From: Sphingomonas quercus
GTDB lineage: Bacteria; Pseudomonadota; Alphaproteobacteria; Sphingomonadales; Sphingomonadaceae
Assembly: GCF_018863195.1 (NCBI RefSeq)
Contig: NZ_JAHKRT010000002.1
Location: forward strand, 124,001 to 188,000
DNA length: 64,000 nt
Direction of reading: 5' to 3'
The translations under genes and the position numbers were made by a program. Each line of letters opens with the position of its first letter. Within the stretch, counting starts at the first letter, position 1. The notes beneath the pieces are model-generated. The model ran no database searches. It saw only the letters and a list, made by a program, of their open reading frames with translations, and was not told where the DNA came from. Shown here piece by piece: positions 1 to 64,000 of this stretch.

Positions 1-2
1 TC

Positions 3-1217
3 GTCACCCAGGATTTCGGGGTGCGGTCCGGCGCCGGGCGCTATCTGCTCGGTGTCGCCTATACCGACAGGGACCATGACGGCTTTTATTCGGCAGGCGA
101 GGGTCGCGGCGATCTCGCGGTGACGATCAGCGGCCGCGCCGGCGTCAGCTACGCCAGCGGCGGCTGGCAGATCGATCATGTCTCGGGCAGCGGCACGGCG
201 ATGCTGTCGGGCGGCGGGCTGGCCGGCACGGTTTCGATCGGCTTCCAGTCCGGCACCCTCAACATGAAGCTCGATGTCGTCAACGGCGACACGCTGCGCG
301 TGTGGACCGGCGCCGGGCCGGTCAGCGTCGCCGGCGCGGTGCCGACGGTCGAGATCGCCGGCGCGCTCGGCGGCATGATCACCCTTGCCGACGCGATCAG
401 CCGCACGGTGACCGGCGGCAGCGGCAACGACACGGTGGTGGGCGGGGGCGGCCACGACGTGCTGTTCGGCGGCGCCGGCAATGACCAGCTGTCCGGCGGG
501 GACGGCAATGACCATCTCTACGGCCGCGCCGCCTCGACTGGCGCCGATGGCGACGACGTGCTCGCCGGCGGCAATGGCAGCGACTATCTGCAGGGCAATG
601 CCGGCAATGACCAGCTGTCCGGCGGCGCCGGATCGGATCGCATCCAGGGCGGCGCCGACAATGACGTCCTGCGTGGCGACGACGGCAATGACGTGATGAA
701 CGGCAATCGCGGCCAGGATCGCCTCTATGGCGGCGAGGGCAATGATCTGGCGCGCGGCGGCCAGGACAATGACGAGTTGTTCGGCGATGCCGGGCAGGAC
801 ACGCTGATGGGCGATGTCGGCGACGATCGCCTGAGCGGCGGCGGCGGCATCGACGTGCTGTTCGGCGGCGCGGGGGCGGACCTGTTCCTGTTCACCGGCA
901 CCGACGCGGCCTTCACCATGTCCGGGCCGACCGGCGGCGCCGCCGATGCCATTGCCGACTGGCAGGACGGCGTCGATCATCTCAGCCTCGGCAGCCACGT
1001 CCTGCTGCACGGCGGCAACCAGGCCGACCTTGCCGCGGGCTATGCCTATGCCCAGTCGCTGCTCGACGGCCAGCCGGGGACAGGCGATCTCGCCATCGTC
1101 GGCATCGGCGGCGAGACCTGGCTGTTCTGGGGCAATAACGGCGCCGGCCAGATCGACAGTGCCATCCGCATCGCCAACACCCAGCCGGGGATGATCGAGG
1201 CCAGCGACTTCGTCTGA
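3..1217 (+). CDS. RTX calcium-binding protein, 3' part (N-terminus beyond the window)
   Basis: The frame is open from the left edge, so the start is missing; 404 residues are visible. Near the beginning is a 12-residue DxDxDG...E loop (DRDHDGFYSAGE, nt 66-101), a textbook EF-hand pattern, in a context resembling the tail of the CAP/SCP domains found in secreted RTX proteins. About 16 glycine/aspartate nonapeptides (GGxGxDxLx, nt about 405-880) follow; in known RTX proteins these bind calcium outside the cell. The last ~100 residues are repeat-free and end in ASDFV, as expected for a C-terminal type I secretion signal. This tail and the repeat layout match the RTX protein at 11399, so the two are paralogues. 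The exporter at 5405-10309 is the likely partner. The gene ends 3 bp from a convergent stop. The CAP assignment is tentative because the domain body is not visible. Confidence 0.85.
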   Translation, partial: VTQDFGVRSGAGRYLLGVAYTDRDHDGFYSAGEGRGDLAVTISGRAGVSYASGGWQIDHVSGSGTAMLSGGGLAGTVSIGFQSGTLNMKLDVVNGDTLRVWTGAGPVSVAGAVPTVEIAGALGGMITLADAISRTVTGGSGNDTVVGGGGHDVLFGGAGNDQLSGGDGNDHLYGRAASTGADGDDVLAGGNGSDYLQGNAGNDQLSGGAGSDRIQGGADNDVLRGDDGNDVMNGNRGQDRLYGGEGNDLARGGQDNDELFGDAGQDTLMGDVGDDRLSGGGGIDVLFGGAGADLFLFTGTDAAFTMSGPTGGAADAIADWQDGVDHLSLGSHVLLHGGNQADLAAGYAYAQSLLDGQPGTGDLAIVGIGGETWLFWGNNGAGQIDSAIRIANTQPGMIEASDFV

Positions 1218-1220
1218 ACG

Positions 1221-4200
1221 TCAGCCATACCAGGGCTGGTTCGCGTGGCGGGGCGTCACTTCGAGCGCCGGCGCGTCGAGCAGCGGGTGCCACGCCGGGT
1301 CGTCGGCGAGCCATTCCTGCCAGCGCGCGAGAAAGGCGGCGATCTCGTCTCCGCGCGGCAGTACCTCGCCGCGTGACGCCTTCTCGGCGTGCACCAGCCG
1401 CGCCGCCGGCGTGTAGACGATGCGATAGCCCGCCGCGCGCAGCCGGAGGCACAGGTCGATGTCGTTATATTCGAGGGTGAAGGCCTCGTCGAAGCCGTTC
1501 ACCGCCGCCATCGCCGAGGCCCGCGTCGCGAACACCGCCCCCGTCACCATCGACCATTGCCGCTGGGCCAGCGCCCAATCCTGATAGGTCCCAGCGAAAT
1601 CGGCGCGGCCGGCCCAGGCATGTCCGACGCGGCCGGCGTAGGGCATGATCCCGGCATGCTGCACCCGGCCGTCCTCGTAGCTGAGCCGGGCGCCGACGCC
1701 GCCGACATCACGCTCGACCGCGAAGGTGAGCAGGGCCTTGAGCCAGCCGCCATCCTCCGGGATCAGATCGTCGTTGAGGAAGACGAGCTGTTCTGTCTCT
1801 GCCGCCCGCCACAGGCCGTTCATCTTGGCGGCATAGTTGAACGCGCTGCCCTCGGCGCGCGGGGTCTCGATATGGCGCAGGCGATAGGGGCGCGGCGCTT
1901 CCGCCCAGTCCGGCCGGCCGGCGATATCGTCGCCGACGATCACCGACAGCCGCTCCATCGGCCAGTCCGTCTGCCCCAGCGCGTCGAGCAGGCGGGCGAC
2001 ATAGGGCCGATCCGTGCCGGGGATCGCGCTGCGCCGCGTCGGCACGATCAGCGTCACCGCCGGCGCCTCCCCGGGCGCGAAGCGCCGCGCCACCTCGAGC
2101 AGGCCGGGTGCCTGGCCGGGCGTGACCTCAAGCTCGGGCAGGTGCCGCGCGAGCAGCGCCTGCCGGGCGGCGGCATCGGCGGCTGGCCGGGCCGCATGTC
2201 GCGCCATCAGCACCTCCGGCAGCCGCACGATCGAGAGGCCGGCAGCCGCCGCACGGAGCAGCAGATCGTCCGCGCCCTCCGCCTCGCCGAGCCGCGCCAG
2301 CGCGTCGCGCCGGATGACCAGCGCCGCCTCGTCATAGCCGCGCGCGGCGAGCAGGGCGGGGTCGAACTCCGGGAACAGGCGGAGCTGGTCGGGGTCATCG
2401 CGGGCGAAATCGTCGCCGATGAACAGCGCCGCATCCGGCCGCGCCGCCGCCCAGCGCGCGATCACCGTCTCCAGCGTCGGCGCGGCAAGCGTGCCTCGCG
2501 GCAGCAGCGCCACCCACGGGCTGTCGCCGTCCGCGACCGGCCCCGGGAAGATCGAGGCCGCCACCAGCGGCCCGAACAGATCGCTGTCGAGCGGCAGGCC
2601 GCGCGCGATGTCGCCGGCGACACGCGGCACCGGTGCGCGCCGCGGCGGCGCGGCCAGCGTGTCGCGAAAGCTCTCCGCCATCCGCGCCGCCACCGCATCG
2701 GGGGCGAGCATCGCGGCGATCCTCGCGGCGGCGGCCTCCTGCCGGGTCCGCTCGCCGGCCTCGACGGCCGCCGCGGCCTCGGTCAGCGCGAAGGCCAGCG
2801 CCGGCTCGTCGACCCGCGCCCAGCCATAGCCGGCGAGATAATGGCCGTGATCCTCGTCCAGTACCCATTGTCGCGCCCGCACCGGCCAGCCGGTGGCCGG
2901 GTCGAGCATGTCGCGCGTGCCCGAATAATCGGTGGCGACGACCGCGCGCCCCGCCGCCATCGCTTCGGCGACGGTCAGGCCGAAGCCTTCGGCGCAATGG
3001 GGCGAGGCATAGATGTCGCAGGCCGCCATCAGCCCGGCCAGCTCGTCTGCCGCCATCGCCCGGTCGATCAGCAGCACGCCCTGTGTGCCCTCGGCAAGCT
3101 CGCGGAGCGCGGCGCCATCCTCGGGCCGGTCCATGAGATGCTTGGTCTTGAGCAGCAACCGCCAGCCGCGCCCGCCCAGGCCGGAGGCGGCGAAGGCGCG
3201 GACCAGCGCCGCCGGGTTCTTGCGGACCAGATAGCTCGAACCATCGAACACATAAAGGATGGTGCGCTCGCCATCGCGGACGCCGAGTCGCTCGATGAGG
3301 GAGCGATCGCCCGAGCGGTCTTCCGGCGGCAGCGGATGGGGGATGACGTCGACGGTGGCGTCGGTTTCGCGCGCGAACACCTCCGCGCACCACTGGCTGG
3401 GCGCCCAGATGCGGTCGACGTTCCACAGATCGGCATTCCACGCCGGCGGCAGCGTCTCCATCTCCCAGACCCAATAGCCGATACGGCGCCCGGCGCGGAG
3501 GATGGCGTGGCGCTGGGTATCGTCGAGCAGGTGCCAGCTGTCCGGATTGAGATGGACCAGCGCGATGTCGGCCGGCCCTTCGAACTCCCTGATATCGGCC
3601 GAGGGGCCGAGCGGGCGGTGGACGTGGAAGGGCTTGCGCACCGGCGACAGGTTGATGCGCGCGCCGGTGCGGCGCAGCGCCACGATCAGGTTGCGGCTGG
3701 CCGCGCCGAGGCCGTTATCGTGGTTCCACGGCCCGAAAAAAGCGACGCGCAACGGCCGTTCCGGTAGCGGCGGCAGCGCCGGCCAGCGGGCGAGCAGGTG
3801 GCGCTCGCCGCTGTCGGGAATGCCCGATGGCGCTGGCAGCAGCACCGAGCTCAGCAGGTCGAGGTCGAAGCCGGCCTCGGCGAGCGTCTCGCGCCAGCCG
3901 TCGATATCCGCCTCGGCAAAGGCGCCGCGCAGCAGCAGCAGCTTCACGAACGGAAAGCCGCGCTCGATCAGGCCGCGCCAGTCGAACAGAGTGGGATTGA
4001 TCGCCGCCGGGCTGTCGAACAGCACGGCCACCGAGTGGCCGGCCTCCTCGAGCCGGCTGGTCAGCCGCGCCTCATAGGCGTGGATCACCGCGTCCTTCTC
4101 GTCGAGCAGGCGCACGTCGCGCATGAAATCGTGCAGAGCATAGGAGGACATGAGGCGCGGGCCGAGCGCCAGGAAATAGCTCTGGATATGCCAATGCCAT

Positions 4201-5306
4201 TCATGGCTGGCGGTAAGGCCGACGAGATCGGCCGGATTATCCCGCACCCGGGCGATTATCGCAGCGAGGCTGGCCGGGCTGGAGGGGCCGTAGAGACTGT
4301 CGTTGAGGAGATAGAGACGGTGCGCGCCGTACAGGCCCGGATCGAGGTGCAGCACATGCGCCCAGGCGCCGAAATCCCAGCCGGCATTGGCGCGGACGAT
4401 GACGCCCGCCGCCTGATCGACGAGCGGCTGCGGCAGCTCGACCGGGCGATCGGTGACGACGATCAGCAACACGGCGATGCCGGCCTCGCCGAGCGCCGCG
4501 ACATAAGGCAGCACGTGCGGCTTGATCGTCCCGGCTGGCGAATGGGTGACGAACAGCGCCACCTCGCCGGCGCGCGCCTCCTCGGGCAGCGGCTTCAGGG
4601 TGAGGATGTCGACCGCCCAGGCCGGCGGCGAATCCGGGCGCGGGAGCGGCGGCGCGATGAGCAGCACCGGTGAATGATCGAGCTCCAGGCCGGCCGGCAT
4701 CAATCGCACGGTGATCTCGGCCGACTCGCCCGGATAATCGGCTTTCGCCTCGAAACGTCGGCCGCCATCCTCGCCCGGCGCCTGGAGCGGCGCCCGGCTG
4801 ATCACCGCGCCGTCGCGGCTGAGCTCGATATGGGCGTCGGCTTCATCATCGCCCGGATAGGCGAGGCCCGACAGGTAATAATGCAGCCAGCCGTCGACCC
4901 GGCCGGCGTAGCGCGGCTCCGGGATGGGGGCGCTCTCCGGCGGGGCGAGCTGCGCCAGCGCATTGGCGGCGTGCGGATTGCCGTCCAGCGCCTGGCTGCG
5001 TTCGTAGAGCAGGCGCGCGGCGTCGAGATCGCCGGCGCGCTGGGCCAGCCGGCCGCGGCACAAGGCGAGATCGGCATCGTCCGGGGTGAGCGCCGCCGCC
5101 TGGCGATAGGCAGTGTCGGCACCCTCCAGATCGCCGAGTTCGCCGAGCATGTGGCCGAGCTGGATCCAGATCGCTGCGTCGTTCGGGCGGGACGCCAGCC
5201 ATCGCCGATATTCGTCTGCCGCCTCGGCCCAGGCTCGCGCATCCCGAAAGGCGTCACCCCGGTCGCGGGCGCTTGGCGTCCCGCGTTTCCTGAACCAGCC
5301 GATCAC
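1221..5306 (-). CDS. Giant multidomain glycosyltransferase (TPR + RgpF-like + GT4 + GT2)
   Basis: 1361 residues from the GTG at 5306; an ATG at 5393 is also in frame, but the added ~29 residues look non-coding and run towards the divergent tolC start. Modules in order (rough residues): TPR-like helices 10-130; a beta-rich segment starting AGRVDGW about 135-215; a rhamnan-synthesis-F-like domain about 225-500 (VALFVTHSPAG, GWDFGAW, LLNDSLYGP); a GT-B family 4 glycosyltransferase about 515-890 with the donor-site block GFGLTVAEAMAAGRAVVATD; and a family 2 GT-A domain about 1075-1340 (TLIVPTRR, FLNDDL). Such chains build polysaccharides at the cytoplasmic face of the membrane. The gene is divergent from the type I secretion operon, which suggests a role in decorating the cell surface or the exported protein. 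Acceptor and donor sugars cannot be read from sequence. Confidence 0.85.
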   Translation of the reverse strand: MIGWFRKRGTPSARDRGDAFRDARAWAEAADEYRRWLASRPNDAAIWIQLGHMLGELGDLEGADTAYRQAAALTPDDADLALCRGRLAQRAGDLDAARLLYERSQALDGNPHAANALAQLAPPESAPIPEPRYAGRVDGWLHYYLSGLAYPGDDEADAHIELSRDGAVISRAPLQAPGEDGGRRFEAKADYPGESAEITVRLMPAGLELDHSPVLLIAPPLPRPDSPPAWAVDILTLKPLPEEARAGEVALFVTHSPAGTIKPHVLPYVAALGEAGIAVLLIVVTDRPVELPQPLVDQAAGVIVRANAGWDFGAWAHVLHLDPGLYGAHRLYLLNDSLYGPSSPASLAAIIARVRDNPADLVGLTASHEWHWHIQSYFLALGPRLMSSYALHDFMRDVRLLDEKDAVIHAYEARLTSRLEEAGHSVAVLFDSPAAINPTLFDWRGLIERGFPFVKLLLLRGAFAEADIDGWRETLAEAGFDLDLLSSVLLPAPSGIPDSGERHLLARWPALPPLPERPLRVAFFGPWNHDNGLGAASRNLIVALRRTGARINLSPVRKPFHVHRPLGPSADIREFEGPADIALVHLNPDSWHLLDDTQRHAILRAGRRIGYWVWEMETLPPAWNADLWNVDRIWAPSQWCAEVFARETDATVDVIPHPLPPEDRSGDRSLIERLGVRDGERTILYVFDGSSYLVRKNPAALVRAFAASGLGGRGWRLLLKTKHLMDRPEDGAALRELAEGTQGVLLIDRAMAADELAGLMAACDIYASPHCAEGFGLTVAEAMAAGRAVVATDYSGTRDMLDPATGWPVRARQWVLDEDHGHYLAGYGWARVDEPALAFALTEAAAAVEAGERTRQEAAAARIAAMLAPDAVAARMAESFRDTLAAPPRRAPVPRVAGDIARGLPLDSDLFGPLVAASIFPGPVADGDSPWVALLPRGTLAAPTLETVIARWAAARPDAALFIGDDFARDDPDQLRLFPEFDPALLAARGYDEAALVIRRDALARLGEAEGADDLLLRAAAAGLSIVRLPEVLMARHAARPAADAAARQALLARHLPELEVTPGQAPGLLEVARRFAPGEAPAVTLIVPTRRSAIPGTDRPYVARLLDALGQTDWPMERLSVIVGDDIAGRPDWAEAPRPYRLRHIETPRAEGSAFNYAAKMNGLWRAAETEQLVFLNDDLIPEDGGWLKALLTFAVERDVGGVGARLSYEDGRVQHAGIMPYAGRVGHAWAGRADFAGTYQDWALAQRQWSMVTGAVFATRASAMAAVNGFDEAFTLEYNDIDLCLRLRAAGYRIVYTPAARLVHAEKASRGEVLPRGDEIAAFLARWQEWLADDPAWHPLLDAPALEVTPRHANQPWYG

Positions 5307-5404
5307 CCGTCCGCCCTTATTGCCATTCTCCCCATGGCCCCCTCTAGAGTCTGAAGTCGTGGCTGTAACCCCCCAGACACATTGACTCGCCAAGGAACCC
5401 GGCT

Positions 5405-7081
5405 ATGGCAGCGCCGCCCGCCAATAAACCGGACCTGCGGGCCAGAAATGACGGCACGGTGAAGCCCATCTCCCTATCCGCACGTTCATGGTCGAAACTG
5501 GTCCTCGCGGCGGGGCTGGCGTTCATCGCCCATCCGGTCTCGGCCGAGACGCTGGCCGATGCGGTAGCGGCTGCCTATGCCCGCAATCCCGCGCTCAACG
5601 AGCAGCGCTTCCGCCAGAAGGCGAACGACGAGGGCTATGTGCAGGCCCGCGCCGCCTATGGGCCGCAGCTCAACGGCCAGATCAGCGCTGGCAAGAGCCG
5701 CATCACCGTCGGCGGGCTCGCCGTGCAGGATCAGGAGACCAATACCGCCACCCTGTCGCTCAATCAGCCGCTCTATAGCTCGGGCCGGCTGCGCGGCTCG
5801 CTGGCGGCGGCGCGGGCAAATGTGCTCGCCGGTCAGGAGCAACTCCGCGCCACCGAGCAGCAGCTCGTCCAGAACGTCATCTCCGTCTACGCCGCCGTGC
5901 TGCGCGACGAGGCGCGGCTGGCGGTCGGACGCGAGAACGTCACTGTGCTGCAGGATCAGCTGCGCGAGAATATCGCCCGCCGCCGGGTCGGCGACGTCAC
6001 CCTTACCGACGTCGGGCAGGCGGATTCACGCCTCGCGGCCGCCGAGCTCCAGCTGGCGTCGCTGGAGGCGAGCCTAGCCGTCAGCCGCGGCCAGTATCTC
6101 CAGGTGGTCGGCCACAATCCGGGGACGCTCGCGCCGCTGCCTGACATCGGGCCGATGCCGACCTCGATCGACGACGCTTTCGTCCGGGCCGAGGACAACA
6201 ACCCCGATCTGTCCGTTGCCCGGCTCGTCGAGCAGGTGTCGAGCGCGGAGGCCGCATCGGTGCGCGGCGAGCGCGGCTTCTCGATCAGCGTCGCGGGCCA
6301 GGCATCCTATAGCAATGATCTGCTCCACATCGACGGGCGCAGCGCGCGCAAGACGCTCACCGGGCAGGTGACGCTGTCCCAGCCGCTGTTCAACAGCGGT
6401 GCCATCCAATCCCGGGTGCGCGAGGCGGATGCGCGCAACTCCGCCGATCAGGTGGGTATCGATCAGGCGCGCCGCGCCGCGATGCAGGCGGTGACGCTGG
6501 CCTGGAGCCAGCTTTCGGCCGCCCGCGTGGCGCTCGTCGCCGGCCAGCGGCAGGTGGAATCGGCCCAGCTCGCCTTCGCCGGCATGCAGCGCGAGCAGCG
6601 CAACGGCCTGCGCTCGACCATCGACACGCTCAACGCCGAGCAGGAATTGCAGGCCGCGCAGCTCAATTTCCTGCAGAGCCGCTACAGCGAATATGTCGCC
6701 CGCGGGTCGCTGCTCGCGGCGGTCGGCACGCTGCGGGCAAAGACGATCGCGAGTGATGTCGAGGTCTATGATCCGGAGGAGAATTTCCGCCGGGTCCGCC
6801 ACGCCGGCATGACCCCGCTCGAGCCGATCGCGATGGGGCTGGACCGCATCGGCTCGGCGGCGGTGCGCCGCCCGCTGTCCGCCAACCTCACCGGCGAGGG
6901 CGCGCCGCGTCCGGATCAGGCGCCGGCGCTGCCCGAAAAGCCCGGCGCCGCCTTGACGGAACAGCCCCTGGTGCCGATCAACCAGAGCCGCGTCGTGCCG
7001 GCGTCCGAGCTGCCCGGCGGCCTGCCGCGCACCGGCGCGCTGCCCGATCGACCCGCTACGCCGCCGGACGCGGTCCGCTAG
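5405..7081 (+). CDS. TolC family outer-membrane channel of a type I secretion system
   Basis: 558 residues. The ATG at 5405 follows an AAGGA box by 7 nt; the N-terminus has a charged stretch, then a hydrophobic segment ending VSAETL, a cleavable signal peptide. The mature part opens with the usual TolC helix pattern (ADAVAAAYARNPALNEQR) and carries two homologous outer-membrane-efflux halves rich in Q, A and L coiled coil (LSLNQPLYSSGR near 115, LSQPLFNSGAI near 325). The last ~110 residues are a proline-rich tail beyond the usual TolC length. It forms the outer-membrane duct through which the ABC exporter and HlyD-like adaptor next door push substrate in one step. It is first in a T1SS operon with the two following genes and probably serves the RTX proteins on both sides. 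Confidence 0.93.
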   Translation: MAAPPANKPDLRARNDGTVKPISLSARSWSKLVLAAGLAFIAHPVSAETLADAVAAAYARNPALNEQRFRQKANDEGYVQARAAYGPQLNGQISAGKSRITVGGLAVQDQETNTATLSLNQPLYSSGRLRGSLAAARANVLAGQEQLRATEQQLVQNVISVYAAVLRDEARLAVGRENVTVLQDQLRENIARRRVGDVTLTDVGQADSRLAAAELQLASLEASLAVSRGQYLQVVGHNPGTLAPLPDIGPMPTSIDDAFVRAEDNNPDLSVARLVEQVSSAEAASVRGERGFSISVAGQASYSNDLLHIDGRSARKTLTGQVTLSQPLFNSGAIQSRVREADARNSADQVGIDQARRAAMQAVTLAWSQLSAARVALVAGQRQVESAQLAFAGMQREQRNGLRSTIDTLNAEQELQAAQLNFLQSRYSEYVARGSLLAAVGTLRAKTIASDVEVYDPEENFRRVRHAGMTPLEPIAMGLDRIGSAAVRRPLSANLTGEGAPRPDQAPALPEKPGAALTEQPLVPINQSRVVPASELPGGLPRTGALPDRPATPPDAVR

Positions 7082-7109
7082 GCCCATATATCATGAACCG
7101 AGATCATCC

Positions 7110-8915
7110 ATGGCGCTGAACCCGCTCCCGAAGGCCAAGAACCCGAACGAGCCGGGGCCGCTGCTGCGCGCACTGCGCCTGGGTTATGGGCCGTTCGCCT
7201 TCGCGGCGCTGTTCGGCCTGGTCTCGAACCTGCTCTACCTGGCGCTGCCGCTCTACACCAATCAGGTGTACAGCCGGGTGCTGACCAGCCATTCACTGCC
7301 GACGCTGATGGTGCTGACGCTGGGCGCGGCGTTCGTGTTCCTCGTTTCCTCGGTGATCGACCATTATCGCGCGCAGGTGCTGACCGGCTTCGGCGTGGTG
7401 TTCGATGCGCAACTCGCCAGCCGCACCTTCGCGGCGCTGTTCGACGCCGCGGTGCGCCGCCAGGGCACGCGCTCCCAGTCGCTGCGCGATCTCGACACCG
7501 TGCGTCAGGCGGTGTCCGGGCCGGCGATCGGGGCGCTGTTCGACGTGCCGTGGATCCCGATCTTCCTGCTGATCCTGTTCATCATCGACCCGCTGATCGG
7601 CGCGATCACTTTCTTCGGCGGCATATTCCTCGTCGTTTTCACGATCCTGCAGGAGCGCGCCACCAAGGAGCCGATGAAGGAGGCGACGAACGCCGCCTTG
7701 CAAAGCTACGTCTTCACCGACGCGGCACTACGCAATGGCGAGGTGGTGCGCGCGCTCGGCATGCTGCCGACGCTCGGCCGGCAATGGGCGCGGCTGCGCC
7801 ACATCTCGGTGGCGGCGGGGGTCAGGTCCGGCGAACGGACCAGCTTCTATTCCGGCTCGATCCGCTTCGTGCGGATGCTGATCCAGATCCTGACGGTGGC
7901 CGCCGGCGCCTATCTGGTGATGGAGCGCTCGATCCCGTCCGGGATGTTGTTCGCCAACATGATCCTCGCTTCGCGCGCGCTGGCGCCGATCGAGCGCATC
8001 GTCGGATCGTGGCGGATCCTGTTCGAGGCGATGCAGTCCTATCGCCGGCTGGAGGCGACGCTGGAAGGCTATGAGCCGCCGGTGCCGGTGACCCAGTTGC
8101 CGGTGCCGCAGGGCGGGCTGACGGTGGAGAATGTCAGCTTCGCCCCGCAGGGCGCCGCGGCGCTGACCCTCATCAACCTGAATTTCCGCGTCAATCCGGG
8201 CGATTTCGTCGGCATTGCGGGGCCGTCGGGCGCCGGCAAGTCGACGCTGGCGCGTTTGTTGTGCGGCATCTGGAAGCCCAATTCGGGCACGGTGCGGCTC
8301 GACGGCGCCGACGTCTACACCTGGGATCGCGAGGATTTCGGCCACCACGTCGCCTACCTGCCTCAGGATACCGAACTGTTCACCGGCACGGTGCGCGACA
8401 ATATCTGCCGCTTCCGCCCGGAGGCGACGGACGAGGAGGTCGTCAAGGCCGCGCAGACCGCCAATGCCCATGAGATGATCCTGCGCCTGCCCAAGGGCTA
8501 TGAGACGGAGCTTGGCGAGGGCGGCCAGGCGCTGTCCGCCGGCCAGCGCCAGCGCGTCGGGCTGGCGCGCACCGTGTTCGGCGATCCCAAGGTGGTGGTG
8601 CTGGACGAGCCCAACGCCAATCTCGACAATGACGGCGAGGCCGCGCTCAATCAGGCGATGGCGCGGATGAAGGAGCGTGGCGCCACCGTCATCGTCATCT
8701 CCCACAAGACCTCGGCGTTCGAGCATGCCGACAAGATCCTGCTGCTCAACAACGGCCAGATGGCCGGCTACGGCCCCCGCGAGGAGATCGTGAAGGCCCT
8801 TACCGAGCGGCGTCAGGCAGCGCTGCAGGCCGCCAGGACCAGGGCCGTCAGGCCGCCCGCCGCGCCCCCTGGCGCCGACGAGGCACCCAATGTTCCGGCG
8901 GAGGCCCGGCCATGA
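7110..8915 (+). CDS. Type I secretion ABC transporter (permease fused to ATPase)
   Basis: 601 residues in the PrtD/HlyB-like layout: an N-terminal hydrophobic half with about six transmembrane helices (residues ~20-310) and a C-terminal nucleotide-binding domain with Walker A GPSGAGKST (~370), a Q-loop (YLPQD), ABC signature LSAGQRQR (~475), Walker B VVVLDEP (~495) and the switch histidine in ISHKTS. There is no N-terminal C39 peptidase or peptidase-like domain, so it belongs to the group that reads uncleaved C-terminal signals, which fits RTX substrates. It sits 28 bp after tolC and its stop overlaps the next start by 4 nt (ATGA), indicating translational coupling. It energises passage of the RTX protein across the inner membrane. 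Confidence 0.95.
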   Translation: MALNPLPKAKNPNEPGPLLRALRLGYGPFAFAALFGLVSNLLYLALPLYTNQVYSRVLTSHSLPTLMVLTLGAAFVFLVSSVIDHYRAQVLTGFGVVFDAQLASRTFAALFDAAVRRQGTRSQSLRDLDTVRQAVSGPAIGALFDVPWIPIFLLILFIIDPLIGAITFFGGIFLVVFTILQERATKEPMKEATNAALQSYVFTDAALRNGEVVRALGMLPTLGRQWARLRHISVAAGVRSGERTSFYSGSIRFVRMLIQILTVAAGAYLVMERSIPSGMLFANMILASRALAPIERIVGSWRILFEAMQSYRRLEATLEGYEPPVPVTQLPVPQGGLTVENVSFAPQGAAALTLINLNFRVNPGDFVGIAGPSGAGKSTLARLLCGIWKPNSGTVRLDGADVYTWDREDFGHHVAYLPQDTELFTGTVRDNICRFRPEATDEEVVKAAQTANAHEMILRLPKGYETELGEGGQALSAGQRQRVGLARTVFGDPKVVVLDEPNANLDNDGEAALNQAMARMKERGATVIVISHKTSAFEHADKILLLNNGQMAGYGPREEIVKALTERRQAALQAARTRAVRPPAAPPGADEAPNVPAEARP

Positions 8916-10309
8916 ATATGCTGCACGATATCGACCGCCTGCTCCGCCGCCGCCAGCCGGCTGACGAAATGCAGCATGTCCCCGGCTTCACCGAAGTGGA
9001 CATTACCGACGGCGAGATCGCGCGGCTGCAGCTGCGCCGCCCGATCGTTGCCGGCTCGCTGGTCGTGCTGGTGCTGGTCTTCGGGCTGCTGCTGTGGGCG
9101 GCGATTGCGTCGATCTCGGGCGCGGTGGTGGCGCCCGGCATCGTCCGCGTCGAGGGCAGCGCCAAGACGCTCAAGCATCGCGAAGGCGGCACCATCCGCC
9201 GCATCCTGGTGCGCGAGGGGCAGGCGGTGAAGGCCGGCCAGCTGCTCATCCAGTTCGACCGCGTCCAGGCGCAGGCGGCGCGCGACATCTACCAGTCGGC
9301 CTATGATTCCGCCGAGGCCAACCTCGCCCGTTTCCAGGCCGAGGCTGCCAATGCCGCGCAGGTCGATTTCCCGGCCGACCTTCTTGCCCGCCAGTCCGAC
9401 CCCAATGTCGGCATGCTGCTTGCCGGCCAGCGCACCCTGTTCGCGTCGCGGATGACGCTCTATCGCAGCCAGGCGGCGGTGCTGTCGGGCCAGGCCCAGC
9501 AGCTCGAAACGCAGATCCAGGGCCTGCAGGCGCAGGCCGCCGCGGTCGACAGCCAGGGCGAGACGATCATCGACGAGCTGCAGGGCGTGCGCGAGCTCGC
9601 CCGCGACGGCTACGCCCCGAAGACGCGCCTGCTCGCGCTGGAGCGGTCGGCGGCCGGCATCAAGGGCCAGCGCGGCCAGATCACCTCCGACATCGGCCGT
9701 ACGCGGCAGGCGATCGGCGAGATTCGCCTGCAGATCGCCCAGCTCGACGACAAGCGCCAGACCGACGCCGCCGACGGCATCCGCCAGGCGCAGGAGCGGC
9801 TGACCGACGCCGGACCGAAGGTGCGCGCCGCCGTGGAATCGCTCGCCCAGACCGAGGTGCGCGCGCCCGTCTCCGGCCACGTCTTCAATCTCACCCAGTT
9901 CACCGAGGGCGGCGTCGCCGGCCCCACCGAGACGCTGCTGCAGATCGTGCCCGAGGGCACCAAGGTGACGATCAACACCCGCGTCCGCCCGAACGACATC
10001 GCCTCGGTGCGCGTCGGCCTGCCGGCGGACGTGACGCTGACCGCCTATAATCCGCGCACCACGCCGCCGGTGCGCGGCCATGTCACCCTCGTCGCGCCCG
10101 ATGCGACGAGCGACGAGGCGACGCACGAATCCTATTACAATGTCCGCGTCAGCGTCGATCCGGGCGAGCTTGCCCGGGCCGGGCCGGACGTGCGCATGAC
10201 GCCGGGCATGCCGGCGGTCGTCAACATCGTCACCGGCAGCCGCACCATCCTCGACTGGCTGCTCGGGCCGATGACCGAGGCGATGCGGACGGCGATGCGC
10301 GAACGGTGA
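8912..10309 (+). CDS. HlyD family type I secretion periplasmic adaptor
   Basis: 465 residues. A short cytoplasmic head (~45 residues) precedes one transmembrane helix (about 47-72, VAGSLVVLVLVFGLLLW). The first biotinyl-lipoyl half follows (GIVRVEGSAKTLKHREGG, typical of HlyD/PrtE), then a long Q/A-rich coiled-coil hairpin (~120-300), the second lipoyl half with the signature VRAPVSGHVFNLTQFTEGGV, and a C-terminal beta-barrel with TPGMPAVVNI. It bridges the ABC exporter in the inner membrane and the TolC duct. The start overlaps the ABC gene by 4 nt and the end overlaps the sulfotransferase start by 4 nt (GTGA), so all four genes are probably one transcript. Confidence 0.95.
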   Translation: MNMLHDIDRLLRRRQPADEMQHVPGFTEVDITDGEIARLQLRRPIVAGSLVVLVLVFGLLLWAAIASISGAVVAPGIVRVEGSAKTLKHREGGTIRRILVREGQAVKAGQLLIQFDRVQAQAARDIYQSAYDSAEANLARFQAEAANAAQVDFPADLLARQSDPNVGMLLAGQRTLFASRMTLYRSQAAVLSGQAQQLETQIQGLQAQAAAVDSQGETIIDELQGVRELARDGYAPKTRLLALERSAAGIKGQRGQITSDIGRTRQAIGEIRLQIAQLDDKRQTDAADGIRQAQERLTDAGPKVRAAVESLAQTEVRAPVSGHVFNLTQFTEGGVAGPTETLLQIVPEGTKVTINTRVRPNDIASVRVGLPADVTLTAYNPRTTPPVRGHVTLVAPDATSDEATHESYYNVRVSVDPGELARAGPDVRMTPGMPAVVNIVTGSRTILDWLLGPMTEAMRTAMRER

Positions 10310-11058
10310 CCGCGGGGAAGGTCGCCTTCCTCGTCGCCGGGGTGCAGAAAGGCGGCACGAGCGCGCTGTTCGAATATCTGCGCGGCCTGCCCGATCTGGT
10401 GCTGCCCGACGTCAAGGAAGCGCATTTCTTCGACGATGAGACGCGCGTAGACTGGGCGAGCCCGGATTACGCGCCCTATCACGCGCTCTTCCCGGATGAC
10501 GGCCGGCTACGTGGCGAGGCGACGCCGATCTATCTCTACTGGCCGCCAGCGCTGGAGCGGATCGCCCGCTACAATCCGGAGATGAAGCTGATCCTGCTGT
10601 TCCGCGACCCGGTGGCGCGGGCATGGTCGCAGTGGCAGATGGAATATGCCAAGCGCAAGGAGACCGAGCCCTTCGCCTGGTGCATCCGCGACGGGCGGCG
10701 ACGCATGGCCGATGCACTGCCCTTCCCCGGCCACCACCGCGTCTTCTCCTATGTCGAGCGCGGCTTCTATGGCAGCCAGCTGGCCCGCGCGCTGTCCCTG
10801 TTCCCGCGCGGGCAGTTGCTGTTGCTGCGCTCGGCCGACCTCAAGTCTGATCCCGATGCGGTGCTCGCCAGAATCGCGGATTTCCTCGGAATCGCCCGGC
10901 CTGCGGGACGGATTGCGCCGCGTCTCGTCCGCGTGGCGCCCGATATCGCCTACCCCTCCCGGCTGGAGCCCGAGGACGTGGCCTACCTGCAACGTATCTA
11001 TCTAGATGAGATGGATCGTTTCGCCTCGCTCGGCGGGCCGGACCTTTTCGGAAACTAA
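10306..11058 (+). CDS. Sulfotransferase family protein, coupled to the type I secretion operon
   Basis: 250 residues from a GTG that overlaps the hlyD-like stop (GTGA). The N-terminus FLVAGVQKGGTSALFEYL is the 5'-phosphosulfate-binding loop of PAPS-dependent sulfotransferases, and ILLFRDPVARAWSQWQMEY (about residues 90-110) is the 3'-phosphate-binding motif with its RDPxxRAxS signature. The family moves sulfate from PAPS to hydroxyl or amine groups of sugars or proteins. Embedding in a T1SS operon, beside glycosyltransferases, points to sulfation of a surface glycan or of the exported glycoprotein. No signal peptide is visible, so it should act in the cytoplasm. A second, unrelated-length sulfotransferase lies at 18681-19856. 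The acceptor is unknown. Confidence 0.9.
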   Translation: MTAGKVAFLVAGVQKGGTSALFEYLRGLPDLVLPDVKEAHFFDDETRVDWASPDYAPYHALFPDDGRLRGEATPIYLYWPPALERIARYNPEMKLILLFRDPVARAWSQWQMEYAKRKETEPFAWCIRDGRRRMADALPFPGHHRVFSYVERGFYGSQLARALSLFPRGQLLLLRSADLKSDPDAVLARIADFLGIARPAGRIAPRLVRVAPDIAYPSRLEPEDVAYLQRIYLDEMDRFASLGGPDLFGN

Positions 11059-11398
11059 TTGATCCATAGGCGTTGGATCGCGCAACCGGGATGGCTCCGG
11101 CTGCTAAGCGTCTGGAACGTTTCGGGTAAACATCGGTGCGGCGAACCGCGAACTTTGCCGCCAGTCGTCACTGAACCGCGTAACCGGCAGTAACCTATGC
11201 GATTTGTGACTGTCGGGGATGCGGTTTGGCTGTTGCACGGGCCGAAAAGCTTGGCTAAGCAACCGACTGGGCTCGTTCGGACGTGCTCCCGTCCTATTAT
11301 GGGGCCGGGGACATAACGAACGATAGGCGCCTCCAGCTCGTGTAGGGGGAGGGGTTCAAGGTTCTAGAGGCCCAAGAAGGTTCAATTGGAGGCTCCAA
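11059..11398. other. 340-bp intergenic region carrying the promoter and leader of the RTX gene
   Basis: No open reading frame with coding character is seen on either strand. Base composition is lower in GC than the flanking genes. It holds a candidate sigma70-type promoter at 11233-11261 and a strong Shine-Dalgarno GGAGG at 11388-11392, 6 nt before the RTX start. If that promoter is used, the RTX mRNA has an untranslated leader of about 130 nt. The sulfotransferase stop has no obvious U-tract terminator after it, so read-through into the RTX gene is possible. Confidence 0.6.
11233..11261 (+). promoter_or_regulatory. Candidate promoter of the RTX protein gene
   Basis: TTGCAC (11233-11238), a 17-bp spacer and TAAGCA (11256-11261) resemble -35 and -10 boxes. 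It is the best match I found in the gap before the highly biased RTX gene. The -10 is weak, so confidence is limited. Confidence 0.35.
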
Positions 11399-12580
11399 AT
11401 GGCTGTTACTTCTTCCAAAGTATACGTTTTCGAGAACACGGATGCGGGCGAGGCTGCGGCCTTCACGGCCGATGACTTCCTCGCGTTCGCGAACAGCAGC
11501 GTCACCGCCACCAACATCGGCGTCACCGCCGGTTCCGGCGTCGGCGCGGGCATCACGCTCACTGCCGCGGGCACGTCGCTGACGTTCAACGCCGCCGAGA
11601 TCGCTGGTGCCAGCCAGCTTGGTCAGGTGCAGTTTGACGACGGTTCCTCGCTCGTTATCGGTGTGAACAGCACGGCCGCCGACACGCTCGACCTGTCCGG
11701 CTCGGAAGTGAAGAACGTGATTTATGGCCTCGCTGGCGATGACACGATCACCGGCAGCGACAACGGCGACTACATCTATGGTGGTCTCGGTGCCGACTCG
11801 GTGGTTGGCGGCGACGGCAATGACCACATTTACGGCAATGCTCTGACCTCGACCCAGGGTGCGGATGACGGCGCTGATCACCTTTCGGGTGGCGCGGGCA
11901 AGGACTACATCCAGGGTAACGCTGGTGCCGACACCATCATGGGTGGCACCGGTGACGACCGTCTGGTCGGTGGTTCGGGTGGCGACTCCATCAACGGTGA
12001 GGCCGGCAACGACAACATCAACGGTAACCAGGGTGATGACCGCATCGACGGCGACCTTGGCAATGACGTCCTCCGCGGTGGCCAGGGTGCTGACACCGTC
12101 CTCGGCGGCGCTGGCAACGACATCGTTTACGGCGACCTCGGTGATGACCGTTTGACCGGTGGCACCGGCCTCGACGTGCTGTTCGGCGGCGACGGCAAGG
12201 ACACGTTCGTGTTTGCCGCTGGCGACTCGACGTACCTGGCCGGGACGACGGGGACGAACGTCAACGTCACCGACATCATTGCCGATTATGCTGACGGCAC
12301 CGACAAGATCGACCTGGGCATGACTTTTGCCGCCGACCACATCCTGGTCGACACGCAGAACGCGGTGCTTCCGACATTGCAGGCTGCTGCGACCTATGCG
12401 GCGCAGCTCCTGAACGCGACGCCCAACGCTAACAGCAGCGAGGTTGTGGCGCTGGCAGTTGGCTCCGACACCTACCTGTTCTTCTCGTCGGCTGACACCG
12501 TCTCGACGGCGGCTGACAACGCCGTGAAGGTGGTTGGCGTTGCTCCGAACGTCTTCGGCGCCTCGGACTTCGTGCACTGA
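11399..12580 (+). CDS. RTX calcium-binding protein, likely main substrate of the adjacent type I exporter
   Basis: 393 residues, no signal peptide. An N-terminal ~105-residue acidic, Ala/Thr/Val-rich domain is followed by about 16 RTX nonapeptides (about 110-260: GGLGADSVV, GGDGNDHIY, GGTGDDRLV and so on), interrupted once by a longer insert (GNALTSTQGADDGADHLS). A ~115-residue repeat-free tail ends in ASDFVH. The repeats bind calcium and fold outside the cell; the tail should be the secretion signal. The same insert and tail occur in the protein at 3-1217. A GGAGG box lies 6 nt before the ATG. Codon use leans visibly to GGT, GCT and GTT, unlike the GGC-rich neighbours, which suggests high expression. 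A strong terminator follows. It could be an S-layer-like or matrix protein; I see no enzyme domain. Confidence 0.93.
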   Translation: MAVTSSKVYVFENTDAGEAAAFTADDFLAFANSSVTATNIGVTAGSGVGAGITLTAAGTSLTFNAAEIAGASQLGQVQFDDGSSLVIGVNSTAADTLDLSGSEVKNVIYGLAGDDTITGSDNGDYIYGGLGADSVVGGDGNDHIYGNALTSTQGADDGADHLSGGAGKDYIQGNAGADTIMGGTGDDRLVGGSGGDSINGEAGNDNINGNQGDDRIDGDLGNDVLRGGQGADTVLGGAGNDIVYGDLGDDRLTGGTGLDVLFGGDGKDTFVFAAGDSTYLAGTTGTNVNVTDIIADYADGTDKIDLGMTFAADHILVDTQNAVLPTLQAAATYAAQLLNATPNANSSEVVALAVGSDTYLFFSSADTVSTAADNAVKVVGVAPNVFGASDFVH

Positions 12581-12608
12581 GTTTTCCCGCTTAGGGAAAG
12601 CGAACGAA

Positions 12609-12635
12609 GGCCCGGTCTTAGACCGGGCCTTTTTT
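12609..12635 (+). terminator. Rho-independent terminator after the RTX gene
   Basis: A perfect 9-bp stem (GGCCCGGTC / GACCGGGCC) closes a TTA loop and is followed by six T residues. It ends the RTX transcript 29 bp after the stop codon and shields it from the convergent glycosyltransferase gene. Confidence 0.93.
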
Positions 12636-12680
12636 CGTACAGCGGAATGAAGCTACTTTCCTCGCGTGTCGCTCAGGCAT

Positions 12681-13892
12681 TCAGACCGTGTCGATCGCCC
12701 GTAGCCACCCCGCCGTCCCTGCCGCACGATCAAATCCTTCTAGCGCTTTCTTCCGCGCCGCCTTGCGCAAGCCTTCGAACCGCACAGGCTCCCGGGCGGC
12801 GTCGATCATCGCCTGCGACAGCGCGTCCACGTCGAAGAAGGGCAGCAGCCGCCCGTCCACGCCGTCGGTGATCGCGTCGCGCACCGGTGCGGTGTCGGAC
12901 GCCAGCACCAGGCATTCGCACGCCATCGCCTCGACCAGCGACCAGCTCAGCACGAACGGATAGGTGTAGTAGACATGCGCGGCGCCGATCGACAGCGCGC
13001 CGATCATCGCGTCATGCTGCACGCGGCCGAGGAAATGGACCCGGGACAGGTCCAGCCGGTCGCCCAGCTCGGCGAGCATCGCCGCCTTCCAGCCCTTCCC
13101 GTCGGGCGAGGCCTTGCCATAGCCAGACGGCCGATCCTCGCCGATGATCAGCGCGCGGCCGTCGGGCACCGCATCGAGGAACGCCGGCAGCGCGCGCATG
13201 AAGATATGGAAGCCGCGCAATGGCTCCATCGTGCGATTGATGAAGGTGATCACCGGCGTCGATGCGTCCAGACGGACATTGCCGGGCAGCACCAGCTGCG
13301 CGTCCGGCTCGCGGCGGGCGCGCGACAGGTCGACGCCCTCGTGAATGACGCTGATCCGGCTCTGCAGCACATCCGGGAAGGTCGCCGCCTGATGCGGGGT
13401 CGGGCAGATGATGCGATCGGCCAGCACATAGGCCATGGACTGGGCGGCGGCCTTGCCGTTGATGCGCATCCGCTCGGCAAAGTCGGGCATGCCGAACTCC
13501 GGATCGAAATCCGAATCGCCCCCGAACGGCCGGTAGAAATATTCGCCGAACAGGATCAGCCTCGCCTCCGGCCAGACCAGCTTGAGATGCAGGGTCTCGC
13601 CCCAGCCGGGATGGCCGATGATCACGTCGGGATGAAAGCCGTCGCGCTTCAGCTGGAGCGCGGCGCCGGCCGCCGCCTCGGCGCGGATCAGGTCCGCCTC
13701 GGCGCGGATCGCGGCGGGCACGATGTTCGGCGTGGTGCCGCGCTTGTTGGTCCAGCGGCGAAGGTCGACGCCCGGCCGGGCCGTCGCCGTGACGCCGCCG
13801 ATCGCGGCGACCTTGTCGCCCCGTGCCAGCAGGGCGGTGACGATATGCGGAAACTGGCCGGGGAAATTCTGATGGACGACAAGGATGTTCAC
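12681..13892 (-). CDS. GT4-type glycosyltransferase, last gene of the surface-glycan operon
   Basis: 403 residues from the GTG at 13892, which overlaps the M23 gene stop by 4 nt; this start gives the natural GT-B opening NILVVHQNFPGQFPHI. The N-terminal Rossmann-like half (1-190) has GHPGWGETL and a FGEYFY stretch. The C-terminal donor half includes SVIHEGVDLSRA, FINRTMEPLRGFHIFMRAL and the E-x7-E-type block (LSWSLVEAMACECLVLASDT). GT4 enzymes move a nucleotide-sugar residue with retention. Similar proteins occur widely in capsule and exopolysaccharide clusters. It is the promoter-distal gene of the minus-strand array starting at 24853. The sugar transferred is not predictable. Confidence 0.9.
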   Translation of the reverse strand: MNILVVHQNFPGQFPHIVTALLARGDKVAAIGGVTATARPGVDLRRWTNKRGTTPNIVPAAIRAEADLIRAEAAAGAALQLKRDGFHPDVIIGHPGWGETLHLKLVWPEARLILFGEYFYRPFGGDSDFDPEFGMPDFAERMRINGKAAAQSMAYVLADRIICPTPHQAATFPDVLQSRISVIHEGVDLSRARREPDAQLVLPGNVRLDASTPVITFINRTMEPLRGFHIFMRALPAFLDAVPDGRALIIGEDRPSGYGKASPDGKGWKAAMLAELGDRLDLSRVHFLGRVQHDAMIGALSIGAAHVYYTYPFVLSWSLVEAMACECLVLASDTAPVRDAITDGVDGRLLPFFDVDALSQAMIDAAREPVRFEGLRKAARKKALEGFDRAAGTAGWLRAIDTV

Positions 13893-14815
13893 AGACGGAC
13901 CTCGAATTCGCGCATGATGGCTTCCTTTCCCTGCCGGATGACGCTGTAGCGGGCGCGATAGCGGCCCCCCGGCCAGCCGGCCGCGGGCGCGCGCTTGCCG
14001 GCGAAGAGGATGGTCTGGGCCTTGGCGCGGTCGAGCGGCTGGGCGCGATTGTCGGCCAGCGTCTGTCCGTCCGGCCCGGTCACCACCAGCCGTTGCACGT
14101 CGCCGCCCTCCAGCCCGATCGCCTGCACGAAGGCGACAAGCGGGCTGGTCCGCCCCGGCGCCGGCTGCTGCGCGGCGCCCAGCTCCTGCGCCTGGGCCAT
14201 CGTCACCGGGCCGGCGGCGAAGCCCGCGACCAGCACCTCGCCGCGCCGATAGGCCGGGGTCGCCGCCCACAGGCTGCGCCCGCCGCGGCACTGGCCCGCC
14301 GCCGCGCCATAGGCGAACGGATCCACCGCCTTGCCATTCTCGCGCACGGTCAGATGGACGTGCGGAAACTCGGTGTTGCCAGAAAGCCCGACCTTGCCGA
14401 GCACCGCCCCGGCAGCGACCTGCTGGCCCGGCTTCGCCACCACGCTGCCCTTGGCCATGTGGCAATATTGGCTTTCCCAGCCGCCGCCATGATCGATGAC
14501 CAGGCCGTTGCCGCAATCCTGGCCGGCAGCGAAGGCAGCGTCGCGCATGGATATGTCGGCCATGCCGTCGCGCACCCGCAGCACCGTGCCGGCGGCGGCG
14601 GCCAGCACGTTCACGCCCGCCCGCTGGCGCGCCATCGAGGGGATGCGGAAATCCGTGCCGTCATGCTTGTCATAGGTGTGATCGCCGCACGCATAATCCC
14701 TGGCGCCGGGGCCGGGATCGTGATCGGGCAGCGATTGCACGGCGCAGTCCATCCCCGGCGTGCAGGCGATGGGGAGTTGCAACACCGGGGCGGCGGCGAG
14801 CATCAGCGCGATCAT
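13889..14815 (-). CDS. M23 family metallopeptidase (LytM-type), secreted
   Basis: 308 residues. The start ATG at 14815 overlaps the stop of the giant glycosyltransferase (ATGA). The N-terminus MIALMLAAAPVLQLPIA is a short signal peptide. The LytM core contains the metal motif HDGTD (~57-61) and the HVHL motif (~155), with an intervening G-rich beta core (GNGLVIDHGGGWESQYCHM). Known members cut peptidoglycan cross-bridges or serve as inactive scaffolds; here the zinc ligands H, D and H appear present. An extra ~120-residue C-terminal domain follows the peptidase fold. Tight embedding between two glycosyltransferases suggests it opens the wall for, or anchors, the surface polymer made by the operon. 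Confidence 0.88.
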   Translation of the reverse strand: MIALMLAAAPVLQLPIACTPGMDCAVQSLPDHDPGPGARDYACGDHTYDKHDGTDFRIPSMARQRAGVNVLAAAAGTVLRVRDGMADISMRDAAFAAGQDCGNGLVIDHGGGWESQYCHMAKGSVVAKPGQQVAAGAVLGKVGLSGNTEFPHVHLTVRENGKAVDPFAYGAAAGQCRGGRSLWAATPAYRRGEVLVAGFAAGPVTMAQAQELGAAQQPAPGRTSPLVAFVQAIGLEGGDVQRLVVTGPDGQTLADNRAQPLDRAKAQTILFAGKRAPAAGWPGGRYRARYSVIRQGKEAIMREFEVRL

Positions 14816-17800
14816 CGGACGAGAGCCTCCAGCCGTTCGAGCATCATCGGGGCGACGGCGCCGACGGTGCGAGTCGCCCATAGCCGGTCCTGGGCCGCCG
14901 CGGCGCGGGCGCGCGCCTCGTCCGGCCGGTCGAGCGCCCAGCTGAGCGCGCCGTGCCAGTCGTCGGTGGCAAGCGCCAGCGCCGCCAGCGACGGGTCGGC
15001 GCCGTAGGCCGGCCCGCTGGCGACGACGGGCAGCAGGCCCAGCGCCGCATAGTCGAGCAGCTTGATGTCGGACTTGGCGCGATTGAAGGCGTTGTCGGCG
15101 AGCGGTGCCAGCCCCAGGTCGAACGGCCCCTGCGCGCGCAGCCAGCGCACGAAGCGGGGATAGGCGATCACCTCCGCCGGCAGGCCGATGCGCCGCAGCC
15201 ACGGCGCGCCGTCCGCCTCGGCGGCGACGCCGATCAGGGTGAGATCGAAACGGTCGGGCCGCTCTTCCCACAGCCGGTCGAGCGCCGGGCGCAGCATGGC
15301 GAGGTCGGCGTCGTGGGTGTGCGTGCCCATGTAGAGCAGATGCAGCCGGTCACCGCCGAAGGGCGCGGGACGGGCATGGCGCCAGTCCCGCCATAGCCGG
15401 GGATCGAGCGCGTTGGGCTGCACGTGCCGCCGCCCGGCCACCTTGGCGTAGAGCGCGGCGAGCGGCGCGGTCGAGAACCAGGTCTCGGCCGAGGCGGCGA
15501 TCGCCCGTTCCAGCGCGGCGTTGAGCGGAGCGTAGCGCGCCGCCTCGGGATGATCCGGCCCGATGGCGATGAAGGCGTCGTCGACATCGGTGACGAGTGC
15601 CGCGCCCATCGCCCCGAGCCGCCCGACCAGCCTGTCAACCGCCGCCACCGAGGACAATGCCGTGCGCTGGACGACACAGATGTCGGTGCCGTCGGGCAGG
15701 GGATCGCCCTCGGCGCCCAGGCTCACCACCGCCCGCCCGCTGACGCTCTCGTCGGTGAGCGGGCAGATCAGGCGGATATAGGCCGAGCTTTGCGGCCCGT
15801 GCGGCCCGAAGGGCGCGACGATGTGGACGCGGACCGGCGCCTTGCCGATGATCGCCGGCGCGACTGGTGGCCCGGCGAGGCCGAGGGCGGCGCAGGCATC
15901 GCCGACGAGCCGCCGTGCCCGCGCGTCAAAGCTGTGTTCGTCCGCCACCCGCCTCGCCAGGGCGAGGTCGCGCGGGCGGCCGGCGGCGGCGTCGAGCGCC
16001 GCGCGCAACGCCGCCGGACCGTCCACCTGCGCCACCGCGTCGCCGAACACGTGGCCCATTGACGGCACCGGATCGGAAATCGCCCGGCCGGCGCTCGCCG
16101 CGATGTCGAACAGCCGATTGGAAAGGTAGCCGAACGCACGCATCGACGGCCAATGATCGTTGAGCACTGCCCCCGCCGTCGCGTAGAGCGCACCAAGCCG
16201 GCGATTGTCGATGTTGGCCGCCCGGACCAGCTCCGCCGGCACCCGGCCCTCCCAGCCATCGCCATAGATGACCGGCGGTCGCCCCGCCGCGATCGCCCAA
16301 TTGACGATGTCGCGGTCGACCCCGCGCGAATTGCCGACGAACACCAGCGGCTCGCTTTCGGGCGCATCGACAGGGTGGAAGCGCGCCGGGTCGGTCGCCT
16401 GCAGCAGCGCGGCGACAGGCGGACGGATCATGTGGCGGAGCAAGGCCGCATGGCTCTCGCTCGCCACATAGACCCGCGTGAAGCGATCATATTCCTCCAG
16501 CGGCACCTGATCGGGGTGGCTGATATTCCACAGGAACGCCATCTGGCCGGGGCGGGGGGTGTAGGGGATGAGGCCGCGCAGCACGATGGCGACATCCTCG
16601 TCGGCAAGCGCGTGGCCGGTCCAGCGCTCGCGCACGTCGACGCGCGCCTTGTGGCCGAGCCGTTCGATCGCGGCGCCGAGCGCCTCGGCGAAGTGCCAGT
16701 CGCCCCACGCCGCCTTGTCGGCCTCCGGGGCGGCGATCTTGATCGCGAAATTGAGCACGATCTTCGCGGCGAACGCCGGCGTGCCGGTGGCGAGGGCGAA
16801 GCGATTCTTCGTCCACACCAGCTTCTGGAACGCCGAGGATTCGCCGACGGTGATGCGGGCCATATCCGCCTTGCCGTCGAAATAATCGCAGCCGACGAAC
16901 GGGGCGTAGCCGACCGGCCGCGCGCGCCCGATGCGCAGGATCAGATCCCAATCGACCATGCGGCGCAGGTTGGCGTCGAAACCGCCGGTCTCGGCGAGCA
17001 GCTCACGGCGGTGGCAGAAGGCGTTGAGGTCGACATAATTCTGGGCGAGGCACGCCTCCCAGTCGAAATCGTCGCCGCGATAGCCGGTAAGCTGGCCAAG
17101 ATCGTCGCGCAGCGCGATGCCGCTATAGGCCGCGTCGAGCCCGCGCGCGGTCATGAACCGGACCATCACCTCAAGGAACCACGCCGCCCAGCGATTGTCG
17201 CTGTCGAGATAGGCGATGATGTCGCCGCGGGCATGTTCCAGCCCGAGATTGCGCGCCGCCGACACCCCGCCATGCCCGCCTTCGATCAGCCGCACGCGCC
17301 CGTCGCCGAGGAAGCCCGCGACGATGTCGCGCGTCGCGTCCGTCGAGCCGTCATCGACGACGATCAGCTCGAAACGGCCGTGGCTCTGCGCCAGCACCGA
17401 GCGGATCGCCGCCCCGATCGACGCCTCGCGATTCCACGCCGGCATGATCACCGAGACGAGCGTGGCGCCCGCCTTTGCCGCCACCCGATCGGGCAGCTGT
17501 GCCATTTCGCGCAGGAAGGCGGCCTCGGCAGCGACGTCGAAATGCCGGTAAAAACGGCGCGGCCTTTCGGCGTCCTGGTAATCGGGCTGGCTGATCGGAA
17601 TCGCCACCCGCCCTTCCGCCGCGCCCGTCTCCAGGAAATGGCGCAACGGATCGCCGGTCACATCGTCATAGGCGCGGCGATAATAGAGGCCGTCGAACAG
17701 CGGCCCGGTCGATCGCCCTTCCGGCGCGCCATGATGGGTATAGTGGTAGAGCGGATGCATCCCCGCCCGGAAGACGTCCTCGTGGATGCGGTTGTACCAG

Positions 17801-18684
17801 GCGGAGGAGAAATAGGGGTTGGGATCCAGCGCGTCGAGGTCGCGGCCGTGGCGGATATAGTCGATCAGAGGGTTGCGCCGGCCGATCAGCGCGGCGAGCT
17901 CGGGGTCGAGCGGCCCGACATTGCGCTCGGCGCGCGCTACGAGGCTGCGGATGATCGGCTCGTGATCCGGCGCGCCGGGCGCGGCGACGGTCTCGATCTC
18001 GCCATCTTCGCCGACCAGCCCGATGCGACCGCCATGGGCCACCGGCGCCAGGCCGATCAGCCGCTCAAGCGCGTGGGCGAGGGTGCCGTCGCGCTCCCCG
18101 CCCTCGCCGAAATCGCCGAACGGGATCAGCCGTTCGAGCAGGCCGAGCCGCGCCCAGAAGAAGGTGCCTGCGAAGAAGCCCCAGTCCGCCGGCGGGTAAT
18201 AAGGCGCGAGCAGGCGGGGGGCGAGCTCGGCGAGCAGCTCGGCGTTGCGGAACTGGTGGCTCGCCGCCGACTTGTAGAGCGCCCGCGCGCCGACCAGCGC
18301 GAGGTCCGCATCGTCCGCGAAGGCGGCGATGATGCGCTCGACCAGCGCGGCGTCGGCGATCGTCCCCTCATAGGCCATCGCCCGCCATTCGGGCGCATAG
18401 CCGGAATCCCCCTTCTTGGTATGGAGATGCGCCACCGCCTCGACGCCGAGATCGCGCAGCTGCGGCAGGACGTGGAGCAGCGGCCCGATATCCCAGCCGA
18501 GATTGGGCGTCTCGATCGTCCGGACCGCGGGCAGCGTTTCCAGCGCGCGCGCGACCGCCGGATCGAGCGGGCCGCAATGGGTGGCCAGCACGGCAATGTC
18601 CGGCCGTCCCAGCCGGGCGACGCGCCCTATCAGCTCGATGGCGACGTCCGGGTAGAAGAGATGGAGGTGGATTGCCGCCTTCAT
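14812..18684 (-). CDS. 1290-residue glycosyltransferase with RgpF-like, GT2, CgeB-like and GT4-like modules
   Basis: Modules in order (rough residues): rhamnan-synthesis-F-like domain 1-240 (HLHLFYPD, NLGWDIGPLL, HLHTKKGD); two copies of a ~35-residue WY...DV...HY...GA.EGR repeat 288-360; a GT-A family 2 domain 405-640 (VSVIMPAWNREASI, VVDDGSTDATRDI, DSDN as the metal-binding DxD-type motif); a CgeB-like GT-B domain 700-935 (FVGNSRGVDRDI, GDGWEG, LFDIAASAGRAISD); and a second GT-B-like half 950-1285 (TDVDDAF, YMGTHTHDADLAML, KLLDYAALGLLPVV). Such a chain could add several sugars in sequence during polymer assembly. Both ends overlap neighbours by 4 nt. Together with the protein at 1221 it is one of two RgpF-containing giants in the island. 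Linkages and sugars are unknown. Confidence 0.88.
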   Translation of the reverse strand: MKAAIHLHLFYPDVAIELIGRVARLGRPDIAVLATHCGPLDPAVARALETLPAVRTIETPNLGWDIGPLLHVLPQLRDLGVEAVAHLHTKKGDSGYAPEWRAMAYEGTIADAALVERIIAAFADDADLALVGARALYKSAASHQFRNAELLAELAPRLLAPYYPPADWGFFAGTFFWARLGLLERLIPFGDFGEGGERDGTLAHALERLIGLAPVAHGGRIGLVGEDGEIETVAAPGAPDHEPIIRSLVARAERNVGPLDPELAALIGRRNPLIDYIRHGRDLDALDPNPYFSSAWYNRIHEDVFRAGMHPLYHYTHHGAPEGRSTGPLFDGLYYRRAYDDVTGDPLRHFLETGAAEGRVAIPISQPDYQDAERPRRFYRHFDVAAEAAFLREMAQLPDRVAAKAGATLVSVIMPAWNREASIGAAIRSVLAQSHGRFELIVVDDGSTDATRDIVAGFLGDGRVRLIEGGHGGVSAARNLGLEHARGDIIAYLDSDNRWAAWFLEVMVRFMTARGLDAAYSGIALRDDLGQLTGYRGDDFDWEACLAQNYVDLNAFCHRRELLAETGGFDANLRRMVDWDLILRIGRARPVGYAPFVGCDYFDGKADMARITVGESSAFQKLVWTKNRFALATGTPAFAAKIVLNFAIKIAAPEADKAAWGDWHFAEALGAAIERLGHKARVDVRERWTGHALADEDVAIVLRGLIPYTPRPGQMAFLWNISHPDQVPLEEYDRFTRVYVASESHAALLRHMIRPPVAALLQATDPARFHPVDAPESEPLVFVGNSRGVDRDIVNWAIAAGRPPVIYGDGWEGRVPAELVRAANIDNRRLGALYATAGAVLNDHWPSMRAFGYLSNRLFDIAASAGRAISDPVPSMGHVFGDAVAQVDGPAALRAALDAAAGRPRDLALARRVADEHSFDARARRLVGDACAALGLAGPPVAPAIIGKAPVRVHIVAPFGPHGPQSSAYIRLICPLTDESVSGRAVVSLGAEGDPLPDGTDICVVQRTALSSVAAVDRLVGRLGAMGAALVTDVDDAFIAIGPDHPEAARYAPLNAALERAIAASAETWFSTAPLAALYAKVAGRRHVQPNALDPRLWRDWRHARPAPFGGDRLHLLYMGTHTHDADLAMLRPALDRLWEERPDRFDLTLIGVAAEADGAPWLRRIGLPAEVIAYPRFVRWLRAQGPFDLGLAPLADNAFNRAKSDIKLLDYAALGLLPVVASGPAYGADPSLAALALATDDWHGALSWALDRPDEARARAAAAQDRLWATRTVGAVAPMMLERLEALVR

Positions 18685-19856
18685 GCCGCCTCTCCCCGGC
18701 CGGCGTCGCGCCGGGCCATCTGGCGGGCATAGAAGCCGGTATCGAACAGCGGGCTCGGATTGCGTCCTTCGGCAGCGCCGATGCGCAGATAATGGGTCGC
18801 CGGATCGAGCCCCGAGGCGGCGACGTCCGGATACGCGGCGCGATACCAGTCCGCATCGAACAGGCCGGAATTGCGAATCAGCTCCGCCGCCTCGTCCGGC
18901 TCCGGATCGGGAGCGGGTGGCGGGGGCGGTGGCGCCGGCTCGGCGACCGGCGCGGACGCCGGCGGCGCGACCGGGACGGGCGTCGGCATGCGGCGGTGAC
19001 GCAGTTCGTCATGGACGATATCGCCCTCCAGCCACGGCACCGCGTCAAGCCGGGCATAAGCCGCATCCAGGGTCGCCCGCGCGGCGCTGTCGTCGGCCAG
19101 CTGCAGACGGTCCAGCCCGGCGCTCACTGCCGCGACGATGCCCGCCAGCGGCTCCTCCAGCGCGGTCGTCTGTTCGCCGCGATGATGGCGCAGGCCCGGA
19201 TCGAGGAAAGCAGAGATCGCCTCCGCATCCGCCGCGTCCGGGACCCAGCCCGGCCTTCCGGCGAGCGGCGCCACCCGGCCGAGCGTGCCCCGCCAGTCGA
19301 CGAGCAGCGCGTCATAATCGACCACCGCGCGCATCATGCCACGCGTCGCCCGTTCGGCGTCGATCATGTGGCGCAGCCACAGCAGGTGGGCATAGGCGCT
19401 GGTGGTGCCGTCACGCCGCGCGATCGACCCGGCGATCTCATCGGGCTTGCGCAGCATCAGCACCGCGCGCGCGGCGATGCCCATACCGGCCAGCACCTCG
19501 GCGACGACCGGCACGAACCGGCATTGACGCGGGTCCTTGATGGCGATCAGCGGCGCGTCGCCCCACGCCGCGGCGATCGCCTCGGCGATCCGCTCCTTGC
19601 GCGAGTTGAGCCCGCCCGGCGGCAGGCGGGACCAGTCGAGCGGCCGCGGATCGAACCAGCTCGATCGGCACACCCGGAGCAGCTGGTCGTCGGCCTTGAC
19701 CAGCCCGGCGCTCTCGAAATAGCCGCGCGCATTGTCGGCGTGCGGATCAATGCCGTCGGCGGGCAGCGCCGCCCCCAGCCGCCCGACCGCCCAGGTCAGC
19801 GCCGAGGTGCCGGAGCGGTGCATGCCGAGGATGAGGATGGCGGCGCGACCCATCAC
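18681..19856 (-). CDS. Sulfotransferase family protein with C-terminal WY-repeat module
   Basis: 391 residues. ILILGMHRSGTSALTWAV at the N-terminus is the PAPS 5'-phosphosulfate loop; VLMLRKPDEIAGSIARRDG (~130-150) is the matching 3'-phosphate region. A proline-rich linker (~290-320) leads to a C-terminal segment (~328-380, GLFDADWYRAAYPDV then HYLRIGAAEGRNPSPLFD) that repeats the ~40-residue module seen twice in the giant glycosyltransferase downstream. The shared module suggests a common docking or acceptor-binding role; that is inference. The enzyme should sulfate a glycan intermediate in the cytoplasm. It overlaps both neighbours by 4 nt. Confidence 0.87.
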   Translation of the reverse strand: MMGRAAILILGMHRSGTSALTWAVGRLGAALPADGIDPHADNARGYFESAGLVKADDQLLRVCRSSWFDPRPLDWSRLPPGGLNSRKERIAEAIAAAWGDAPLIAIKDPRQCRFVPVVAEVLAGMGIAARAVLMLRKPDEIAGSIARRDGTTSAYAHLLWLRHMIDAERATRGMMRAVVDYDALLVDWRGTLGRVAPLAGRPGWVPDAADAEAISAFLDPGLRHHRGEQTTALEEPLAGIVAAVSAGLDRLQLADDSAARATLDAAYARLDAVPWLEGDIVHDELRHRRMPTPVPVAPPASAPVAEPAPPPPPPAPDPEPDEAAELIRNSGLFDADWYRAAYPDVAASGLDPATHYLRIGAAEGRNPSPLFDTGFYARQMARRDAGRGEAA

Positions 19857-20836
19857 CGGGCCCCTTCCGCTTCGCCTTCGACATAGGCCGCGACCATCCG
19901 CGCCACGTTCGCTGCGACCAGCTCGTCCCGGACATGGACGAGGTCGTCCTCCCAGGCCAGCGCCCGGTCCGACATGGTGACGCTCTCATAGGAGGGGAAA
20001 TAATCGACGTGCGGCCAGGCGCGCACCGCGCATTCCGCGGCGACCCGCAGCACCGCCTTGCTATAGGCGTTGGCGGTCATCGCATCGCCGCCGGAAAAGG
20101 ACCGCGCGAACGGCACGGGCGATACCGTCATCAGCAGATGGGCAGCCGGGTTGCGTGCGTGGAGCCGCGCCACCAGCCGGTCGACCGCGGCGATCACCGC
20201 GTCCGGCGCCAGCGTCTCGAACTGGAAGCGGCCCGGATAGCGCTCCACCAGCGCGCGCGGCGCGGTATCGTTCAGGTAAAGGCCGGCTTCCCGGTCGAAC
20301 CACGCCTCGACCAGCCCGAGGGTGACGATGACCACCGCGCTCCCGTCGATGGCGCGGGCGTAGAGATCGCGGATCTTCGCGCGTCTTTTCAGGGCGCGCT
20401 CCAGCGTCACCATCTCGGTGGTATGGAGCTGCCCGTCCCACCACGCATCCTCGCCCGCCTGGATGAGGAAGCGCCGTTCCTCGCCCTCCGCCCAGTCGAG
20501 CGCCGCCACTTCGTTGAGCATCGACAAGGGGGTGTATTTGTTGAGGATGCCGGTGATCATGCCGGTGCCCGCCCACAGCTCGGCCTTGGGCACGCGGAAG
20601 TCGAGCGTCGGGATGGTCAGGCCATGGCCGGCCAGGGCCTGCTCGATATGCCGCGCGAAGCAGGAACCGATGGTGAACACCGAGGCATCACGCCCGATCG
20701 TGAAGCCGGGAGTGAAGGCCGGCCGGCAGATCGGCTCGGCCCTCGCCTCGCCGCGCCCCGGCCATTTGGCGGCGCGGGTGGAAAGCGTGGCGCGGTAAGC
20801 CTCCTCAGCCGCGATCCTGCCGAACCCCTTGGTCAT
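19853..20836 (-). CDS. GSCFA domain protein (SGNH-like esterase/acyltransferase candidate)
   Basis: 327 residues. The family motif is intact: FTIGSCFARHIEQAL (~54-68), followed by family-typical blocks ITGILNKYTPLSML, VVIVTLGLVEAW and LLMTVSPVPFARSF, and a late YFPSYE.VT. The GSCFA family resembles SGNH hydrolases, with G-S-C supplying the serine of block I, but its reaction is not established. In polysaccharide loci a role in adding or removing acyl groups is plausible. A paralogue is encoded immediately upstream (20858-21931), 21 bp away. The stop overlaps the sulfotransferase start by 4 nt. Confidence 0.87.
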   Translation of the reverse strand: MTKGFGRIAAEEAYRATLSTRAAKWPGRGEARAEPICRPAFTPGFTIGRDASVFTIGSCFARHIEQALAGHGLTIPTLDFRVPKAELWAGTGMITGILNKYTPLSMLNEVAALDWAEGEERRFLIQAGEDAWWDGQLHTTEMVTLERALKRRAKIRDLYARAIDGSAVVIVTLGLVEAWFDREAGLYLNDTAPRALVERYPGRFQFETLAPDAVIAAVDRLVARLHARNPAAHLLMTVSPVPFARSFSGGDAMTANAYSKAVLRVAAECAVRAWPHVDYFPSYESVTMSDRALAWEDDLVHVRDELVAANVARMVAAYVEGEAEGAR

Positions 20837-20857
20837 CGGCTGTGAGCGGTAGCCCGG

Positions 20858-21931
20858 CTATCGGGACTGGTCCAGCATCGCCTCATCGCACATCGTTTCC
20901 ACCCAGGCCCGTGCGGCGGCGACGTGGGCATCCTCGCGCGGTGCCGGCGCCGGCGCGGGCGGAGCGGCCGGCGCCTCGATCCCGGCGGCGTGGCGAAGGA
21001 ATACCGACATCACATGGGCAACGCCGGCCTCGGTCACCTCGCGCAGATCGTCCGCAAAGAACGCCCCGCGCGCCTGCGGGCCGGTGACGATCTCGTAGGA
21101 GGGGAAATACCAGGTATCGGGAATATCCTCCGCCGCTTCCTGCGCGGCCGCTCTCAGCGCCGCCTTTGAATAGATCGTCGCCGGCAGCACATGCCGGCCG
21201 GACGCCGTCGCCGCCAGCGGGACCGGCGACACCGTCAGCACCAGCCGCGCCTTCGGATTGACGCTGCGCAGCCGCGCGACGAAGGCGCCGAGCTGCGCGC
21301 GAATCTCCCCGGTGCGCAGGTTGCGGAAGGCGTGGGCCTGCTCGTCGAAGCGCCCGCCGGCGACCCCCGGGCAAAGCGGAAAGGCCGCCCCGTCCGCCCG
21401 GCTCACCCAGCCCTCGGTAAGGCCGAGCGTGAATACGAACACGTCGAGCGTCTCGAAGGCCTCGCGCACCTTTTCCAGATGCCAGGCGCGGTCGGCGCGC
21501 ATCTCGCCTTCCGAGGCAAAGCCGCCCGGCTGGATATTGGGACGGAACGGGTCGATCACCGACCCGTCGGCACCCTCCCACACATCCTCCGCCGGCGCGA
21601 ACTGGCCATAGGCGCGGTCGAACAGCTGGAGCAGCTGGAGCGTGGTGTAGATATTGCCGTAGCGCGCCGTGAACAGACCGTAGCCGGCGGCGCGCGCCGC
21701 CTCGGGCGGGACGATCGGATGGGCCGTCTCCGTCACCAGATAGTTGAAGCCGGAGGCGGCGAGGTGGCGCGCGATATGCTGGGCGAAGCAGGAGCCCGCG
21801 GTCGCCACCCGGTCCTCTCGTGCCAGGCGCAGGAACGGCCCCGCCACCGGATCGACGGCCGGGCCGGCGCCGGCCACCGCACGGCGCCAGAACGCACTGT
21901 CCGGCAAATGAGCATAAGGATGGCTGGCCAC
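20858..21931 (-). CDS. GSCFA domain protein, paralogue of the next gene
   Basis: 357 residues. GSCFAQHIARHL (~45-57) is the signature; the blocks GNIYTTLQLLQLFDRAYG, VFVFTLGLTEGWVSR, LVLTVSPVPLAATASG and WYFPSYEIVTG follow the same order as in the neighbour at 19853, so the pair arose by duplication or works as a heteromer. The N-terminus (HPYAHLPDSAFWRRAV) matches longer GSCFA members. It is probably an SGNH-type hydrolase or acyltransferase acting on a glycan. The C-terminal ~40 residues are Ala/Pro-rich. The gene is 70 bp downstream of the SGNH-like gene in the same orientation, with no terminator between them. Confidence 0.87.
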   Translation of the reverse strand: MASHPYAHLPDSAFWRRAVAGAGPAVDPVAGPFLRLAREDRVATAGSCFAQHIARHLAASGFNYLVTETAHPIVPPEAARAAGYGLFTARYGNIYTTLQLLQLFDRAYGQFAPAEDVWEGADGSVIDPFRPNIQPGGFASEGEMRADRAWHLEKVREAFETLDVFVFTLGLTEGWVSRADGAAFPLCPGVAGGRFDEQAHAFRNLRTGEIRAQLGAFVARLRSVNPKARLVLTVSPVPLAATASGRHVLPATIYSKAALRAAAQEAAEDIPDTWYFPSYEIVTGPQARGAFFADDLREVTEAGVAHVMSVFLRHAAGIEAPAAPPAPAPAPREDAHVAAARAWVETMCDEAMLDQSR

Positions 21932-22001
21932 GTGATGCTTTCCGGGTTGTCGCTACCCGGTGGCGATCATGCCCCCTTATCGGCCCGCCGTCACCTGACG
22001 A

Positions 22002-22736
22002 TCAGAGCGACTCCAGCGCCCGGATCACCGCCTCGCCATAGGCGGCGTTGCCGTGAGTGGCGTCGGCCGCGAAATCGGAGCGGAGGAAGCCGTCGGCATC
22101 CTGCGTTTCCGCCGGCACCGGCAGGAACCGGCCACCCAGCCCTTCCACCGCCTCCCGAAACAGCCGGGAATTGAGCCGCCACAGCCGCCAGCGCAGCGCC
22201 GCCGGCGCGACGGCGATCGCCGGCCCGCCGCGCTCCCGGAACCAGGCGTCGGCGCGGGCCGCCACCCAGTCGCCGTCGCGCACCGGGGGCGGGCTTTCGA
22301 CATGGATAAACGGCCCGCCAAGGGCGCGAAGCAGCGTCAGGCGCGCGAAGTCGCGGGCAAGGCCGGCCGCCAGCGCCGACCGCACCAGCGCCTCGGCGAT
22401 CGGCTCGGCGTCCGGATCGGGCGGCGGCCCGGCCTCGTCGGAGAGCAGGAAATCGAACGGGCGGGGATGGCGCAACAGGCCGATCGCATTGTGGTAATTG
22501 CCGCCCATCACCGAGGCGAGGCGTGGATGGTGGCGGTCGATCTGGTCGCGGACGGCGGCGGCGAGCGCGTCGGTGAAGCGCGCCTCGTCACCGGCGCTGA
22601 CCAGCTCCGGGGCGTAGCGCGGCTCCAGCGTGTGGATGACGCGCGTGCGTGGTCGATCCGGATCGGCCTCGCGCCGGGCGCGCGCGGCGTCGCGGATCGC
22701 GGCGACGTGGCTCTGGCCGATGACGAGGATGTTCAC
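22002..22736 (-). CDS. Uncharacterised SGNH-hydrolase-like protein
   Basis: 244 residues from the GTG at 22736, which overlaps the upstream stop (GTGA). I do not recognise a named family. Three landmarks suggest the SGNH fold: VIGQSHVAAIRDA at the start (block I with GQS in place of GDS), MGGNYHNAIGL (~95, block III with its asparagine) and DATHGNAAYGEAV near the C-terminus (block V D-x-x-H). The middle is Arg/Ala-rich and helical. With two GSCFA proteins downstream it would be the third SGNH-type protein in the array, fitting O-acyl modification of a polymer. Catalytic competence is unproven. Confidence 0.75.
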   Translation of the reverse strand: MNILVIGQSHVAAIRDAARARREADPDRPRTRVIHTLEPRYAPELVSAGDEARFTDALAAAVRDQIDRHHPRLASVMGGNYHNAIGLLRHPRPFDFLLSDEAGPPPDPDAEPIAEALVRSALAAGLARDFARLTLLRALGGPFIHVESPPPVRDGDWVAARADAWFRERGGPAIAVAPAALRWRLWRLNSRLFREAVEGLGGRFLPVPAETQDADGFLRSDFAADATHGNAAYGEAVIRALESL

Positions 22737-24853
22737 GCCACTGCCTCCACCCGTCCGCCGGCCGGCCCGTCGGCGCTGGCAAAGCCGGTGAGCGTGATCG
22801 TCTCGTCCGGCCGCGCCATCTCCGCCGCGATATCCAGCGCGAAACCATGCGCGCCGCCGTCCGGCAGATCGGGTCGCGGCAGCTCGCTGCCGGTGCGCGC
22901 CAGCAGGCGGCCGTCTGCTCCGTGCGCCTCGATCGCCGGCGCCGCACCCGGCCAGTCCGGCGCCCACAGCCAGCCGCCGAGCCGCATCGCTCCTGCCGCG
23001 TCGCGCTCGACCGTGTCGACATGGCCGGCGAGGCGCGGCGCCGGGCGTGCGGCAAGCCGGGCGAGCGCTTCGGGCAGCGGCTCGTCCTGCCGCCCGCGCT
23101 CGCTCATCCGCGTCGGCCGGCCGAGCCCGGCGGCGTGCATCGCGGCGACCGTCAGGCCGAGCAGCTGGATGCCGTCGAAATAATCGAAGCGGCGTTCGCG
23201 CAAGGCCGTGAGCAGGGCCCCCCGGTCCAGCCCCTCCCACAATCGGCCCTCCGCGCGTCCGAGGATGTCGCTCAGGAACGCCCGCACGCCGGCATTGCGG
23301 TTGATCGAATATTGCCAGGTGCCGAACAGCTTCGTCCCCGCCGCGGCGACCAGCGGCGCCGTCTGCTGCGCAGCGAGCGAGGCGTCCCAGCTCTGGTGGG
23401 CAAAGGGCAGGGCGAGCAGCGCCGGCGCGGCGCGGCGGACGATCTCGTAATGGGCGCGCTCCGCCTTGCGCTCGGCCGCGGTCATGCGGAAGGCGAGCGC
23501 CTGCAGCGCCGGCGCGCCGAGCGGCATCACCGGCTGGCGCTCGAACGATTTGATGGCGCGGATGCCGCCGAGCCAGTTGGGCACGCGGTTGCGATAATAG
23601 AACAGGTCCGGCAGGTCGGCGTCGGTGGCGCCCGCGCGGCGCATCACCGCGAAGCCGTCCGCCAGCTCTTCGGCAAGCGCCGCCCGCGCGCCCGGCAGCA
23701 GCAGGCCGAGCGGGTCGAACGGCGCCTGCAGCCTGACCAGCGCGATCGGATCGCCGTCGGCCGTCGGCGCCCGTTTGGCATAGGCCTTCAGCACCTCGCC
23801 CATATGGCCGGTGACGAGCGTGTCCTGCCCCAGCTTCGCGCCGGTGATCAGGTCCCAGCCGCCGATGCCGCCGTCGCTCTGCCAGGCCAGTGCCGCCATC
23901 TCGGCGGCGAAATGATCGACTGTCCAGTCGGTGGCGATGTCGCTGCCGAGCGGCGGCTCGCGCCGATGGGGCAAGCCGAGCGCGGCGGCGATCGTCCGGC
24001 CGGCGGCGATATCGGGGTGCCCGTCATGGCCGCGCGTGAACAGGGTCAGCCGCTCACCGAGCCCGGCGGACAGCGCGAGTGCCAGCACCGCGCGACTGTC
24101 CTTGCCGCCGGTGATCGGCAGGTCGAGCCGGCCGTCGCCGGCCGCCAGCCGGATCGCGGCGCGGCCCTGGGCCATGCCCTCGTCGAGCAGCGCTTCGTCG
24201 AAGCCGCGCTCGCCGCCGACCGCCGCCGCCGGATCGGCGATCGCACGCAGCGCCGCCCCGCCCGGTCCGGAGACCAGCATGCGCGCCTGGGGAAGCTGGC
24301 TGACGCCGCGCCATCCGGTCGCCGTGCCGACGCGATAGCCGATCGTCGAGGTCCACAGGCCGGGGTCGGCGACGCCGTCCTGCCCGAGTTCGGCGAGCCA
24401 GCGGGCGCGATTGGCGATCATCGCCGGACGGTCGGCGCGGCGGAATAGCTGGTGCAGGCCGGCTGCGTCGGAAAAGGCGGTGAGCGTGCCGCACGCATGC
24501 AGCCGCGCCACCGCAAATTCGCCGGCGACATCGGTCGGCAGCGCCTTGCCCGGCCGATCGAGCAGCGCCGCCACCTCGGCCGCGTCGAGCAGCGCCGCGC
24601 GCTCCCCGGCGATCCGCCAGATCAGGCCGTGAATCACGCATGCCTCTTGCCCGTCCGACCAGAACTGGGCCGCCGCCGGATAGAAGCGCGTCGCCGTCGC
24701 CAGCGCGGCGACTTGCCAGCGTCCGCCGCCGGTCGCGACCGGCATGAAATGCTCACATTGCGGGACGATATGCGCCGTATCGCGCAGCCGCGTGCGCAGG
24801 GATGCGGCCGACCCCGTTGCCTGATCCTCGCGCCAGAGGGCGAACAAAGCCAT
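22733..24853 (-). CDS. Asparagine-synthase-like protein lacking the glutaminase cysteine
   Basis: 706 residues; first gene of the minus-strand array. The N-terminal ~230 residues follow the class II amidotransferase layout (GEFAVARLHACGTLTAFSDAAG), but the chain begins MALFALWR, so the catalytic Cys2 is absent and glutamine is unlikely to be the nitrogen donor. The synthase domain has the PP-loop LPITGGKDSRAVLALAL (~245-262), close to SGGxDS, needed for acyl-adenylate formation. The last ~110 residues form an extra beta-rich domain (AGHVDTV, GGWLWAPDWPG, ELPRPDLPDGG, HGFALDI). AsnB-like proteins in polysaccharide loci may amidate carboxyl sugars or amino-acid substituents; here the substrate is open. 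A candidate attenuator or small RNA precedes the gene. Confidence 0.85.
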   Translation of the reverse strand: MALFALWREDQATGSAASLRTRLRDTAHIVPQCEHFMPVATGGGRWQVAALATATRFYPAAAQFWSDGQEACVIHGLIWRIAGERAALLDAAEVAALLDRPGKALPTDVAGEFAVARLHACGTLTAFSDAAGLHQLFRRADRPAMIANRARWLAELGQDGVADPGLWTSTIGYRVGTATGWRGVSQLPQARMLVSGPGGAALRAIADPAAAVGGERGFDEALLDEGMAQGRAAIRLAAGDGRLDLPITGGKDSRAVLALALSAGLGERLTLFTRGHDGHPDIAAGRTIAAALGLPHRREPPLGSDIATDWTVDHFAAEMAALAWQSDGGIGGWDLITGAKLGQDTLVTGHMGEVLKAYAKRAPTADGDPIALVRLQAPFDPLGLLLPGARAALAEELADGFAVMRRAGATDADLPDLFYYRNRVPNWLGGIRAIKSFERQPVMPLGAPALQALAFRMTAAERKAERAHYEIVRRAAPALLALPFAHQSWDASLAAQQTAPLVAAAGTKLFGTWQYSINRNAGVRAFLSDILGRAEGRLWEGLDRGALLTALRERRFDYFDGIQLLGLTVAAMHAAGLGRPTRMSERGRQDEPLPEALARLAARPAPRLAGHVDTVERDAAGAMRLGGWLWAPDWPGAAPAIEAHGADGRLLARTGSELPRPDLPDGGAHGFALDIAAEMARPDETITLTGFASADGPAGGRVEAVA

Positions 24854-24903
24854 GGGCAGGCTCTAGGGTGTGTCGTGAACCGTGCCTAGATGGCCGGGAC
24901 ATG

Positions 24904-24930
24904 AAAAACCCGGCGCGAGGCCGGGTTTTT
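24904..24930 (-). terminator. Strong terminator hairpin upstream of the AsnB-like operon
   Basis: A perfect inverted repeat (AAAAACCCGGC, 5-nt loop, GCCGGGTTTTT) ends in T tracts on both strands. Its position between divergent genes, 51 bp before an ATG, is unusual: it terminates either a small RNA or a regulated leader. Confidence 0.85.
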
Positions 24931-24983
24931 CGGTTTGCAGAAGGAACCGGATGATTGGAGGCTTCCGGCAGATCCAATTAGCA
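24904..24983 (-). ncRNA. Candidate small RNA or attenuated leader (~80 nt)
   Basis: Read on the minus strand: predicted start near 24983, a hairpin at 24968-24947 (CCGGA / TCCGG arms) whose loop exposes CCTCC, an anti-Shine-Dalgarno-like sequence, then a pyrimidine stretch (TTCCTTC), then a perfect 11-bp terminator (24930-24904) ending in TTTTT. Alphaproteobacterial trans-acting small RNAs often carry CCUCC in loops. The unit also lies in the leader of the AsnB-like operon (start 24853), so it could act as an attenuator instead. I cannot assign a known RNA family. Confidence 0.5.
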
Positions 24984-24989
24984 AGTCCG

Positions 24990-25017
24990 ATCCTAGCCGA
25001 AATCGCCTGAAAGGCAA
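24990..25017 (-). promoter_or_regulatory. Candidate promoter for the small RNA / AsnB-like operon
   Basis: On the minus strand TTGCCT (25017-25012) is separated by 16 bp from TAGGAT (24995-24990), close to sigma70 -35 and -10 boxes. Transcription would begin about 24983, just before the hairpin-terminator unit. Confidence 0.5.
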
Positions 25018-25118
25018 GCCGAAACCATCCCCTGCTTCGCGGTTGTCCGGCGCCCCTGTGGCACTGTTGGCCGCGTTCGCCAATCCCGCTAGGAAGGGGC
25101 ACGGTGAGGAGAATGCGG

Positions 25119-25865
25119 ATGACGGGGGCGATCCGGGTCGGAGTCGGCGGCTGGACCTACGAGCCGTGGCGCGGGGTTTTCTATCCGGAAGGCCTGCCCC
25201 AGAAACGCGAGCTGGATTATGCCGCCGGCCGGCTGACCGCGATCGAGATCAACGGCACCTATTATGGCTCGCAAAAGCCGGCGACCTTCGCCGCCTGGGC
25301 CAGGGCGGTGCCGGACGGGTTCATCTTCTCGCTGAAGGCGTCGCGCTACTGCACCAATCGCCGCGTGCTCGCCGAGGCCGGCGAGTCGATCGCCAAATTC
25401 CTGTCGCAGGGCATCACCGAACTGGGCGACCGGCTCGGGCCGATCCTGTGGCAGTTCATGGCCACCAAACAGTTCCAGCCGGACGATTTCGCCGCCTTCC
25501 TGGCTCTGCTGCCCAAGGAGCAGGGAGGGCTTCCGCTCCGCCATGTGCTGGAGGTGCGCCACGAAAGCTTCCGCGATCCGGCCTTCTTTGCGCTCGCCCG
25601 CAAGGCCAACGCCGCGATCGTGCTCGCCGACAGCGACGAAGTTCCGGTGATCGACGAGTCGACCGCCGATTTCTCCTACGCCCGCCTGATGCGCGCCGAG
25701 GAGCAGATCGAGACCGGCTATGACGCCGCCGGCCTCGATCATTGGGCGGGCCGCGCGCGGGAGATGGCGCAGCGCGGCGACGCTTTCCTGTTCTTCATTT
25801 CCGGCGCCAAGGTGCGCAATCCCGCCGCTGCCCAGGCGCTGATCGACCGGGTCGGCCGGCCCTGA
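25119..25865 (+). CDS. DUF72 family protein (YecE-like)
   Basis: 248 residues from the ATG at 25119, chosen because GAGGAGA lies 6 nt upstream; in-frame GTG 25104 and ATG 25113 are alternatives. The opening IRVGVGGWTYEPWRGVFYP is the DUF72 hallmark; INGTYYGSQKPATFAAWA, FSLKASRYCTN and LGPILWQF are further family blocks of this TIM-barrel-like domain. The C-terminus VIDESTADFSYARLM and FLFFISGAKVRNPAAAQAL completes a usual-length member. The biochemical role of DUF72 is not established. It is transcribed alone, divergent from the glycan array. Confidence 0.92.
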   Translation: MTGAIRVGVGGWTYEPWRGVFYPEGLPQKRELDYAAGRLTAIEINGTYYGSQKPATFAAWARAVPDGFIFSLKASRYCTNRRVLAEAGESIAKFLSQGITELGDRLGPILWQFMATKQFQPDDFAAFLALLPKEQGGLPLRHVLEVRHESFRDPAFFALARKANAAIVLADSDEVPVIDESTADFSYARLMRAEEQIETGYDAAGLDHWAGRAREMAQRGDAFLFFISGAKVRNPAAAQALIDRVGRP

Positions 25866-25998
25866 TCACTGTTGCGGGCCGGACACAGCCGCCGCCCGCA
25901 ATGCCTGCCCGTCGCCTGATCCGCGGCTTTCGACGCAGCATGCGAAACATCCTCTGTTGCAATGCAGTAAAGCGCGGTTCAGGGGCGCGCCAGCATTC

Positions 25999-26021
25999 GG
26001 CCGCCCGAGGCGAGGGCGGCC
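25999..26021 (+). terminator. GC-rich hairpin after the DUF72 gene
   Basis: An 8-bp stem (GGCCGCCC / GGGCGGCC) with a 7-nt loop lies 134 bp past the DUF72 stop. It has no T tract, so it may be a weak or factor-dependent end, or a regulatory hairpin upstream of the receptor gene. Confidence 0.35.
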
Positions 26022-26123
26022 CTGTCATGAGGCGTACATAAAGCAAAGCTAACGGCGCAGGCTGTGCCGGCTCTCACGTAATCCAATCAAATTTAAGCGA
26101 TTTCTCGAACCAAGGGGTGAGTT

Positions 26124-28421
26124 GTGTCCAAATTCCATGCCGGCAAAGCCGCTTTCCTGATCGGCGTTTCACTGGGCGCGGTGCTTTGCGCCGGCGCCGC
26201 CTCGGCGCAGGATGCGCCGGCCGCCGAACTGGGCGAGATCGTCGTCACCGCCGAGCGCCGCTCGGAGGATCTGCAGCGCGTGCCGGTGTCGGTCGGCGTG
26301 GTCAACGGCGCCGACATGCGCGCCTTCACCAGCGGCGGCGACGACACGCTGCTCGCGCTCTCCGGCAAGGTGCCCAGCCTTTATGCCGAGACGACCACCG
26401 GCCGCATCTTCCCGCGTTTCTACATTCGCGGCCTCGGCAATGTCGATTTCTACCTCGGCGCCTCGCAGCCGGTGTCGATCATCCAGGACGATGTCGTGCT
26501 GGAGCATGTCGTGCTGAAGTCGAACCCGGTGTTCGACGTGGCCCAGGTCGAGGTGCTGCGAGGGCCCCAGGGCTCGCTGTTCGGCCGCAACACCACCGCC
26601 GGCATCATCAAGTTCGACAGCATCAAGCCGACCCAGGCGTTCGAGGGCCGCGCCTCGGCATCCTATGGCAGCTACAACACGATCACCTTCGACGGCGGTG
26701 TCGGCGGCGCGCTCGTCCAGGACAAGATCGCGTTCCGCCTGTCCGGCCTCTACCAGCATCGCGACAATTGGGTGGACAACACCTTCTCGGGCGCCAGCGC
26801 CGACGGCACGGTGACGCCGAAGAAGGATGCGATGGGCGGTTATGACGACCGCAACATCCGTCTCCAGCTGCTGTTCACCCCGACCGAGGAGCTGTCGATC
26901 CTCGCCTCGGGCCATGCCCGCGACTATGACGGCACCTCGACGCTGTTCCTGCGCAACGCCATCACCAAGGGCTCGCACGATGTCGACGTGCCGCGCGACA
27001 AGGTCGCCTATGACGAGGCCGGCAACAATCCGCAGGCCTACAAGACCTATGGCGGCTCGGTGCGCATCAATTATGATTTCGGCGCCGCCGCGCTGACCTC
27101 GATCAGCGCCTATGAGACGACCTCGGGTTATAGCCGCGGCGACACGGATGGCGGCGCCGCCGCCAACTTCCCGTTCAACGGCGCGCCGAACGGCTTCGGC
27201 CAGTCGATGGGTCAGGTTCGCGATCTCGATCAGTTCACCCAGGAAGTGCGCCTCGCCAGCGAGGGGGACAGCCGGCTGAAGTGGCAGTTTGGCGGCTTCT
27301 ATTTCGACGGCCGCGACACCACCGATTTCTACCAGCGTGCCTGGTTCCTGCAGGGCGCCGCCCGCAACCCCAACAACTGGGTGCGCCTGCGCAACGTCAA
27401 CACCTCCTGGGCGGTGTTCGGCCAGCTCAGCTACCAGGTCACCGATCAGCTGACCGTCACCGGCGGCGTGCGCGAGACGGAGGACACCAAGAAGACGCGC
27501 CTGCTCAAGACCGCAGACACCGCGGCCGGCGCCGTCACCTATGCCGGGCGCCGCGCCGTCCGCCTGTCGGACACCACGCCGAGCTGGGACGTCAGCGCGA
27601 TGTACCAGATCAATCCCGACGTCAGCGTCTATGCCCGCGTCGCCCGCGGCTTCCGCGGCCCCACCATCCAGGGCCGCTCGGCAGTGTTCAACGCGGATTT
27701 CACCACCGCCAATTCCGAGAAGATTCTCTCCTGGGAAGCCGGCATCAAGAGCCGCCTGTGGGATAATCGCCTGCGCCTGAACATCACCGGTTTCGCCTAC
27801 ACCGTCGACGACATCCAGCTGAACGGCAATGACTCGAACGGCAACGGCGTGCTGTTCAATGCCGACAAGGCCAAGGCCTATGGCATGGAGGCGGATGCCG
27901 AGCTGCGCCCGGTGCCGAACCTGACGCTGACCGCCGGCCTCAGCCTGCTGCATACCGAGATCAAGGACAAGAATGTCTATGCGCAGGCGTGCAGCCTGAA
28001 CGGCGTGCTGGTCTGCACCGTCGAGAATCCGATCTTCACCCGCGGCACCGGCACCGGCACCACCTATTTCGCGCAGATCGACGGCAATCCGCTGCCCAAC
28101 GCGCCGAAATATAATGCCAGCTTCACCGCCCGCTACGACCTGCCGCTCGGGCCGGACGGCAAGCTGTTCGTGATGACCGACTGGAACATCCAGGGCTATA
28201 CGAACTTCGTGCTCTACAAGACGAAGGAGTTCTACTCTGACGGCAATTTCGAGGGCGGCGTGAAGCTCGGTTATTCCGGCGGCAACGGCGCTTATGAGCT
28301 GGCCGTGTTCGCCCGTAACATCACCAACGAGAAGAATCTCAAGGGCGTGATCGAGAATTATATGGCCGCCGTCTACAATGAGCCGCGCATCATCGGCGTG
28401 TCGCTCAGCGGTAAGTTCTGA
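26124..28421 (+). CDS. TonB-dependent outer-membrane receptor
   Basis: 765 residues from GTG 26124, preceded by AAGGGG at 6 nt. A signal peptide (ends ASAQD) is followed by a TonB-box-like EIVVTAERRSEDLQRVPVSV, the plug domain (to ~165; FYIRGLGNVDF, VEVLRGPQGSLFGRNTTAGII) and a 22-strand barrel finishing in the expected C-terminal phenylalanine (GVSLSGKF). The plug wording places it among the sphingomonad receptors for organic or unknown substrates rather than classic siderophore receptors. The ligand is unknown. It is followed by a strong terminator. The LysR regulator downstream faces the same way but has its own upstream region. Confidence 0.95.
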   Translation: MSKFHAGKAAFLIGVSLGAVLCAGAASAQDAPAAELGEIVVTAERRSEDLQRVPVSVGVVNGADMRAFTSGGDDTLLALSGKVPSLYAETTTGRIFPRFYIRGLGNVDFYLGASQPVSIIQDDVVLEHVVLKSNPVFDVAQVEVLRGPQGSLFGRNTTAGIIKFDSIKPTQAFEGRASASYGSYNTITFDGGVGGALVQDKIAFRLSGLYQHRDNWVDNTFSGASADGTVTPKKDAMGGYDDRNIRLQLLFTPTEELSILASGHARDYDGTSTLFLRNAITKGSHDVDVPRDKVAYDEAGNNPQAYKTYGGSVRINYDFGAAALTSISAYETTSGYSRGDTDGGAAANFPFNGAPNGFGQSMGQVRDLDQFTQEVRLASEGDSRLKWQFGGFYFDGRDTTDFYQRAWFLQGAARNPNNWVRLRNVNTSWAVFGQLSYQVTDQLTVTGGVRETEDTKKTRLLKTADTAAGAVTYAGRRAVRLSDTTPSWDVSAMYQINPDVSVYARVARGFRGPTIQGRSAVFNADFTTANSEKILSWEAGIKSRLWDNRLRLNITGFAYTVDDIQLNGNDSNGNGVLFNADKAKAYGMEADAELRPVPNLTLTAGLSLLHTEIKDKNVYAQACSLNGVLVCTVENPIFTRGTGTGTTYFAQIDGNPLPNAPKYNASFTARYDLPLGPDGKLFVMTDWNIQGYTNFVLYKTKEFYSDGNFEGGVKLGYSGGNGAYELAVFARNITNEKNLKGVIENYMAAVYNEPRIIGVSLSGKF

Positions 28422-28444
28422 TCCGGGTCGCTCCGGCGTGATCG

Positions 28445-28479
28445 GGCCCGGCGGGTAGCCTTACCCGCCGGGCCTTTTT
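28445..28479 (+). terminator. Rho-independent terminator after the TonB-dependent receptor
   Basis: A perfect 13-bp stem (GGCCCGGCGGGTA / TACCCGCCGGGCC) with a 4-nt loop is followed by TTTTT, 23 bp after the receptor stop. Confidence 0.93.
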
Positions 28480-28736
28480 CATCGCCGCGCACACGGCGGT
28501 GGCGTGCAGGCCCAGGGTCGTTGATACTGGATGCGCGCCAGCACGCGAAACGCCTCGCCCATGGCGTGGAGGACGTCTCCCGCCCAGCAACTATAGGCCT
28601 TGTGGTGATCGGCCCAGATGCGGGCCTCGTGATGATCGATCATCTCTCCCTCCGTCGGCATCGGGGACCAGTCCCGGTCCACCCTGCGAAGATGGGCGAT
28701 TCGGCCCTCAGCGACCAACGAATCGATCGACGCCAA
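28479..28736 (-). CDS. Small hypothetical protein divergent from the LysR gene
   Basis: 85 residues from a TTG at 28736, or 60 from the internal ATG (MPTEGEMIDHHEAR). I recognise no family. The chain has a plausible soluble, helical composition with a W.DHH...SCW..DVLHAMGEAFRVL..IQY pattern of regularly spaced aromatics and histidines that does not look random. The ribosome-binding site is weak. It is divergent from the LysR gene with a gap of 26 bp, so both may share a control region. The 3' end abuts the receptor terminator. It may still be a chance frame. Confidence 0.45.
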   Translation of the reverse strand: MASIDSLVAEGRIAHLRRVDRDWSPMPTEGEMIDHHEARIWADHHKAYSCWAGDVLHAMGEAFRVLARIQYQRPWACTPPPCARR

Positions 28737-28762
28737 TTATCAATCCAGCTTATGGATCAGCC

Positions 28763-29665
28763 ATGCGCCGCCTGCCCCCGCTCGCCGCCGTCCGCGTGTT
28801 CGAGGCCGCTGCCCGCCACGAGAATTTCACTGCCGCGGCCGCCGAGCTCGGCATGACGCAGGCCGCCGTCAGCTACCAGATCCGTCTGCTTGAGGAGCGG
28901 CTCGGCCTCGCCCTGTTCCGCCGCGACAAGCGCCGCGTGGTGCTGACCGAGGCCGGTCGCCGCGCCGCCAGCCCGGTCAGCCGCGCCTTCGACGCCATCG
29001 ACGGCGCCTTCGCCCAGCTCCGCGCCGAGGATGAGGGGATGCTGGCCCTGTCCACCTCGCAGACCTTCGCCAACACCTGGCTGGTGTGGCGGCTGGGCAG
29101 CTTCCAGATGGCGCATCCCGAAATGGCGGTGAGGCTGCTCGTCGACGACGCGCTCGTCGATTTCGCGACGGATGACGTCGACGTCGCGATCCGCGCCGGC
29201 CTCGGCCCGTGGCCGGGCCTCGACGCGGACCTGTTGGTGCCGATCGACTTCACGCCGATGTGCAGCCCGGATTTCCTTGCGCGCCATGGCGGGCGGCTTG
29301 AGCCGGCGGATCTGCTCCGCCTGCCGATGATCAGCCCGCACGATCCGTGGTGGCCGTGGTGGCTGAGCGAGGCGGGCGTGGCCGTGCCGGACGGACCGAT
29401 CCGGCCGGGCATCCGCATGGATTCGCAGGCCAATGAGGGCACTGCCGCGCTGGCCGGACAGGGCATCGCGATGCTGACGCCCTTTTTCTGGCGCAACAAT
29501 CTCGCCGCAGGCAAGCTGGTGCGGCCGTTCGATCAGCTTTCGACCCGCGGCTATGCCTATTGGCTGGTCGCGCCCGAGCATCGGCGCAACGTGCCGAAGA
29601 TCAAGCGCTTCCGCGAATGGCTCCTCGCCGAAGTGCGCCGCGACCTCGCGGAGAGCGAGGCTTAG
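28763..29665 (+). CDS. LysR family transcriptional regulator
   Basis: 300 residues, usual length. The N-terminal winged helix-turn-helix is clear: [39 protein letters not shown] with the LysR spacing (residues 1-60), resembling the GcvA subgroup. The effector domain (90-290) includes [19 protein letters not shown] and [21 protein letters not shown] longer upstream frame exists but is unlikely, because the HTH begins normally at 28763. Divergence from the small gene at 28479-28736 suggests it controls that gene or itself; the real target is unknown. The stop overlaps the ssb stop tail to tail by 4 nt. Confidence 0.92.
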
Positions 29666-30204
29666 AAGGGCACGTCGTCGTCGAGATCATTGTCGAAGGC
29701 ACTCGACGGGCGGGACTGGCCGCCACCGCCACCCGAGCGCTGGCCGCCGCCGCTGAAGCCGCCGCCACCGCCGCCGCCCCCACCGCCGCCGAAGTCGTCG
29801 CCGCCCGCGCCCCAGTCGTCACCGCCGCGGCCACCGCCCCCGCCGCCGCCCTCGCGGCCGTCGAGCAGGGTCAGGTTAGCGTTGAAGCCCTGCAACACCA
29901 CCTCGGTCGAATAGCGATCGGCGCCGGACTGGTCCTGCCACTTCCGGGTCTGCAACTGGCCCTCGATATAGACCTTGCTGCCCTTGCGCAGATATTGCTC
30001 GGCGATGCGGCACAGGCCCTCGTTGAAGATGGCCACGCTATGCCATTCCGTCTTCTCGCGGCGCTCGCCGCTGTTGCGATCCTTCCACGTTTCCGAAGTG
30101 GCGATGCGCAGGTTCACCACCTTGCCGCCGTTGGAGAAGCTGCGGCTCTCGGGATCGCGCCCGAGATTGCCGATGAGGATCACCTTGTTCACGCTGCCGG
30201 CCAA
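29662..30204 (-). CDS. ssb: Single-stranded DNA-binding protein
   Basis: 180 residues. The start is TTG at 30204: AGGAGA lies about 6 nt upstream and it gives the family start [19 protein letters not shown]; the GTG at 30192 would cut four residues. The OB-fold (1-112) shows the SSB blocks [18 protein letters not shown] and [14 protein letters not shown] Gly-rich linker (~118-165) and the acidic tip DDDVPF follow; the tip recruits repair and replication proteins. It binds ssDNA as a tetramer during replication, recombination and repair. Confidence 0.96.
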
Positions 30205-30245
30205 ATCGGCTCTCCTGGGGTGTCTGCGAAAATGTTCAGGCCACC

Positions 30246-32114
30246 CTAAAGTCCCAGCGCGGTCGCTGTCCAGAAGGTTGCACCGGCCGCGGCGTAGGCG
30301 AGCACGAACAGATAGGCCAGCATGAAGCCCGGCCATTTCCAGCCATTGGTCTCGCGCCGCGTCACCGCCAGCGTCGACAGACATTGCGGCGCGAACACGA
30401 ACCAGGCGAGGAAGGCAAGCGCGGTCGGCAGCGGCCAGCGCCCGCGCAGCCGCTCGACCAGGGATTGCTCGGTCGCCGCCTCGTCGTCCGAGGCCTGGAT
30501 CGAATAGACGGTGGCCAGCGCCGACACCGCGACCTCGCGCGCCGCCATCGCCGGGATGAGAGCGAGCGCGATGTCGCGGTTGAAGCCGATCGGCCGGACC
30601 AGCGGCGCGATGCCGTCGGCGATGCGGCCGGCGATTGAATAATCGACAGGCGGCGTCGGATCGCCGGGCGGCGGCTTGGGGAAGCTCAACAGCGCCCACA
30701 GCACGATGGTGGTGAAGGCGATAATCGTGCCGGCGCGCTTGAGGAAGATCAGCGCGCGCTGCCACAGGCCCAGCGCCACGTCGGCGAGGCGCGGCATCTG
30801 GTATTTGGGCATCTCCATCAGAAAGCCGTGGCTGGCCCCCTTGGTCACCGTCCGCCGCAGCACCAGGGCGGCGACCAGCGCGCCGAGGATGCCCGAGATA
30901 TAGAGGCAGAACAGCACCAGCCCCTGCAGGCCGATGCCCGGGCCCACCGTCCGCTCCGGGATGAAGGCGGCGATGATCACGGCATAGACCGGCAGGCGCG
31001 CCGAACAGGTCATCAACGGCGCGATCAGGATCGTCGTCAGCCGGTCCTTCGGATCGTCGATCGTCCGCGTCGCCATGATGCCCGGTACCGCGCAGGCGAA
31101 GGAGGAAAGCAGCGGGATGAACGCCCGCCCCGACAGGCCGACCCGCGCCATCAGCCGATCCATCAGGAACGCCGCGCGTACCATATAGCCGGTCGCTTCC
31201 AGCAACAGGATGAAGAAGAACAGGATCAGGATCTGCGGCAGGAACACCACCACCGCCCCGACCCCGGCGATCACCCCGTCGACGATCAGCGAGCGCAGCA
31301 CATTGTCCGGCATGGCAGTGGTGACCGCCGCCTGCATGTCGGCGAACAGGCCCTCGATCCAGCCGACCGGCGTCTCGGCCCAGGCGAACACCGCCTGGAA
31401 CATCACGAACATCAACAAGGCGAGCAGGATCGGCCCGATCACCGGATGCAGCGCGATGCGGTCCAGCCGCTCCGTCCAGCGCTTTGCTGGCGCATGTTCG
31501 GAAATGGCGGCATGGGCGATCTGGCGCGCGCGGCGCTGCAGGGTGCGCAGGTCGCTGTCCATCGCCCGCTCGGCGCCGGCCACCCGTATCGCCGATCCGT
31601 CGCCGACCAGCTCGGCCAGCGCCGTGACCAGCTCGGGGACGCCCTGCTTGCGCACCGCCACGGTCGGGATCACCGGCACGCCGAGCTCGCGCGACAGGGC
31701 GTCGACATCGATGGTCAGCCCGTCCCGGCGGGCCATGTCGATCATGTTGAGCGCGATGATCATCGGCAGGCCGAGCGCGCGCAGCTGCAACGCGAAGCGC
31801 AGGTGATTGTCGAGATTGGTGGCATCCATCACCACCACGATCGCCGACGGCAGCCGCTCGCCCTCCTGTCGACCGAGCACGACGTCGCGAGTGACCGCCT
31901 CGTCGGGGCTGGAGGGGGTGAGGCTGTAGGTGCCGGGAAGGTCGATCAGCTCGATCGGGCGGCCGTCGGGCAGCGCCAGCCGCCCGGATTTCCGCTCCAC
32001 CGTCACGCCCGGATAATTGCCGACCTTCTGGCGGGCGCCGGTCAGCGCATTGAACAATGCGCTCTTGCCGGCATTGGGATTGCCGACCAGCGCGACCATC
32101 GGCATCGGGTTCAT
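30246..32114 (-). CDS. feoB: Ferrous iron transporter B
   Basis: 622 residues. The N-terminal G domain has GNPNAGKS (G1), DLPGTYSL (G3) and NMID (G4), then the helical spacer. The membrane part includes two gate regions ([13 protein letters not shown] and the repeated core ... [14 protein letters not shown]) and the C-terminal helices ([20 protein letters not shown]). It imports Fe2+ across the inner membrane using GTP. The start overlaps feoA by 4 nt. A Fur box upstream of feoA predicts iron repression. It is shorter than the ~770-residue enterobacterial FeoB but normal for this group. Confidence 0.96.
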
Positions 32115-32371
32115 TCCGCGGCTACGGCGGAGACGTGGTGCTCTTCGGTGTGGATCGCGGCCGCGGTGGCGCGGCGGATGGCGATCGTCATGCGGCCGAT
32201 GCGGGCGGCGATCGGGTCCGCGCCGAACGGCGCCTGATGAAGCGTCATCACCTCGACGCCCTCGTCGACGCCCAGCTCGCGCAGCCGCCGCGCCTCATTG
32301 GTGGTCAGCGCCGCCCAGTCGACGGTGGCGATGCGGGCGAGGCGATTACGGGGCAGCTGGTGGAGACGCAC
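32111..32371 (-). CDS. feoA: FeoA domain protein
   Basis: 86 residues from GTG 32371. It has the SH3-like FeoA pattern: [38 protein letters not shown] is cut here only by convention (LGV.EG..V...AP.GDP...). FeoA is a small cytosolic partner that supports FeoB. It overlaps feoB by 4 nt. The Shine-Dalgarno is weak, and the candidate Fur box at 32400-32418 lies about 30 bp before the start. Confidence 0.9.
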
Positions 32372-32399
32372 TTGGCCAATGTCCGATCGGGGAGAAGTT

Positions 32400-32418
32400 G
32401 ATAGTCATTATCAATATC
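32400..32418 (-). promoter_or_regulatory. Fur box upstream of feoAB
   Basis: On the minus strand GATATTGATAATGACTATC matches 16 of 19 positions of the classical Fur consensus. Its place 29 bp before feoA predicts iron-dependent repression of the ferrous iron operon. Binding itself is inferred. Confidence 0.8.
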
Positions 32419-32438
32419 TGCCGCGGCGCGCAAATCCC

Positions 32439-33104
32439 TCACTTCGGCGGATAGCGCAGGCGCCCGAGGAAGCGGGCGACCTTGAAGCGGCGTTCGGGAT
32501 CGCGGCGGAGGCCCGCCTTCAGCTTCTCGAATCGCATCACGCCAGCGATGCGGCGATCGAGGAAGGCGCGGGTCTCGGCCTGATGCTCGCTCTCGTCGTC
32601 GAGCCAGACGAGGATCGCCTGGGCGTACACCGCGGACAGCGTCATCCGCTTGGTATAGTGGTTGAAATCGGTCGCGGTGTCGCCGGCAAGCCGCCACATC
32701 GCATCCGCCGCGCGCCAGCCCAGCCGGGCGGCGCGGGGCAGATGGCGGGGATTGGCGAGCAGGTTGAGCGCCCGCCGCGCCGCCTCCCGATAGGGCAGCG
32801 ACAGGTCGAGCCGGGTCATCACCAGCGCGGCGATGCGATCGCGGAAGCGCATCGCGGCCAGCCGCTCCGGCGGCAGACGGCGTGCCATCTCGGCATCGAT
32901 CCAGCCATACCAGGCGTCGATCATGTCGATGGCGCCACCGGGGAAGGCCAGCCGCGCCTGGGCCGGGGCAAGCCCCAGTTCCTCGGCGGCGCGGCCGAGC
33001 GCCTCCTCGGTCCAGCCGTCGAACGCAGCATGGGCGGGAATCACCGCGGCGAGGGCATCGCGCATCTCGTCCAGCGTCGGGTCCACGGGCAAGGTCATGG
33101 CCAT
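32439..33104 (-). CDS. COQ9 family protein (ubiquinone biosynthesis)
   Basis: 221 residues. An all-helical chain with the COQ9 pattern: DGWTEEALGRAAEELGL near the N-terminus, FPGGAIDMIDAWYGWID, and the C-terminal block WRLAGDTATDFNHYTKRMTLSAVYA that characterises the family. COQ9 binds quinone-like lipids and assists the Coq7 hydroxylation step in mitochondria and alphaproteobacteria. It is 3 bp downstream of the EamA transporter gene in the same orientation. The function is assigned by family only. Confidence 0.88.
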   Translation of the reverse strand: MAMTLPVDPTLDEMRDALAAVIPAHAAFDGWTEEALGRAAEELGLAPAQARLAFPGGAIDMIDAWYGWIDAEMARRLPPERLAAMRFRDRIAALVMTRLDLSLPYREAARRALNLLANPRHLPRAARLGWRAADAMWRLAGDTATDFNHYTKRMTLSAVYAQAILVWLDDESEHQAETRAFLDRRIAGVMRFEKLKAGLRRDPERRFKVARFLGRLRYPPK

Positions 33105-33107
33105 GAA

Positions 33108-34010
33108 CTAGCGCCCGATCCGCACGAGCACCAGCGCCGTGGCGACGGCGGCCGCGCCGAACAGGTCGGCGGTGGTCAGCCGCTCGCCGTAAAGCGCCGC
33201 GCCGACGGCGGCGGCGACCACCGGCTGCAGCAGCGCGCCGAGCCCGATGACCAGCGGCGAGAGCTTGCCGATGGCGTAGATCGTCAGCCCCTGGCCCGCC
33301 ACCTGGCTGCCCAGCGCGAGCAGCACCAGCGGCGTGAAGTCGCTCGGCCACACCTGCTCTCCGGTGGCCATCGCGACGATCAGCAGCGGCGCGATGCCGG
33401 CCAGCGTCGCCACCGCCAGCGTCTGCCAGGCGCCGAGCATCGTCCTCCCGCGTTCGACGACGATTAGGTAGCCGGCATAGAAGACCCCGGCGAGCATGCA
33501 GAACAGGTCGCCGGCCAGGGTGCGGGACGATAGTTCATAGGAGCGGCCGAGCAGCAGCATCATGCCGGCAAAGGCGAGGCCCAGCGCCAGCCCCTGCACG
33601 CGGTTGGGCAGCCGCCGGGCGATGATGAAGCCATATAGCGGAAAGAGGAACGCGGAGATGTTGCCGAACAGCGTGGCGTTGGCCAGCCGCGTGCGGTGAA
33701 TGCCGGCATGCCAGGTGGCGAGGTCGGCGGCGAACAGCACCCCGGCGACGATCAGCAGGCCCCAGACCGACCGCGGCAGCCGCGGCACCGGCGCCGCGCG
33801 CAGCGCGAAGAAAACGAGGATCGGCGCCGCGATGGCCAGCCGCCAGAAGCCTGCGGCGACCGGCCCGACATCGGTGAGCCGCACCATCCAGGGTCCGAAG
33901 GCGAGGCAGAGATTGCCGGCCAGCATGGCGACGAACGGCACCGGCCCGCCGCCGTCCGTCCGCCGCGGCGGCGCCTCCATCGGGGCGGTCAGGGGCTTGG
34001 CGTCGGTCAA
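33108..34010 (-). CDS. EamA/DMT superfamily transporter
   Basis: 300 residues from a TTG at 34010 with GAGAAG upstream; the ATG at 33980 (290 residues) is equally possible. About ten hydrophobic helices in two EamA repeats are visible: GNLCLAFGPWMVRL, GLLIVAGVLFAADLATW, LFGNISAFLFPLYGF, then LLVA-rich second half ending GAAAVATALVLVRIG. EamA proteins are inner-membrane exporters or importers of metabolites such as amino acids; the substrate here is unknown. It is divergent from the old yellow enzyme gene and has COQ9 just downstream. Confidence 0.9.
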   Translation of the reverse strand: MTDAKPLTAPMEAPPRRTDGGGPVPFVAMLAGNLCLAFGPWMVRLTDVGPVAAGFWRLAIAAPILVFFALRAAPVPRLPRSVWGLLIVAGVLFAADLATWHAGIHRTRLANATLFGNISAFLFPLYGFIIARRLPNRVQGLALGLAFAGMMLLLGRSYELSSRTLAGDLFCMLAGVFYAGYLIVVERGRTMLGAWQTLAVATLAGIAPLLIVAMATGEQVWPSDFTPLVLLALGSQVAGQGLTIYAIGKLSPLVIGLGALLQPVVAAAVGAALYGERLTTADLFGAAAVATALVLVRIGR

Positions 34011-34104
34011 CGATTTCTTCTCGAGTTTCTCTCTGGCCGGAGTCGCCTGCCATCCCATATACGGCCGCGGCGCCATAGTCGCGTTGCAAGGGAAAACCCA
34101 AAAA

Positions 34105-35193
34105 ATGCCCAGCCTGTTCGATCCGATCCAGCTCGGCGCCATCCACGCGCCCAACCGCATCCTGATGTCGCCGCTGACGCGCGGCCGCGCCACGCGCGAG
34201 CATGTGCCGACGGCGCTGATGGCCGATTATTATGCCCAGCGCGCGTCCGCCGGCCTGATCATCTCGGAAGCGACCGGCATCAGCCGCCAGGGCCTGGGCT
34301 GGGCCTATGCGCCGGGCCTGTGGACGGAAGAGCAGGTCGAGGGCTGGCGGCCGGTGACGGAGGCGGTGCACGCCGCCGGCGGGCGGATCATCGCCCAGCT
34401 CTGGCATATGGGCCGGCTCGTCCATCCCGATTTCCTCGGCGGCGAGCAGCCGGTGGCGGCTTCGGCCAACACCGCGCCGGGTCACGTGCGCACCTATGAC
34501 GGCATCAAGCCCTATGCCGAGGCGCGGCCGCTGCGCGTCGACGAGATTCCGGGCCTGCTCGACGATTATGCGCGCGCCGCCGGCAACGCGATCCGCGCCG
34601 GCTTCGACGGGGTGCAGATCCACGCCGCCAACGGCTATCTGATCGATACCTTCCTGCGCGACAACGCGAATTTCCGCGACGACGATTATGGCGGCTCCGT
34701 CCCCAACCGCATCCGCCTGCTCGGCGAGGTGACCCGGCGCGTCGTCGACACCGTTGGCGGCGAGCGGACGGCGGTGCGCCTGTCACCCAATGGCGAGGTG
34801 CAGGGCGTCAACGACAGCAACCCCGCCCCGCTGTTCGAGGCGGCCGCCGCCCTGCTCGACGAGATCGGCATCGCCTTCCTCGAGCTGCGCGAGCCGCGGC
34901 CGGACGGCACGCGCGGCGCGCCTGATCATCCGCCGGTCCATCCCGGCATGCGCAAGCTGTTCCGCGGGCCGCTGGTGCTCAACGCCGACTATCGCGGCGA
35001 CACCGCCCAGGCGGCGCTGGATGCCGGCGAGGCGGACGCCATCGCCTTCGGCCGCACCTTCCTCGCCAATCCCGACCTGCCGCGGCGCATCCGCGACCGG
35101 GCGCCGCTCAATGCGCCGGACGAGGCGACCTTCTACACCCAGGGCGCAGAAGGCTATACCGACTATCCGACGCTGGAGTCGGTGGCCGCCTGA
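34105..35193 (+). CDS. Old yellow enzyme family ene-reductase (NemA-like)
   Basis: 362 residues. FMN-binding (beta/alpha)8 barrel: LFDPIQLGAIHAPNRILMSPLTRGRA cut to its key parts SLFDPIQLG and APNRI; LWHMGRLVHP; the active-site HAANGYLIDTFLRD with H and N that bind the substrate carbonyl; YGGS and the C-terminal FGRTFLANPDLP phosphate-binding loop. It reduces activated C=C bonds (enones, maleimides, nitro compounds) with NAD(P)H. The ATG at 34105 gives the normal family start; an open frame runs further upstream but lacks family similarity. The 3' end overlaps the convergent GNAT gene by 31 bp. Confidence 0.94.
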   Translation: MPSLFDPIQLGAIHAPNRILMSPLTRGRATREHVPTALMADYYAQRASAGLIISEATGISRQGLGWAYAPGLWTEEQVEGWRPVTEAVHAAGGRIIAQLWHMGRLVHPDFLGGEQPVAASANTAPGHVRTYDGIKPYAEARPLRVDEIPGLLDDYARAAGNAIRAGFDGVQIHAANGYLIDTFLRDNANFRDDDYGGSVPNRIRLLGEVTRRVVDTVGGERTAVRLSPNGEVQGVNDSNPAPLFEAAAALLDEIGIAFLELREPRPDGTRGAPDHPPVHPGMRKLFRGPLVLNADYRGDTAQAALDAGEADAIAFGRTFLANPDLPRRIRDRAPLNAPDEATFYTQGAEGYTDYPTLESVAA

Positions 35194-35729
35194 GCCGCGC
35201 GGGCGGAGCGCCACGCCGCGGCGCTCTGCCCCCACAGGTCGATGCGGCGATCGGCGAACGGGGCCGGCATCCGCGTCGGCCCCTCGTGGCGCGAGCCGAG
35301 CCGCTCGGCGAGGCGGATCGAGGCGGCGTTGTCGGGATCGATGGTGTGGATGATGTGGCGCCAGCCGAGCACGTCGACGGCATAGTCCATCGTCGCCCGC
35401 GCTGCCTCCAGCGCATAGCCCTGCCCGCAAAAGGCGCGTGCCAGGCCCCAGCCGATCTCGGTGCCGGGCCAGCCCACGGGCTGCCACGGGCCGATGCGGC
35501 CGATCCAGCGGCCGGAGGCGCGCTCGATCACCGAGAACATGCCGAAGCCACGGATCGACCAGGCGCCGGCGACGGTGCAGATGTTGCGCCACGCCTCGGT
35601 CCGGCTCATCGCCCCGCCGAGGAAGCGCATCGTCTCCGCGTCCGCGGCGAACGCCGCCCAGGGCTCGAAATCGCCCGCCTCCGGCAGCCGCAGCAGCAGC
35701 CGCGGCGTCAGGAGCGTCGGCCCGCTCAG
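35163..35729 (-). CDS. GNAT family N-acetyltransferase, probable CTG start
   Basis: 188 residues if translation begins at CTG 35729, which overlaps the ribH stop (CTGA). The first ATG in frame is at 35630, but starting there would remove [17 protein letters not shown], the conserved first strand of RimJ/RimL-type acetyltransferases, so a coupled non-ATG start is likely. The acetyl-CoA part is [17 protein letters not shown] (the Q/RxxGxA loop), followed by [19 protein letters not shown]. It acetylates an unknown amine. It is last in the riboflavin operon and its end overlaps the convergent old yellow enzyme gene by 31 bp. Confidence 0.75.
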
Positions 35730-36148
35730 CCGAGCCGCGCCTTCAGCGCCAGCATGGCGAGCGCCGCCCGTGCCGCCTCGCCGCCCTTGTCCTTTTCGCT
35801 CGGCCGGGCGCGGGCGAGCGCCTGGCCTTCGTCCTCGACCGTCAGGATGCCGTTGCCGATCGCGAGCCCGTCCAGGGTCAGCGCCATCAGGCCGCGCGCG
35901 CTTTCCTTGGATACGATCTCGAAATGGTAGGTCTCGCCGCGGATCACCACGCCGATCGCCACGAACGCATCGTAGCGGCCCGTCTCGGCAGCCATCGCGA
36001 TCGCCGCCGGGATCTCCAGCGCGCCGGGCACGGTGATCGTCTCATGGGCATGGCCGCCGGCGGCGTCGATGGCGCCGCGCGCACCTTCGAGCAGCAGGTC
36101 GTTGAGATGATCGTAGAAGCGCGCCTCGACGATGAGGATGCGGGCCAT
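35726..36148 (-). CDS. ribH: 6,7-dimethyl-8-ribityllumazine synthase
   Basis: 140 residues. The start ATG at 36148 overlaps the ribBX stop (TGATG), with GGAGGAG 5 nt upstream. Family blocks: [27 protein letters not shown] with the catalytic histidine, and [21 protein letters not shown]. It condenses 5-amino-6-ribitylamino-uracil with dihydroxybutanone phosphate, the penultimate step to riboflavin, as an oligomeric capsid- or decamer-forming enzyme. Confidence 0.96.
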
Positions 36149-37293
36149 CAATTCTCCTCCACGGGCGTGACCGGCCGCTGGCCGACGATGTTGAGGCCAT
36201 AGCCGGCCAGCGCCACCGGCGTATGCTGGGTGTTGGTGAGCAGGATCATGTCGTGGATGCCAAGCTCGGCTAGAATCTGCGCGCCGATGCCATAGTCGCG
36301 CAATTCCATGTCCGGATGCTGCCCGCCGCCGCCGCGCGCGGCGATGACCTGGGCGATAGCGCCGGGCACCTGCCGCCCGATCAGCACGACGACGCCCGCG
36401 CCCTCCGCGTCGATCGCCTTCATGGCGCCCTGCAGCAGGCCGGCGCGGTCGCCCATCTCACCCAGGGTATCGGCGAACAGGCTGAGCTGGTGCATGCGGA
36501 CCAGCGTCGGCGCCGCCGGATCGACGCGGCCCTTGACCAGCGCCAGCGTCTCGGTGCCCACGGCCTTGTTGCGATAGGAGATGATCCGCCATTCGCCGCC
36601 ATGGCGGCTGACGAAGGTCGATTCGGCGACCTTCTCGACATTGTGATCGTAGCGGCGGCGATAGGCGATGAGATCGCGGATCGTGCCGATCTTGAGATTG
36701 TGGAGCTGGGCGAAGGCGACGAGATCGTCGAGCCGCGCCATCGTCCCGTCATCCTTCATGATCTCGCAGATCACGCCGGAGGGATTGAGGCCGGCAAGGC
36801 GGGCAATGTCCACCGCCGCCTCGGTATGGCCGGCGCGGACCAGCACGCCGCCGTCGCGCGCGATCAGCGGAAAGACATGGCCCGGCGTGACGATCTCGTC
36901 CGCGCCCTTGGATGCGTCGATCGCCACCGCGATGGTGCGCGCCCGATCGGCGGCCGAGATGCCGGTGGTGACGCCGTCGCGTGCCTCGATCGAGACGGTG
37001 AATGCCGTCTCGTGGCGGGTACCGTTCCGCGGGCTCATCAGCTGCAGGCCGAGCTGCTCGACGCGCGGCCGGGCGAGCGCGAGGCAGATCAGGCCGCGAC
37101 CATGGCGGGCCATGAAGTTGATCGCGTCCGGCGTCGCCATCTGCGCGGGGATGACGAGATCGCCCTCATTCTCCCGATCCTCATCGTCGACGAGGATGAA
37201 CATGCGGCCGTTGCGTGCCTCGTCGATCAGCTCCTCCGGAGAGGAGAGGAAGCCGTGGCGCAGCCGGTCCAGCGAGAAGGGCTCTGCGGTCAT
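36148..37293 (-). CDS. ribB: 3,4-dihydroxy-2-butanone 4-phosphate synthase with a degenerate GTP cyclohydrolase II-like domain (RibBX type)
   Basis: 381 residues. The N-terminal half (1-205) is an intact DHBP synthase: [21 protein letters not shown] and [10 protein letters not shown] carry the metal and substrate residues. The C-terminal half (210-381) aligns with GTP cyclohydrolase II at LVRMH and [15 protein letters not shown], but the block that should read ECLTGD..GSLRCDCG is replaced by [18 protein letters not shown]: no zinc cysteine remains. The cyclohydrolase function is therefore probably lost, as in alphaproteobacterial RibBX proteins, and a separate RibA is expected elsewhere. It overlaps ribE by 4 nt and ribH by 1 nt. 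Confidence 0.92.
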
Positions 37294-37901
37294 TTGCGAT
37301 ACTCTTCCATGCGGCGGAGATAGCGGGCGAGCACGTCGATCTCGATATTGACGCGATCGCCAGGCGCCAGCGCGCCGAGCGTGGTCATGCCCGCCGTGTG
37401 CGGGATGATGTTGACGGAAAACAGGGTGCCGGCCGCCACATCCTCGACGCGGTTCACGGTCAACGAAACGCCGTCGACGGCGATCGAGCCCTTGGCGGCG
37501 ACATAGGGGCCGAGCGCGGCCGGGACGGCGACGTCGATGCGCCGCGAATCGCCGACATCCGCGATCGCGATCACCTCCGCGACGCCGTCGACATGGCCGG
37601 TGACGATGTGGCCGCCCAGCTCGTCGCCGACCTTGAGCGCGCGCTCGAGGTTGAGGCGGCGGCCTTCCTGCCACTGGTCGGCGGTGCGCGACACCGTCTC
37701 GGCGGAGACGTCGACGCTGAACCAGCCGGGGGCGCCGGCGGCGGATTTGTCGACCACTGTCAGGCAGACGCCCGAGCAGGCGATCGACGCGCCGAGCTCG
37801 ACGTCGCCGAGATCATAGCCGCAGGCGATGGTGATGCGGCGATCCCCGCGCGGTTCGACGCGCGCGACGGTGCCGATGTCGGTGATGATTCCGGTGAACA
37901 T
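37290..37901 (-). CDS. ribE: Riboflavin synthase alpha chain
   Basis: 203 residues beginning MFTGIITDIGTV, the universal start of the enzyme. Two lumazine-binding repeats are present: residues 1-97 (SIACSGVCLTVVD, FSVDVSAETV) and 98-195 (GHIVTGHVDG, SIAVDGVSLTVN, FSVNIIPHT). It dismutates two lumazines to riboflavin and the ribitylamino-uracil. The start is one base after the ribD stop; the stop overlaps the ribBX start. Confidence 0.96.
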   Translation of the reverse strand: MFTGIITDIGTVARVEPRGDRRITIACGYDLGDVELGASIACSGVCLTVVDKSAAGAPGWFSVDVSAETVSRTADQWQEGRRLNLERALKVGDELGGHIVTGHVDGVAEVIAIADVGDSRRIDVAVPAALGPYVAAKGSIAVDGVSLTVNRVEDVAAGTLFSVNIIPHTAGMTTLGALAPGDRVNIEIDVLARYLRRMEEYRK

Positions 37902-37902
37902 G

Positions 37903-38883
37903 TCAGGCCGCCGCGTAGACCTCCAGCCGGTCGCTGCCAAGCATCCGCGCATCGGCCAGCCGCCAGCGGCCGTGCGCGTCGGCGAGGCTGGCAAGCCCGA
38001 TATCGCCAAGCGCGGCGCGGCCGGCGCCGATCAGGATCGGCGCGCGATAGAGGAGCAGCCGGTCGACGAGGCGCGCGCGCAGAAAGGCGGCAGCCGTGTC
38101 GGCGCCGCCCTCGACGAGCAGCTGATCGACATGGGCGAGGCCGGATATCTCCTCTGGCGCGGCGAGGGTTTCCCAGCCGGCCACCCTGGCGGTGCGGGAC
38201 AACAGCAGCCGGCGGGGAGAGCGGTCGGCGAGGCCGGGCAGACGCACATCGAGGCTGGGCGCGTCGGCGGCGAAGGTGCCGCGCCCGACAAGGATGGCGT
38301 CGGCGCGCGCGCGTTCGAGATGGGCGTGGGCGCGGGCCTGCGCGCCGCTGATCCAGCGGCTTTCGCCCGAGGCGAGCGCGATGCGGCCGTCGAGCGAGGT
38401 GGCAAGCTTCAGCGTGACGTGCGGCCGGCCATGCTCCTGCCGGGTGAAGAAGCCGGCCATGGCGGCGCGGGCGGCGGCGGGCGCCATGCCCTCGCTGACG
38501 GCGATGCCGGCGGCGCGGAGCCGGGCGACGCCCTTGCCGGCGGTGCGCGGATCGGGATCGCCCACCCCGATCACCACCCGTGCCGGTCGCGCCGCGACCA
38601 GCAGGTCGGCGCAGGCGGGGCCACGCGGGCTGTAATGCGCGCACGGCTCAAGAGTGACGTAGACGGTGCTGCCGGCGACACCGGCCGCCGTCGCCGCCGC
38701 CAGCGCCACCGCCTCGGCATGAGGCCGGCCGCCGGGCTGGGTCCAGCCGCGCCCGATGACGCGGCCGTCGCGGACGATGATGCAGCCGACATTGGGATTG
38801 GGCGCGGTGCGTCCTCGTCCGCGCTCGGACAAAGCGAGGGCAGCGGCCATCCAGCGGGCGTCGGCAGCGGCGGAAGCGGTCAT
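37903..38883 (-). CDS. ribD: Bifunctional diaminohydroxyphosphoribosylaminopyrimidine deaminase / reductase
   Basis: 326 residues. Deaminase domain (1-145): HAEAVAL and EPCAHYSPRGPACAD supply the zinc ligands and the catalytic glutamate. Reductase domain (~147-326): VTLKLATSLDGRIALASGES and RWISG with the GRGT NADPH-binding turn. It performs steps two and three of riboflavin synthesis. It is first in ribD-ribE-ribBX-ribH-GNAT. The start has only a weak Shine-Dalgarno. A structured element lies 100-180 bp upstream instead of a recognisable FMN riboswitch. Confidence 0.94.
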   Translation of the reverse strand: MTASAAADARWMAAALALSERGRGRTAPNPNVGCIIVRDGRVIGRGWTQPGGRPHAEAVALAAATAAGVAGSTVYVTLEPCAHYSPRGPACADLLVAARPARVVIGVGDPDPRTAGKGVARLRAAGIAVSEGMAPAAARAAMAGFFTRQEHGRPHVTLKLATSLDGRIALASGESRWISGAQARAHAHLERARADAILVGRGTFAADAPSLDVRLPGLADRSPRRLLLSRTARVAGWETLAAPEEISGLAHVDQLLVEGGADTAAAFLRARLVDRLLLYRAPILIGAGRAALGDIGLASLADAHGRWRLADARMLGSDRLEVYAAA

Positions 38884-38983
38884 GCGCAGTCGATGAAGTT
38901 GACCATATTCACCCGATCGATGCCCGCTGATTGACCGGGCGGGGCGATCATCTGCAAGGCGGGACGGGTGCTCATCAGGGGTG

Positions 38984-39064
38984 GGTGGCAGAGGCGATCC
39001 GGTTAGGGAAGGCGTTTGTTCGCGCCCGCGCTCCGGCGTTCGTGGTCGGATCGCCCGCACCACC
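38984..39064 (-). promoter_or_regulatory. Structured leader element upstream of ribD
   Basis: A long-range helix closes 81 bp: a 9-bp stem (38993-39001 with 39047-39055, GGCGATCCG type) and, beyond a symmetric 4x4 internal loop, a 5-bp GGTGG/CCACC stem. Inside, a central GGCG can pair with either of two flanking CGCC segments, so alternative structures are possible. It shows none of the conserved FMN riboswitch sequence. The function is unknown. Confidence 0.4.
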
Positions 39065-39128
39065 CCCGCGGTGACCGGCCGGCGGGGCGGCCGGGTTGCG
39101 GGTTGGTGTCAGGGGGCGGAGCGCCCGC

Positions 39129-39449
39129 TCAATCCATACCGAGCTGCTTCGCCAGTCGCTGATAGGCGGCGCGCTTCTCGGCGAGTTCGCGGTCCTTCAC
39201 GACCTTGTCGATCTTCTGCTGGGCGATGATCACCGAATCGGGGCGGTCGCCATTGTAATTCTGCACGTAGACAGTGACCGGCGCCTGCGGGCCGGGGTCG
39301 GAATCGATGTAGAAGCCGGTCACGATCAGCGCCGGCATGACCAGCGCGAGCATGCCGAAGAGCAGCTGCGAGCGCTCGCGCGTACGGAAGAATTCCTTGA
39401 GGTCGCGCCAGGCATTGGCGGGCGACGAGATCGGGGGGAGAACGGCCAT
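39129..39449 (-). CDS. Small single-pass membrane protein (hypothetical) next to gltX
   Basis: 106 residues: a basic N-terminal ~27 residues, one transmembrane helix (LLFGMLALVMPALIVTGFYI, ~29-48), then a polar region outside containing VTVYVQNYNGDRPDSVI and a Lys/Arg/Glu-rich helix at the C-terminus (QQKIDKVVKDRELAEKRAAY). I do not recognise a named family. It is 9 bp downstream of gltX in the same direction, so probably co-transcribed. The predicted topology is N-in, C-out. Confidence 0.8.
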   Translation of the reverse strand: MAVLPPISSPANAWRDLKEFFRTRERSQLLFGMLALVMPALIVTGFYIDSDPGPQAPVTVYVQNYNGDRPDSVIIAQQKIDKVVKDRELAEKRAAYQRLAKQLGMD

Positions 39450-39458
39450 AGCGGCAAT

Positions 39459-40799
39459 CTAGTGGCTGCCGCCGGCCTTTGCGAGTCGCTCGACGGCGCG
39501 CTCCCGTCCGATCAGCGGCAGCAGGGCGGCCATGTCCGGCCCGTGGGCGCGGCCGGTCAGGGCGAGACGGAGCGGCAGGAACAGCGCCTTGCCCTTTCGA
39601 TCGGTCGCCCCCTTCAGGGCATTCGTGAGGGCGTGCCAGGGATCGGCGGACCAGTTGATCGCCGCGGCCGTCGCCGCCGCCTCGGCGAGGAAGGCACGGT
39701 CGGCCTCGTCGACCGCGGACGGGACCGGGCCTTGCACGACCTGCCACCAGTCGGCCGCCTCGGCGACGGTGGCGAGGTTGGGGCGGATCGCCTCCCACGC
39801 CGCCTGGTCCATGCCGGGGGGGAGGCGGCGGGCCACCGCCTCATAGGCCAGCTGGTGGACGATGCGGGCGTTGACGGCGGCCAGCTCCGCCTCGTCGAAG
39901 CGGGCCGGGGCGCGGCCGAAACGGGCGAAGTCGAGCCCGGCGGCAAGCGCCGCGCGATCGAGCGTCGGCACCACCGGATCGCTGGTGCCGATGCGGGCGA
40001 GGAGGCTGGCGATCGCTTCCGGCTCGATGCCCGCCTCGCGGAAATGGGCGACGCCGAGCGAGCCCAGCCGCTTGGACAGCTTGCCCTCCGCGCCGGTGAG
40101 CAGCGCCTCGTGCGCGAAGCGCGGCGCCGTGCCGCCGAGCGCCGAGAACATTTGCAGCTGAATGGCGGTGTTGGTGACATGATCCTCGCCGCGCACGACA
40201 TGGCTGACGCCCATGTCGATATCGTCGATGACGCTGGGCAGCATGTAGAGCCAGCTGCCATCGGCGCGGCGGACGACGGGGTCGGACTGGGTGCGCGGAT
40301 CGAAGGACTGGGGCCCGCGCACGAGATCGTCCCACGCCATCGGCTCGTCATGATCGAGCTTGAAGCGCCAGTGCGGGCGGACGCCGCGCGCTTCCAGATC
40401 GGCGCGCTCGGCATCGGTGAGGCGCAGCGCCGCGCGATCATAGACCGGCGGCAGGCCGCGCCCGAGCAGCACCTTGCGCTTGAGGTCCAGTTCCCGCCCA
40501 TCCTCATAGGCCGGATAGATGCGGCCGGCGGCGCGCAATTCCTCGAACCGCGCCTCGTAAAGCGCGCCGCGATCCGACTGGCGGGTCTCGCCGTCCCAGT
40601 CCAGGCCCATCCAGCCGAGGTCGGCACGGATCGCATCCGCGAATTCCACGGTGGAGCGGGCGCGGTCGGTATCGTCGAGGCGGAGCAGGAAGCGGCCGCC
40701 GGCGGCGCGGGCGAACAGCCAGTTATGCAAGGCGGTGCGCAGGTTGCCGACATGGAGCAGGCCGGTGGGCGACGGCGCGAAACGGGTGGTGACGGACAT
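39459..40799 (-). CDS. gltX: Glutamyl-tRNA synthetase
   Basis: 446 residues from the ATG at 40799, giving VTTRFAPSPTGLLHVGNLRT with the HIGH-type motif HVGN; upstream ATG 40835 is less likely. RLDDTDRARS, VVRGEDHVTNTAIQ and KLSKRLGSLG (the KMSKS equivalent) complete the class I catalytic core; the C-terminal ~170 residues form the anticodon-binding helices. It charges tRNA-Glu, and many alphaproteobacteria carry two GluRS paralogues, one able to misacylate tRNA-Gln; the motif style here (RLDD rather than RIED) fits one such subgroup, but specificity cannot be decided. Confidence 0.94.
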   Translation of the reverse strand: MSVTTRFAPSPTGLLHVGNLRTALHNWLFARAAGGRFLLRLDDTDRARSTVEFADAIRADLGWMGLDWDGETRQSDRGALYEARFEELRAAGRIYPAYEDGRELDLKRKVLLGRGLPPVYDRAALRLTDAERADLEARGVRPHWRFKLDHDEPMAWDDLVRGPQSFDPRTQSDPVVRRADGSWLYMLPSVIDDIDMGVSHVVRGEDHVTNTAIQLQMFSALGGTAPRFAHEALLTGAEGKLSKRLGSLGVAHFREAGIEPEAIASLLARIGTSDPVVPTLDRAALAAGLDFARFGRAPARFDEAELAAVNARIVHQLAYEAVARRLPPGMDQAAWEAIRPNLATVAEAADWWQVVQGPVPSAVDEADRAFLAEAAATAAAINWSADPWHALTNALKGATDRKGKALFLPLRLALTGRAHGPDMAALLPLIGRERAVERLAKAGGSH

Positions 40800-40890
40800 G
40801 GCGCTGCTGATAGCCAGCGCCGGCCTGTCCGTCACGACCGTTGCGATGATCGGGTTGAGACCCTAAGGGGCCGGCATTGTCGGGAGGTTT

Positions 40891-41835
40891 GTGAAACCCA
40901 TGAAACTGATGTCGGGCAACGCCAACCTGCCTTTGGCACGCGCCATCTCCGAATATCTCGACCTGAAGCTGACGGACGCCTCGGTGCGCCGCTTCGCCGA
41001 CGAGGAGGTGTTCGTCGAGATTCATGAGAATGTGCGCGGCGAGGACGTCTTCGTCCTCCAGTCGACCGCCTATCCGGCCAACGACAATCTCATGGAATTG
41101 CTGATCTGCATCGATGCGCTCAAGCGCGCGTCGGCGCGGCGGATCACCGCGGTGGTGCCCTATTTCGGCTATGCCCGGCAGGATCGCAAACCGGGCCCGC
41201 GCACGCCGATCTCGGCCAAGCTGGTCGCCAACCTGGTCACGGTGGCGGGCGCCGATCGCGTGCTGTCCGTCGATCTGCACGCCGGGCAGATTCAGGGCTT
41301 CTTCGATATCCCGACCGACAATCTCTACGCCGCGCCGGTGATGTCGGCGGACATCAACGCGCGCTTCGCCGGGCGCAACCTGATGGTGGTGTCGCCGGAC
41401 GTGGGCGGCGTGGTGCGTGCCCGCGCGCTCTCCAAGCGGCTCAACAACGCGCCGCTCGCGATCGTCGACAAGCGGCGCGAGCGGCCGGGCGAATCCGAGG
41501 TGATGAACATCATCGGCGACGTGCGCGGACGCTTCTGCATCCTCGTCGACGATATTGTCGATTCCGCCGGCACGCTCTGCAACGCCGCCGCCGCGCTGCG
41601 TGAGGCGGGGGCCGAGGACGTCGTCGCCTATGTCAGCCACGGCGTGCTGTCGGGGGGCGCGGTGGCGCGCGTCGAGGGATCGGCGCTGACCGAGCTGGTC
41701 GTCACCGATTCGATCGAGCCGCCGGCTGCCGTCTCCGGCGCCTCCAAGATCCGGCTGTTGACGATCGCCCCCTTGCTCGCCGAGGCGATCAAGCGGATCG
41801 CCGACGAAAGCTCGGTGTCGTCGCTGTTCGACTAG
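40891..41835 (+). CDS. prs: Ribose-phosphate pyrophosphokinase
   Basis: 314 residues from GTG 40891; GGGAGG is only 3 nt upstream, and the ATG at 40900 (12 nt away) is the alternative. Motifs: [20 protein letters not shown], the flexible loop [18 protein letters not shown] in two halves, [29 protein letters not shown] and the PRPP loop [11 protein letters not shown]. It makes PRPP from ribose 5-phosphate and ATP for nucleotide, histidine and tryptophan synthesis. It is divergent from gltX and convergent with the next gene, 10 bp away. Confidence 0.97.
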
Positions 41836-41845
41836 GGCTCAGGCC

Positions 41846-42190
41846 CTAGGGCTGGAGCAGGAGGGCCAGCACCGCCGCGAACGCATTCACGGTGATGCGG
41901 ACGGGGTGGGGCAACAGATCCTGCAGGAACACCCCGACAGTGTGCGAGAGCAGCCAGTAGAGCAGCCAGCTGACCAGCCCGACGACCAGCGCAAGGCCGG
42001 CCAGCATCGCGATGCCGACGCGGTTGCGGATCTGGCGCGCGGAGACCGACCCGGAACGGAACGAGCTTGAGCGCCGCGCCTCCTGCCGCCGGGCCATTTC
42101 GCCGCGCACGTCGCTGAGCTCGCCGCGCAATCGGCGCAGCTCGATCAACACGTCATTCTCGCTCATCCGGCTGGTCTCGTGCCTGCGCAT
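41846..42190 (-). CDS. Small membrane protein with coiled-coil N-terminus (hypothetical)
   Basis: 114 residues from ATG 42190 (GAGGA at 6 nt upstream; ATG 42166 is a shorter option). An Arg/Glu-rich coiled coil (ENDVLIELRRLRGELSDV) is followed by two hydrophobic segments: IAMLAGLALVVGLVSWLLYW (~59-78) and a C-terminal ITVNAFAAVLALLL. No named family recognised. The layout suggests a membrane-anchored regulator or scaffold. The convergent prs stop is 10 bp away. Confidence 0.75.
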   Translation of the reverse strand: MRRHETSRMSENDVLIELRRLRGELSDVRGEMARRQEARRSSSFRSGSVSARQIRNRVGIAMLAGLALVVGLVSWLLYWLLSHTVGVFLQDLLPHPVRITVNAFAAVLALLLQP

Positions 42191-42294
42191 CCTTTGTCCT
42201 CGTTCCGCACCCTCCCCGGTGGACGCAGCCTGTCACAGCAGAGGCGCAGCGCGCAAGCTTTGCGCGTGGCGGGAGTTCCGCTAGTCCACCGCCC

Positions 42295-43059
42295 ATGAAC
42301 GAGTCCGACATTGCCCTGGCCCATCGCCTCGCCGAAGCCGCCGGCGCGGCGATCCGCCCTTACTGGCGCGGCGCCTTCGGCCTCGAGACCAAGGGAGACG
42401 CCTCGCCGGTGACGCTGGCCGACCGCGCCTCGGAAGCCGCGATGCGCGCCATCCTCGCCGCCGAACGCCCGGACGACGGCGTCGTCGGCGAGGAATATGG
42501 CGCCGACCGCCCGGAGGCGGAGCGGATCTGGGTGCTCGATCCGATTGACGGCACCCGCGCCTTCATCGCCGGGCGGCCGTTGTTCGGCACGCTGATCGCG
42601 TTGATTGAGGGAGACAGCCCCGTGCTCGGCGTGATCGACCAGCCGATCATCGGGGATCGGTGGATCGGGGCGCGGGGCCGCCCGACCCTGCTCGGCGAAC
42701 GTCCGGCGAAAACGCGGGCCTGCGCGGCGCTGGCCCAGGCGCATCTCGCCACCACCGGACCCTATCTCTTCCCCGGCGAGGACCAGCCGCGCTTCGAGGC
42801 ACTGCGCGGCCGATGCCGCGACACGCTCTGGGGCGGGGATTGTCACAATTACGGGCTGGTCGCGAGCGGGCACCTCGACCTTGTCGTCGAATCGATGCTG
42901 AAGCTGCATGATTTCGCGGCGCTGGTGCCGGTGGTCGAGGGCGCCGGCGGGGTGATGCGGGACTGGCAGGGCCGGCCGCTCGGCCGGGACAGCGATGGGC
43001 GGGTGATCGCCGCCGGTGATCCGGTGCTGATCGAGCAGACGGTGGCGGCGCTCGCCTAG
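42295..43059 (+). CDS. hisN: Inositol-monophosphatase family phosphatase, probable histidinol-phosphatase
   Basis: 254 residues. The metal sites are complete: GEEYG (~67) and [11 protein letters not shown] (~82-92), plus the C-terminal metal aspartate region [21 protein letters not shown] (~200). Members hydrolyse phosphate esters with Mg2+. The wording ([29 protein letters not shown]) is closer to HisN-type histidinol-phosphatases than to SuhB, so I favour HisN; inositol or PAP phosphatase activity cannot be excluded. The stop codon overlaps the asmA stop tail to tail. Confidence 0.78.
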
Positions 43060-45140
43060 CGCGCCTTCTCCCGATTCTCGCTGACCTTGCCGACATCCTT
43101 GCGCGGCTCGCCCTTGGTGGTCCGCTGGGCGGCGGCGGTGGCGCCGGCGAGGACGGGCGCGCAGGACGCGGCCTTGGCGTCGCCGACGTCGATGAAGGCG
43201 AGGACGGCGGCGAGCGGGCTCGCCACCGCGCCCAGCGCGACGCCGGCGCCGGCGCGGGTGAGCAACTGCGGCGACAGGATCTGAACGCCGGGCCTCGCGA
43301 AATAGCCGTTGATGCCGACCGGCGACTGGCCCGAGAACAGGCTGAACTTCTTGCCGTCGGCGCGGAAGGCGAGATCGAGCGATTCGTCGCGGAAGCTGAA
43401 GCCGCCCTTTGCCGCCATCACGTTCTTGTCGGTATCGATGAGGATCGGGTCCGCGGCCGCCACGCCGTTCCGGACGGTGAAGGCGATCAGGCCGCAATTG
43501 ATCTCGATCGGCTTCTTCAGCTGATCCTGCAGCAGCTTCTGGAGGAACAGGCCGACGTCGAACTCGGCGAGCTGGACATATTGGGTCCAGAAGGTGCCTG
43601 CCGGCAGGATGATGGCGATCCGCCCGTCGGAGCTGGCCAGCGATTCGCGCAGCGTGTCGCCCGTGCCGCGCAGCTTGACCCGCGCCTTCACCGTGCCGGT
43701 GGTGCCGGCATTGAAGAAGCCGGTACGGCGGAACAGCGTGGCGAGCGGCGTCGGCGACAGGCGGATGTCGTAATCGGTCAGCACCGCGCGCTTGCGGGCA
43801 TCGATGACGATGTCCGCCGCGACCTCGCCACCGGAAACCTTGGCGGTCATCGGCGACAGCTTCATCAGGCTGTGATCGAGATCGAAGACGAGGGCGAGGT
43901 TCGACAGCGGCACGAAGGGCTGGCGGATGTCCGCGACCTTGTAGTTCACATGCGCGTCGAAATTGCGGATCGATTCGATGCGCAGCGGCGCGTCGGGCAG
44001 CAGCCGCGGCGTGCCGGTTTGGGCGACGGCGGCCTGGACGCCGGTGGTCGCCAGCTTCTGCGGATCATAGCCGAGGAACGGGCCGATATCGATGATGTCG
44101 ACCTTGCGCGAGGCGAGGTCGGCATCGATGCGCAGGCGATCGTCCGGCATCTTGATGGTCATCCGCCCGGCCAGATCCGAATCGCCGAAGGCGCCGCGCA
44201 GCCGGGTGAAACGCCATTCCTCGCCGGCCTTGGTGAGGTCGGAGCGGAAGCGGTAGCGTCGGGTATCCGGCACGGCGACGCCGAGGAAATCGAACAGCAG
44301 CCTGAGATTCGGCCCGCGCACCGTCATGTCGAGGGCGGCGCCCTCGATCTGGGTGGCGGCCGGCAGGGTGCCGGACACATCCATCAGCGTCGGGCCGGAC
44401 GCGGCGTGGAGGACGAGCCGGGTGCGGCCCATCCGCGCCGTTTCGTTGGGGGAGAGGATCGCGCCGTTCATCACGAAGCGGCGGCCGCGCAACGTGCCGT
44501 CGCCGGTGAAGCCGACGCGATTGTCGGCGATGCGGGTATCGGTGGAGCGCACCGTATCGACCTTGACGTCGGTGGCGAGCTGGAGCTGCGGATCGACGTA
44601 GCGCGCGGTGGTGCGGGTGACGAAGGCGCGCTCGATCACCGGCCATTGGAATGGCTTGCCGGTGCTTTCGCCGAACGTCCAGGTGTTGCGGCGCTTCGCA
44701 TCCCATTCGGCGTCGATGGCCGCGCCATCCAGCACGAGATATTCGGCATGGCGCGCGCCCCGGAACAGATAGGCGAAGGTCTTGATCCGCGTGTCGATCA
44801 GCCTTGCCGAGAAGAAGTTCGGGCGCGGCGCCCAGCCGGGATTGGCGATGGTCAATCCTTCGGCCAGGAACTGCGTATCGAAGATGTTGAAATAGAACTG
44901 GAAGTCGCCCGCCACGCGGATCTGGCGATCGGCCATGCGGCTGGCGTATTTCTCGAACACGTGCTTCAGGAAGCGGCCCTTGGTGATGTAGAGGATCGCC
45001 CAGGCGAGCACGATCAGCGCCAGGATCGCGCCCAGGATACGCAAGCCGATGGCCAGCGGGCCGGCGCGCCGCTTGTGCGGTGGCTCCGGAGCGCGGACCT
45101 CCGCCGCGCCGTCGCGGTCGATGGGCTGCTCGCTGGTCAT
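43056..45140 (-). CDS. AsmA family protein
   Basis: 694 residues from ATG 45140. A cytoplasmic head (~25 residues) is followed by one transmembrane helix ([20 protein letters not shown]) and a very long beta-rich periplasmic region with AsmA features: [19 protein letters not shown] near the N-terminus, [15 protein letters not shown], and the C-terminal [17 protein letters not shown] with [19 protein letters not shown]. AsmA-like proteins form groove-shaped bridges that move phospholipids or affect outer-membrane assembly. It stands alone, divergent from rpmI by 165 bp. Confidence 0.9.
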
Positions 45141-45305
45141 GAAAGGGCAGAACGGAACGCGCCGCCTACAGGTTCCTGCCGGCTTGCCTTTCGCGAGGCC
45201 AGCCCCTATAGGCCCGCGCTCGATCGAGGGATGGCCCGGCCAGTGTGGGCTGCCGTGGCGCGTTCGCAATCGACGACCGATTTTGGTCATTCAACGGAGT
45301 CGAAA

Positions 45306-45509
45306 ATGCCCAAGCTCAAGACGAAGAGCGGCGTGAAAAAGCGCTTCAAGCTCACCGCGACGGGCAAGATCAAGCACGGTGTGGCCGGCAAGCGCCACCG
45401 CCTGATCTCGCACAACGCGAAGTATATCCGCCAGAACCGCGGCACCAGCGTGCTCTCCGATGCGGACACCCGCACCGTGAAGCTCTGGGCTCCCTACGGC
45501 CTGAACTGA
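45306..45509 (+). CDS. rpmI: 50S ribosomal protein L35
   Basis: 67 residues, the normal size: [20 protein letters not shown] is the family signature, ending [13 protein letters not shown] lies 5 nt before the ATG. It is a basic large-subunit protein. It is 13 bp upstream of rplT, the standard pair; infC is not adjacent here. Confidence 0.98.
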
Positions 45510-45522
45510 GGGAGGCTAGACT

Positions 45523-45900
45523 ATGGCACGCGTCAAGCGGGGCACGACCACCCGCGCCAAGCATAACCGGATCCTGGAACAGGCGAAGGGCTATTATGGC
45601 CGTCGCAAGAACACGATCCGTATCGCCCGCCAGGCCGTCGAGAAGGCCGGGCAGTACGCCTATCGCGACCGCAAGGTTAAGAAGCGGTCGTTCCGGGCGC
45701 TCTGGATCCAGCGTATCAACGCCGCGGTCCGCGCCGAAGGCCTGACCTATGGCGTGTTCATGCACGGCCTCAAGCTGGCCGGTGTCGAACTCGACCGCAA
45801 GGTTCTGGCCGACATCGCCATGCACGAGGGCGAGGCGTTCAGCGCGATCATCGCCCAGGCGAAGGCAGCGCTTCCGGAGGGCGCGCGCGTCAGCGCGTAA
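45523..45900 (+). CDS. rplT: 50S ribosomal protein L20
   Basis: 125 residues. [35 protein letters not shown] and [19 protein letters not shown] are diagnostic. It binds 23S rRNA early in assembly and in some bacteria represses its own operon. A GGAGG box is close to the start. A terminator follows, so pheST likely has its own promoter. Confidence 0.98.
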
Positions 45901-45925
45901 CCTTCGGGCACCAGCCGAAGCATTC

Positions 45926-45967
45926 GGGGCGCGGATGGCCAGCGGGCTTTCCGCGCCCCTTTTCTTT
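45926..45967 (+). terminator. Terminator after rpmI-rplT
   Basis: A 10-bp stem (GGGGCGCGGA / TCCGCGCCCC) with a 14-nt loop is followed by TTTTCTTT, 25 bp after the rplT stop. Confidence 0.85.
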
Positions 45968-46021
45968 CCCCGTCACTCCGGTCATGTGCCGCCACGGCCA
46001 GACCCGCAGGTAAGACGAAGC

Positions 46022-47104
46022 ATGACCGATATCGCGACATTGCAGGGCGAGCTGCTCGCCGCCATCGCCGCCGCCGCCGCTCCCGACGCGCTGGAGGCGC
46101 AGCGCGTCCATGCGCTCGGCAAGCAGGGGGTCGTCACCGGCCTGCTGAAGACGCTTGGAGCGATGTCCGCCGACGAGCGGCAGGCCGAGGGCCCGCGCAT
46201 CCACGGCCTGCGCGAGGCGGTCACCGCCGCCATCGCCGAGCGCAAGGCGGCGCTGGATCGCGCCGCGCTCGACGCGCGGCTCGCCGCCGAGCGCGAGGAT
46301 GTCACGCTCCCCTACGGCCTGCCGGCGGCCGGCTCGGTGCACCCCGTCTCCCAGGTGATGGACGAGCTGGCGGAGATTTTCGCCGATCTCGGCTTCGCCG
46401 TCGCCACCGGCCCGGAGATCGAGGACGACTGGCACAATTTCACCGCGCTCAACATCCCGGAGCTGCATCCGGCGCGCGCGATGCACGACACCTTCTATTT
46501 CCCGGACGAGCGGGAAGGGCGGAAGATGCTGCTGCGCACCCACACCTCGCCGGTGCAGATCCGCACCATGCTGAACCAGCCGCCGCCGATCCGCATCATC
46601 GCGCCGGGGCGCACCTATCGTTCGGATTCGGACGCCACACACACGCCCATGTTCCATCAGGTGGAGGGCCTGGTCATCGATCGGGGCATCCATATGGGGC
46701 ATCTCAAATGGACGCTGGAGACGTTCGTGCGCGCCTTCTTCGAGCGGGACGACATCGTGCTGCGCATGCGGCCGAGCTATTTCCCGTTCACGGAGCCCTC
46801 CGCCGAGGTCGATGTCGGCTATACCCGCAAGGACGGCAAGCGGATCATCGGCGGCGGCGAGCCCGATGGCTGGATGGAGATTCTCGGCTCCGGCATGGTC
46901 CATCCCAAGGTGCTGGCCGCGTGCGGGCTGGATCCGGAGGAATGGTCCGGCTTCGCCTTCGGCTGCGGCATCGATCGGCTGGCCATGCTGAAATATGGCA
47001 TGGACGATCTGCGTGCCTTCTTCGACGGGGACCTGCGCTGGCTGCGCACCTACGGGTTCGCCAGCCTTGACGTGCCGACGCTTTCCGGGGGTATCTCGGC
47101 GTGA
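46022..47104 (+). CDS. pheS: Phenylalanyl-tRNA synthetase alpha subunit
   Basis: 360 residues. The N-terminal coiled coil (1-90) precedes the class II catalytic core: [36 protein letters not shown], motif 2 ([24 protein letters not shown], shown here in part as [16 protein letters not shown]) and motif 3 ([16 protein letters not shown]). With PheT it forms the alpha2beta2 enzyme that charges tRNA-Phe. The stop overlaps pheT by 4 nt (GTGA). Confidence 0.97.
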
Positions 47105-49440
47105 AATTCTCTCTTTCCTGGCTCAAGGATCATCTCGACACGCAGGCCGACGCCGCGACCGTCGCCGAGGCGCTGACCCGCGTCGGCCTCGAGGTGGAAG
47201 GCGTGAGCAATGCGGCCGATGCGCTCGCCCCGTTCACCATTGCGCGCGTGCTCACCGCCGAGCGCCATCCGCAGGCGGACAAGCTGCAGGTGCTGTCGGT
47301 GGATGCGGGCAACGGGCCGATGCAGGTGGTGTGCGGCGCGCCCAATGCCCGCGCCGGGCTGGTCGGCATCTTCGGCCCGCCGGGAGCCTATGTGCCGGGC
47401 CTCGACGTGACCTTGAAGGTGGCGGCGATCCGCGGCGTCGAATCAAACGGCATGATGTGTTCGGCCCGCGAACTGCAACTGGGCGAGGGGCATGACGGCA
47501 TCGTCGAGCTGCCCGGCGATGCGCCGGTCGGCGTCGCCTATGCGCAATGGGCGGGGCTGGACGATCCGGTATTCGACGTGTCGATCACGCCCAACCGGCA
47601 GGATTGCATGGGCGTGCGCGGCATCGCCCGCGACCTGGCCGCTGCCGGCCTGGGCACGCTGAAGCCGCTCGCCGTCCCGTCGATCGCCGGCGAGGGCGCC
47701 GCGGCGGTGGCGATCCGCACTGACGATCCGGAGGGCTGCCCGGCCTTCTACGGCCGCACCGTGGCCGGCGTCGCCAACGGGCCGTCGCCCGATTGGCTGC
47801 GGCGGCGGCTGGAAGCGGTGGACCAGCGCAGCATCTCGGCGCTGGTCGACATCACCAATTATGTGATGATCGATCTCGGCCGGCCGCTGCACGTCTACGA
47901 TATGGCGAAATTGTCCGGCGCGCTGGTGGCGCGGCGGGCGCGGGACGGCGAGAGCGTCGAGGCGCTCAACGGCAAGACCTACGCGCTCACCCCGGCGATG
48001 ACGGTGATCGCCGACGATGTCGGCGTCCACGATATCGGCGGCATCATGGGCGGCGAGCATTCCGGCGTGGTCGACGCGACGACCGACATCGTCATCGAGT
48101 GCGCCTATTTCGATCCCGCGGCGATCGCGCGCACCGGGCAGGCGCTGGGCCTCACCTCGGACGCGCGGCAGCGGTTCGAGCGCGGTGTTGATCCTGCTTT
48201 CCTCGACGACGGCCTCGCCATCGCCACCGGGCTGGTGCTCGATCTGTGCGGCGGTCGGCCGTCCGAAGTGATCCGGGCCGGCGCGCCGCCGGTGACGCCG
48301 CGCACGGTCGCCTTCGATCCGGCGCGGACGCCGGCGCTGGGCGGCATCGACGTGCCCGCCGACCGGCAGCGTGCGATCCTCGAATCGCTGGGCTTCGGCG
48401 TCGGCGGCGACTGGACGGTGACGGTGCCGAGCTGGCGCCGCGACGTCGACGGCACCGCCGACCTCGTCGAGGAAGTGGTGAGGATCGCCGGGCTCGACAG
48501 CGTGCCCTCTACGCCGCTGGCCCGCGCCGAGGGGGTGGCCAAGCCGACCGCGTCCGACGCGCAGCTCGTCGAGCGGCGCATCCGCCGGGCGGCCGCCGCG
48601 CGCGGCCTGCACGAGGCGGTGACGTGGAGCTTTATCTCCGAGGAGGAGGCGCGGCCGTTCGGCGGCGGCGCCTGGACCCTCGCCAATCCGATCAGCGAGT
48701 CGTTGAAGGTGATGCGGCCCTCATTGCTGCCGGGCCTTGTCGCCGCTGCCCAGCGCAATCGCGCGCGCGGCGAGGACGCGGTGCGGCTGTTCGAGATCGG
48801 CCGGCGCTATGCCGCCGACGCCGAGCATCCGACGCTCGGCTTCGTCCGCTCGGTGGACGAGGTGGGTCTCGGCGGGCGCGAGCCGGGCGGCTGGGCGGCG
48901 GCCAAGGCCGACGCGCTGGCGCTGATCGCGGCGGTCTCGGGCCGGGATCTTGCGCAGCGGCTGCGCGTCGAGGCGCCGGCCAGCCCCTGGTATCATCCAG
49001 GGCGCTCGGGCGTGCTCAAGCTCGGGGCGAGGCCGGTGGCCGAGTTCGGCGAGCTGCATCCGGAACTGCTGCGCGCCGCCGGCCTGCGCCATGCGGCGTG
49101 TGCCGGCGAACTCTTCCTTGATGCGCTGACGCTGCGCCGCGCGGGCAAGAAGCCCGCCTATGCGCCCAATCCGCTCCAGCCGGTGAAGCGCGACTTCGCC
49201 TTCGTGCTGCCGGAGGACAAGCCCGCCGCGCAGCTCGATCTGGCGATCCGCAAGGCGGACAAGCTGGTGGAGGACGTGACCTTCTTCGACCTGTTCCGCC
49301 TGCCCTCGGGCGAGCGCTCGCTCGCGCTGCGCGTCACGCTCCAGCCGGCGCAGGCGAGCTTCACCGACGCCGAGCTGAAGGCCATCTCCGACCGCATCGT
49401 CGCCGCCGCGGAGAAGGCGGGGGCGAGCCTGAGGGGGTAG
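47101..49440 (+). CDS. pheT: Phenylalanyl-tRNA synthetase beta subunit
   Basis: 779 residues from a GTG overlapping the pheS stop. Domains: N-terminal [13 protein letters not shown], tRNA-binding OB-fold (~40-150, [15 protein letters not shown]), B3/B4 editing domain (~210-390, [22 protein letters not shown] in part), B5 (~400-475), the pseudo-catalytic core (~490-680) and the C-terminal anticodon-binding ferredoxin fold ([20 protein letters not shown] in part, ~690-779). It supplies proofreading of mis-charged Tyr-tRNA. No unusual gaps. Confidence 0.97.
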
Positions 49441-49810
49441 GGCGCTCTTGAATTGGATGCGCTCAATGAGCATATTCGTGGCACGTTGCTGGCGAGTCGT
49501 TGTGACCACCAACTTCCCGGGGCCTCGGCTGTGTCAGCGGCCGGGGCCTCACACATTCGGGGACGGAATGTCAGCTCCGCCCCCGAACGCCGCTACTTGG
49601 AGCGGGCTACCTCGATGATTTTCAACACCAAGGCAGCAAATGCCACCGCCAGCATGGCTATGCTGGTGATGGCTTCCACGTTGCTCGTCGTCGTTGTTCT
49701 CACCTCCTTTTGACGGGAGGATTGCCGCGCCTCTGTCAGGAAGCGCCGCCCCGTCGTGGTGAGCATCGCATCGTTACGTCTCCGATATCAAGGAGCGGTG
49801 GTCCAGCCAC
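49441..49810. other. 370-bp intergenic region with hairpins and a tiny hydrophobic ORF
   Basis: Between pheT and the convergent metW gene. It holds two strong inverted repeats: one around 49520-49551 (GGCCTCGGC / GCGGCCGGGGCC type, one mismatch) and one at 49555-49588 (CATTCGGGG..CGG with CCG..CCCCGAACG). Beyond them, on the minus strand, a very strong Shine-Dalgarno (AAAAGGAGG, 49711-49703) precedes a 28-36 codon hydrophobic ORF. A plus-strand frame (49615-49713) is an alternative. No U-tract terminator is seen. Confidence 0.6.
49593..49703 (-). CDS. Candidate tiny hydrophobic peptide (28-36 residues)
   Basis: From GTG 49679 the peptide is 28 residues: EAITSIAMLAVAFAAL followed by VLKIIEVARSK, that is, one membrane helix with a basic tail, the layout of small holin-like or type I toxin peptides. 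GTG 49703 in the same frame adds eight residues but overlaps the AAAAGGAGG box, and GTG 49679 lies 23 nt beyond that box, so the true start is unclear. Two hairpins downstream could stabilise the transcript. Function and even expression are unproven. Confidence 0.35.
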   Translation of the reverse strand: MRTTTTSNVEAITSIAMLAVAFAALVLKIIEVARSK

Positions 49811-50401
49811 TTACCGCCTCAACAGGAACACCGCGTGCTCGGCGCGGAAATTCGCGGCCGCCGCGCTGGTCCTGCGGCCGCGGTTGAGGAACCAGGCGCC
49901 TTCGGTGGTGATGCCGCGCGCGCGCAGGAAGGCGCGGAAATCGTCCACGGTCAGATGGTGGATGTTGGGCGTGTCATACCATTGTTCGGGCAGGTTCTTC
50001 GTCACCGGCATCCGCCCGCCCCACAGCAGCGACGCGCGCACCCGCCAATGGGCGAAGTTCGGGAAGGAGACGAACGCTCGGCGGCCGATGCGCAGCAGCT
50101 CGTCCAGCACCCGGTCGGGCGCGCGCGTGGTCTGCAGCGTCTGGGAAAGGATGGCATAGTCGAAGCTGTCGGTGGGATAGTCGGCAAGGTCGGTGTCGGC
50201 GTCGCCCTGCACCACCGACAGGCCGCGCGCGACGGCGGCGGCGACATTGGTGCCGTCGATCTCGATGCCGCGCGGGCGCGCCTGCTTGGTATCGCGCAGC
50301 GCCGCCATCAGGCCGCCATCGCCGCAGCCGACATCGAGCACGCTGGCGCCGGCCGCGACATGATCGGCGATGATCGCGAGATCGGGACGAAGCGCGCTCA
50401 C
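49811..50401 (-). CDS. metW: MetW, methionine biosynthesis methyltransferase-like protein
   Basis: 196 residues from GTG 50401, which overlaps the upstream GNAT stop. A class I SAM fold: VLDVGCGDGGLMAAL (motif I, ~22-36), GIEIDGTNVAAAVARGL and VQGDADTDL; the family-specific DYAILSQTLQTTRAP and FVSFPNFAHWRVR blocks follow, with LPEQWYDTPNIHHLTVDDF. MetW works with MetX in homoserine acylation. It is third in metX-GNAT-metW with 4-nt overlaps, an insertion of a GNAT gene into the usual metX-metW pair. Confidence 0.94.
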   Translation of the reverse strand: MSALRPDLAIIADHVAAGASVLDVGCGDGGLMAALRDTKQARPRGIEIDGTNVAAAVARGLSVVQGDADTDLADYPTDSFDYAILSQTLQTTRAPDRVLDELLRIGRRAFVSFPNFAHWRVRASLLWGGRMPVTKNLPEQWYDTPNIHHLTVDDFRAFLRARGITTEGAWFLNRGRRTSAAAANFRAEHAVFLLRR

Positions 50402-50817
50402 CGCCGGTGCGCCTCGGGATCGTGGCGCTGGAGCAGGCGATCCGGCCGGTCCACCGGCTTCCAGCCCAGCGCCTCGTAGACGCCGTGCGCGTCCCAGGTG
50501 GCGAGCATCCAGCGGCGCAGATTCTGCAGCTCGGGATGCTCCATCAGCCAGCGCACCATCGCCCGCCCGATGCCGAGGCCGCGCGCCCGCTCCAGCACGA
50601 ACACGTCGGCGAGCCAGGCGAAGGTGGCGCGATCGGTGATGACGCGGGCGAAGCCGATCTGGCCCGTCTCGTCGAGCGCGCTGACGCACAGCGAATTGGC
50701 GGCGGCGCGCGCCACCAGCTCGCGCGAGATGCCGGGCGACCAGTAGCTCCGGGTGAGGTAGCCGTGGACGACATCAAGGTCGATGTCGGCGGGATCGCCG
50801 GACAGGCGCACGCTCAC
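50398..50817 (-). CDS. GNAT family N-acetyltransferase between metX and metW
   Basis: 139 residues from GTG 50817 (GTGA overlap with metX). The acetyl-CoA site is [20 protein letters not shown] (R/QxxGxG/A loop ~75-85), and [14 protein letters not shown] plus the C-terminal [18 protein letters not shown] fit the family. Substrate unknown. It overlaps metX and metW by 4 nt on each side, so expression is coupled to methionine synthesis, but a role there is not established. Confidence 0.88.
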
Positions 50818-51968
50818 CGGCTTTCTCCCGCCCGCAGGAAGCCATCGACGACGCGGAACAGCTCCGGCGTGTCGAGAAGGAAGGCGTCGTGACCGTAGGG
50901 CGAGGAGATTTCGACGAAGCTCGCCTCGGCCCCGGCCGCATTCAGGGCATGGACGATGATGCGCGATTCGGGCGTGGGATAAAGCCAGTCCGTGTCGAAG
51001 GAGACGATGCAAAAGCGCGTGCGCGTATCGCGGAAGGCATCCGCCAGCCGCCCGCCATGCGCTTCGGCCAGATCGAAATAGTCGATGGCGCGGGTGATGT
51101 AGAGATAGGAATTGGCGTCGAACCGGTCGGTGAAGGCGAGGCCCTGGTGGCGCAGATAGCTCTCCACCTGGAAATCGGCGTCAAAGCCGAAGCTTTTCGC
51201 CTCGCGCGCCTGCAGGCGGCGGCCGAACTTTCCGGTCAGCCCCGCTTCCGAGAGATAGGTGATGTGCGCCGCCATGCGCGCCACCGCGAGGCCGGCGGTG
51301 GGCGCCTGGCCAGTGGCGTAGTAATCGCCGCCACGCCAGTTTGGATCGGCCATGATCGCCTGCCGGCCGACCTCGTTGAAGGCGATGTTCTGCGCGGAAT
51401 GACGTGCGGTGGTGGCGATGCCGACCACCGCCTCCACCCGATCGGGAAAGGTCGCCGCCCATTCCAGCGCCTGCATGCCGCCCATCGAGCCGCCGACCAC
51501 CGCCTCCAGCCGCGCGATGCCGAGATGGTCCAGCAGAAGCGCCTGGGCGCGCACCATGTCGCGGATGGTGATCACCGGGAAGCGCATCGCATAAGGCAGG
51601 CCCGTCACCGGATCGAGCGAGGCCGGCCCCGACGAGCCCATGCACGAGCCCAGGACATTGGTGCTGATGATGAAGTGGCGATCGGGGTCGATCGGCAGGC
51701 CCGGCCCGACCATGCGCGACCACCAGCCCGGCTTGCCAGTGATCGGGTGGGCGGAGGCGACATGCTGGTCGCCGGTGAGCGCGTGGCAGATGAGGATCGC
51801 GTTGCTCTTGTCGGGGGCGAGCGTGCCATAGGTCTCATAGGCGATATCGATCGCGGCGAGGCTGCCGCCCCCGTCCAGCGCCAGCGGCCCGGACAGGCGC
51901 GCGGTGCGGGCGAGGCCGAAGCGGCTGTCGTCGATGGCAGTGGAGGCGGAAACGATCGCGGCGGTCAC
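50814..51968 (-). CDS. metX: Homoserine O-acetyltransferase
   Basis: 384 residues from GTG 51968. alpha/beta-hydrolase fold with the nucleophile elbow [14 protein letters not shown] (Ser ~150), the acid in SFDTDWLYP (~320) and the histidine in [11 protein letters not shown] (~350). [14 protein letters not shown] and [12 protein letters not shown] are MetX-typical. It acylates homoserine for direct sulfhydrylation in methionine synthesis. It is first of the metX-GNAT-metW operon and divergent from hisC. I looked for a SAM-II riboswitch upstream and did not find its conserved sequence. Confidence 0.94.
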
Positions 51969-52030
51969 TGTTCTGCCCTTGTGCCTCGCGCCGGGGCAGG
52001 CGCGCTGCGGTGTACGCTATGCTGTAGCAA

Positions 52031-52048
52031 TTTCCAGGATAATGGAAA
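52031..52048. promoter_or_regulatory. Inverted repeat in the metX-hisC divergent region
   Basis: TTTCCA (52031-52036), 6-bp spacer, TGGAAA (52043-52048). It lies about midway between the divergent metX and hisC starts (51968 and 52133), a position suited to an operator. A second small repeat (GCGCC AATTA GGCGC, 52070-52084) is closer to hisC. No regulator can be named. Confidence 0.4.
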
Positions 52049-52132
52049 ATGCTGAATCAAGCGTGTCGGGCGCCAATTAGGCGCTTGGCTGCCCAGTTTC
52101 CACCTGCCCGCATCCCCGCTAAGGCCGAAGTC

Positions 52133-53233
52133 ATGAACAGGCCCCTACCCAAGCCGTGGATCACCGCGATCAGCCCCTATGTGCCCGGTCGCTCGACCAC
52201 CGATGACGGCCGCAAGGTCGCCAAGCTGTCATCCAATGAGAACCCGCTCGGCACGTCGACCCAGGCGCGCGCCGCCTTCGCCGCCGCCGCCGCGACGCTG
52301 GATCGCTATCCGGATGCCGGCGCCACCGCGCTGCGCGAGGCGCTGGCCGCTGCGCACGGCCTGGATCCGGCGCGGGTGATCCATGGCACCGGCTCGGACG
52401 AGCTGCTCCATCTCGCCTGTGGCGCCTATGCCGGCGCGGGCGACGAGGTGCTCTATGTGCGCTACGGCTTCTCGGTCTATCCGATCGCGGCGCGGCGCGT
52501 CGGCGCGGAGCCGGTCGAGGCGGCGGATCGCGATTATGCCACCGACGTCGACGCCCTGCTCGCTTCCGTCACCGACAAGACCCGCGTGGTGTTCGTCGCC
52601 AACCCGAACAACCCGACCGGCACCTTCACGCCGCGCGGCGAGCTCGCGCGGCTGCATGCCGGCCTGCCCGCCGACTGCCTGCTGGTGATCGACCAGGCCT
52701 ATGCCGAATATCTCGCGCCCGAAGATGATGACGGCGCACTGGAGATGGCGCGGACGCTGCCGAACGTGGTGGTGACGCGGACCTTCTCGAAGATCTTCGG
52801 CCTCGCCGCCGAGCGCATCGGCTGGGCCTATGGGCCGGCGGAGGCGATCGACGCCATGCATCGTATCCGCGCGCCGTTCAACGTCACCACCGCCGGCCAG
52901 CTGGCGGCGATCGCCGCGCTTGGCGACAGCGAATTCGTGGCGCGGAGCCGGGCGCACAACGCCCGCTGGCGCGGCTGGTTCGAGGGCGAGATGGCGCGGC
53001 TCGGCAATGCCGGTATCCGCGCGGTGCCCAGCAAGGCGAATTTCAGCTTCGTGCTGTTCGAGGGGGCGCTGGACGCCGAGAGGGCGTATAGGGGGCTGAT
53101 GGATCGCGGCTATATCGTGCGTTGGCTGCCGGGCCAGGGCCTGCCCCATGGCCTGCGCATCACCATCGGCACGGAGGAGGAGACACGCGCCATCGCCGCC
53201 GCGATCGCGGAAATGGCCGAGGGGGCTGCCTGA
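52133..53233 (+). CDS. hisC: Histidinol-phosphate aminotransferase
   Basis: 366 residues from ATG 52133. Class I/II aminotransferase: [48 protein letters not shown] and the PLP-lysine segment [21 protein letters not shown]-terminal arginines in GLRITIGT. It converts imidazole-acetol phosphate and glutamate in histidine synthesis and may also act on aromatic keto acids; adjacency to tyrA (overlap TGATG) supports a role in tyrosine/phenylalanine formation. The longer upstream frame from 52049 lacks similarity. Confidence 0.94.
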
Positions 53234-54138
53234 TGTTGCCGTTTGCGCGCGTCACGATCATCGGCCTGGGGCTGATCGGCTCGTCCGTCGCGCGCGCCAT
53301 CCGGCGCTCGATGCCGACGGTGCGGCTGACCGGCTATGACGCGAGCCCCGCGGTGCGCAAGCGGGTCGCCGAGCTCGATTTCCTTGACGATATCGCCGAC
53401 ACGGCCGGGGCCGCCGTCACCGATGCGGATCTGGTGCTGCTGTGCGTGCCGGTCGGCGCGATCGGCGAGGTGGCGGCGAGCTTTGCCGCCGATCTGCCGG
53501 CGGACGCCATCGTCTCCGATGTCGGCTCGTCCAAGGCGGGGGTGGCTGCTGCGCTGGCGGTGGCGCTGCCCGGCGTGGCGGTGGTGCCGGCCCATCCCGT
53601 CGCCGGCACCGAGAAGAGCGGCCCGGACGCGGGCTTCGCCAGCCTGTTCGACGGGCGCTGGTGCATCCTGACGCCGGCCGGCGATGCCGATCCCACGGCG
53701 GTGATGCGGGTCTCCGCTTTCTGGGAAGGGCTGGGCGCGCGGGTCGACATCATGGACGCGGCGCATCACGACCTGGTGCTCGCCGTGACCAGCCATTTGC
53801 CGCACCTCATCGCCTACACCATCGTCGGCACCGCTTCGGACCTGGAGACGGTGACCCGTTCCGAGGTGATCAAATATTCGGCCGGCGGCTTCCGCGACTT
53901 CACCCGGATCGCCGCCTCCGACCCGACGATGTGGCGCGACGTGTTCCTCGCCAACAAGGAGGCGGTGCTGGAGATGCTGCAGCGCTTCACCGAGGATCTG
54001 ACCGCGCTCCAGCGCGCGATCCGCTGGGGCGACGGCGACACGCTGTTCGAGCTGTTCACCCGCACCCGCGCCGTCCGCCGCTCGATCATCGAGGAAGGGC
54101 AGGACGACGCGGCGCCCGACTTCGGGCGGCAGCATTAG
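53233..54138 (+). CDS. tyrA: Prephenate/arogenate dehydrogenase
   Basis: 301 residues; the ATG overlaps the hisC stop by one base. The NAD(P) fold ARVTIIGLGLIGSSVARAI opens the protein; VVPAHPVAGTEKSGPDAGF and the helical dimer domain (AHHDLVLAVTSHLPHLIAY, SAGGFRDFTRIAASDPTMW) are the TyrA signature. It oxidatively decarboxylates prephenate or arogenate towards tyrosine. No ACT domain is present, so feedback control through that domain is absent. A hairpin follows. Confidence 0.93.
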   Translation: MLPFARVTIIGLGLIGSSVARAIRRSMPTVRLTGYDASPAVRKRVAELDFLDDIADTAGAAVTDADLVLLCVPVGAIGEVAASFAADLPADAIVSDVGSSKAGVAAALAVALPGVAVVPAHPVAGTEKSGPDAGFASLFDGRWCILTPAGDADPTAVMRVSAFWEGLGARVDIMDAAHHDLVLAVTSHLPHLIAYTIVGTASDLETVTRSEVIKYSAGGFRDFTRIAASDPTMWRDVFLANKEAVLEMLQRFTEDLTALQRAIRWGDGDTLFELFTRTRAVRRSIIEEGQDDAAPDFGRQH

Positions 54139-54184
54139 AGGGGGGATTGCATCCGGGCCGCGCGCGGACCCGGAAAGAACCGAC

Positions 54185-54212
54185 GAGGCCGGCGCCATGC
54201 GGCACCGGCCTC
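54185..54212 (+). terminator. Hairpin after tyrA
   Basis: GAGGCCGG / CCGGCCTC stem extended by GCC/GGC with one mismatch and a 4-nt loop, then TCTTCCC. It lies between the convergent tyrA and Gly-rich gene and could serve both strands. Confidence 0.65.
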
Positions 54213-54241
54213 TCTTCCCGATACGCAACGCGGGAAAAAGC

Positions 54242-54574
54242 TTAGCAGGGACGCCCGTCCGAGCGATCGATGACGCGGCCGTTCGGGCCGTTGCCGAGCA
54301 GACCGCCGGCGATCGCGCCGATGATGCCGCTCGAGCCGCCGCCGCCGCAGCGGGGCTGGCCGCGACGGGGGTCGCGATAACCGTCGCGCTCGTCGGGGCC
54401 GCCGCGCCGCTGATCGTAGCGGCGATCGTCATAGTCGCGGCGCGGCGGCGGCCCGCGGCCGCGATCGGGGCGATCATAGCCGCCGCGCGGATAGCCGCGC
54501 GGCTGGGCGGACACCGCAACCGGCGTCAGGATGACGGCCGACAGGGCGGCGATCGTCAGGGCCTGGCGGATCAT
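54242..54574 (-). CDS. Secreted Arg/Gly/Asp-rich small protein with glycine-zipper end
   Basis: 110 residues from ATG 54574. A signal peptide (LTIAALSAVILTPVAVSAQ) precedes a low-complexity region of RG, DR and YD repeats (~25-80) and a C-terminal SGIIGAIAGGLLGNGPNGR stretch resembling a glycine zipper. Similar RxxGYD-rich proteins occur in sphingomonad envelopes, but I know of no defined role. Two cysteines, one at the very end (GRPC), may form a disulfide. Convergent with tyrA. Confidence 0.8.
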   Translation of the reverse strand: MIRQALTIAALSAVILTPVAVSAQPRGYPRGGYDRPDRGRGPPPRRDYDDRRYDQRRGGPDERDGYRDPRRGQPRCGGGGSSGIIGAIAGGLLGNGPNGRVIDRSDGRPC

Positions 54575-54760
54575 CAACTTCTCACTTCTCCAACAGAGTC
54601 GTCCGATGTCGATTCGCGGGGTGCCGCAATCCCCGCCTACCGGACAAGTTCGCCTGCGCCTATGCCCGGCCTGCCCTGAGCCTATCCTTAACAACCCGGT
54701 CGGCCGAGGTTCAGCGGATCGGGATGGCGCAAAAGGGCGCAGGCGCTAGAAGCGCGGGCC

Positions 54761-55717
54761 ATGCGCCTGCCAGCCCTCGCCGCCGCCCTGCTCGCCGTCC
54801 TGCCCGCGGGGCTCGCCGCCACCGCCGCGCGCGGCGACGCCATCCACGCCACTTCGGTGCAGCTCGACGCGGGCGATCCGGGGCGGGTCAGGGTGGGCAA
54901 GCTGCGCTGGCTGGGCGGGTGGGCGCTTGCCTCGCGCGACCGGCGGTTCGGCGGGCTTTCGGCGCTGGTCGATGTCGGCGGCGGACAGTTCCTCGCCTTG
55001 TCGGACACCGCGACGCCGACCCGCATCACGATGACCGCCGCCGGCCCCGTCGCCCATATCCTGCCGACGCTGGGCCCGCCCGGCCAAGCCGAGGCGCCGA
55101 AGCGGGAGCGGGACAGCGAATCGCTTACCCATGATCCGGCAAGCGGGCGCTTCTGGGCGGGCTATGAGGGGATCAACGCCATCGTCCGCTATGGACCGGG
55201 GCTGGCCGAGGAAGCGCGGACGCGCCCGGCCGCGATGCGCGACTGGGAGATCAACGGCGGGCCGGAGGCGCTGCTGCGGCTCGCCGACGGGCGCTTCATG
55301 GTCATCGCCGAGAAGATGCGGTCGGGGCCGGGCGGGCGGCGGGCGCTGATGTTCCCGGGCGATCCGACGCTGCCGGGCGCGACGCCCTTCGCCTTCGTCT
55401 ATCGCCCGCCCGACGGCTATGATCCGAGCGACGCCACCCAGCTGCCGGACGGGCGGTTGCTGGTGCTGAATCGTCGGGTGTCGCTGATGGAGGGGTTCAC
55501 GGCGGTGCTGACCGTGGTCGATCCCGGCGCCATCCGCCGGGGCGCGACCGTCGCCGGCACCGAGATCGCGCGGCTCGCGCCGCCGCTGGTCACCGACAAT
55601 TTCGAAGGCATCGCCGCCACCAGCACCGGCGGACGGACGATCATCACTCTCGTCTCGGACGACAATTTCCTGCCGATCGAGCGCACCCTGCTGCTGCGTT
55701 TCGCACTGGAAGATTGA
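54761..55717 (+). CDS. Esterase-like activity of phytase family protein, secreted
   Basis: 318 residues with a signal peptide (LAAALLAVLPAGLAATAARG). The phytase-like beta-propeller pattern is present: FGGLSALVDVGGGQFLALSD, DSESLTHDP, FWAGYEGINAIVRYG, GGPEALLRLADGRF, LPDGRLLVLNRRVS and DNFEGIAATSTGG. Members are exported; the enzymatic activity is uncertain despite the name. It is a single gene, convergent with rpmB and closed by a shared hairpin. Confidence 0.9.
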   Translation: MRLPALAAALLAVLPAGLAATAARGDAIHATSVQLDAGDPGRVRVGKLRWLGGWALASRDRRFGGLSALVDVGGGQFLALSDTATPTRITMTAAGPVAHILPTLGPPGQAEAPKRERDSESLTHDPASGRFWAGYEGINAIVRYGPGLAEEARTRPAAMRDWEINGGPEALLRLADGRFMVIAEKMRSGPGGRRALMFPGDPTLPGATPFAFVYRPPDGYDPSDATQLPDGRLLVLNRRVSLMEGFTAVLTVVDPGAIRRGATVAGTEIARLAPPLVTDNFEGIAATSTGGRTIITLVSDDNFLPIERTLLLRFALED

Positions 55718-55728
55718 CGGCGAAAACG

Positions 55729-55766
55729 CGAAGGGGCCGGCTGGATCGCTCCAGCCGGCCCCTTCG
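55729..55766. terminator. Bidirectional hairpin between the phytase-like gene and rpmB
   Basis: A perfect 17-bp stem (55729-55745 with 55750-55766, CGAAGGGGCCGGCTGGA type) with a 4-nt TCGC loop sits between convergent stops. The T tract is weak on both sides (CGTTTTCG on the minus strand). Confidence 0.8.
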
Positions 55767-55784
55767 AAATCGTGATCGCCGGGA

Positions 55785-56078
55785 TCAGGCGGCCTGGGCG
55801 GCCGTCTTCTTCGTGATCTCGCGCTTCAGGCGACGCGCGCGCAGCGAAAGATCGGCGTCCTTGGACTTGAGCAGCCAGTTGTCGAGGCCGCCGACATGCT
55901 CCACCGAGCGCAGCCCGTGCGTCGAAACGCGCAGACGCACCGACTGGCCGAGTACATCGGACAGCAGCGTCACATTCTGCAGATTCGGCAGGAAGGTGCG
56001 CTTCGTCTTGTTATTGGCGTGGGAGACGTTGTGCCCCACCTGGCGACCTTTGCCCGTCAGCTCGCAAATGCGCGACAT
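55785..56078 (-). CDS. rpmB: 50S ribosomal protein L28
   Basis: 97 residues: [31 protein letters not shown] and [19 protein letters not shown] are diagnostic. It contains one cysteine in the N-terminal part rather than a full zinc ribbon. The C-terminal [13 protein letters not shown] is the alphaproteobacterial extension. Single gene in the large ribosomal subunit set. Confidence 0.97.
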
Positions 56079-56234
56079 CGTTCTCGTTCCTGCAGCTTAA
56101 ATCCCGGAAAGGCCGGCCGCCTAGCGGGATTCGCCCGGGAGGTCAACCTTTGGCCGGCCGGCGCCCCCGCCGATCCGGATGCAACCGCCGGCCCGGGACG
56201 GCGTTGACGGCTGGGTTAGAGGGAGAGGACGTCG

Positions 56235-56492
56235 ATGAGAACCCTGGCCGTCATAATCGCGATCGTGGTGCTGGTCGCCATCGTCGCCATCCTCACGGGC
56301 TTCGTGAACCTCAGCGGCAGGGCCGGCGAGATGCCGCGAGTCGCGGTTGAAGGCGGGCGCCTGCCGGCCGTCAACGCGGATGTCGGCTCGGTCGACGTCG
56401 GCACCACCAACACGACGGTGGAAGTGCCGAAGGTCGAGACCGAGCGCCGCACCGTCGAGCTGCCCAAGGTCGAGGTCCGCAAGCCGCAATAA
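56235..56492 (+). CDS. Small membrane-anchored protein with V-E-V-P-K-V repeats (hypothetical)
   Basis: 85 residues. An N-terminal transmembrane helix (LAVIIAIVVLVAIVAILTGF, ~4-23) is followed by a short exported region with near-repeated TVEVPKVET and TVELPKVEV strands, ending KPQ. I recognise no family. The tail looks like an extended beta-strand or linker. It stands between rpmB (divergent) and tadA (47 bp downstream, same strand). Confidence 0.75.
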   Translation: MRTLAVIIAIVVLVAIVAILTGFVNLSGRAGEMPRVAVEGGRLPAVNADVGSVDVGTTNTTVEVPKVETERRTVELPKVEVRKPQ

Positions 56493-56539
56493 ACCGGCGC
56501 CGCGCTTGCCGCGGCGCGTCGCAGGGGCGATGGGAGGGC

Positions 56540-56992
56540 ATGGCTTTCCCGCTGCCCCCGCCGATGCGGCTCGCCCTTGATCTCGCCGCCGAGGCGGCGC
56601 GGTCGGGCGAGGTACCGGTCGGCGCGGTGGTGACGCTTGGCGAGCGCATCGTCGCGACCTCCGCCAACGCGATGCGTGGTGGCCATGATCCCACCGCCCA
56701 CGCCGAGATGGTCGCGATCCGCGCGGCGGCGAAGGCGCTGGAGACCCCCCGACTGGATGGCTGCGCCTTGTGGGTGACGCTGGAGCCCTGTGCGATGTGC
56801 GCGGGGGCGATCGCGCTGGCCCGCCTCTCGCGGCTTTATTACGCGGCGCCCGATCCGAAAGGCGGCGCGGTCGACCACGGTCCGCGGCTGTTCGCCCAGC
56901 CGACCTGCCACCACCGGCCCGACATCTATGCCGGGATCGGGGAGGCGGAAGCCGCCGGGCAGCTGCGGGGATTCTTCCGGGACAGACGGTGA
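56540..56992 (+). CDS. tadA: tRNA-specific adenosine deaminase
   Basis: 150 residues. The cytidine-deaminase fold has the zinc ligands in DPTAHAEMVAIRAAA and EPCAMCAGAIALARL, with VPVGAVV before them and the TadA-typical PKGGAVDHGPRLF after. It converts A34 to inosine in tRNA-Arg(ACG). RBS and start are normal. The CorC-like gene follows at 107 bp. Confidence 0.93.
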   Translation: MAFPLPPPMRLALDLAAEAARSGEVPVGAVVTLGERIVATSANAMRGGHDPTAHAEMVAIRAAAKALETPRLDGCALWVTLEPCAMCAGAIALARLSRLYYAAPDPKGGAVDHGPRLFAQPTCHHRPDIYAGIGEAEAAGQLRGFFRDRR

Positions 56993-57098
56993 TCGCGCCC
57001 CCGGGGCCGGCCCCGACCCGCTGAACCCTTCGACAGGAAGGCTTGCCCTCAAACGGGTTGTCGGCGGCGCGCTTTCCCGGCATGAGAGCGGTCTGGCC

Positions 57099-58424
57099 AT
57101 GGCCCCAACCGCTCCCCTTCATCCCTTCCCGTGGATCGATCTCGCGATCATCCTCGCTCTGGTGGTGATGAACGGCGTCTTCGCCATGTCGGAGCTGGCC
57201 ATCGTCTCGGCACGGGGGCCGCGGCTGGAAGCGATGGCGCGGGCGCGCCGATCCGGCGCCGCAACCGCGCTGCGGCTGCGCGAGGATCCGGGCAAGTTCC
57301 TGTCCACCGTGCAGATCGGCATCACCCTCACCGGCATCGTCGCCGGCGCCTTTTCGGGCGCCAGCCTCGGCGCGCCGGTGGCCGAGCGGCTGGCGCTGCT
57401 CGGCGTGCCGGTGGCGGTCGCCAACGAGATGGGCTTCGCGCTCGTCATCGCCATCACCACCTATGCCTCGCTGATCGTCGGCGAGCTGGTGCCCAAGCAG
57501 TTCGCGCTGCGCTCGCCCGAGCCGATCGCGGCGACGATGGCGGTGCCGATGCTGTGGCTGTCACGGGCCACGGCGCCGGTGGTGTGGCTGCTCGATCAAT
57601 CCTCGGCGCTGGTGTTCCGGCTGCTCGGCCTCAATCGCGAGAGCGAGACGCAGGTGACGGCCGAGGAGCTGCACCTGATCGTCGCCGAAGCCTCGTCGGC
57701 GGGAGTCATCGAGGAGAGCGAGCGGCAGATTATTTCCGGCGTGGTGCGGCTCGCCGACCGGCCGGTGCGCGAGATCATGACGCCGCGCAACCAGGTCGAG
57801 TGGCTCGACATCGCCGCCACCAGCGAGGAGATTGCCGGACTGGTCCGCGACGTGCCGTTCAGCCGCCTGCCGGTGGCGGAAGGCTCGGTGGAATCGATCC
57901 GCGGCGTGGTGCTGGCGCGCGACCTGCTGATCGCGGTGCTCGATGGCCGGGCGCTCGATCTTGCCGCGATGCTGCGCGAGGTGCCGGTGGTGCCGGACCA
58001 GATGGATGCGATGGATGCGCTGGTCGTGCTGCGCGGCGCCGACGTGCCGATGGCGCTGGTCCATGACGAATATGGCCATTTCGAAGGCATCGTGACCCCC
58101 GCCAACCTGCTCGCGGCCATTGCCGGCACGTTCGTGTCGGATGCCGGCGACGGCCATGATCCGGCGCTGGTCGAGCGGGCGGACGGCAGCTGGCTGATTT
58201 CCGGATCGCTCGCCGCCGATGCGATGGCCGAGCGTCTCGGCTTCGACCTGCCCGAGGATCGCGATTATGCGACCGCGGCCGGCTTCGTGCTGGCGGTGAT
58301 GAAGCGCCTGCCCGTCACCGGCGACCTGTTCGCCTATGACGGGTGGCGCTTCGAGGTGGTCGACATGGACGGGCGCAAGATCGACAAGCTGCTCGCCACC
58401 CGCCGGATCAGGGGCGAGGCCTAG
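57099..58424 (+). CDS. CNNM/CorC-type hemolysin family membrane protein
   Basis: 441 residues from ATG 57099. An N-terminal DUF21/CNNM membrane domain (~10-200) with helices DLAIILALVVMNGVFAMSE, TLTGIVAGAFSGAS and TTYASLIVGELVPKQFALRS; two CBS domains (~215-335; EIMTPRNQVEWLDI, FSRLPVAEGSVESIRGVV); and the C-terminal CorC/HlyC domain (~345-440; DGSWLISGSLAADAMAERLG). The family is linked to Mg2+ or Co2+ efflux; hemolysin is a historical label. Confidence 0.93.
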   Translation: MAPTAPLHPFPWIDLAIILALVVMNGVFAMSELAIVSARGPRLEAMARARRSGAATALRLREDPGKFLSTVQIGITLTGIVAGAFSGASLGAPVAERLALLGVPVAVANEMGFALVIAITTYASLIVGELVPKQFALRSPEPIAATMAVPMLWLSRATAPVVWLLDQSSALVFRLLGLNRESETQVTAEELHLIVAEASSAGVIEESERQIISGVVRLADRPVREIMTPRNQVEWLDIAATSEEIAGLVRDVPFSRLPVAEGSVESIRGVVLARDLLIAVLDGRALDLAAMLREVPVVPDQMDAMDALVVLRGADVPMALVHDEYGHFEGIVTPANLLAAIAGTFVSDAGDGHDPALVERADGSWLISGSLAADAMAERLGFDLPEDRDYATAAGFVLAVMKRLPVTGDLFAYDGWRFEVVDMDGRKIDKLLATRRIRGEA

Positions 58425-58465
58425 GCGGGGGCGGCGGCCGCCAATGCCGATCCGCCGCGACCCGC

Positions 58466-58798
58466 TCAGCGGCGGCGGGCAACCTGGCGGTCGCGGCTTT
58501 CGGCGCGCACACGGGCCGAAAGCGCGTCATAGCGGCGATCGAGGTCGCTACGCTCGCGGATCGACAGGCCCCCGCGGCTATAGTCCCGCTCCAGCCGCAT
58601 GAGGCTGGCGAACTGCCCGCGCAGACCGCTCGCTTCCTGGCGGGTCAGCCGGCCGGTGCGGACGCCCTGGTCGATCTGGCGCTCGATCTGGTTCTTGCGT
58701 GCATTCATGTTCTGCCACGGCGCCGCCGAGGCGGTCGACGGCAGCATGCCGAGCGCCAGCGTGGCGGTGGCGGCGATGGCGAGGAGGGACTTCTGCAT
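58466..58798 (-). CDS. Secreted helical small protein (hypothetical)
   Basis: 110 residues. A signal peptide (LLAIAATATLALGMLPSTASA) precedes a charged helical mature part: ARKNQIERQIDQGVRTGRLT, then ASGLRGQFASLMRLERDY and SIRERSDLDRRYDALSARVR. The QIDQGVRTGRLTRQEA..L pattern is common in small exported proteins of sphingomonads, without known function. It ends the minus-strand run purD-HHH-LemA, 114 bp downstream of lemA. Confidence 0.85.
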   Translation of the reverse strand: MQKSLLAIAATATLALGMLPSTASAAPWQNMNARKNQIERQIDQGVRTGRLTRQEASGLRGQFASLMRLERDYSRGGLSIRERSDLDRRYDALSARVRAESRDRQVARRR

Positions 58799-58912
58799 GG
58801 CGTGATGCCTTTCCTGTTCGGGGCCTCCGGGGAGGCGACGGCATCGAAAATTCCATTACGCAGCTGAAAGAATGCTGGACGATGCGTTGCCGTCCGTTCA
58901 GTTGCCCGGCGT

Positions 58913-59587
58913 TCAGGATTGGGGGGTGGGATCGCCGGCGTCGTCGGCTTCCTGCGGATCGGCGGCACGTTTCGCGTTCGAAGCCTTGAGCCGCTCCGCC
59001 GCGCCCTGCGCGTGGCTGGTCGCCAGTGCGGCCATCCGCCCCATGCCTTCGCGCAGGATCCTGCCGTCGTCGGTGGTGAATGAGGCCAGCCGTTCCTCGG
59101 CGGCCTCGTCGGCGGCGAAATAGGGCGCCTCGGCAAAGCCCAGCTTTTCCGCATAGAGCAGGTGGGGGAGGCTGCCGCGCAGCGCGTTATAGCCCTGGGC
59201 GGCGGCGTTATAGGCTTCGCGCCGCTCGAGGATCGTCGTCTCTATGCCTTCGAGCTGGGCCATCAGCTGCTGATAGGTGCCGTTCGCCTTGAGGTCCGGA
59301 AAGCGCTGCGCCAGCATCTGGACATTGCCGATGACCCGCGCCGCATCGGCCGCGGCCATGTTGGCGCGCGCCAGGCTGTCGCCTTCGACGACCGTGAAAT
59401 GGGTGAGCTTTTCATGGTCGCCATAGCTCGCGGCGATATCCGACAGCCGCTGGGCGACATCATGCCGCTTCTTCACCGTGGCGGCGATATTGGCCTGCCG
59501 CCGCTTCACATTCTCCGCCGCCGCCCTGAGCCTGTTGTAGGCGAAGAACAGCCAGACGGCGATGGCGAGGAAAATCAGCCAGCCCAC
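58913..59587 (-). CDS. LemA family protein
   Basis: 224 residues. One N-terminal transmembrane helix (WLIFLAIAVWLFFAYNRL), then the LemA helical domain: VKRRQANIAATVKKRHDVAQRL in part, RFPDLKANGTYQQLMAQLEG and the family core ERREAYNAAAQGYNALRGSLP. The C-terminus (~160-224) is acidic and extended. LemA proteins are membrane-anchored helical bundles of unclear role, often near peptidases; none is adjacent here. Confidence 0.92.
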   Translation of the reverse strand: MGWLIFLAIAVWLFFAYNRLRAAAENVKRRQANIAATVKKRHDVAQRLSDIAASYGDHEKLTHFTVVEGDSLARANMAAADAARVIGNVQMLAQRFPDLKANGTYQQLMAQLEGIETTILERREAYNAAAQGYNALRGSLPHLLYAEKLGFAEAPYFAADEAAEERLASFTTDDGRILREGMGRMAALATSHAQGAAERLKASNAKRAADPQEADDAGDPTPQS

Positions 59588-59691
59588 GCGCGCTCCCTAT
59601 GCCGATGCACTCATGAGGCATCAGCATCCGTGGCGGCTTGCCCGAACTCAACTGGCCGGCTGGTCATGCGGCCGACCGCGGCGCGTCCCCT

Positions 59692-60216
59692 TCAGCTGAT
59701 CTTGCCGTAGCGCGCCTCGAACGCGGCGCGGTCGCCATCGGCGAGGAGGCGCGCCTGCTCCACCCACTGGTCGCGACGGATGCGGCCCCTGAAACTGCCC
59801 ATCTGCGCGTCGAGCGCGTCCACGCCGGCCTCGTCCAGCGCGGCGAGATCGGTGAAGCGGGTGACGCCGAGCGCGTTGAGCTGCGCGGCGGCCTTGGGGC
59901 CGAGGCCCTTGAGCATGGTCAGCGCGTCGCCGGGGACCGGCGTACCCGGCGCGGCGGGCGAGAATGACACCGGCAACGGGGCGAGGCCCACGGGCGGCGT
60001 GCCGGCCTTGGCGGCGGCAACCTCGGGCTCAGGGCGCGGCATCACAGGGCCGGCGGGCTTCGCCTCCCTGGGGGTCGGCGCGAAGGTGCGCCGCTCGGGC
60101 TCGGCGACCGGCTGCTCGCTGAGCGCGACCCGCTGGCGGCGGCCGCGCAGCAACAGCACCACGGCGAGGATCGCCGCCAGCGCGACGAGGATGATGACGA
60201 GGCTTTGCGTATCCAC
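59692..60216 (-). CDS. Membrane-anchored helix-hairpin-helix protein
   Basis: 174 residues. An N-terminal transmembrane helix (SLVIILVALAAILAVVLLL), a Pro/Glu-rich linker (~35-95), then a helix-hairpin-helix domain (~98-125: LTMLKGLGPKAAAQLNALGV) continuing TRFTDLAALDEAGVDALDAQ and WVEQARLLADGD, similar to the C-terminal HHH of ribosomal-protein-L21-like and NADH-dehydrogenase-associated proteins. DNA binding or protein contact is possible. 24 bp after purD on the same strand. Confidence 0.85.
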   Translation of the reverse strand: MDTQSLVIILVALAAILAVVLLLRGRRQRVALSEQPVAEPERRTFAPTPREAKPAGPVMPRPEPEVAAAKAGTPPVGLAPLPVSFSPAAPGTPVPGDALTMLKGLGPKAAAQLNALGVTRFTDLAALDEAGVDALDAQMGSFRGRIRRDQWVEQARLLADGDRAAFEARYGKIS

Positions 60217-60240
60217 GAGTCTCTCTCCCTTGCGCCTGTC

Positions 60241-61500
60241 TTACCGGCCGGATGCGTGTTCGCGCGCGGCCTCCCGCCAGCCGATATCGCGGCGGCAGAA
60301 GCCTTCCGGCCAGTCGATCGCGTCGACCACAGCATAAGCGCGGGCGCGCGCCTCCGTCACGTCCTTCGCGCGGGCGGTGACGCACAGCACCCGCCCGCCG
60401 CTGGCGACGAGGTTGCCCTGGGCATCCCGCTTCGCGCCGGCGATGAACGTGCGCGTCGCCTCCCCCTCCGCCGGCACGCCGCGAATGACGGTGCCGGTGC
60501 GGGGGGTGCCCGGATAGCCTTCTGCCGCCATCACCACGGTCAGCGCGACATCGTCGGACCAGCGCGGGCTCACCTCGCCGAGGCGGCCATCGGCGGCGGC
60601 GATCAGCAGCGGCAGCAGATCGCTGTCCAGCCGGCTCATCAGCACCTGGCATTCGGGATCACCGAAGCGGGCATTATATTCGATCAGCTGCGGGCCGTCC
60701 GCCGTCAGCATCAGCCCGGCGAACAGCACGCCCTGAAACGGCGTGCCGGCGTCCGCCATGGCGCGCACGGTGGGGCGGACGATCTCGTCCATGACGCGGG
60801 CTTCCAGCGCCGGGGTCAGCACCCGGGCCGGGGAATAGGCGCCCATGCCGCCGGTGTTCGGGCCGGTATCACCCTCGCCGACGCGCTTGTGATCCTGCGC
60901 GGATCCGAAGGCGATGACGTCCGTCCCGTCCGCGATGGCGAAGAAGCTCGCCTCCTCGCCGGTGAGGAACGCCTCCAGCACCATCGGGCCGTCGACGGCG
61001 CGGATCGCCGCCTCGGCCTCGCCCCGGTTCTCGGCGATGACCACGCCCTTGCCGGCGGCGAGCCCGTCCGCCTTGACCACCAGCGGCAGGCCGAAGCGAT
61101 CCATGTCGGCGAGCGCGGCCGCCGCGCCGTCGAAGCGCGCATAGGCGGCGGTCGGAATGCCGGCGCGGGTGCAGAGATCCTTGGTGAAACCCTTCGAGCC
61201 TTCCAGCTGGGCCGCCGCCGCCGACGGACCGAACACGCGCACGCCGGCCCCGCGCAGCGTATCGGCGAGCCCGTCGACCAGCGGCTGTTCCGGCCCGATG
61301 ACGACGAGGTCGATGGCCTTGTCGCGGGCGAAGGCGAGGACGGCGGCATGATCCGTGACGTCCACCGCGACGCATTCGGCGCGCCCGCAAATGCCGGCAT
61401 TGCCGGGCGCGGCGTAGAGCGTCGTCAGCAGGGGCGATTGCGAAAGCTTCCAGGCGAGCGCATCTTCCCGGCCACCCGATCCGATCAACAGGATTTTCAT
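60241..61500 (-). CDS. purD: Phosphoribosylamine-glycine ligase
   Basis: 419 residues. ATG 61500 with AGAGG upstream. [19 protein letters not shown] opens the N domain; the ATP-grasp part has [13 protein letters not shown] and [32 protein letters not shown] and [11 protein letters not shown] are PurD-specific. It makes GAR in purine synthesis. Its start codon overlaps that of the divergent xseA in a shared CATG. Confidence 0.97.
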
Positions 61501-62866
61501 GGCCACCTCTTTCTCCGCTGCCGGCGGCCTCCTAGCCGAGGAGTTGCCGGGCGACAACGCGCCGGCGCTCACCGTGTCCGAGCTTTCGGGCGCCCTCAAG
61601 CGGGCGGTGGAGGATGCGTTCGGCCATGTCCGGGTGCGCGCCGAAGTGTCCGGATTCAAGCGCCATTCGTCCGGCCACTGCTATCTGACGCTGAAGGATG
61701 ATCGCGCCTGCATCGACGGGGTGATCTGGAAGGGGCAGGCGGCGCTGCTGCGCTTCCGTCCCGAGGACGGCATCGAGGTCATCGCCACCGGCCGGCTGAC
61801 GACCTATCCGGGCCGGTCCAAATATCAGATCGTCATCGATCGGCTGGAGCTGGCAGGCCAGGGCGCGCTGATGGCGCTGCTCGACCAGCGCCGCCGCGCG
61901 CTCGCCGCCGAGGGATTGTTCGACGAGGCGCGCAAGCGGCCCCTGCCGTTCCTGCCGCGGACCATCGGCGTCGTCACCTCGCCGACCGGCGCGGTGATCC
62001 GCGACATCCTCCATCGGCTGGCCGACCGCTGCCCGACGCGCGTGCTGGTGTGGCCGGTGGCGGTGCAGGGCGAGGGCGCGGCCGAACAGGTGGCGGCCGC
62101 CGTGCGCGGCTTCGGCGCGATGGAGAGCCCGCCGGACCTCGTCATCGTCGCACGGGGGGGCGGCTCGATCGAGGATCTGTGGGCGTTCAACGAGGAGGCG
62201 GTGGTGCGCGCCGTCGCCGCCTCGCCAATCCCGGTGATCTCGGCGGTGGGGCATGAGACGGACACCACGCTCTGCGATTTCGCCGCCGACCGGCGCGCGC
62301 CGACGCCGACCGCCGCCGCCGAGATGGCGGTGCCGGTGCGCGGCGACCTCATCGCGATGATCGAGGATCAGGGCCGGCGCATGAACCGCTGCGCGCGCCG
62401 TTATCACGAGCGGGCGGGCGAGCGGCTGGCAAATGTCGCGCGGCGGCTGCCGGCGCCGGATGCGATCCTCAGCCCCCAGCGCCAGCGGCTCGACGATGCC
62501 GGCGATCGGCTGCCGCGCGCGCTGGGGCGGCGGCTGGCGGTGGCGCGCGGCGATCTGGCGCATGCGGCGGGCGCGCTCCGGCCGCGACTGTTGCAGGATC
62601 GGCTGGCGCGGGATCGGGCGCAGCTCGACGCGCTGTGGCGGCTGGCGGCGAGCCTCCATCCCGAGCGGCCGTTGCAGAAGGGCTATGCGTGGGTGTCGAA
62701 GCGCACTGGCGGGGTCGTCGCCAGCGCCGGCGAGGCGCGGGCGGCCGGCGCGCTGACGCTGCATTTCGCCGACGGCACGGTGGATGTACAGGCCGGCCCG
62801 GCCGGCCCCCGGGTTGAGCGGCCGCGCCAGGGGGACCATCCGCCGGGACAGGAATCGCTTTTCTGA
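61499..62866 (+). CDS. xseA: Exodeoxyribonuclease VII large subunit
   Basis: 455 residues. N-terminal OB-fold (~25-120; [33 protein letters not shown]), the catalytic domain ([56 protein letters not shown]) and a helical C-terminal region ending in a short beta element. It degrades ssDNA in mismatch repair with XseB. The ATG at 61499 shares two bases with the purD ATG and is preceded by AGGA at 5 nt. Confidence 0.94.
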
Positions 62867-62885
62867 TATAGGGTCATTACCTAGA

Positions 62886-62976
62886 CCCGTCACCCTGAAC
62901 GCGTTTCGGGGTCCGCCCCGCCACAGGCTCCGGAGTTCGTGGGGGCGTGGATGCCGAAACAGGTTCGGCATGACGG
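62886..62976. repeat. Extragenic palindromic repeat with two hairpins
   Basis: Two inverted repeats, ACCCTGAA..TTCGGGGT (62892-62912 region) and ATGCCGAA..TTCGGCAT (62951-62971), are enclosed by CCGTCA / TGACGG arms, giving a compact two-hairpin unit between xseA and the DUF2093 gene. Its wording (GTCACCCTGAAC.., ATGCCGAAACAGGTTCGGCATGAC) resembles the dispersed REP-like elements of sphingomonads. I saw no second copy in the window. Confidence 0.7.
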
Positions 62977-62997
62977 ATAGAGAGAAAGTCCACACAC

Positions 62998-63201
62998 ATG
63001 CTGATGTCCCAGGGGGCCGGCCGCCCCGCCCGCCTTCGCTTCCTCGACAATGGCTTCCGCCTGCTGTCGCCCGGCGATCACGTGGTTTGCGCCGTGTCGG
63101 GAGCGCCGATTCCGCTCGACCATCTGCGCTACTGGTCGGTGGCCAGACAGGAAGCCTATGCCACGCCGGAGATCGCCACCCGCGCCGCGCTCGGCCAGTG
63201 A
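62998..63201 (+). CDS. DUF2093 family protein
   Basis: 67 residues: ARLRFLDNGFRLLSPGDHVVCAVSGAPIPLDHLRYWSVARQEAY is the family core (quoted here in parts: FLDNGFRLLSPGDHVVC, IPLDHLRYWSV, QEAY). DUF2093 is short and alphaproteobacterial, with function unknown. A second ATG at 63004 is possible. It overlaps a possible GTG start of the next gene by 4 nt. Confidence 0.88.
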   Translation: MLMSQGAGRPARLRFLDNGFRLLSPGDHVVCAVSGAPIPLDHLRYWSVARQEAYATPEIATRAALGQ

Positions 63202-63245
63202 CGGCCCCGCTCCGTCCGAACCTTCCCCGCCGGTCGGGCGGCACC

Positions 63246-64000
63246 ATGAGAACTGCCGGCTCGGGCTTCGCCGGGAGCGAACGGACCGGGGGCACGACAT
63301 GCGGCGCCGCTATCCTCGCGATGGTGGCGCTGGCCGGCTGCGTGGCGCCGTCCGCGCCGCCGCGTACCGCGATGACAGCGCCGGCGCCCCCGCCTGCCGC
63401 GCCGGTGACACCGCCGCCGGCGCCCTTGCCCGGACCTGTCCTCACCGGCGAGCGCATCCAGGGCGGGCTGATCCACGGCACGGCGCCCGCCGGCACCCAG
63501 ATCATCCTCGACGGAAAGCCGGTGCCGACCGCGCCTGACGGGCGCTTCATCATCGCCTTCGACCGCGATGCCGGGCCGCAAGCCACGCTCATCGCCATTC
63601 TGCCGGACGGGCGGCGACAGACCGAGACCCTCGCCGTCGCGCCGCGCGCCTGGGAGATCGAGGAACTGCCCATCCCCAAGGGCACCTCGCCCAGCCCCGA
63701 GTTCCTGCGCATCCGCGGCGAGGAGCTGCGCCAGATCGCCGCCGCCCGCGCCATCGGCACCGACGCCGCCGGCTGGACCCAGTCTTTCCATTGGCCGATC
63801 ACCGGGCGGATCAGCGGGCTGTTCGGATCGCAACGCGTCTATCGCGGCGAGAAGGGCGCCTATCATTCGGGCACCGATGTCGCGCGGCCTGCGGGCACGC
63901 CGGTGGCGGCGCCGGCGGACGGCGTCGTGATCCTTGCCGCCGATCATCCCTTCACGCTGGAGGGCAATCTGCTGATGGTCGATCATGGCATGGGGCTGAA
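63246..64000 (+). CDS. M23 family peptidase, lipoprotein (3' end beyond the window)
   Basis: At least 251 residues from ATG 63246; GTG 63198 in the same frame, overlapping the DUF2093 stop, is an alternative. A hydrophobic stretch with a lipobox-like LAGC (~30-33) is followed by a proline-rich linker (~34-60), a beta-rich domain (GERIQGGLIHGTAPAGTQ, RQTETLAVAPRAWEIEELP) and the start of a LytM domain (FHWPITGRISGLFGSQRVY, HSGTDVARPAGTPVAAPADG with the H..D zinc motif, VDHGMGL). The HxH half is not in the window. It probably cuts peptidoglycan at the envelope. Confidence 0.85.
   Translation, partial: MRTAGSGFAGSERTGGTTCGAAILAMVALAGCVAPSAPPRTAMTAPAPPPAAPVTPPPAPLPGPVLTGERIQGGLIHGTAPAGTQIILDGKPVPTAPDGRFIIAFDRDAGPQATLIAILPDGRRQTETLAVAPRAWEIEELPIPKGTSPSPEFLRIRGEELRQIAAARAIGTDAAGWTQSFHWPITGRISGLFGSQRVYRGEKGAYHSGTDVARPAGTPVAAPADGVVILAADHPFTLEGNLLMVDHGMGL

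Follow-up and report, generated by a model that had tools for sequence, protein, structure and literature searches.

A candidate locus for a decorated glycan and an exported RTX protein in sphingomonads, and its recurrent SGNH-GSCFA gene pair

The accessible portion of a 2022 paper lists GSCFA as an SGNH family without known activity (PMC9487903), and a 2025 study ties one of its members to peptide O-acetylation (PMC12828459). In the latter system, from Pseudomonas entomophila, the GSCFA protein PipG acts together with PipF and a third protein that is also needed, PipD, in O-acetylation during pseudotetraivprolide biosynthesis. The O-acetyl group was lost in pipF and pipG deletions, PipF Asp208 and PipG His51 were not among the important residues, and no acetylation was observed with pipDFG in E. 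coli and related compounds (PMC12828459). For capsules, excerpts on WcbI of Burkholderia pseudomallei describe a CoA-binding protein of reportedly novel fold that is said to need an unidentified partner (PMC4104973). Among RTX proteins, the available excerpts of PMC3034196 present Caulobacter RsaA as an S-layer protein that is exported by the RsaD/E/F T1SS and held by smooth LPS, and Synechococcus SwmA as a surface protein that is apparently glycosylated.

The locus analyzed here resembles RsaA and SwmA in its RTX proteins, and RsaA also in T1SS export. As far as the excerpts go, it differs in the size of these proteins (98 kDa for RsaA and 130 kDa for SwmA versus ∼400 aa here) and from the RsaA system in its sulfotransferase, GSCFA-SGNH and AsnB-like genes. 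Judged by title and opening abstract lines, none of the open PMC texts found on GSCFA, on glycosylation or sulfation of RTX or T1SS proteins, on SwmA and on WcbI gives an account of the locus.

Layout and conservation of two facing gene groups

We studied a 64,000-nucleotide stretch of the Sphingomonas quercus genome (the window; Table 1), for which a first-pass annotation had proposed an array of eight overlapping genes on one strand. The coordinates bear this out: the eight genes occupy 12681 to 24853, every one of them on the minus strand, and the five 4-nt overlaps that it named are present (at 22736, 19856, 18684, 14815 and 13892), the one between GSCFA2 and the sulfotransferase including the GTG start of the latter at 19856. 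The gaps between SGNH and GSCFA1 and between GSCFA1 and GSCFA2 measure 70 nt and 21 nt. Of its family names, those of the two GSCFA proteins, the 1290-aa glycosyltransferase (RgpF, GT2 and GT1-like domains), the M23 peptidase and the GT4-type protein are firm by Pfam. The AsnB-like and SGNH-like proteins matched no Pfam or NCBIfam profile up to E 0.1, and the sulfotransferase match was weak (E 0.03 for the 391-aa window protein, under the cut-off; 8e-6 and 9e-6 for two scanned orthologues, still just under it). A scan of ten proteins against NCBIfam gave broad matches only, all under the cut-offs, and Pfam revealed neither a flippase nor a polymerase nor an initiating sugar-phosphate transferase among the proteins scanned.

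Table 1. Features of the locus in the window (positions count from the first nucleotide of the window).
Feature	Position	Strand	Remarks
RTX protein A	21..1217	+	398 aa
TPR-RgpF-GT4-GT2 glycosyltransferase	1221..5393	-	1390 aa; kept in 6/6 loci
TolC-type outer membrane protein	5405..7081	+	
T1SS ABC transporter	7110..8915	+	
HlyD-type membrane fusion protein	8912..10309	+	
sulf250, heparan-sulfate 3-OST-type sulfotransferase	10306..11058	+	250 aa; overlaps hlyD by 4 nt
RTX protein B, probable T1SS substrate	11399..12580	+	393 aa
Inverted repeat, likely two-way terminator	12601..12637	.	between convergent RTX and GT4 genes
GT4-type glycosyltransferase	12681..13892	-	403 aa; GTG start
M23 peptidase	13889..14815	-	308 aa; N-terminal hydrophobic stretch; HDGTD and HVH motifs
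1290-aa glycosyltransferase	14812..18684	-	RgpF domain, two YPDV/EGR repeats, GT2, GT1-like
Sulfotransferase	18681..19856	-	391 aa; YPDV/EGR repeat at C-terminus
GSCFA2	19853..20836	-	327 aa; PF08885
GSCFA1	20858..21931	-	357 aa; PF08885; GSCFAQH with Cys48
SGNH protein, GSCFA1 partner	22002..22736	-	244 aa; GTG start; conserved motifs
AsnB-like ATP-dependent ligase	22733..24853	-	706 aa; extra C-terminal module

The eight genes are thus real, but the unit is larger than had been proposed, with a T1SS operon that has its own sulfotransferase gene alongside. Genes for an ABC transporter, a membrane fusion protein and an outer membrane protein are all present in the window, as are RTX repeats, and the operon, which faces the array, ends with sulf250 and is followed by an RTX gene. 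The hlyD and sulf250 genes overlap by 4 nt in five of the six genomes that carry the locus (see below) and are 1 nt apart in the sixth. Sulf250 shares a sequence match with heparan sulfate 3-O-sulfotransferases (E 4e-19 over residues 9-198) and also matches the Sulfotransfer_1 profile (E 2.8e-12); unlike the former enzymes it is bacterial, has no hydrophobic stretch and is encoded with a T1SS. The T1SS operon, sulf250, the 1390-aa glycosyltransferase, RTX protein A and the recurrence of the SGNH and GSCFA pair all go beyond the first-pass annotation.

A search for co-occurrence of these families in sphingomonads, as that annotation had suggested, returned strong matches to the AsnB-like protein and the 1290-aa glycosyltransferase in the same six of 249 genomes of the family (our own genome counted), which represent three genera. 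In the five further genomes the eight array proteins, where present, are 50-76% identical to those of the window, and because of this conservation we consider the array to be more than a chance assembly. A lack of conserved order in relatives had been named as a refutation, and this refutation fails, since the set is retained in all six genomes. It does vary: GSCFA2 occurs in two of the six loci, the GT4 gene is missing from G043, the order of SGNH and GSCFA1 is swapped in G110, and G114, G174 and G220 have extra genes between GSCFA1 and the sulfotransferase gene. The T1SS, sulf250 and RTX genes lie alongside the array in every case. The earlier interpretation is thus supported in part: the set is conserved, looks suited to the assembly and decoration of a surface glycan, and is kept beside the neighbouring RTX gene.

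Sulf250 was rejected as a T1SS marker beyond the six genomes, because no T1SS gene was matched in the 55-kb stretches taken from G071 (50% identity) and G236 (45-46%), the two best of its eleven further carriers. GSCFA was rejected as a marker of the set, since 20 GSCFA loci from a class-wide search had no AsnB-like, glycosyltransferase, sulfotransferase or HlyD matches; a few of these gave weak, general ABC or RTX matches.

The two halves lie on separate strands with the terminator-like inverted repeat between them, and in G114 ∼9 kb of other genes separate RTX from GT4, as might be expected if two unconnected units, one making a glycan and the other a T1SS with its small RTX protein, happened to lie side by side. 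We consider such an arrangement improbable, since the halves occur together in all six genomes and a glycan-type sulfotransferase is encoded within the T1SS operon itself.

The SGNH protein and its recurrent GSCFA1 partner

SGNH proteins are recognized by conserved sequence blocks, among them G-x-S (block I), G-x-N (block III) and D-x-x-H (block V). The window protein has GQSH at residues 7-10, GGN at 78-80 and D225-x-x-H228, and all three blocks are invariant in the six orthologues. In a wider alignment of 25 SGNH proteins (A5) only G7, S9 and H228 are invariant, with D225 conserved in at least 90%. The two GSCFA proteins match PF08885 clearly (E 4e-52 and 4e-43; 177.8 and 148.3 bits, cut-off 25). 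Cys48 is invariant in the eight GSCFA rows of alignment A3 while His52 varies, and the GSCFA motif was found in 49 of 49 GSCFA ORFs from two samples. Searches of solved-structure sequences with SGNH and with GSCFA returned no useful relative.

The SGNH gene adjoins GSCFA1 in all six loci, and the recurrence of this pairing is the point that is new here. When one rule was applied to two samples, 14 of 33 GSCFA1-type ORFs had an adjacent SGNH gene and two more were fused to SGNH (L107 and L178). The corresponding counts were 0 of 16 for the remaining GSCFA ORFs and 5 of 394 for the background. The rule required D-x-x-H in all ORF classes alike, and L173 was excluded because Glu replaces the Asp of this motif. 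These figures supersede a hand count by motif alone (17/33) and replace a background count of the downstream side only (0/406). With the motif broadened afterwards, an SGNH partner was found for 23 of the 33, and at least 10 had no SGNH neighbour even by this broad rule; nor was one found at L154, a GSCFA locus beside a giant ORF. Polysaccharide genes were detected near four of the 33 GSCFA1-type loci, using our own queries on fetched stretches of 6-20 kb; that most pairs elsewhere lack such neighbours counts against a glycan role. In L106, L111, L155 and L156 the SGNH-GSCFA1 pair stands beside KpsM/KpsE or sulfotransferase-RgpF genes. At the GSCFA1 locus L108, a neighbour with an N-terminal NCQ motif looks WcbI-like by eye alone.

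The pair is like PipF and PipG in motif and spacing only. The important Cys directly follows a Ser (S46 C47 in PipG, S47 C48 in GSCFA1), and the adjacent partner has similarly placed residues (Ser18, Asp208 and His211 in PipF; S9, D225 and H228 in SGNH). The systems differ in that the Pip substrate is a nonribosomal peptide whereas the context here is one of glycan and T1SS genes, and PipF is termed a hypothetical protein, not SGNH, in PMC12828459. Since neither SGNH nor GSCFA1 has a hydrophobic stretch, both are probably cytosolic. From this comparison we infer that they may form a soluble two-protein O-acyltransferase, probably one that adds acetyl groups. Many members of the SGNH clan are esterases, according to the part of PMC9487903 available, and the two proteins could instead remove acyl groups. 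We think this unlikely in view of their probable location in the cytosol, the phenotype of the pipF and pipG deletions and the fact that five of the 25 aligned SGNH proteins match, if weakly (best E 0.0028), PF19040, the SGNH domain fused to AT3 acyltransferases.

The AsnB-like protein and other array enzymes

The first-pass annotation had listed amide among the groups transferred by the array. All six AsnB-like orthologues start with MALF and therefore lack the glutaminase Cys, which makes glutamine-dependent amide transfer unlikely. Beta-lactam synthetase likewise has no N-terminal glutaminase Cys. A PP-loop-like TGGKDSR motif is present, and a relative of the protein matches PF00733 above the cut-off. 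Confidence in the structure model was low (pLDDT 54), and we drew on no more than the rank order of its Foldseek matches; all 21 matches at E ≤ 0.001 were asparagine, beta-lactam or carbapenam synthetases, headed by 1ct9, though with low TM-scores (0.11-0.20) and an rmsd of ∼19 Å. The protein may share the fold of E. coli AsnB and beta-lactam synthetase, as the search with this weak model suggests, and has the PP-loop-like motif in common with them; it differs from E. coli AsnB in lacking the N-terminal Cys, in its extra C-terminal module and in having no Pfam match of its own.

Solved-structure sequence searches with the AsnB-like protein and with the 391-aa sulfotransferase gave nothing useful. 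In Thiobaca trueperi, an AsnB-like relative (34% identity) adjoins T1SS ABC, HlyD and glycosyltransferase genes, with ABC-2 genes close by. We discarded Tabrizicola as an example of such linkage, since its close AsnB-like relative does not lie beside recognized glycan genes. Hydrophobic stretches occur inside the 1390-aa glycosyltransferase and also inside the 391-aa sulfotransferase, and not every enzyme of the locus is therefore sure to be soluble.

A glycan that may work together with an exported RTX protein

Starting from gene content, conservation and strand layout, which were observed directly, we infer with a probability of roughly 0.62 that the two operons form one locus, whose cytosolic enzymes make and modify a glycan that cooperates with a T1SS-exported RTX protein. 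Besides the co-occurrence of the two halves, the gene neighbourhood in Thiobaca and the absence of flippase, polymerase and initiating transferase matches favour this reading; the nearby KpsM genes described below, the case of Tabrizicola and the lack of a conserved glycosylation site in RTX count against it. GT4 and the two large multi-domain enzymes (1290 and 1390 aa) would build the chain, and the two sulfotransferases would add sulfate, with PAPS supplied by the APS kinase of the cell (an APS kinase domain was found in all six genomes). SGNH and GSCFA1 would jointly transfer O-acyl (acetyl) groups as a soluble enzyme, in the way that PipF and PipG appear to work in Pseudomonas, and the AsnB-like enzyme may couple an acid with an amine that is not ammonia from glutamine. 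The M23 peptidase might open the peptidoglycan for export or assembly. The glycan could then either be attached to the RTX protein before export or be a surface polymer that holds it.

For the latter case, a sulfated capsule or O-antigen would leave through a KpsMT-type or other exporter, and the RTX protein would bind it non-covalently, as RTX protein and LPS do in Caulobacter. A KpsM-type capsule exporter gene lies ∼15 kb or less from the nearest locus gene in four of the six genomes, and an ordinary capsule is therefore possible. This reading is also consistent with the polysaccharide neighbours of the SGNH-GSCFA1 pair, the ABC-2 genes close to the Thiobaca relative, the Wzy-type proteins encoded elsewhere in all six genomes and the retention of RsaA by smooth LPS (excerpts of PMC3034196). 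In our own genome, however, KpsM is ∼170 kb from the locus, and G114 gave no KpsM match with the single query used. We regard this version as a strong contender at slightly less than even odds.

The other case, in which a sulfated, acylated glycan is attached to the RTX protein in the cytosol and the T1SS exports the finished glycoprotein, appears doubtful. The coupling of a sulfotransferase gene to hlyD, the co-location of both halves in all six genomes, the presence of both in G114 without a match to that KpsM query, and the precedent of SwmA all speak for it. Against this, the T1SS would have to pass a glycan-bearing chain, and an alignment of eight RTX proteins lacked a conserved glycosylation site, with no invariant Asn sequon, no invariant Ser and one invariant Thr. 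A broader proposal, in which SGNH-GSCFA1 is a general membrane-free O-acyltransferase of the Pseudomonadota and the locus yields a sulfated, acylated RTX glycoprotein exported by the T1SS, seems to us quite a long shot.

Under the two-operon reading, which we prefer, the placing of a glycan-type sulfotransferase within a T1SS operon would represent an uncommon means of dressing or anchoring a secreted protein. For the largely uncharacterized GSCFA family, the pairing with SGNH and the two fusions suggest a role that can be tested.

Gene content and conservation of the locus

The eight same-strand genes and five 4-nt overlaps reported by the first-pass annotation were borne out by the gene coordinates in the window. 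Firm Pfam matches were obtained there for the two GSCFA proteins, the RgpF-GT2-GT1 protein, the M23 peptidase and the GT4-type enzyme. For the 391-aa sulfotransferase the window protein gave just a weak match (E 0.03), while the two orthologues that were scanned reached 8e-6 and 9e-6; the Pfam scan gave no match for the window's AsnB-like and SGNH-like proteins. Among the eight array proteins of the window, M23 alone carried an N-terminal hydrophobic stretch. Marginal internal stretches were seen in GSCFA2, GT4 and the 391-aa sulfotransferase, and a stronger one in the 1390-aa glycosyltransferase.

Both halves of the locus, the array and the facing T1SS operon with its RTX gene, were present in all six genomes with strong AsnB-like matches. 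Identity was 50-76% for the eight array proteins where present (GSCFA2 in two loci, GT4 in five), 49-71% for the T1SS proteins and the operon's 250-aa sulfotransferase, and 36-45% for RTX. The gene for this sulfotransferase overlaps hlyD by 4 nt in five genomes (a 1-nt gap in G043); AsnB and SGNH likewise overlap by 4 nt in five, with GSCFA1 intervening in G110.

Across the six regions 260 ORFs were called, and 19 of them contain a repeat of ∼30-36 residues, roughly FDxxYYxxxPDV...HYxxxGxxEGR. The 19 fall into just four protein types of the locus: six are the 1290-aa glycosyltransferase, five the 391-aa sulfotransferase, five a 322-aa methyltransferase and three a protein of 883-918 aa, whose 851-aa own-genome counterpart did not match the pattern. 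No Pfam name was assigned to the repeat in the proteins scanned; it may be a docking module that holds the enzymes together.

Positions of features at the locus (window numbering) and at fetched loci (prefix L)
Position	Feature	Remark
14812-18684	Glycosyltransferase	YPDV/HY/EGR repeat
18681-19856	Sulfotransferase	YPDV/HY/EGR repeat
L029:14277-15245	Methyltransferase	YPDV/HY/EGR repeat
Left of array	TolC, ABC, HlyD, 250-aa sulfotransferase, then 393-aa RTX protein	Opposite strand
Farther left in window	1390-aa TPR-RgpF-GT protein; second RTX protein	
Past window's left edge	Methyltransferase; methyltransferase/GT34-type protein; TPR-glycosyltransferase	
12601-12637	Inverted repeat	Both halves converge here
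L039:21063-21982	M23 match falling in two frames	Metagenome-assembled sphingomonad
L035:14860-15888	Second GSCFA1-like gene (51%)	Sphingomonas sp. Y57; at locus position of window's GSCFA2
L041:4535-16575	SapC, T1SS ABC, HlyD, GT2, AsnB-like on one strand; opposing 1446-aa glycosyltransferase	Thiobaca trueperi
L107:8833-10656	GSCFA-SGNH fusion, single ORF	608 aa
L178	GSCFA-SGNH fusion, single ORF	593 aa
L108:8396-9325	GSCFA1-type gene adjoining protein with WcbI-like NCQ motif	Motif by eye
L146:7883-16941	Gene for a KpsM-type exporter, accompanied by ORFs of KpsE-like, ABC and glycosyltransferase-like type	Own genome, ∼170 kb from locus; partly by eye

Distribution of the AsnB-like protein

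The AsnB-like protein carries TGGKDSR, and its N-terminus is MALF in 6/6 orthologues. A relative in genome G426 (25% over 490 residues) matched PF00733 over the cut-off, and Foldseek with a poor model returned asparagine, beta-lactam and carbapenam synthetases for all 21 matches at E <= 0.001, at TM-scores of just 0.11-0.20. Strong matches were found in six of 249 family genomes (own counted), the identical six that matched the 1290-aa glycosyltransferase at E <= 1e-60, and weak ones (E 2e-7 to 8e-5) in five more. In the order sample, 31 of 396 genomes matched at E <= 0.001, strongly (E 0) in the own genome and G043 alone, the next best being G426 (2e-27).

A search of named genomes gave 11 loci, namely nine sphingomonads, Tabrizicola (33%) and Thiobaca (34%). 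To the limit of the flanks, eight of the nine sphingomonad loci had the same neighbours as the window: seven that were examined, and L032, which coincides with G043. The remaining one, L034, is a contig of 3.3 kb. The Thiobaca relative adjoins a T1SS ABC protein (42%), HlyD (37%) and glycosyltransferases, and no glycan genes were found among the Tabrizicola neighbours scanned.

The SGNH-GSCFA1 pair

PF08885 occurred in 18/289 class and 29/378 phylum genomes, counts that have a few genomes in common, the own one included. Around GSCFA we fetched 20 stretches from the class and 28 from the phylum sample, leaving out the own genome, places fetched before and partial matches (unless inside a fetched stretch). 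These held 21 and 28 GSCFA ORFs, of which 9 and 24 were GSCFA1-type (36-55% to GSCFA1). SGNH neighbours were scored in every class by a single rule, which asked for a gene on the same strand with an N-terminal G[NDQTS]SH motif near the focal ORF and a later D-x-x-H. An SGNH gene adjoined 7/9 class and 7/24 phylum GSCFA1-type ORFs, which with one fusion per sample makes 16/33. The other GSCFA ORFs (12 class, 4 phylum) had no adjacent SGNH gene under this rule, and 5/394 other ORFs >= 200 aa in the same loci had one, mostly where GSCFA has one too. For 14/33 versus 0/16, Fisher's p of 0.0017 is a guide only, the genomes being related. With a broadened motif, picked after the misses were seen, the counts were 21 adjacent (L166 among them uninspected) plus 2 fused of 33, 0/16 for other GSCFA and 11/394 for background.

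The SGNH motifs G-Q-S-H (7-10), G-G-N (78-80) and D225-x-x-H228 are invariant in 6/6 orthologues; when 25 proteins were aligned, 5 from the locus and 20 partners, G7, S9 and H228 were invariant and D225 was conserved in at least 90%. In the Pseudomonas entomophila O-acetylation proteins PipF, PipG and PipD, Ser46-Cys47-His51 of PipG has the spacing of S47-C48-H52 of GSCFA1, a likeness of motif and spacing rather than one from sequence comparison. H52 is not invariant. Asp208, His51 and Thr238 are not named among the confirmed Pip residues, and pipDFG in E. coli with related compounds gave no acetylation (PMC12828459). By analogy, the pair is likely to act in O-acylation.

A role confined to glycans is disfavoured for the pair, because polysaccharide genes lay near GSCFA1-type ORFs in only 4/33 loci (ten queries, 6-20 kb stretches) and because in genome G1123 the GSCFA1-type locus lies beside giant ORFs that we read by eye as NRPS. 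Genome G1082 has the row SGNH, GSCFA1, sulfotransferase, epimerase, RgpF. NRPS-like giant ORFs adjoin the GSCFA1-type gene at loci L154 and L179, where no SGNH neighbour was seen. WcbI of capsule synthesis is said to be without an identified partner (PMC4104973).

Proposed sulfation, export and role of the two halves

The 250-aa sulfotransferase matched heparan-sulfate 3-O-sulfotransferases (E 4e-19), and an APS kinase domain was found in 6/6 genomes. Wzy-type proteins were likewise present in all six, none of them at the locus. A KpsM relative lay near the locus in G043, G110, G174 and G220, lay ∼170 kb away in the own genome and was not found in G114 with the single query used; export by a capsule transporter is therefore possible, though not clearly required. 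The RTX alignment revealed no conserved attachment site, and the glycan may or may not be joined covalently to the RTX protein. Both halves of the locus likely share one role.
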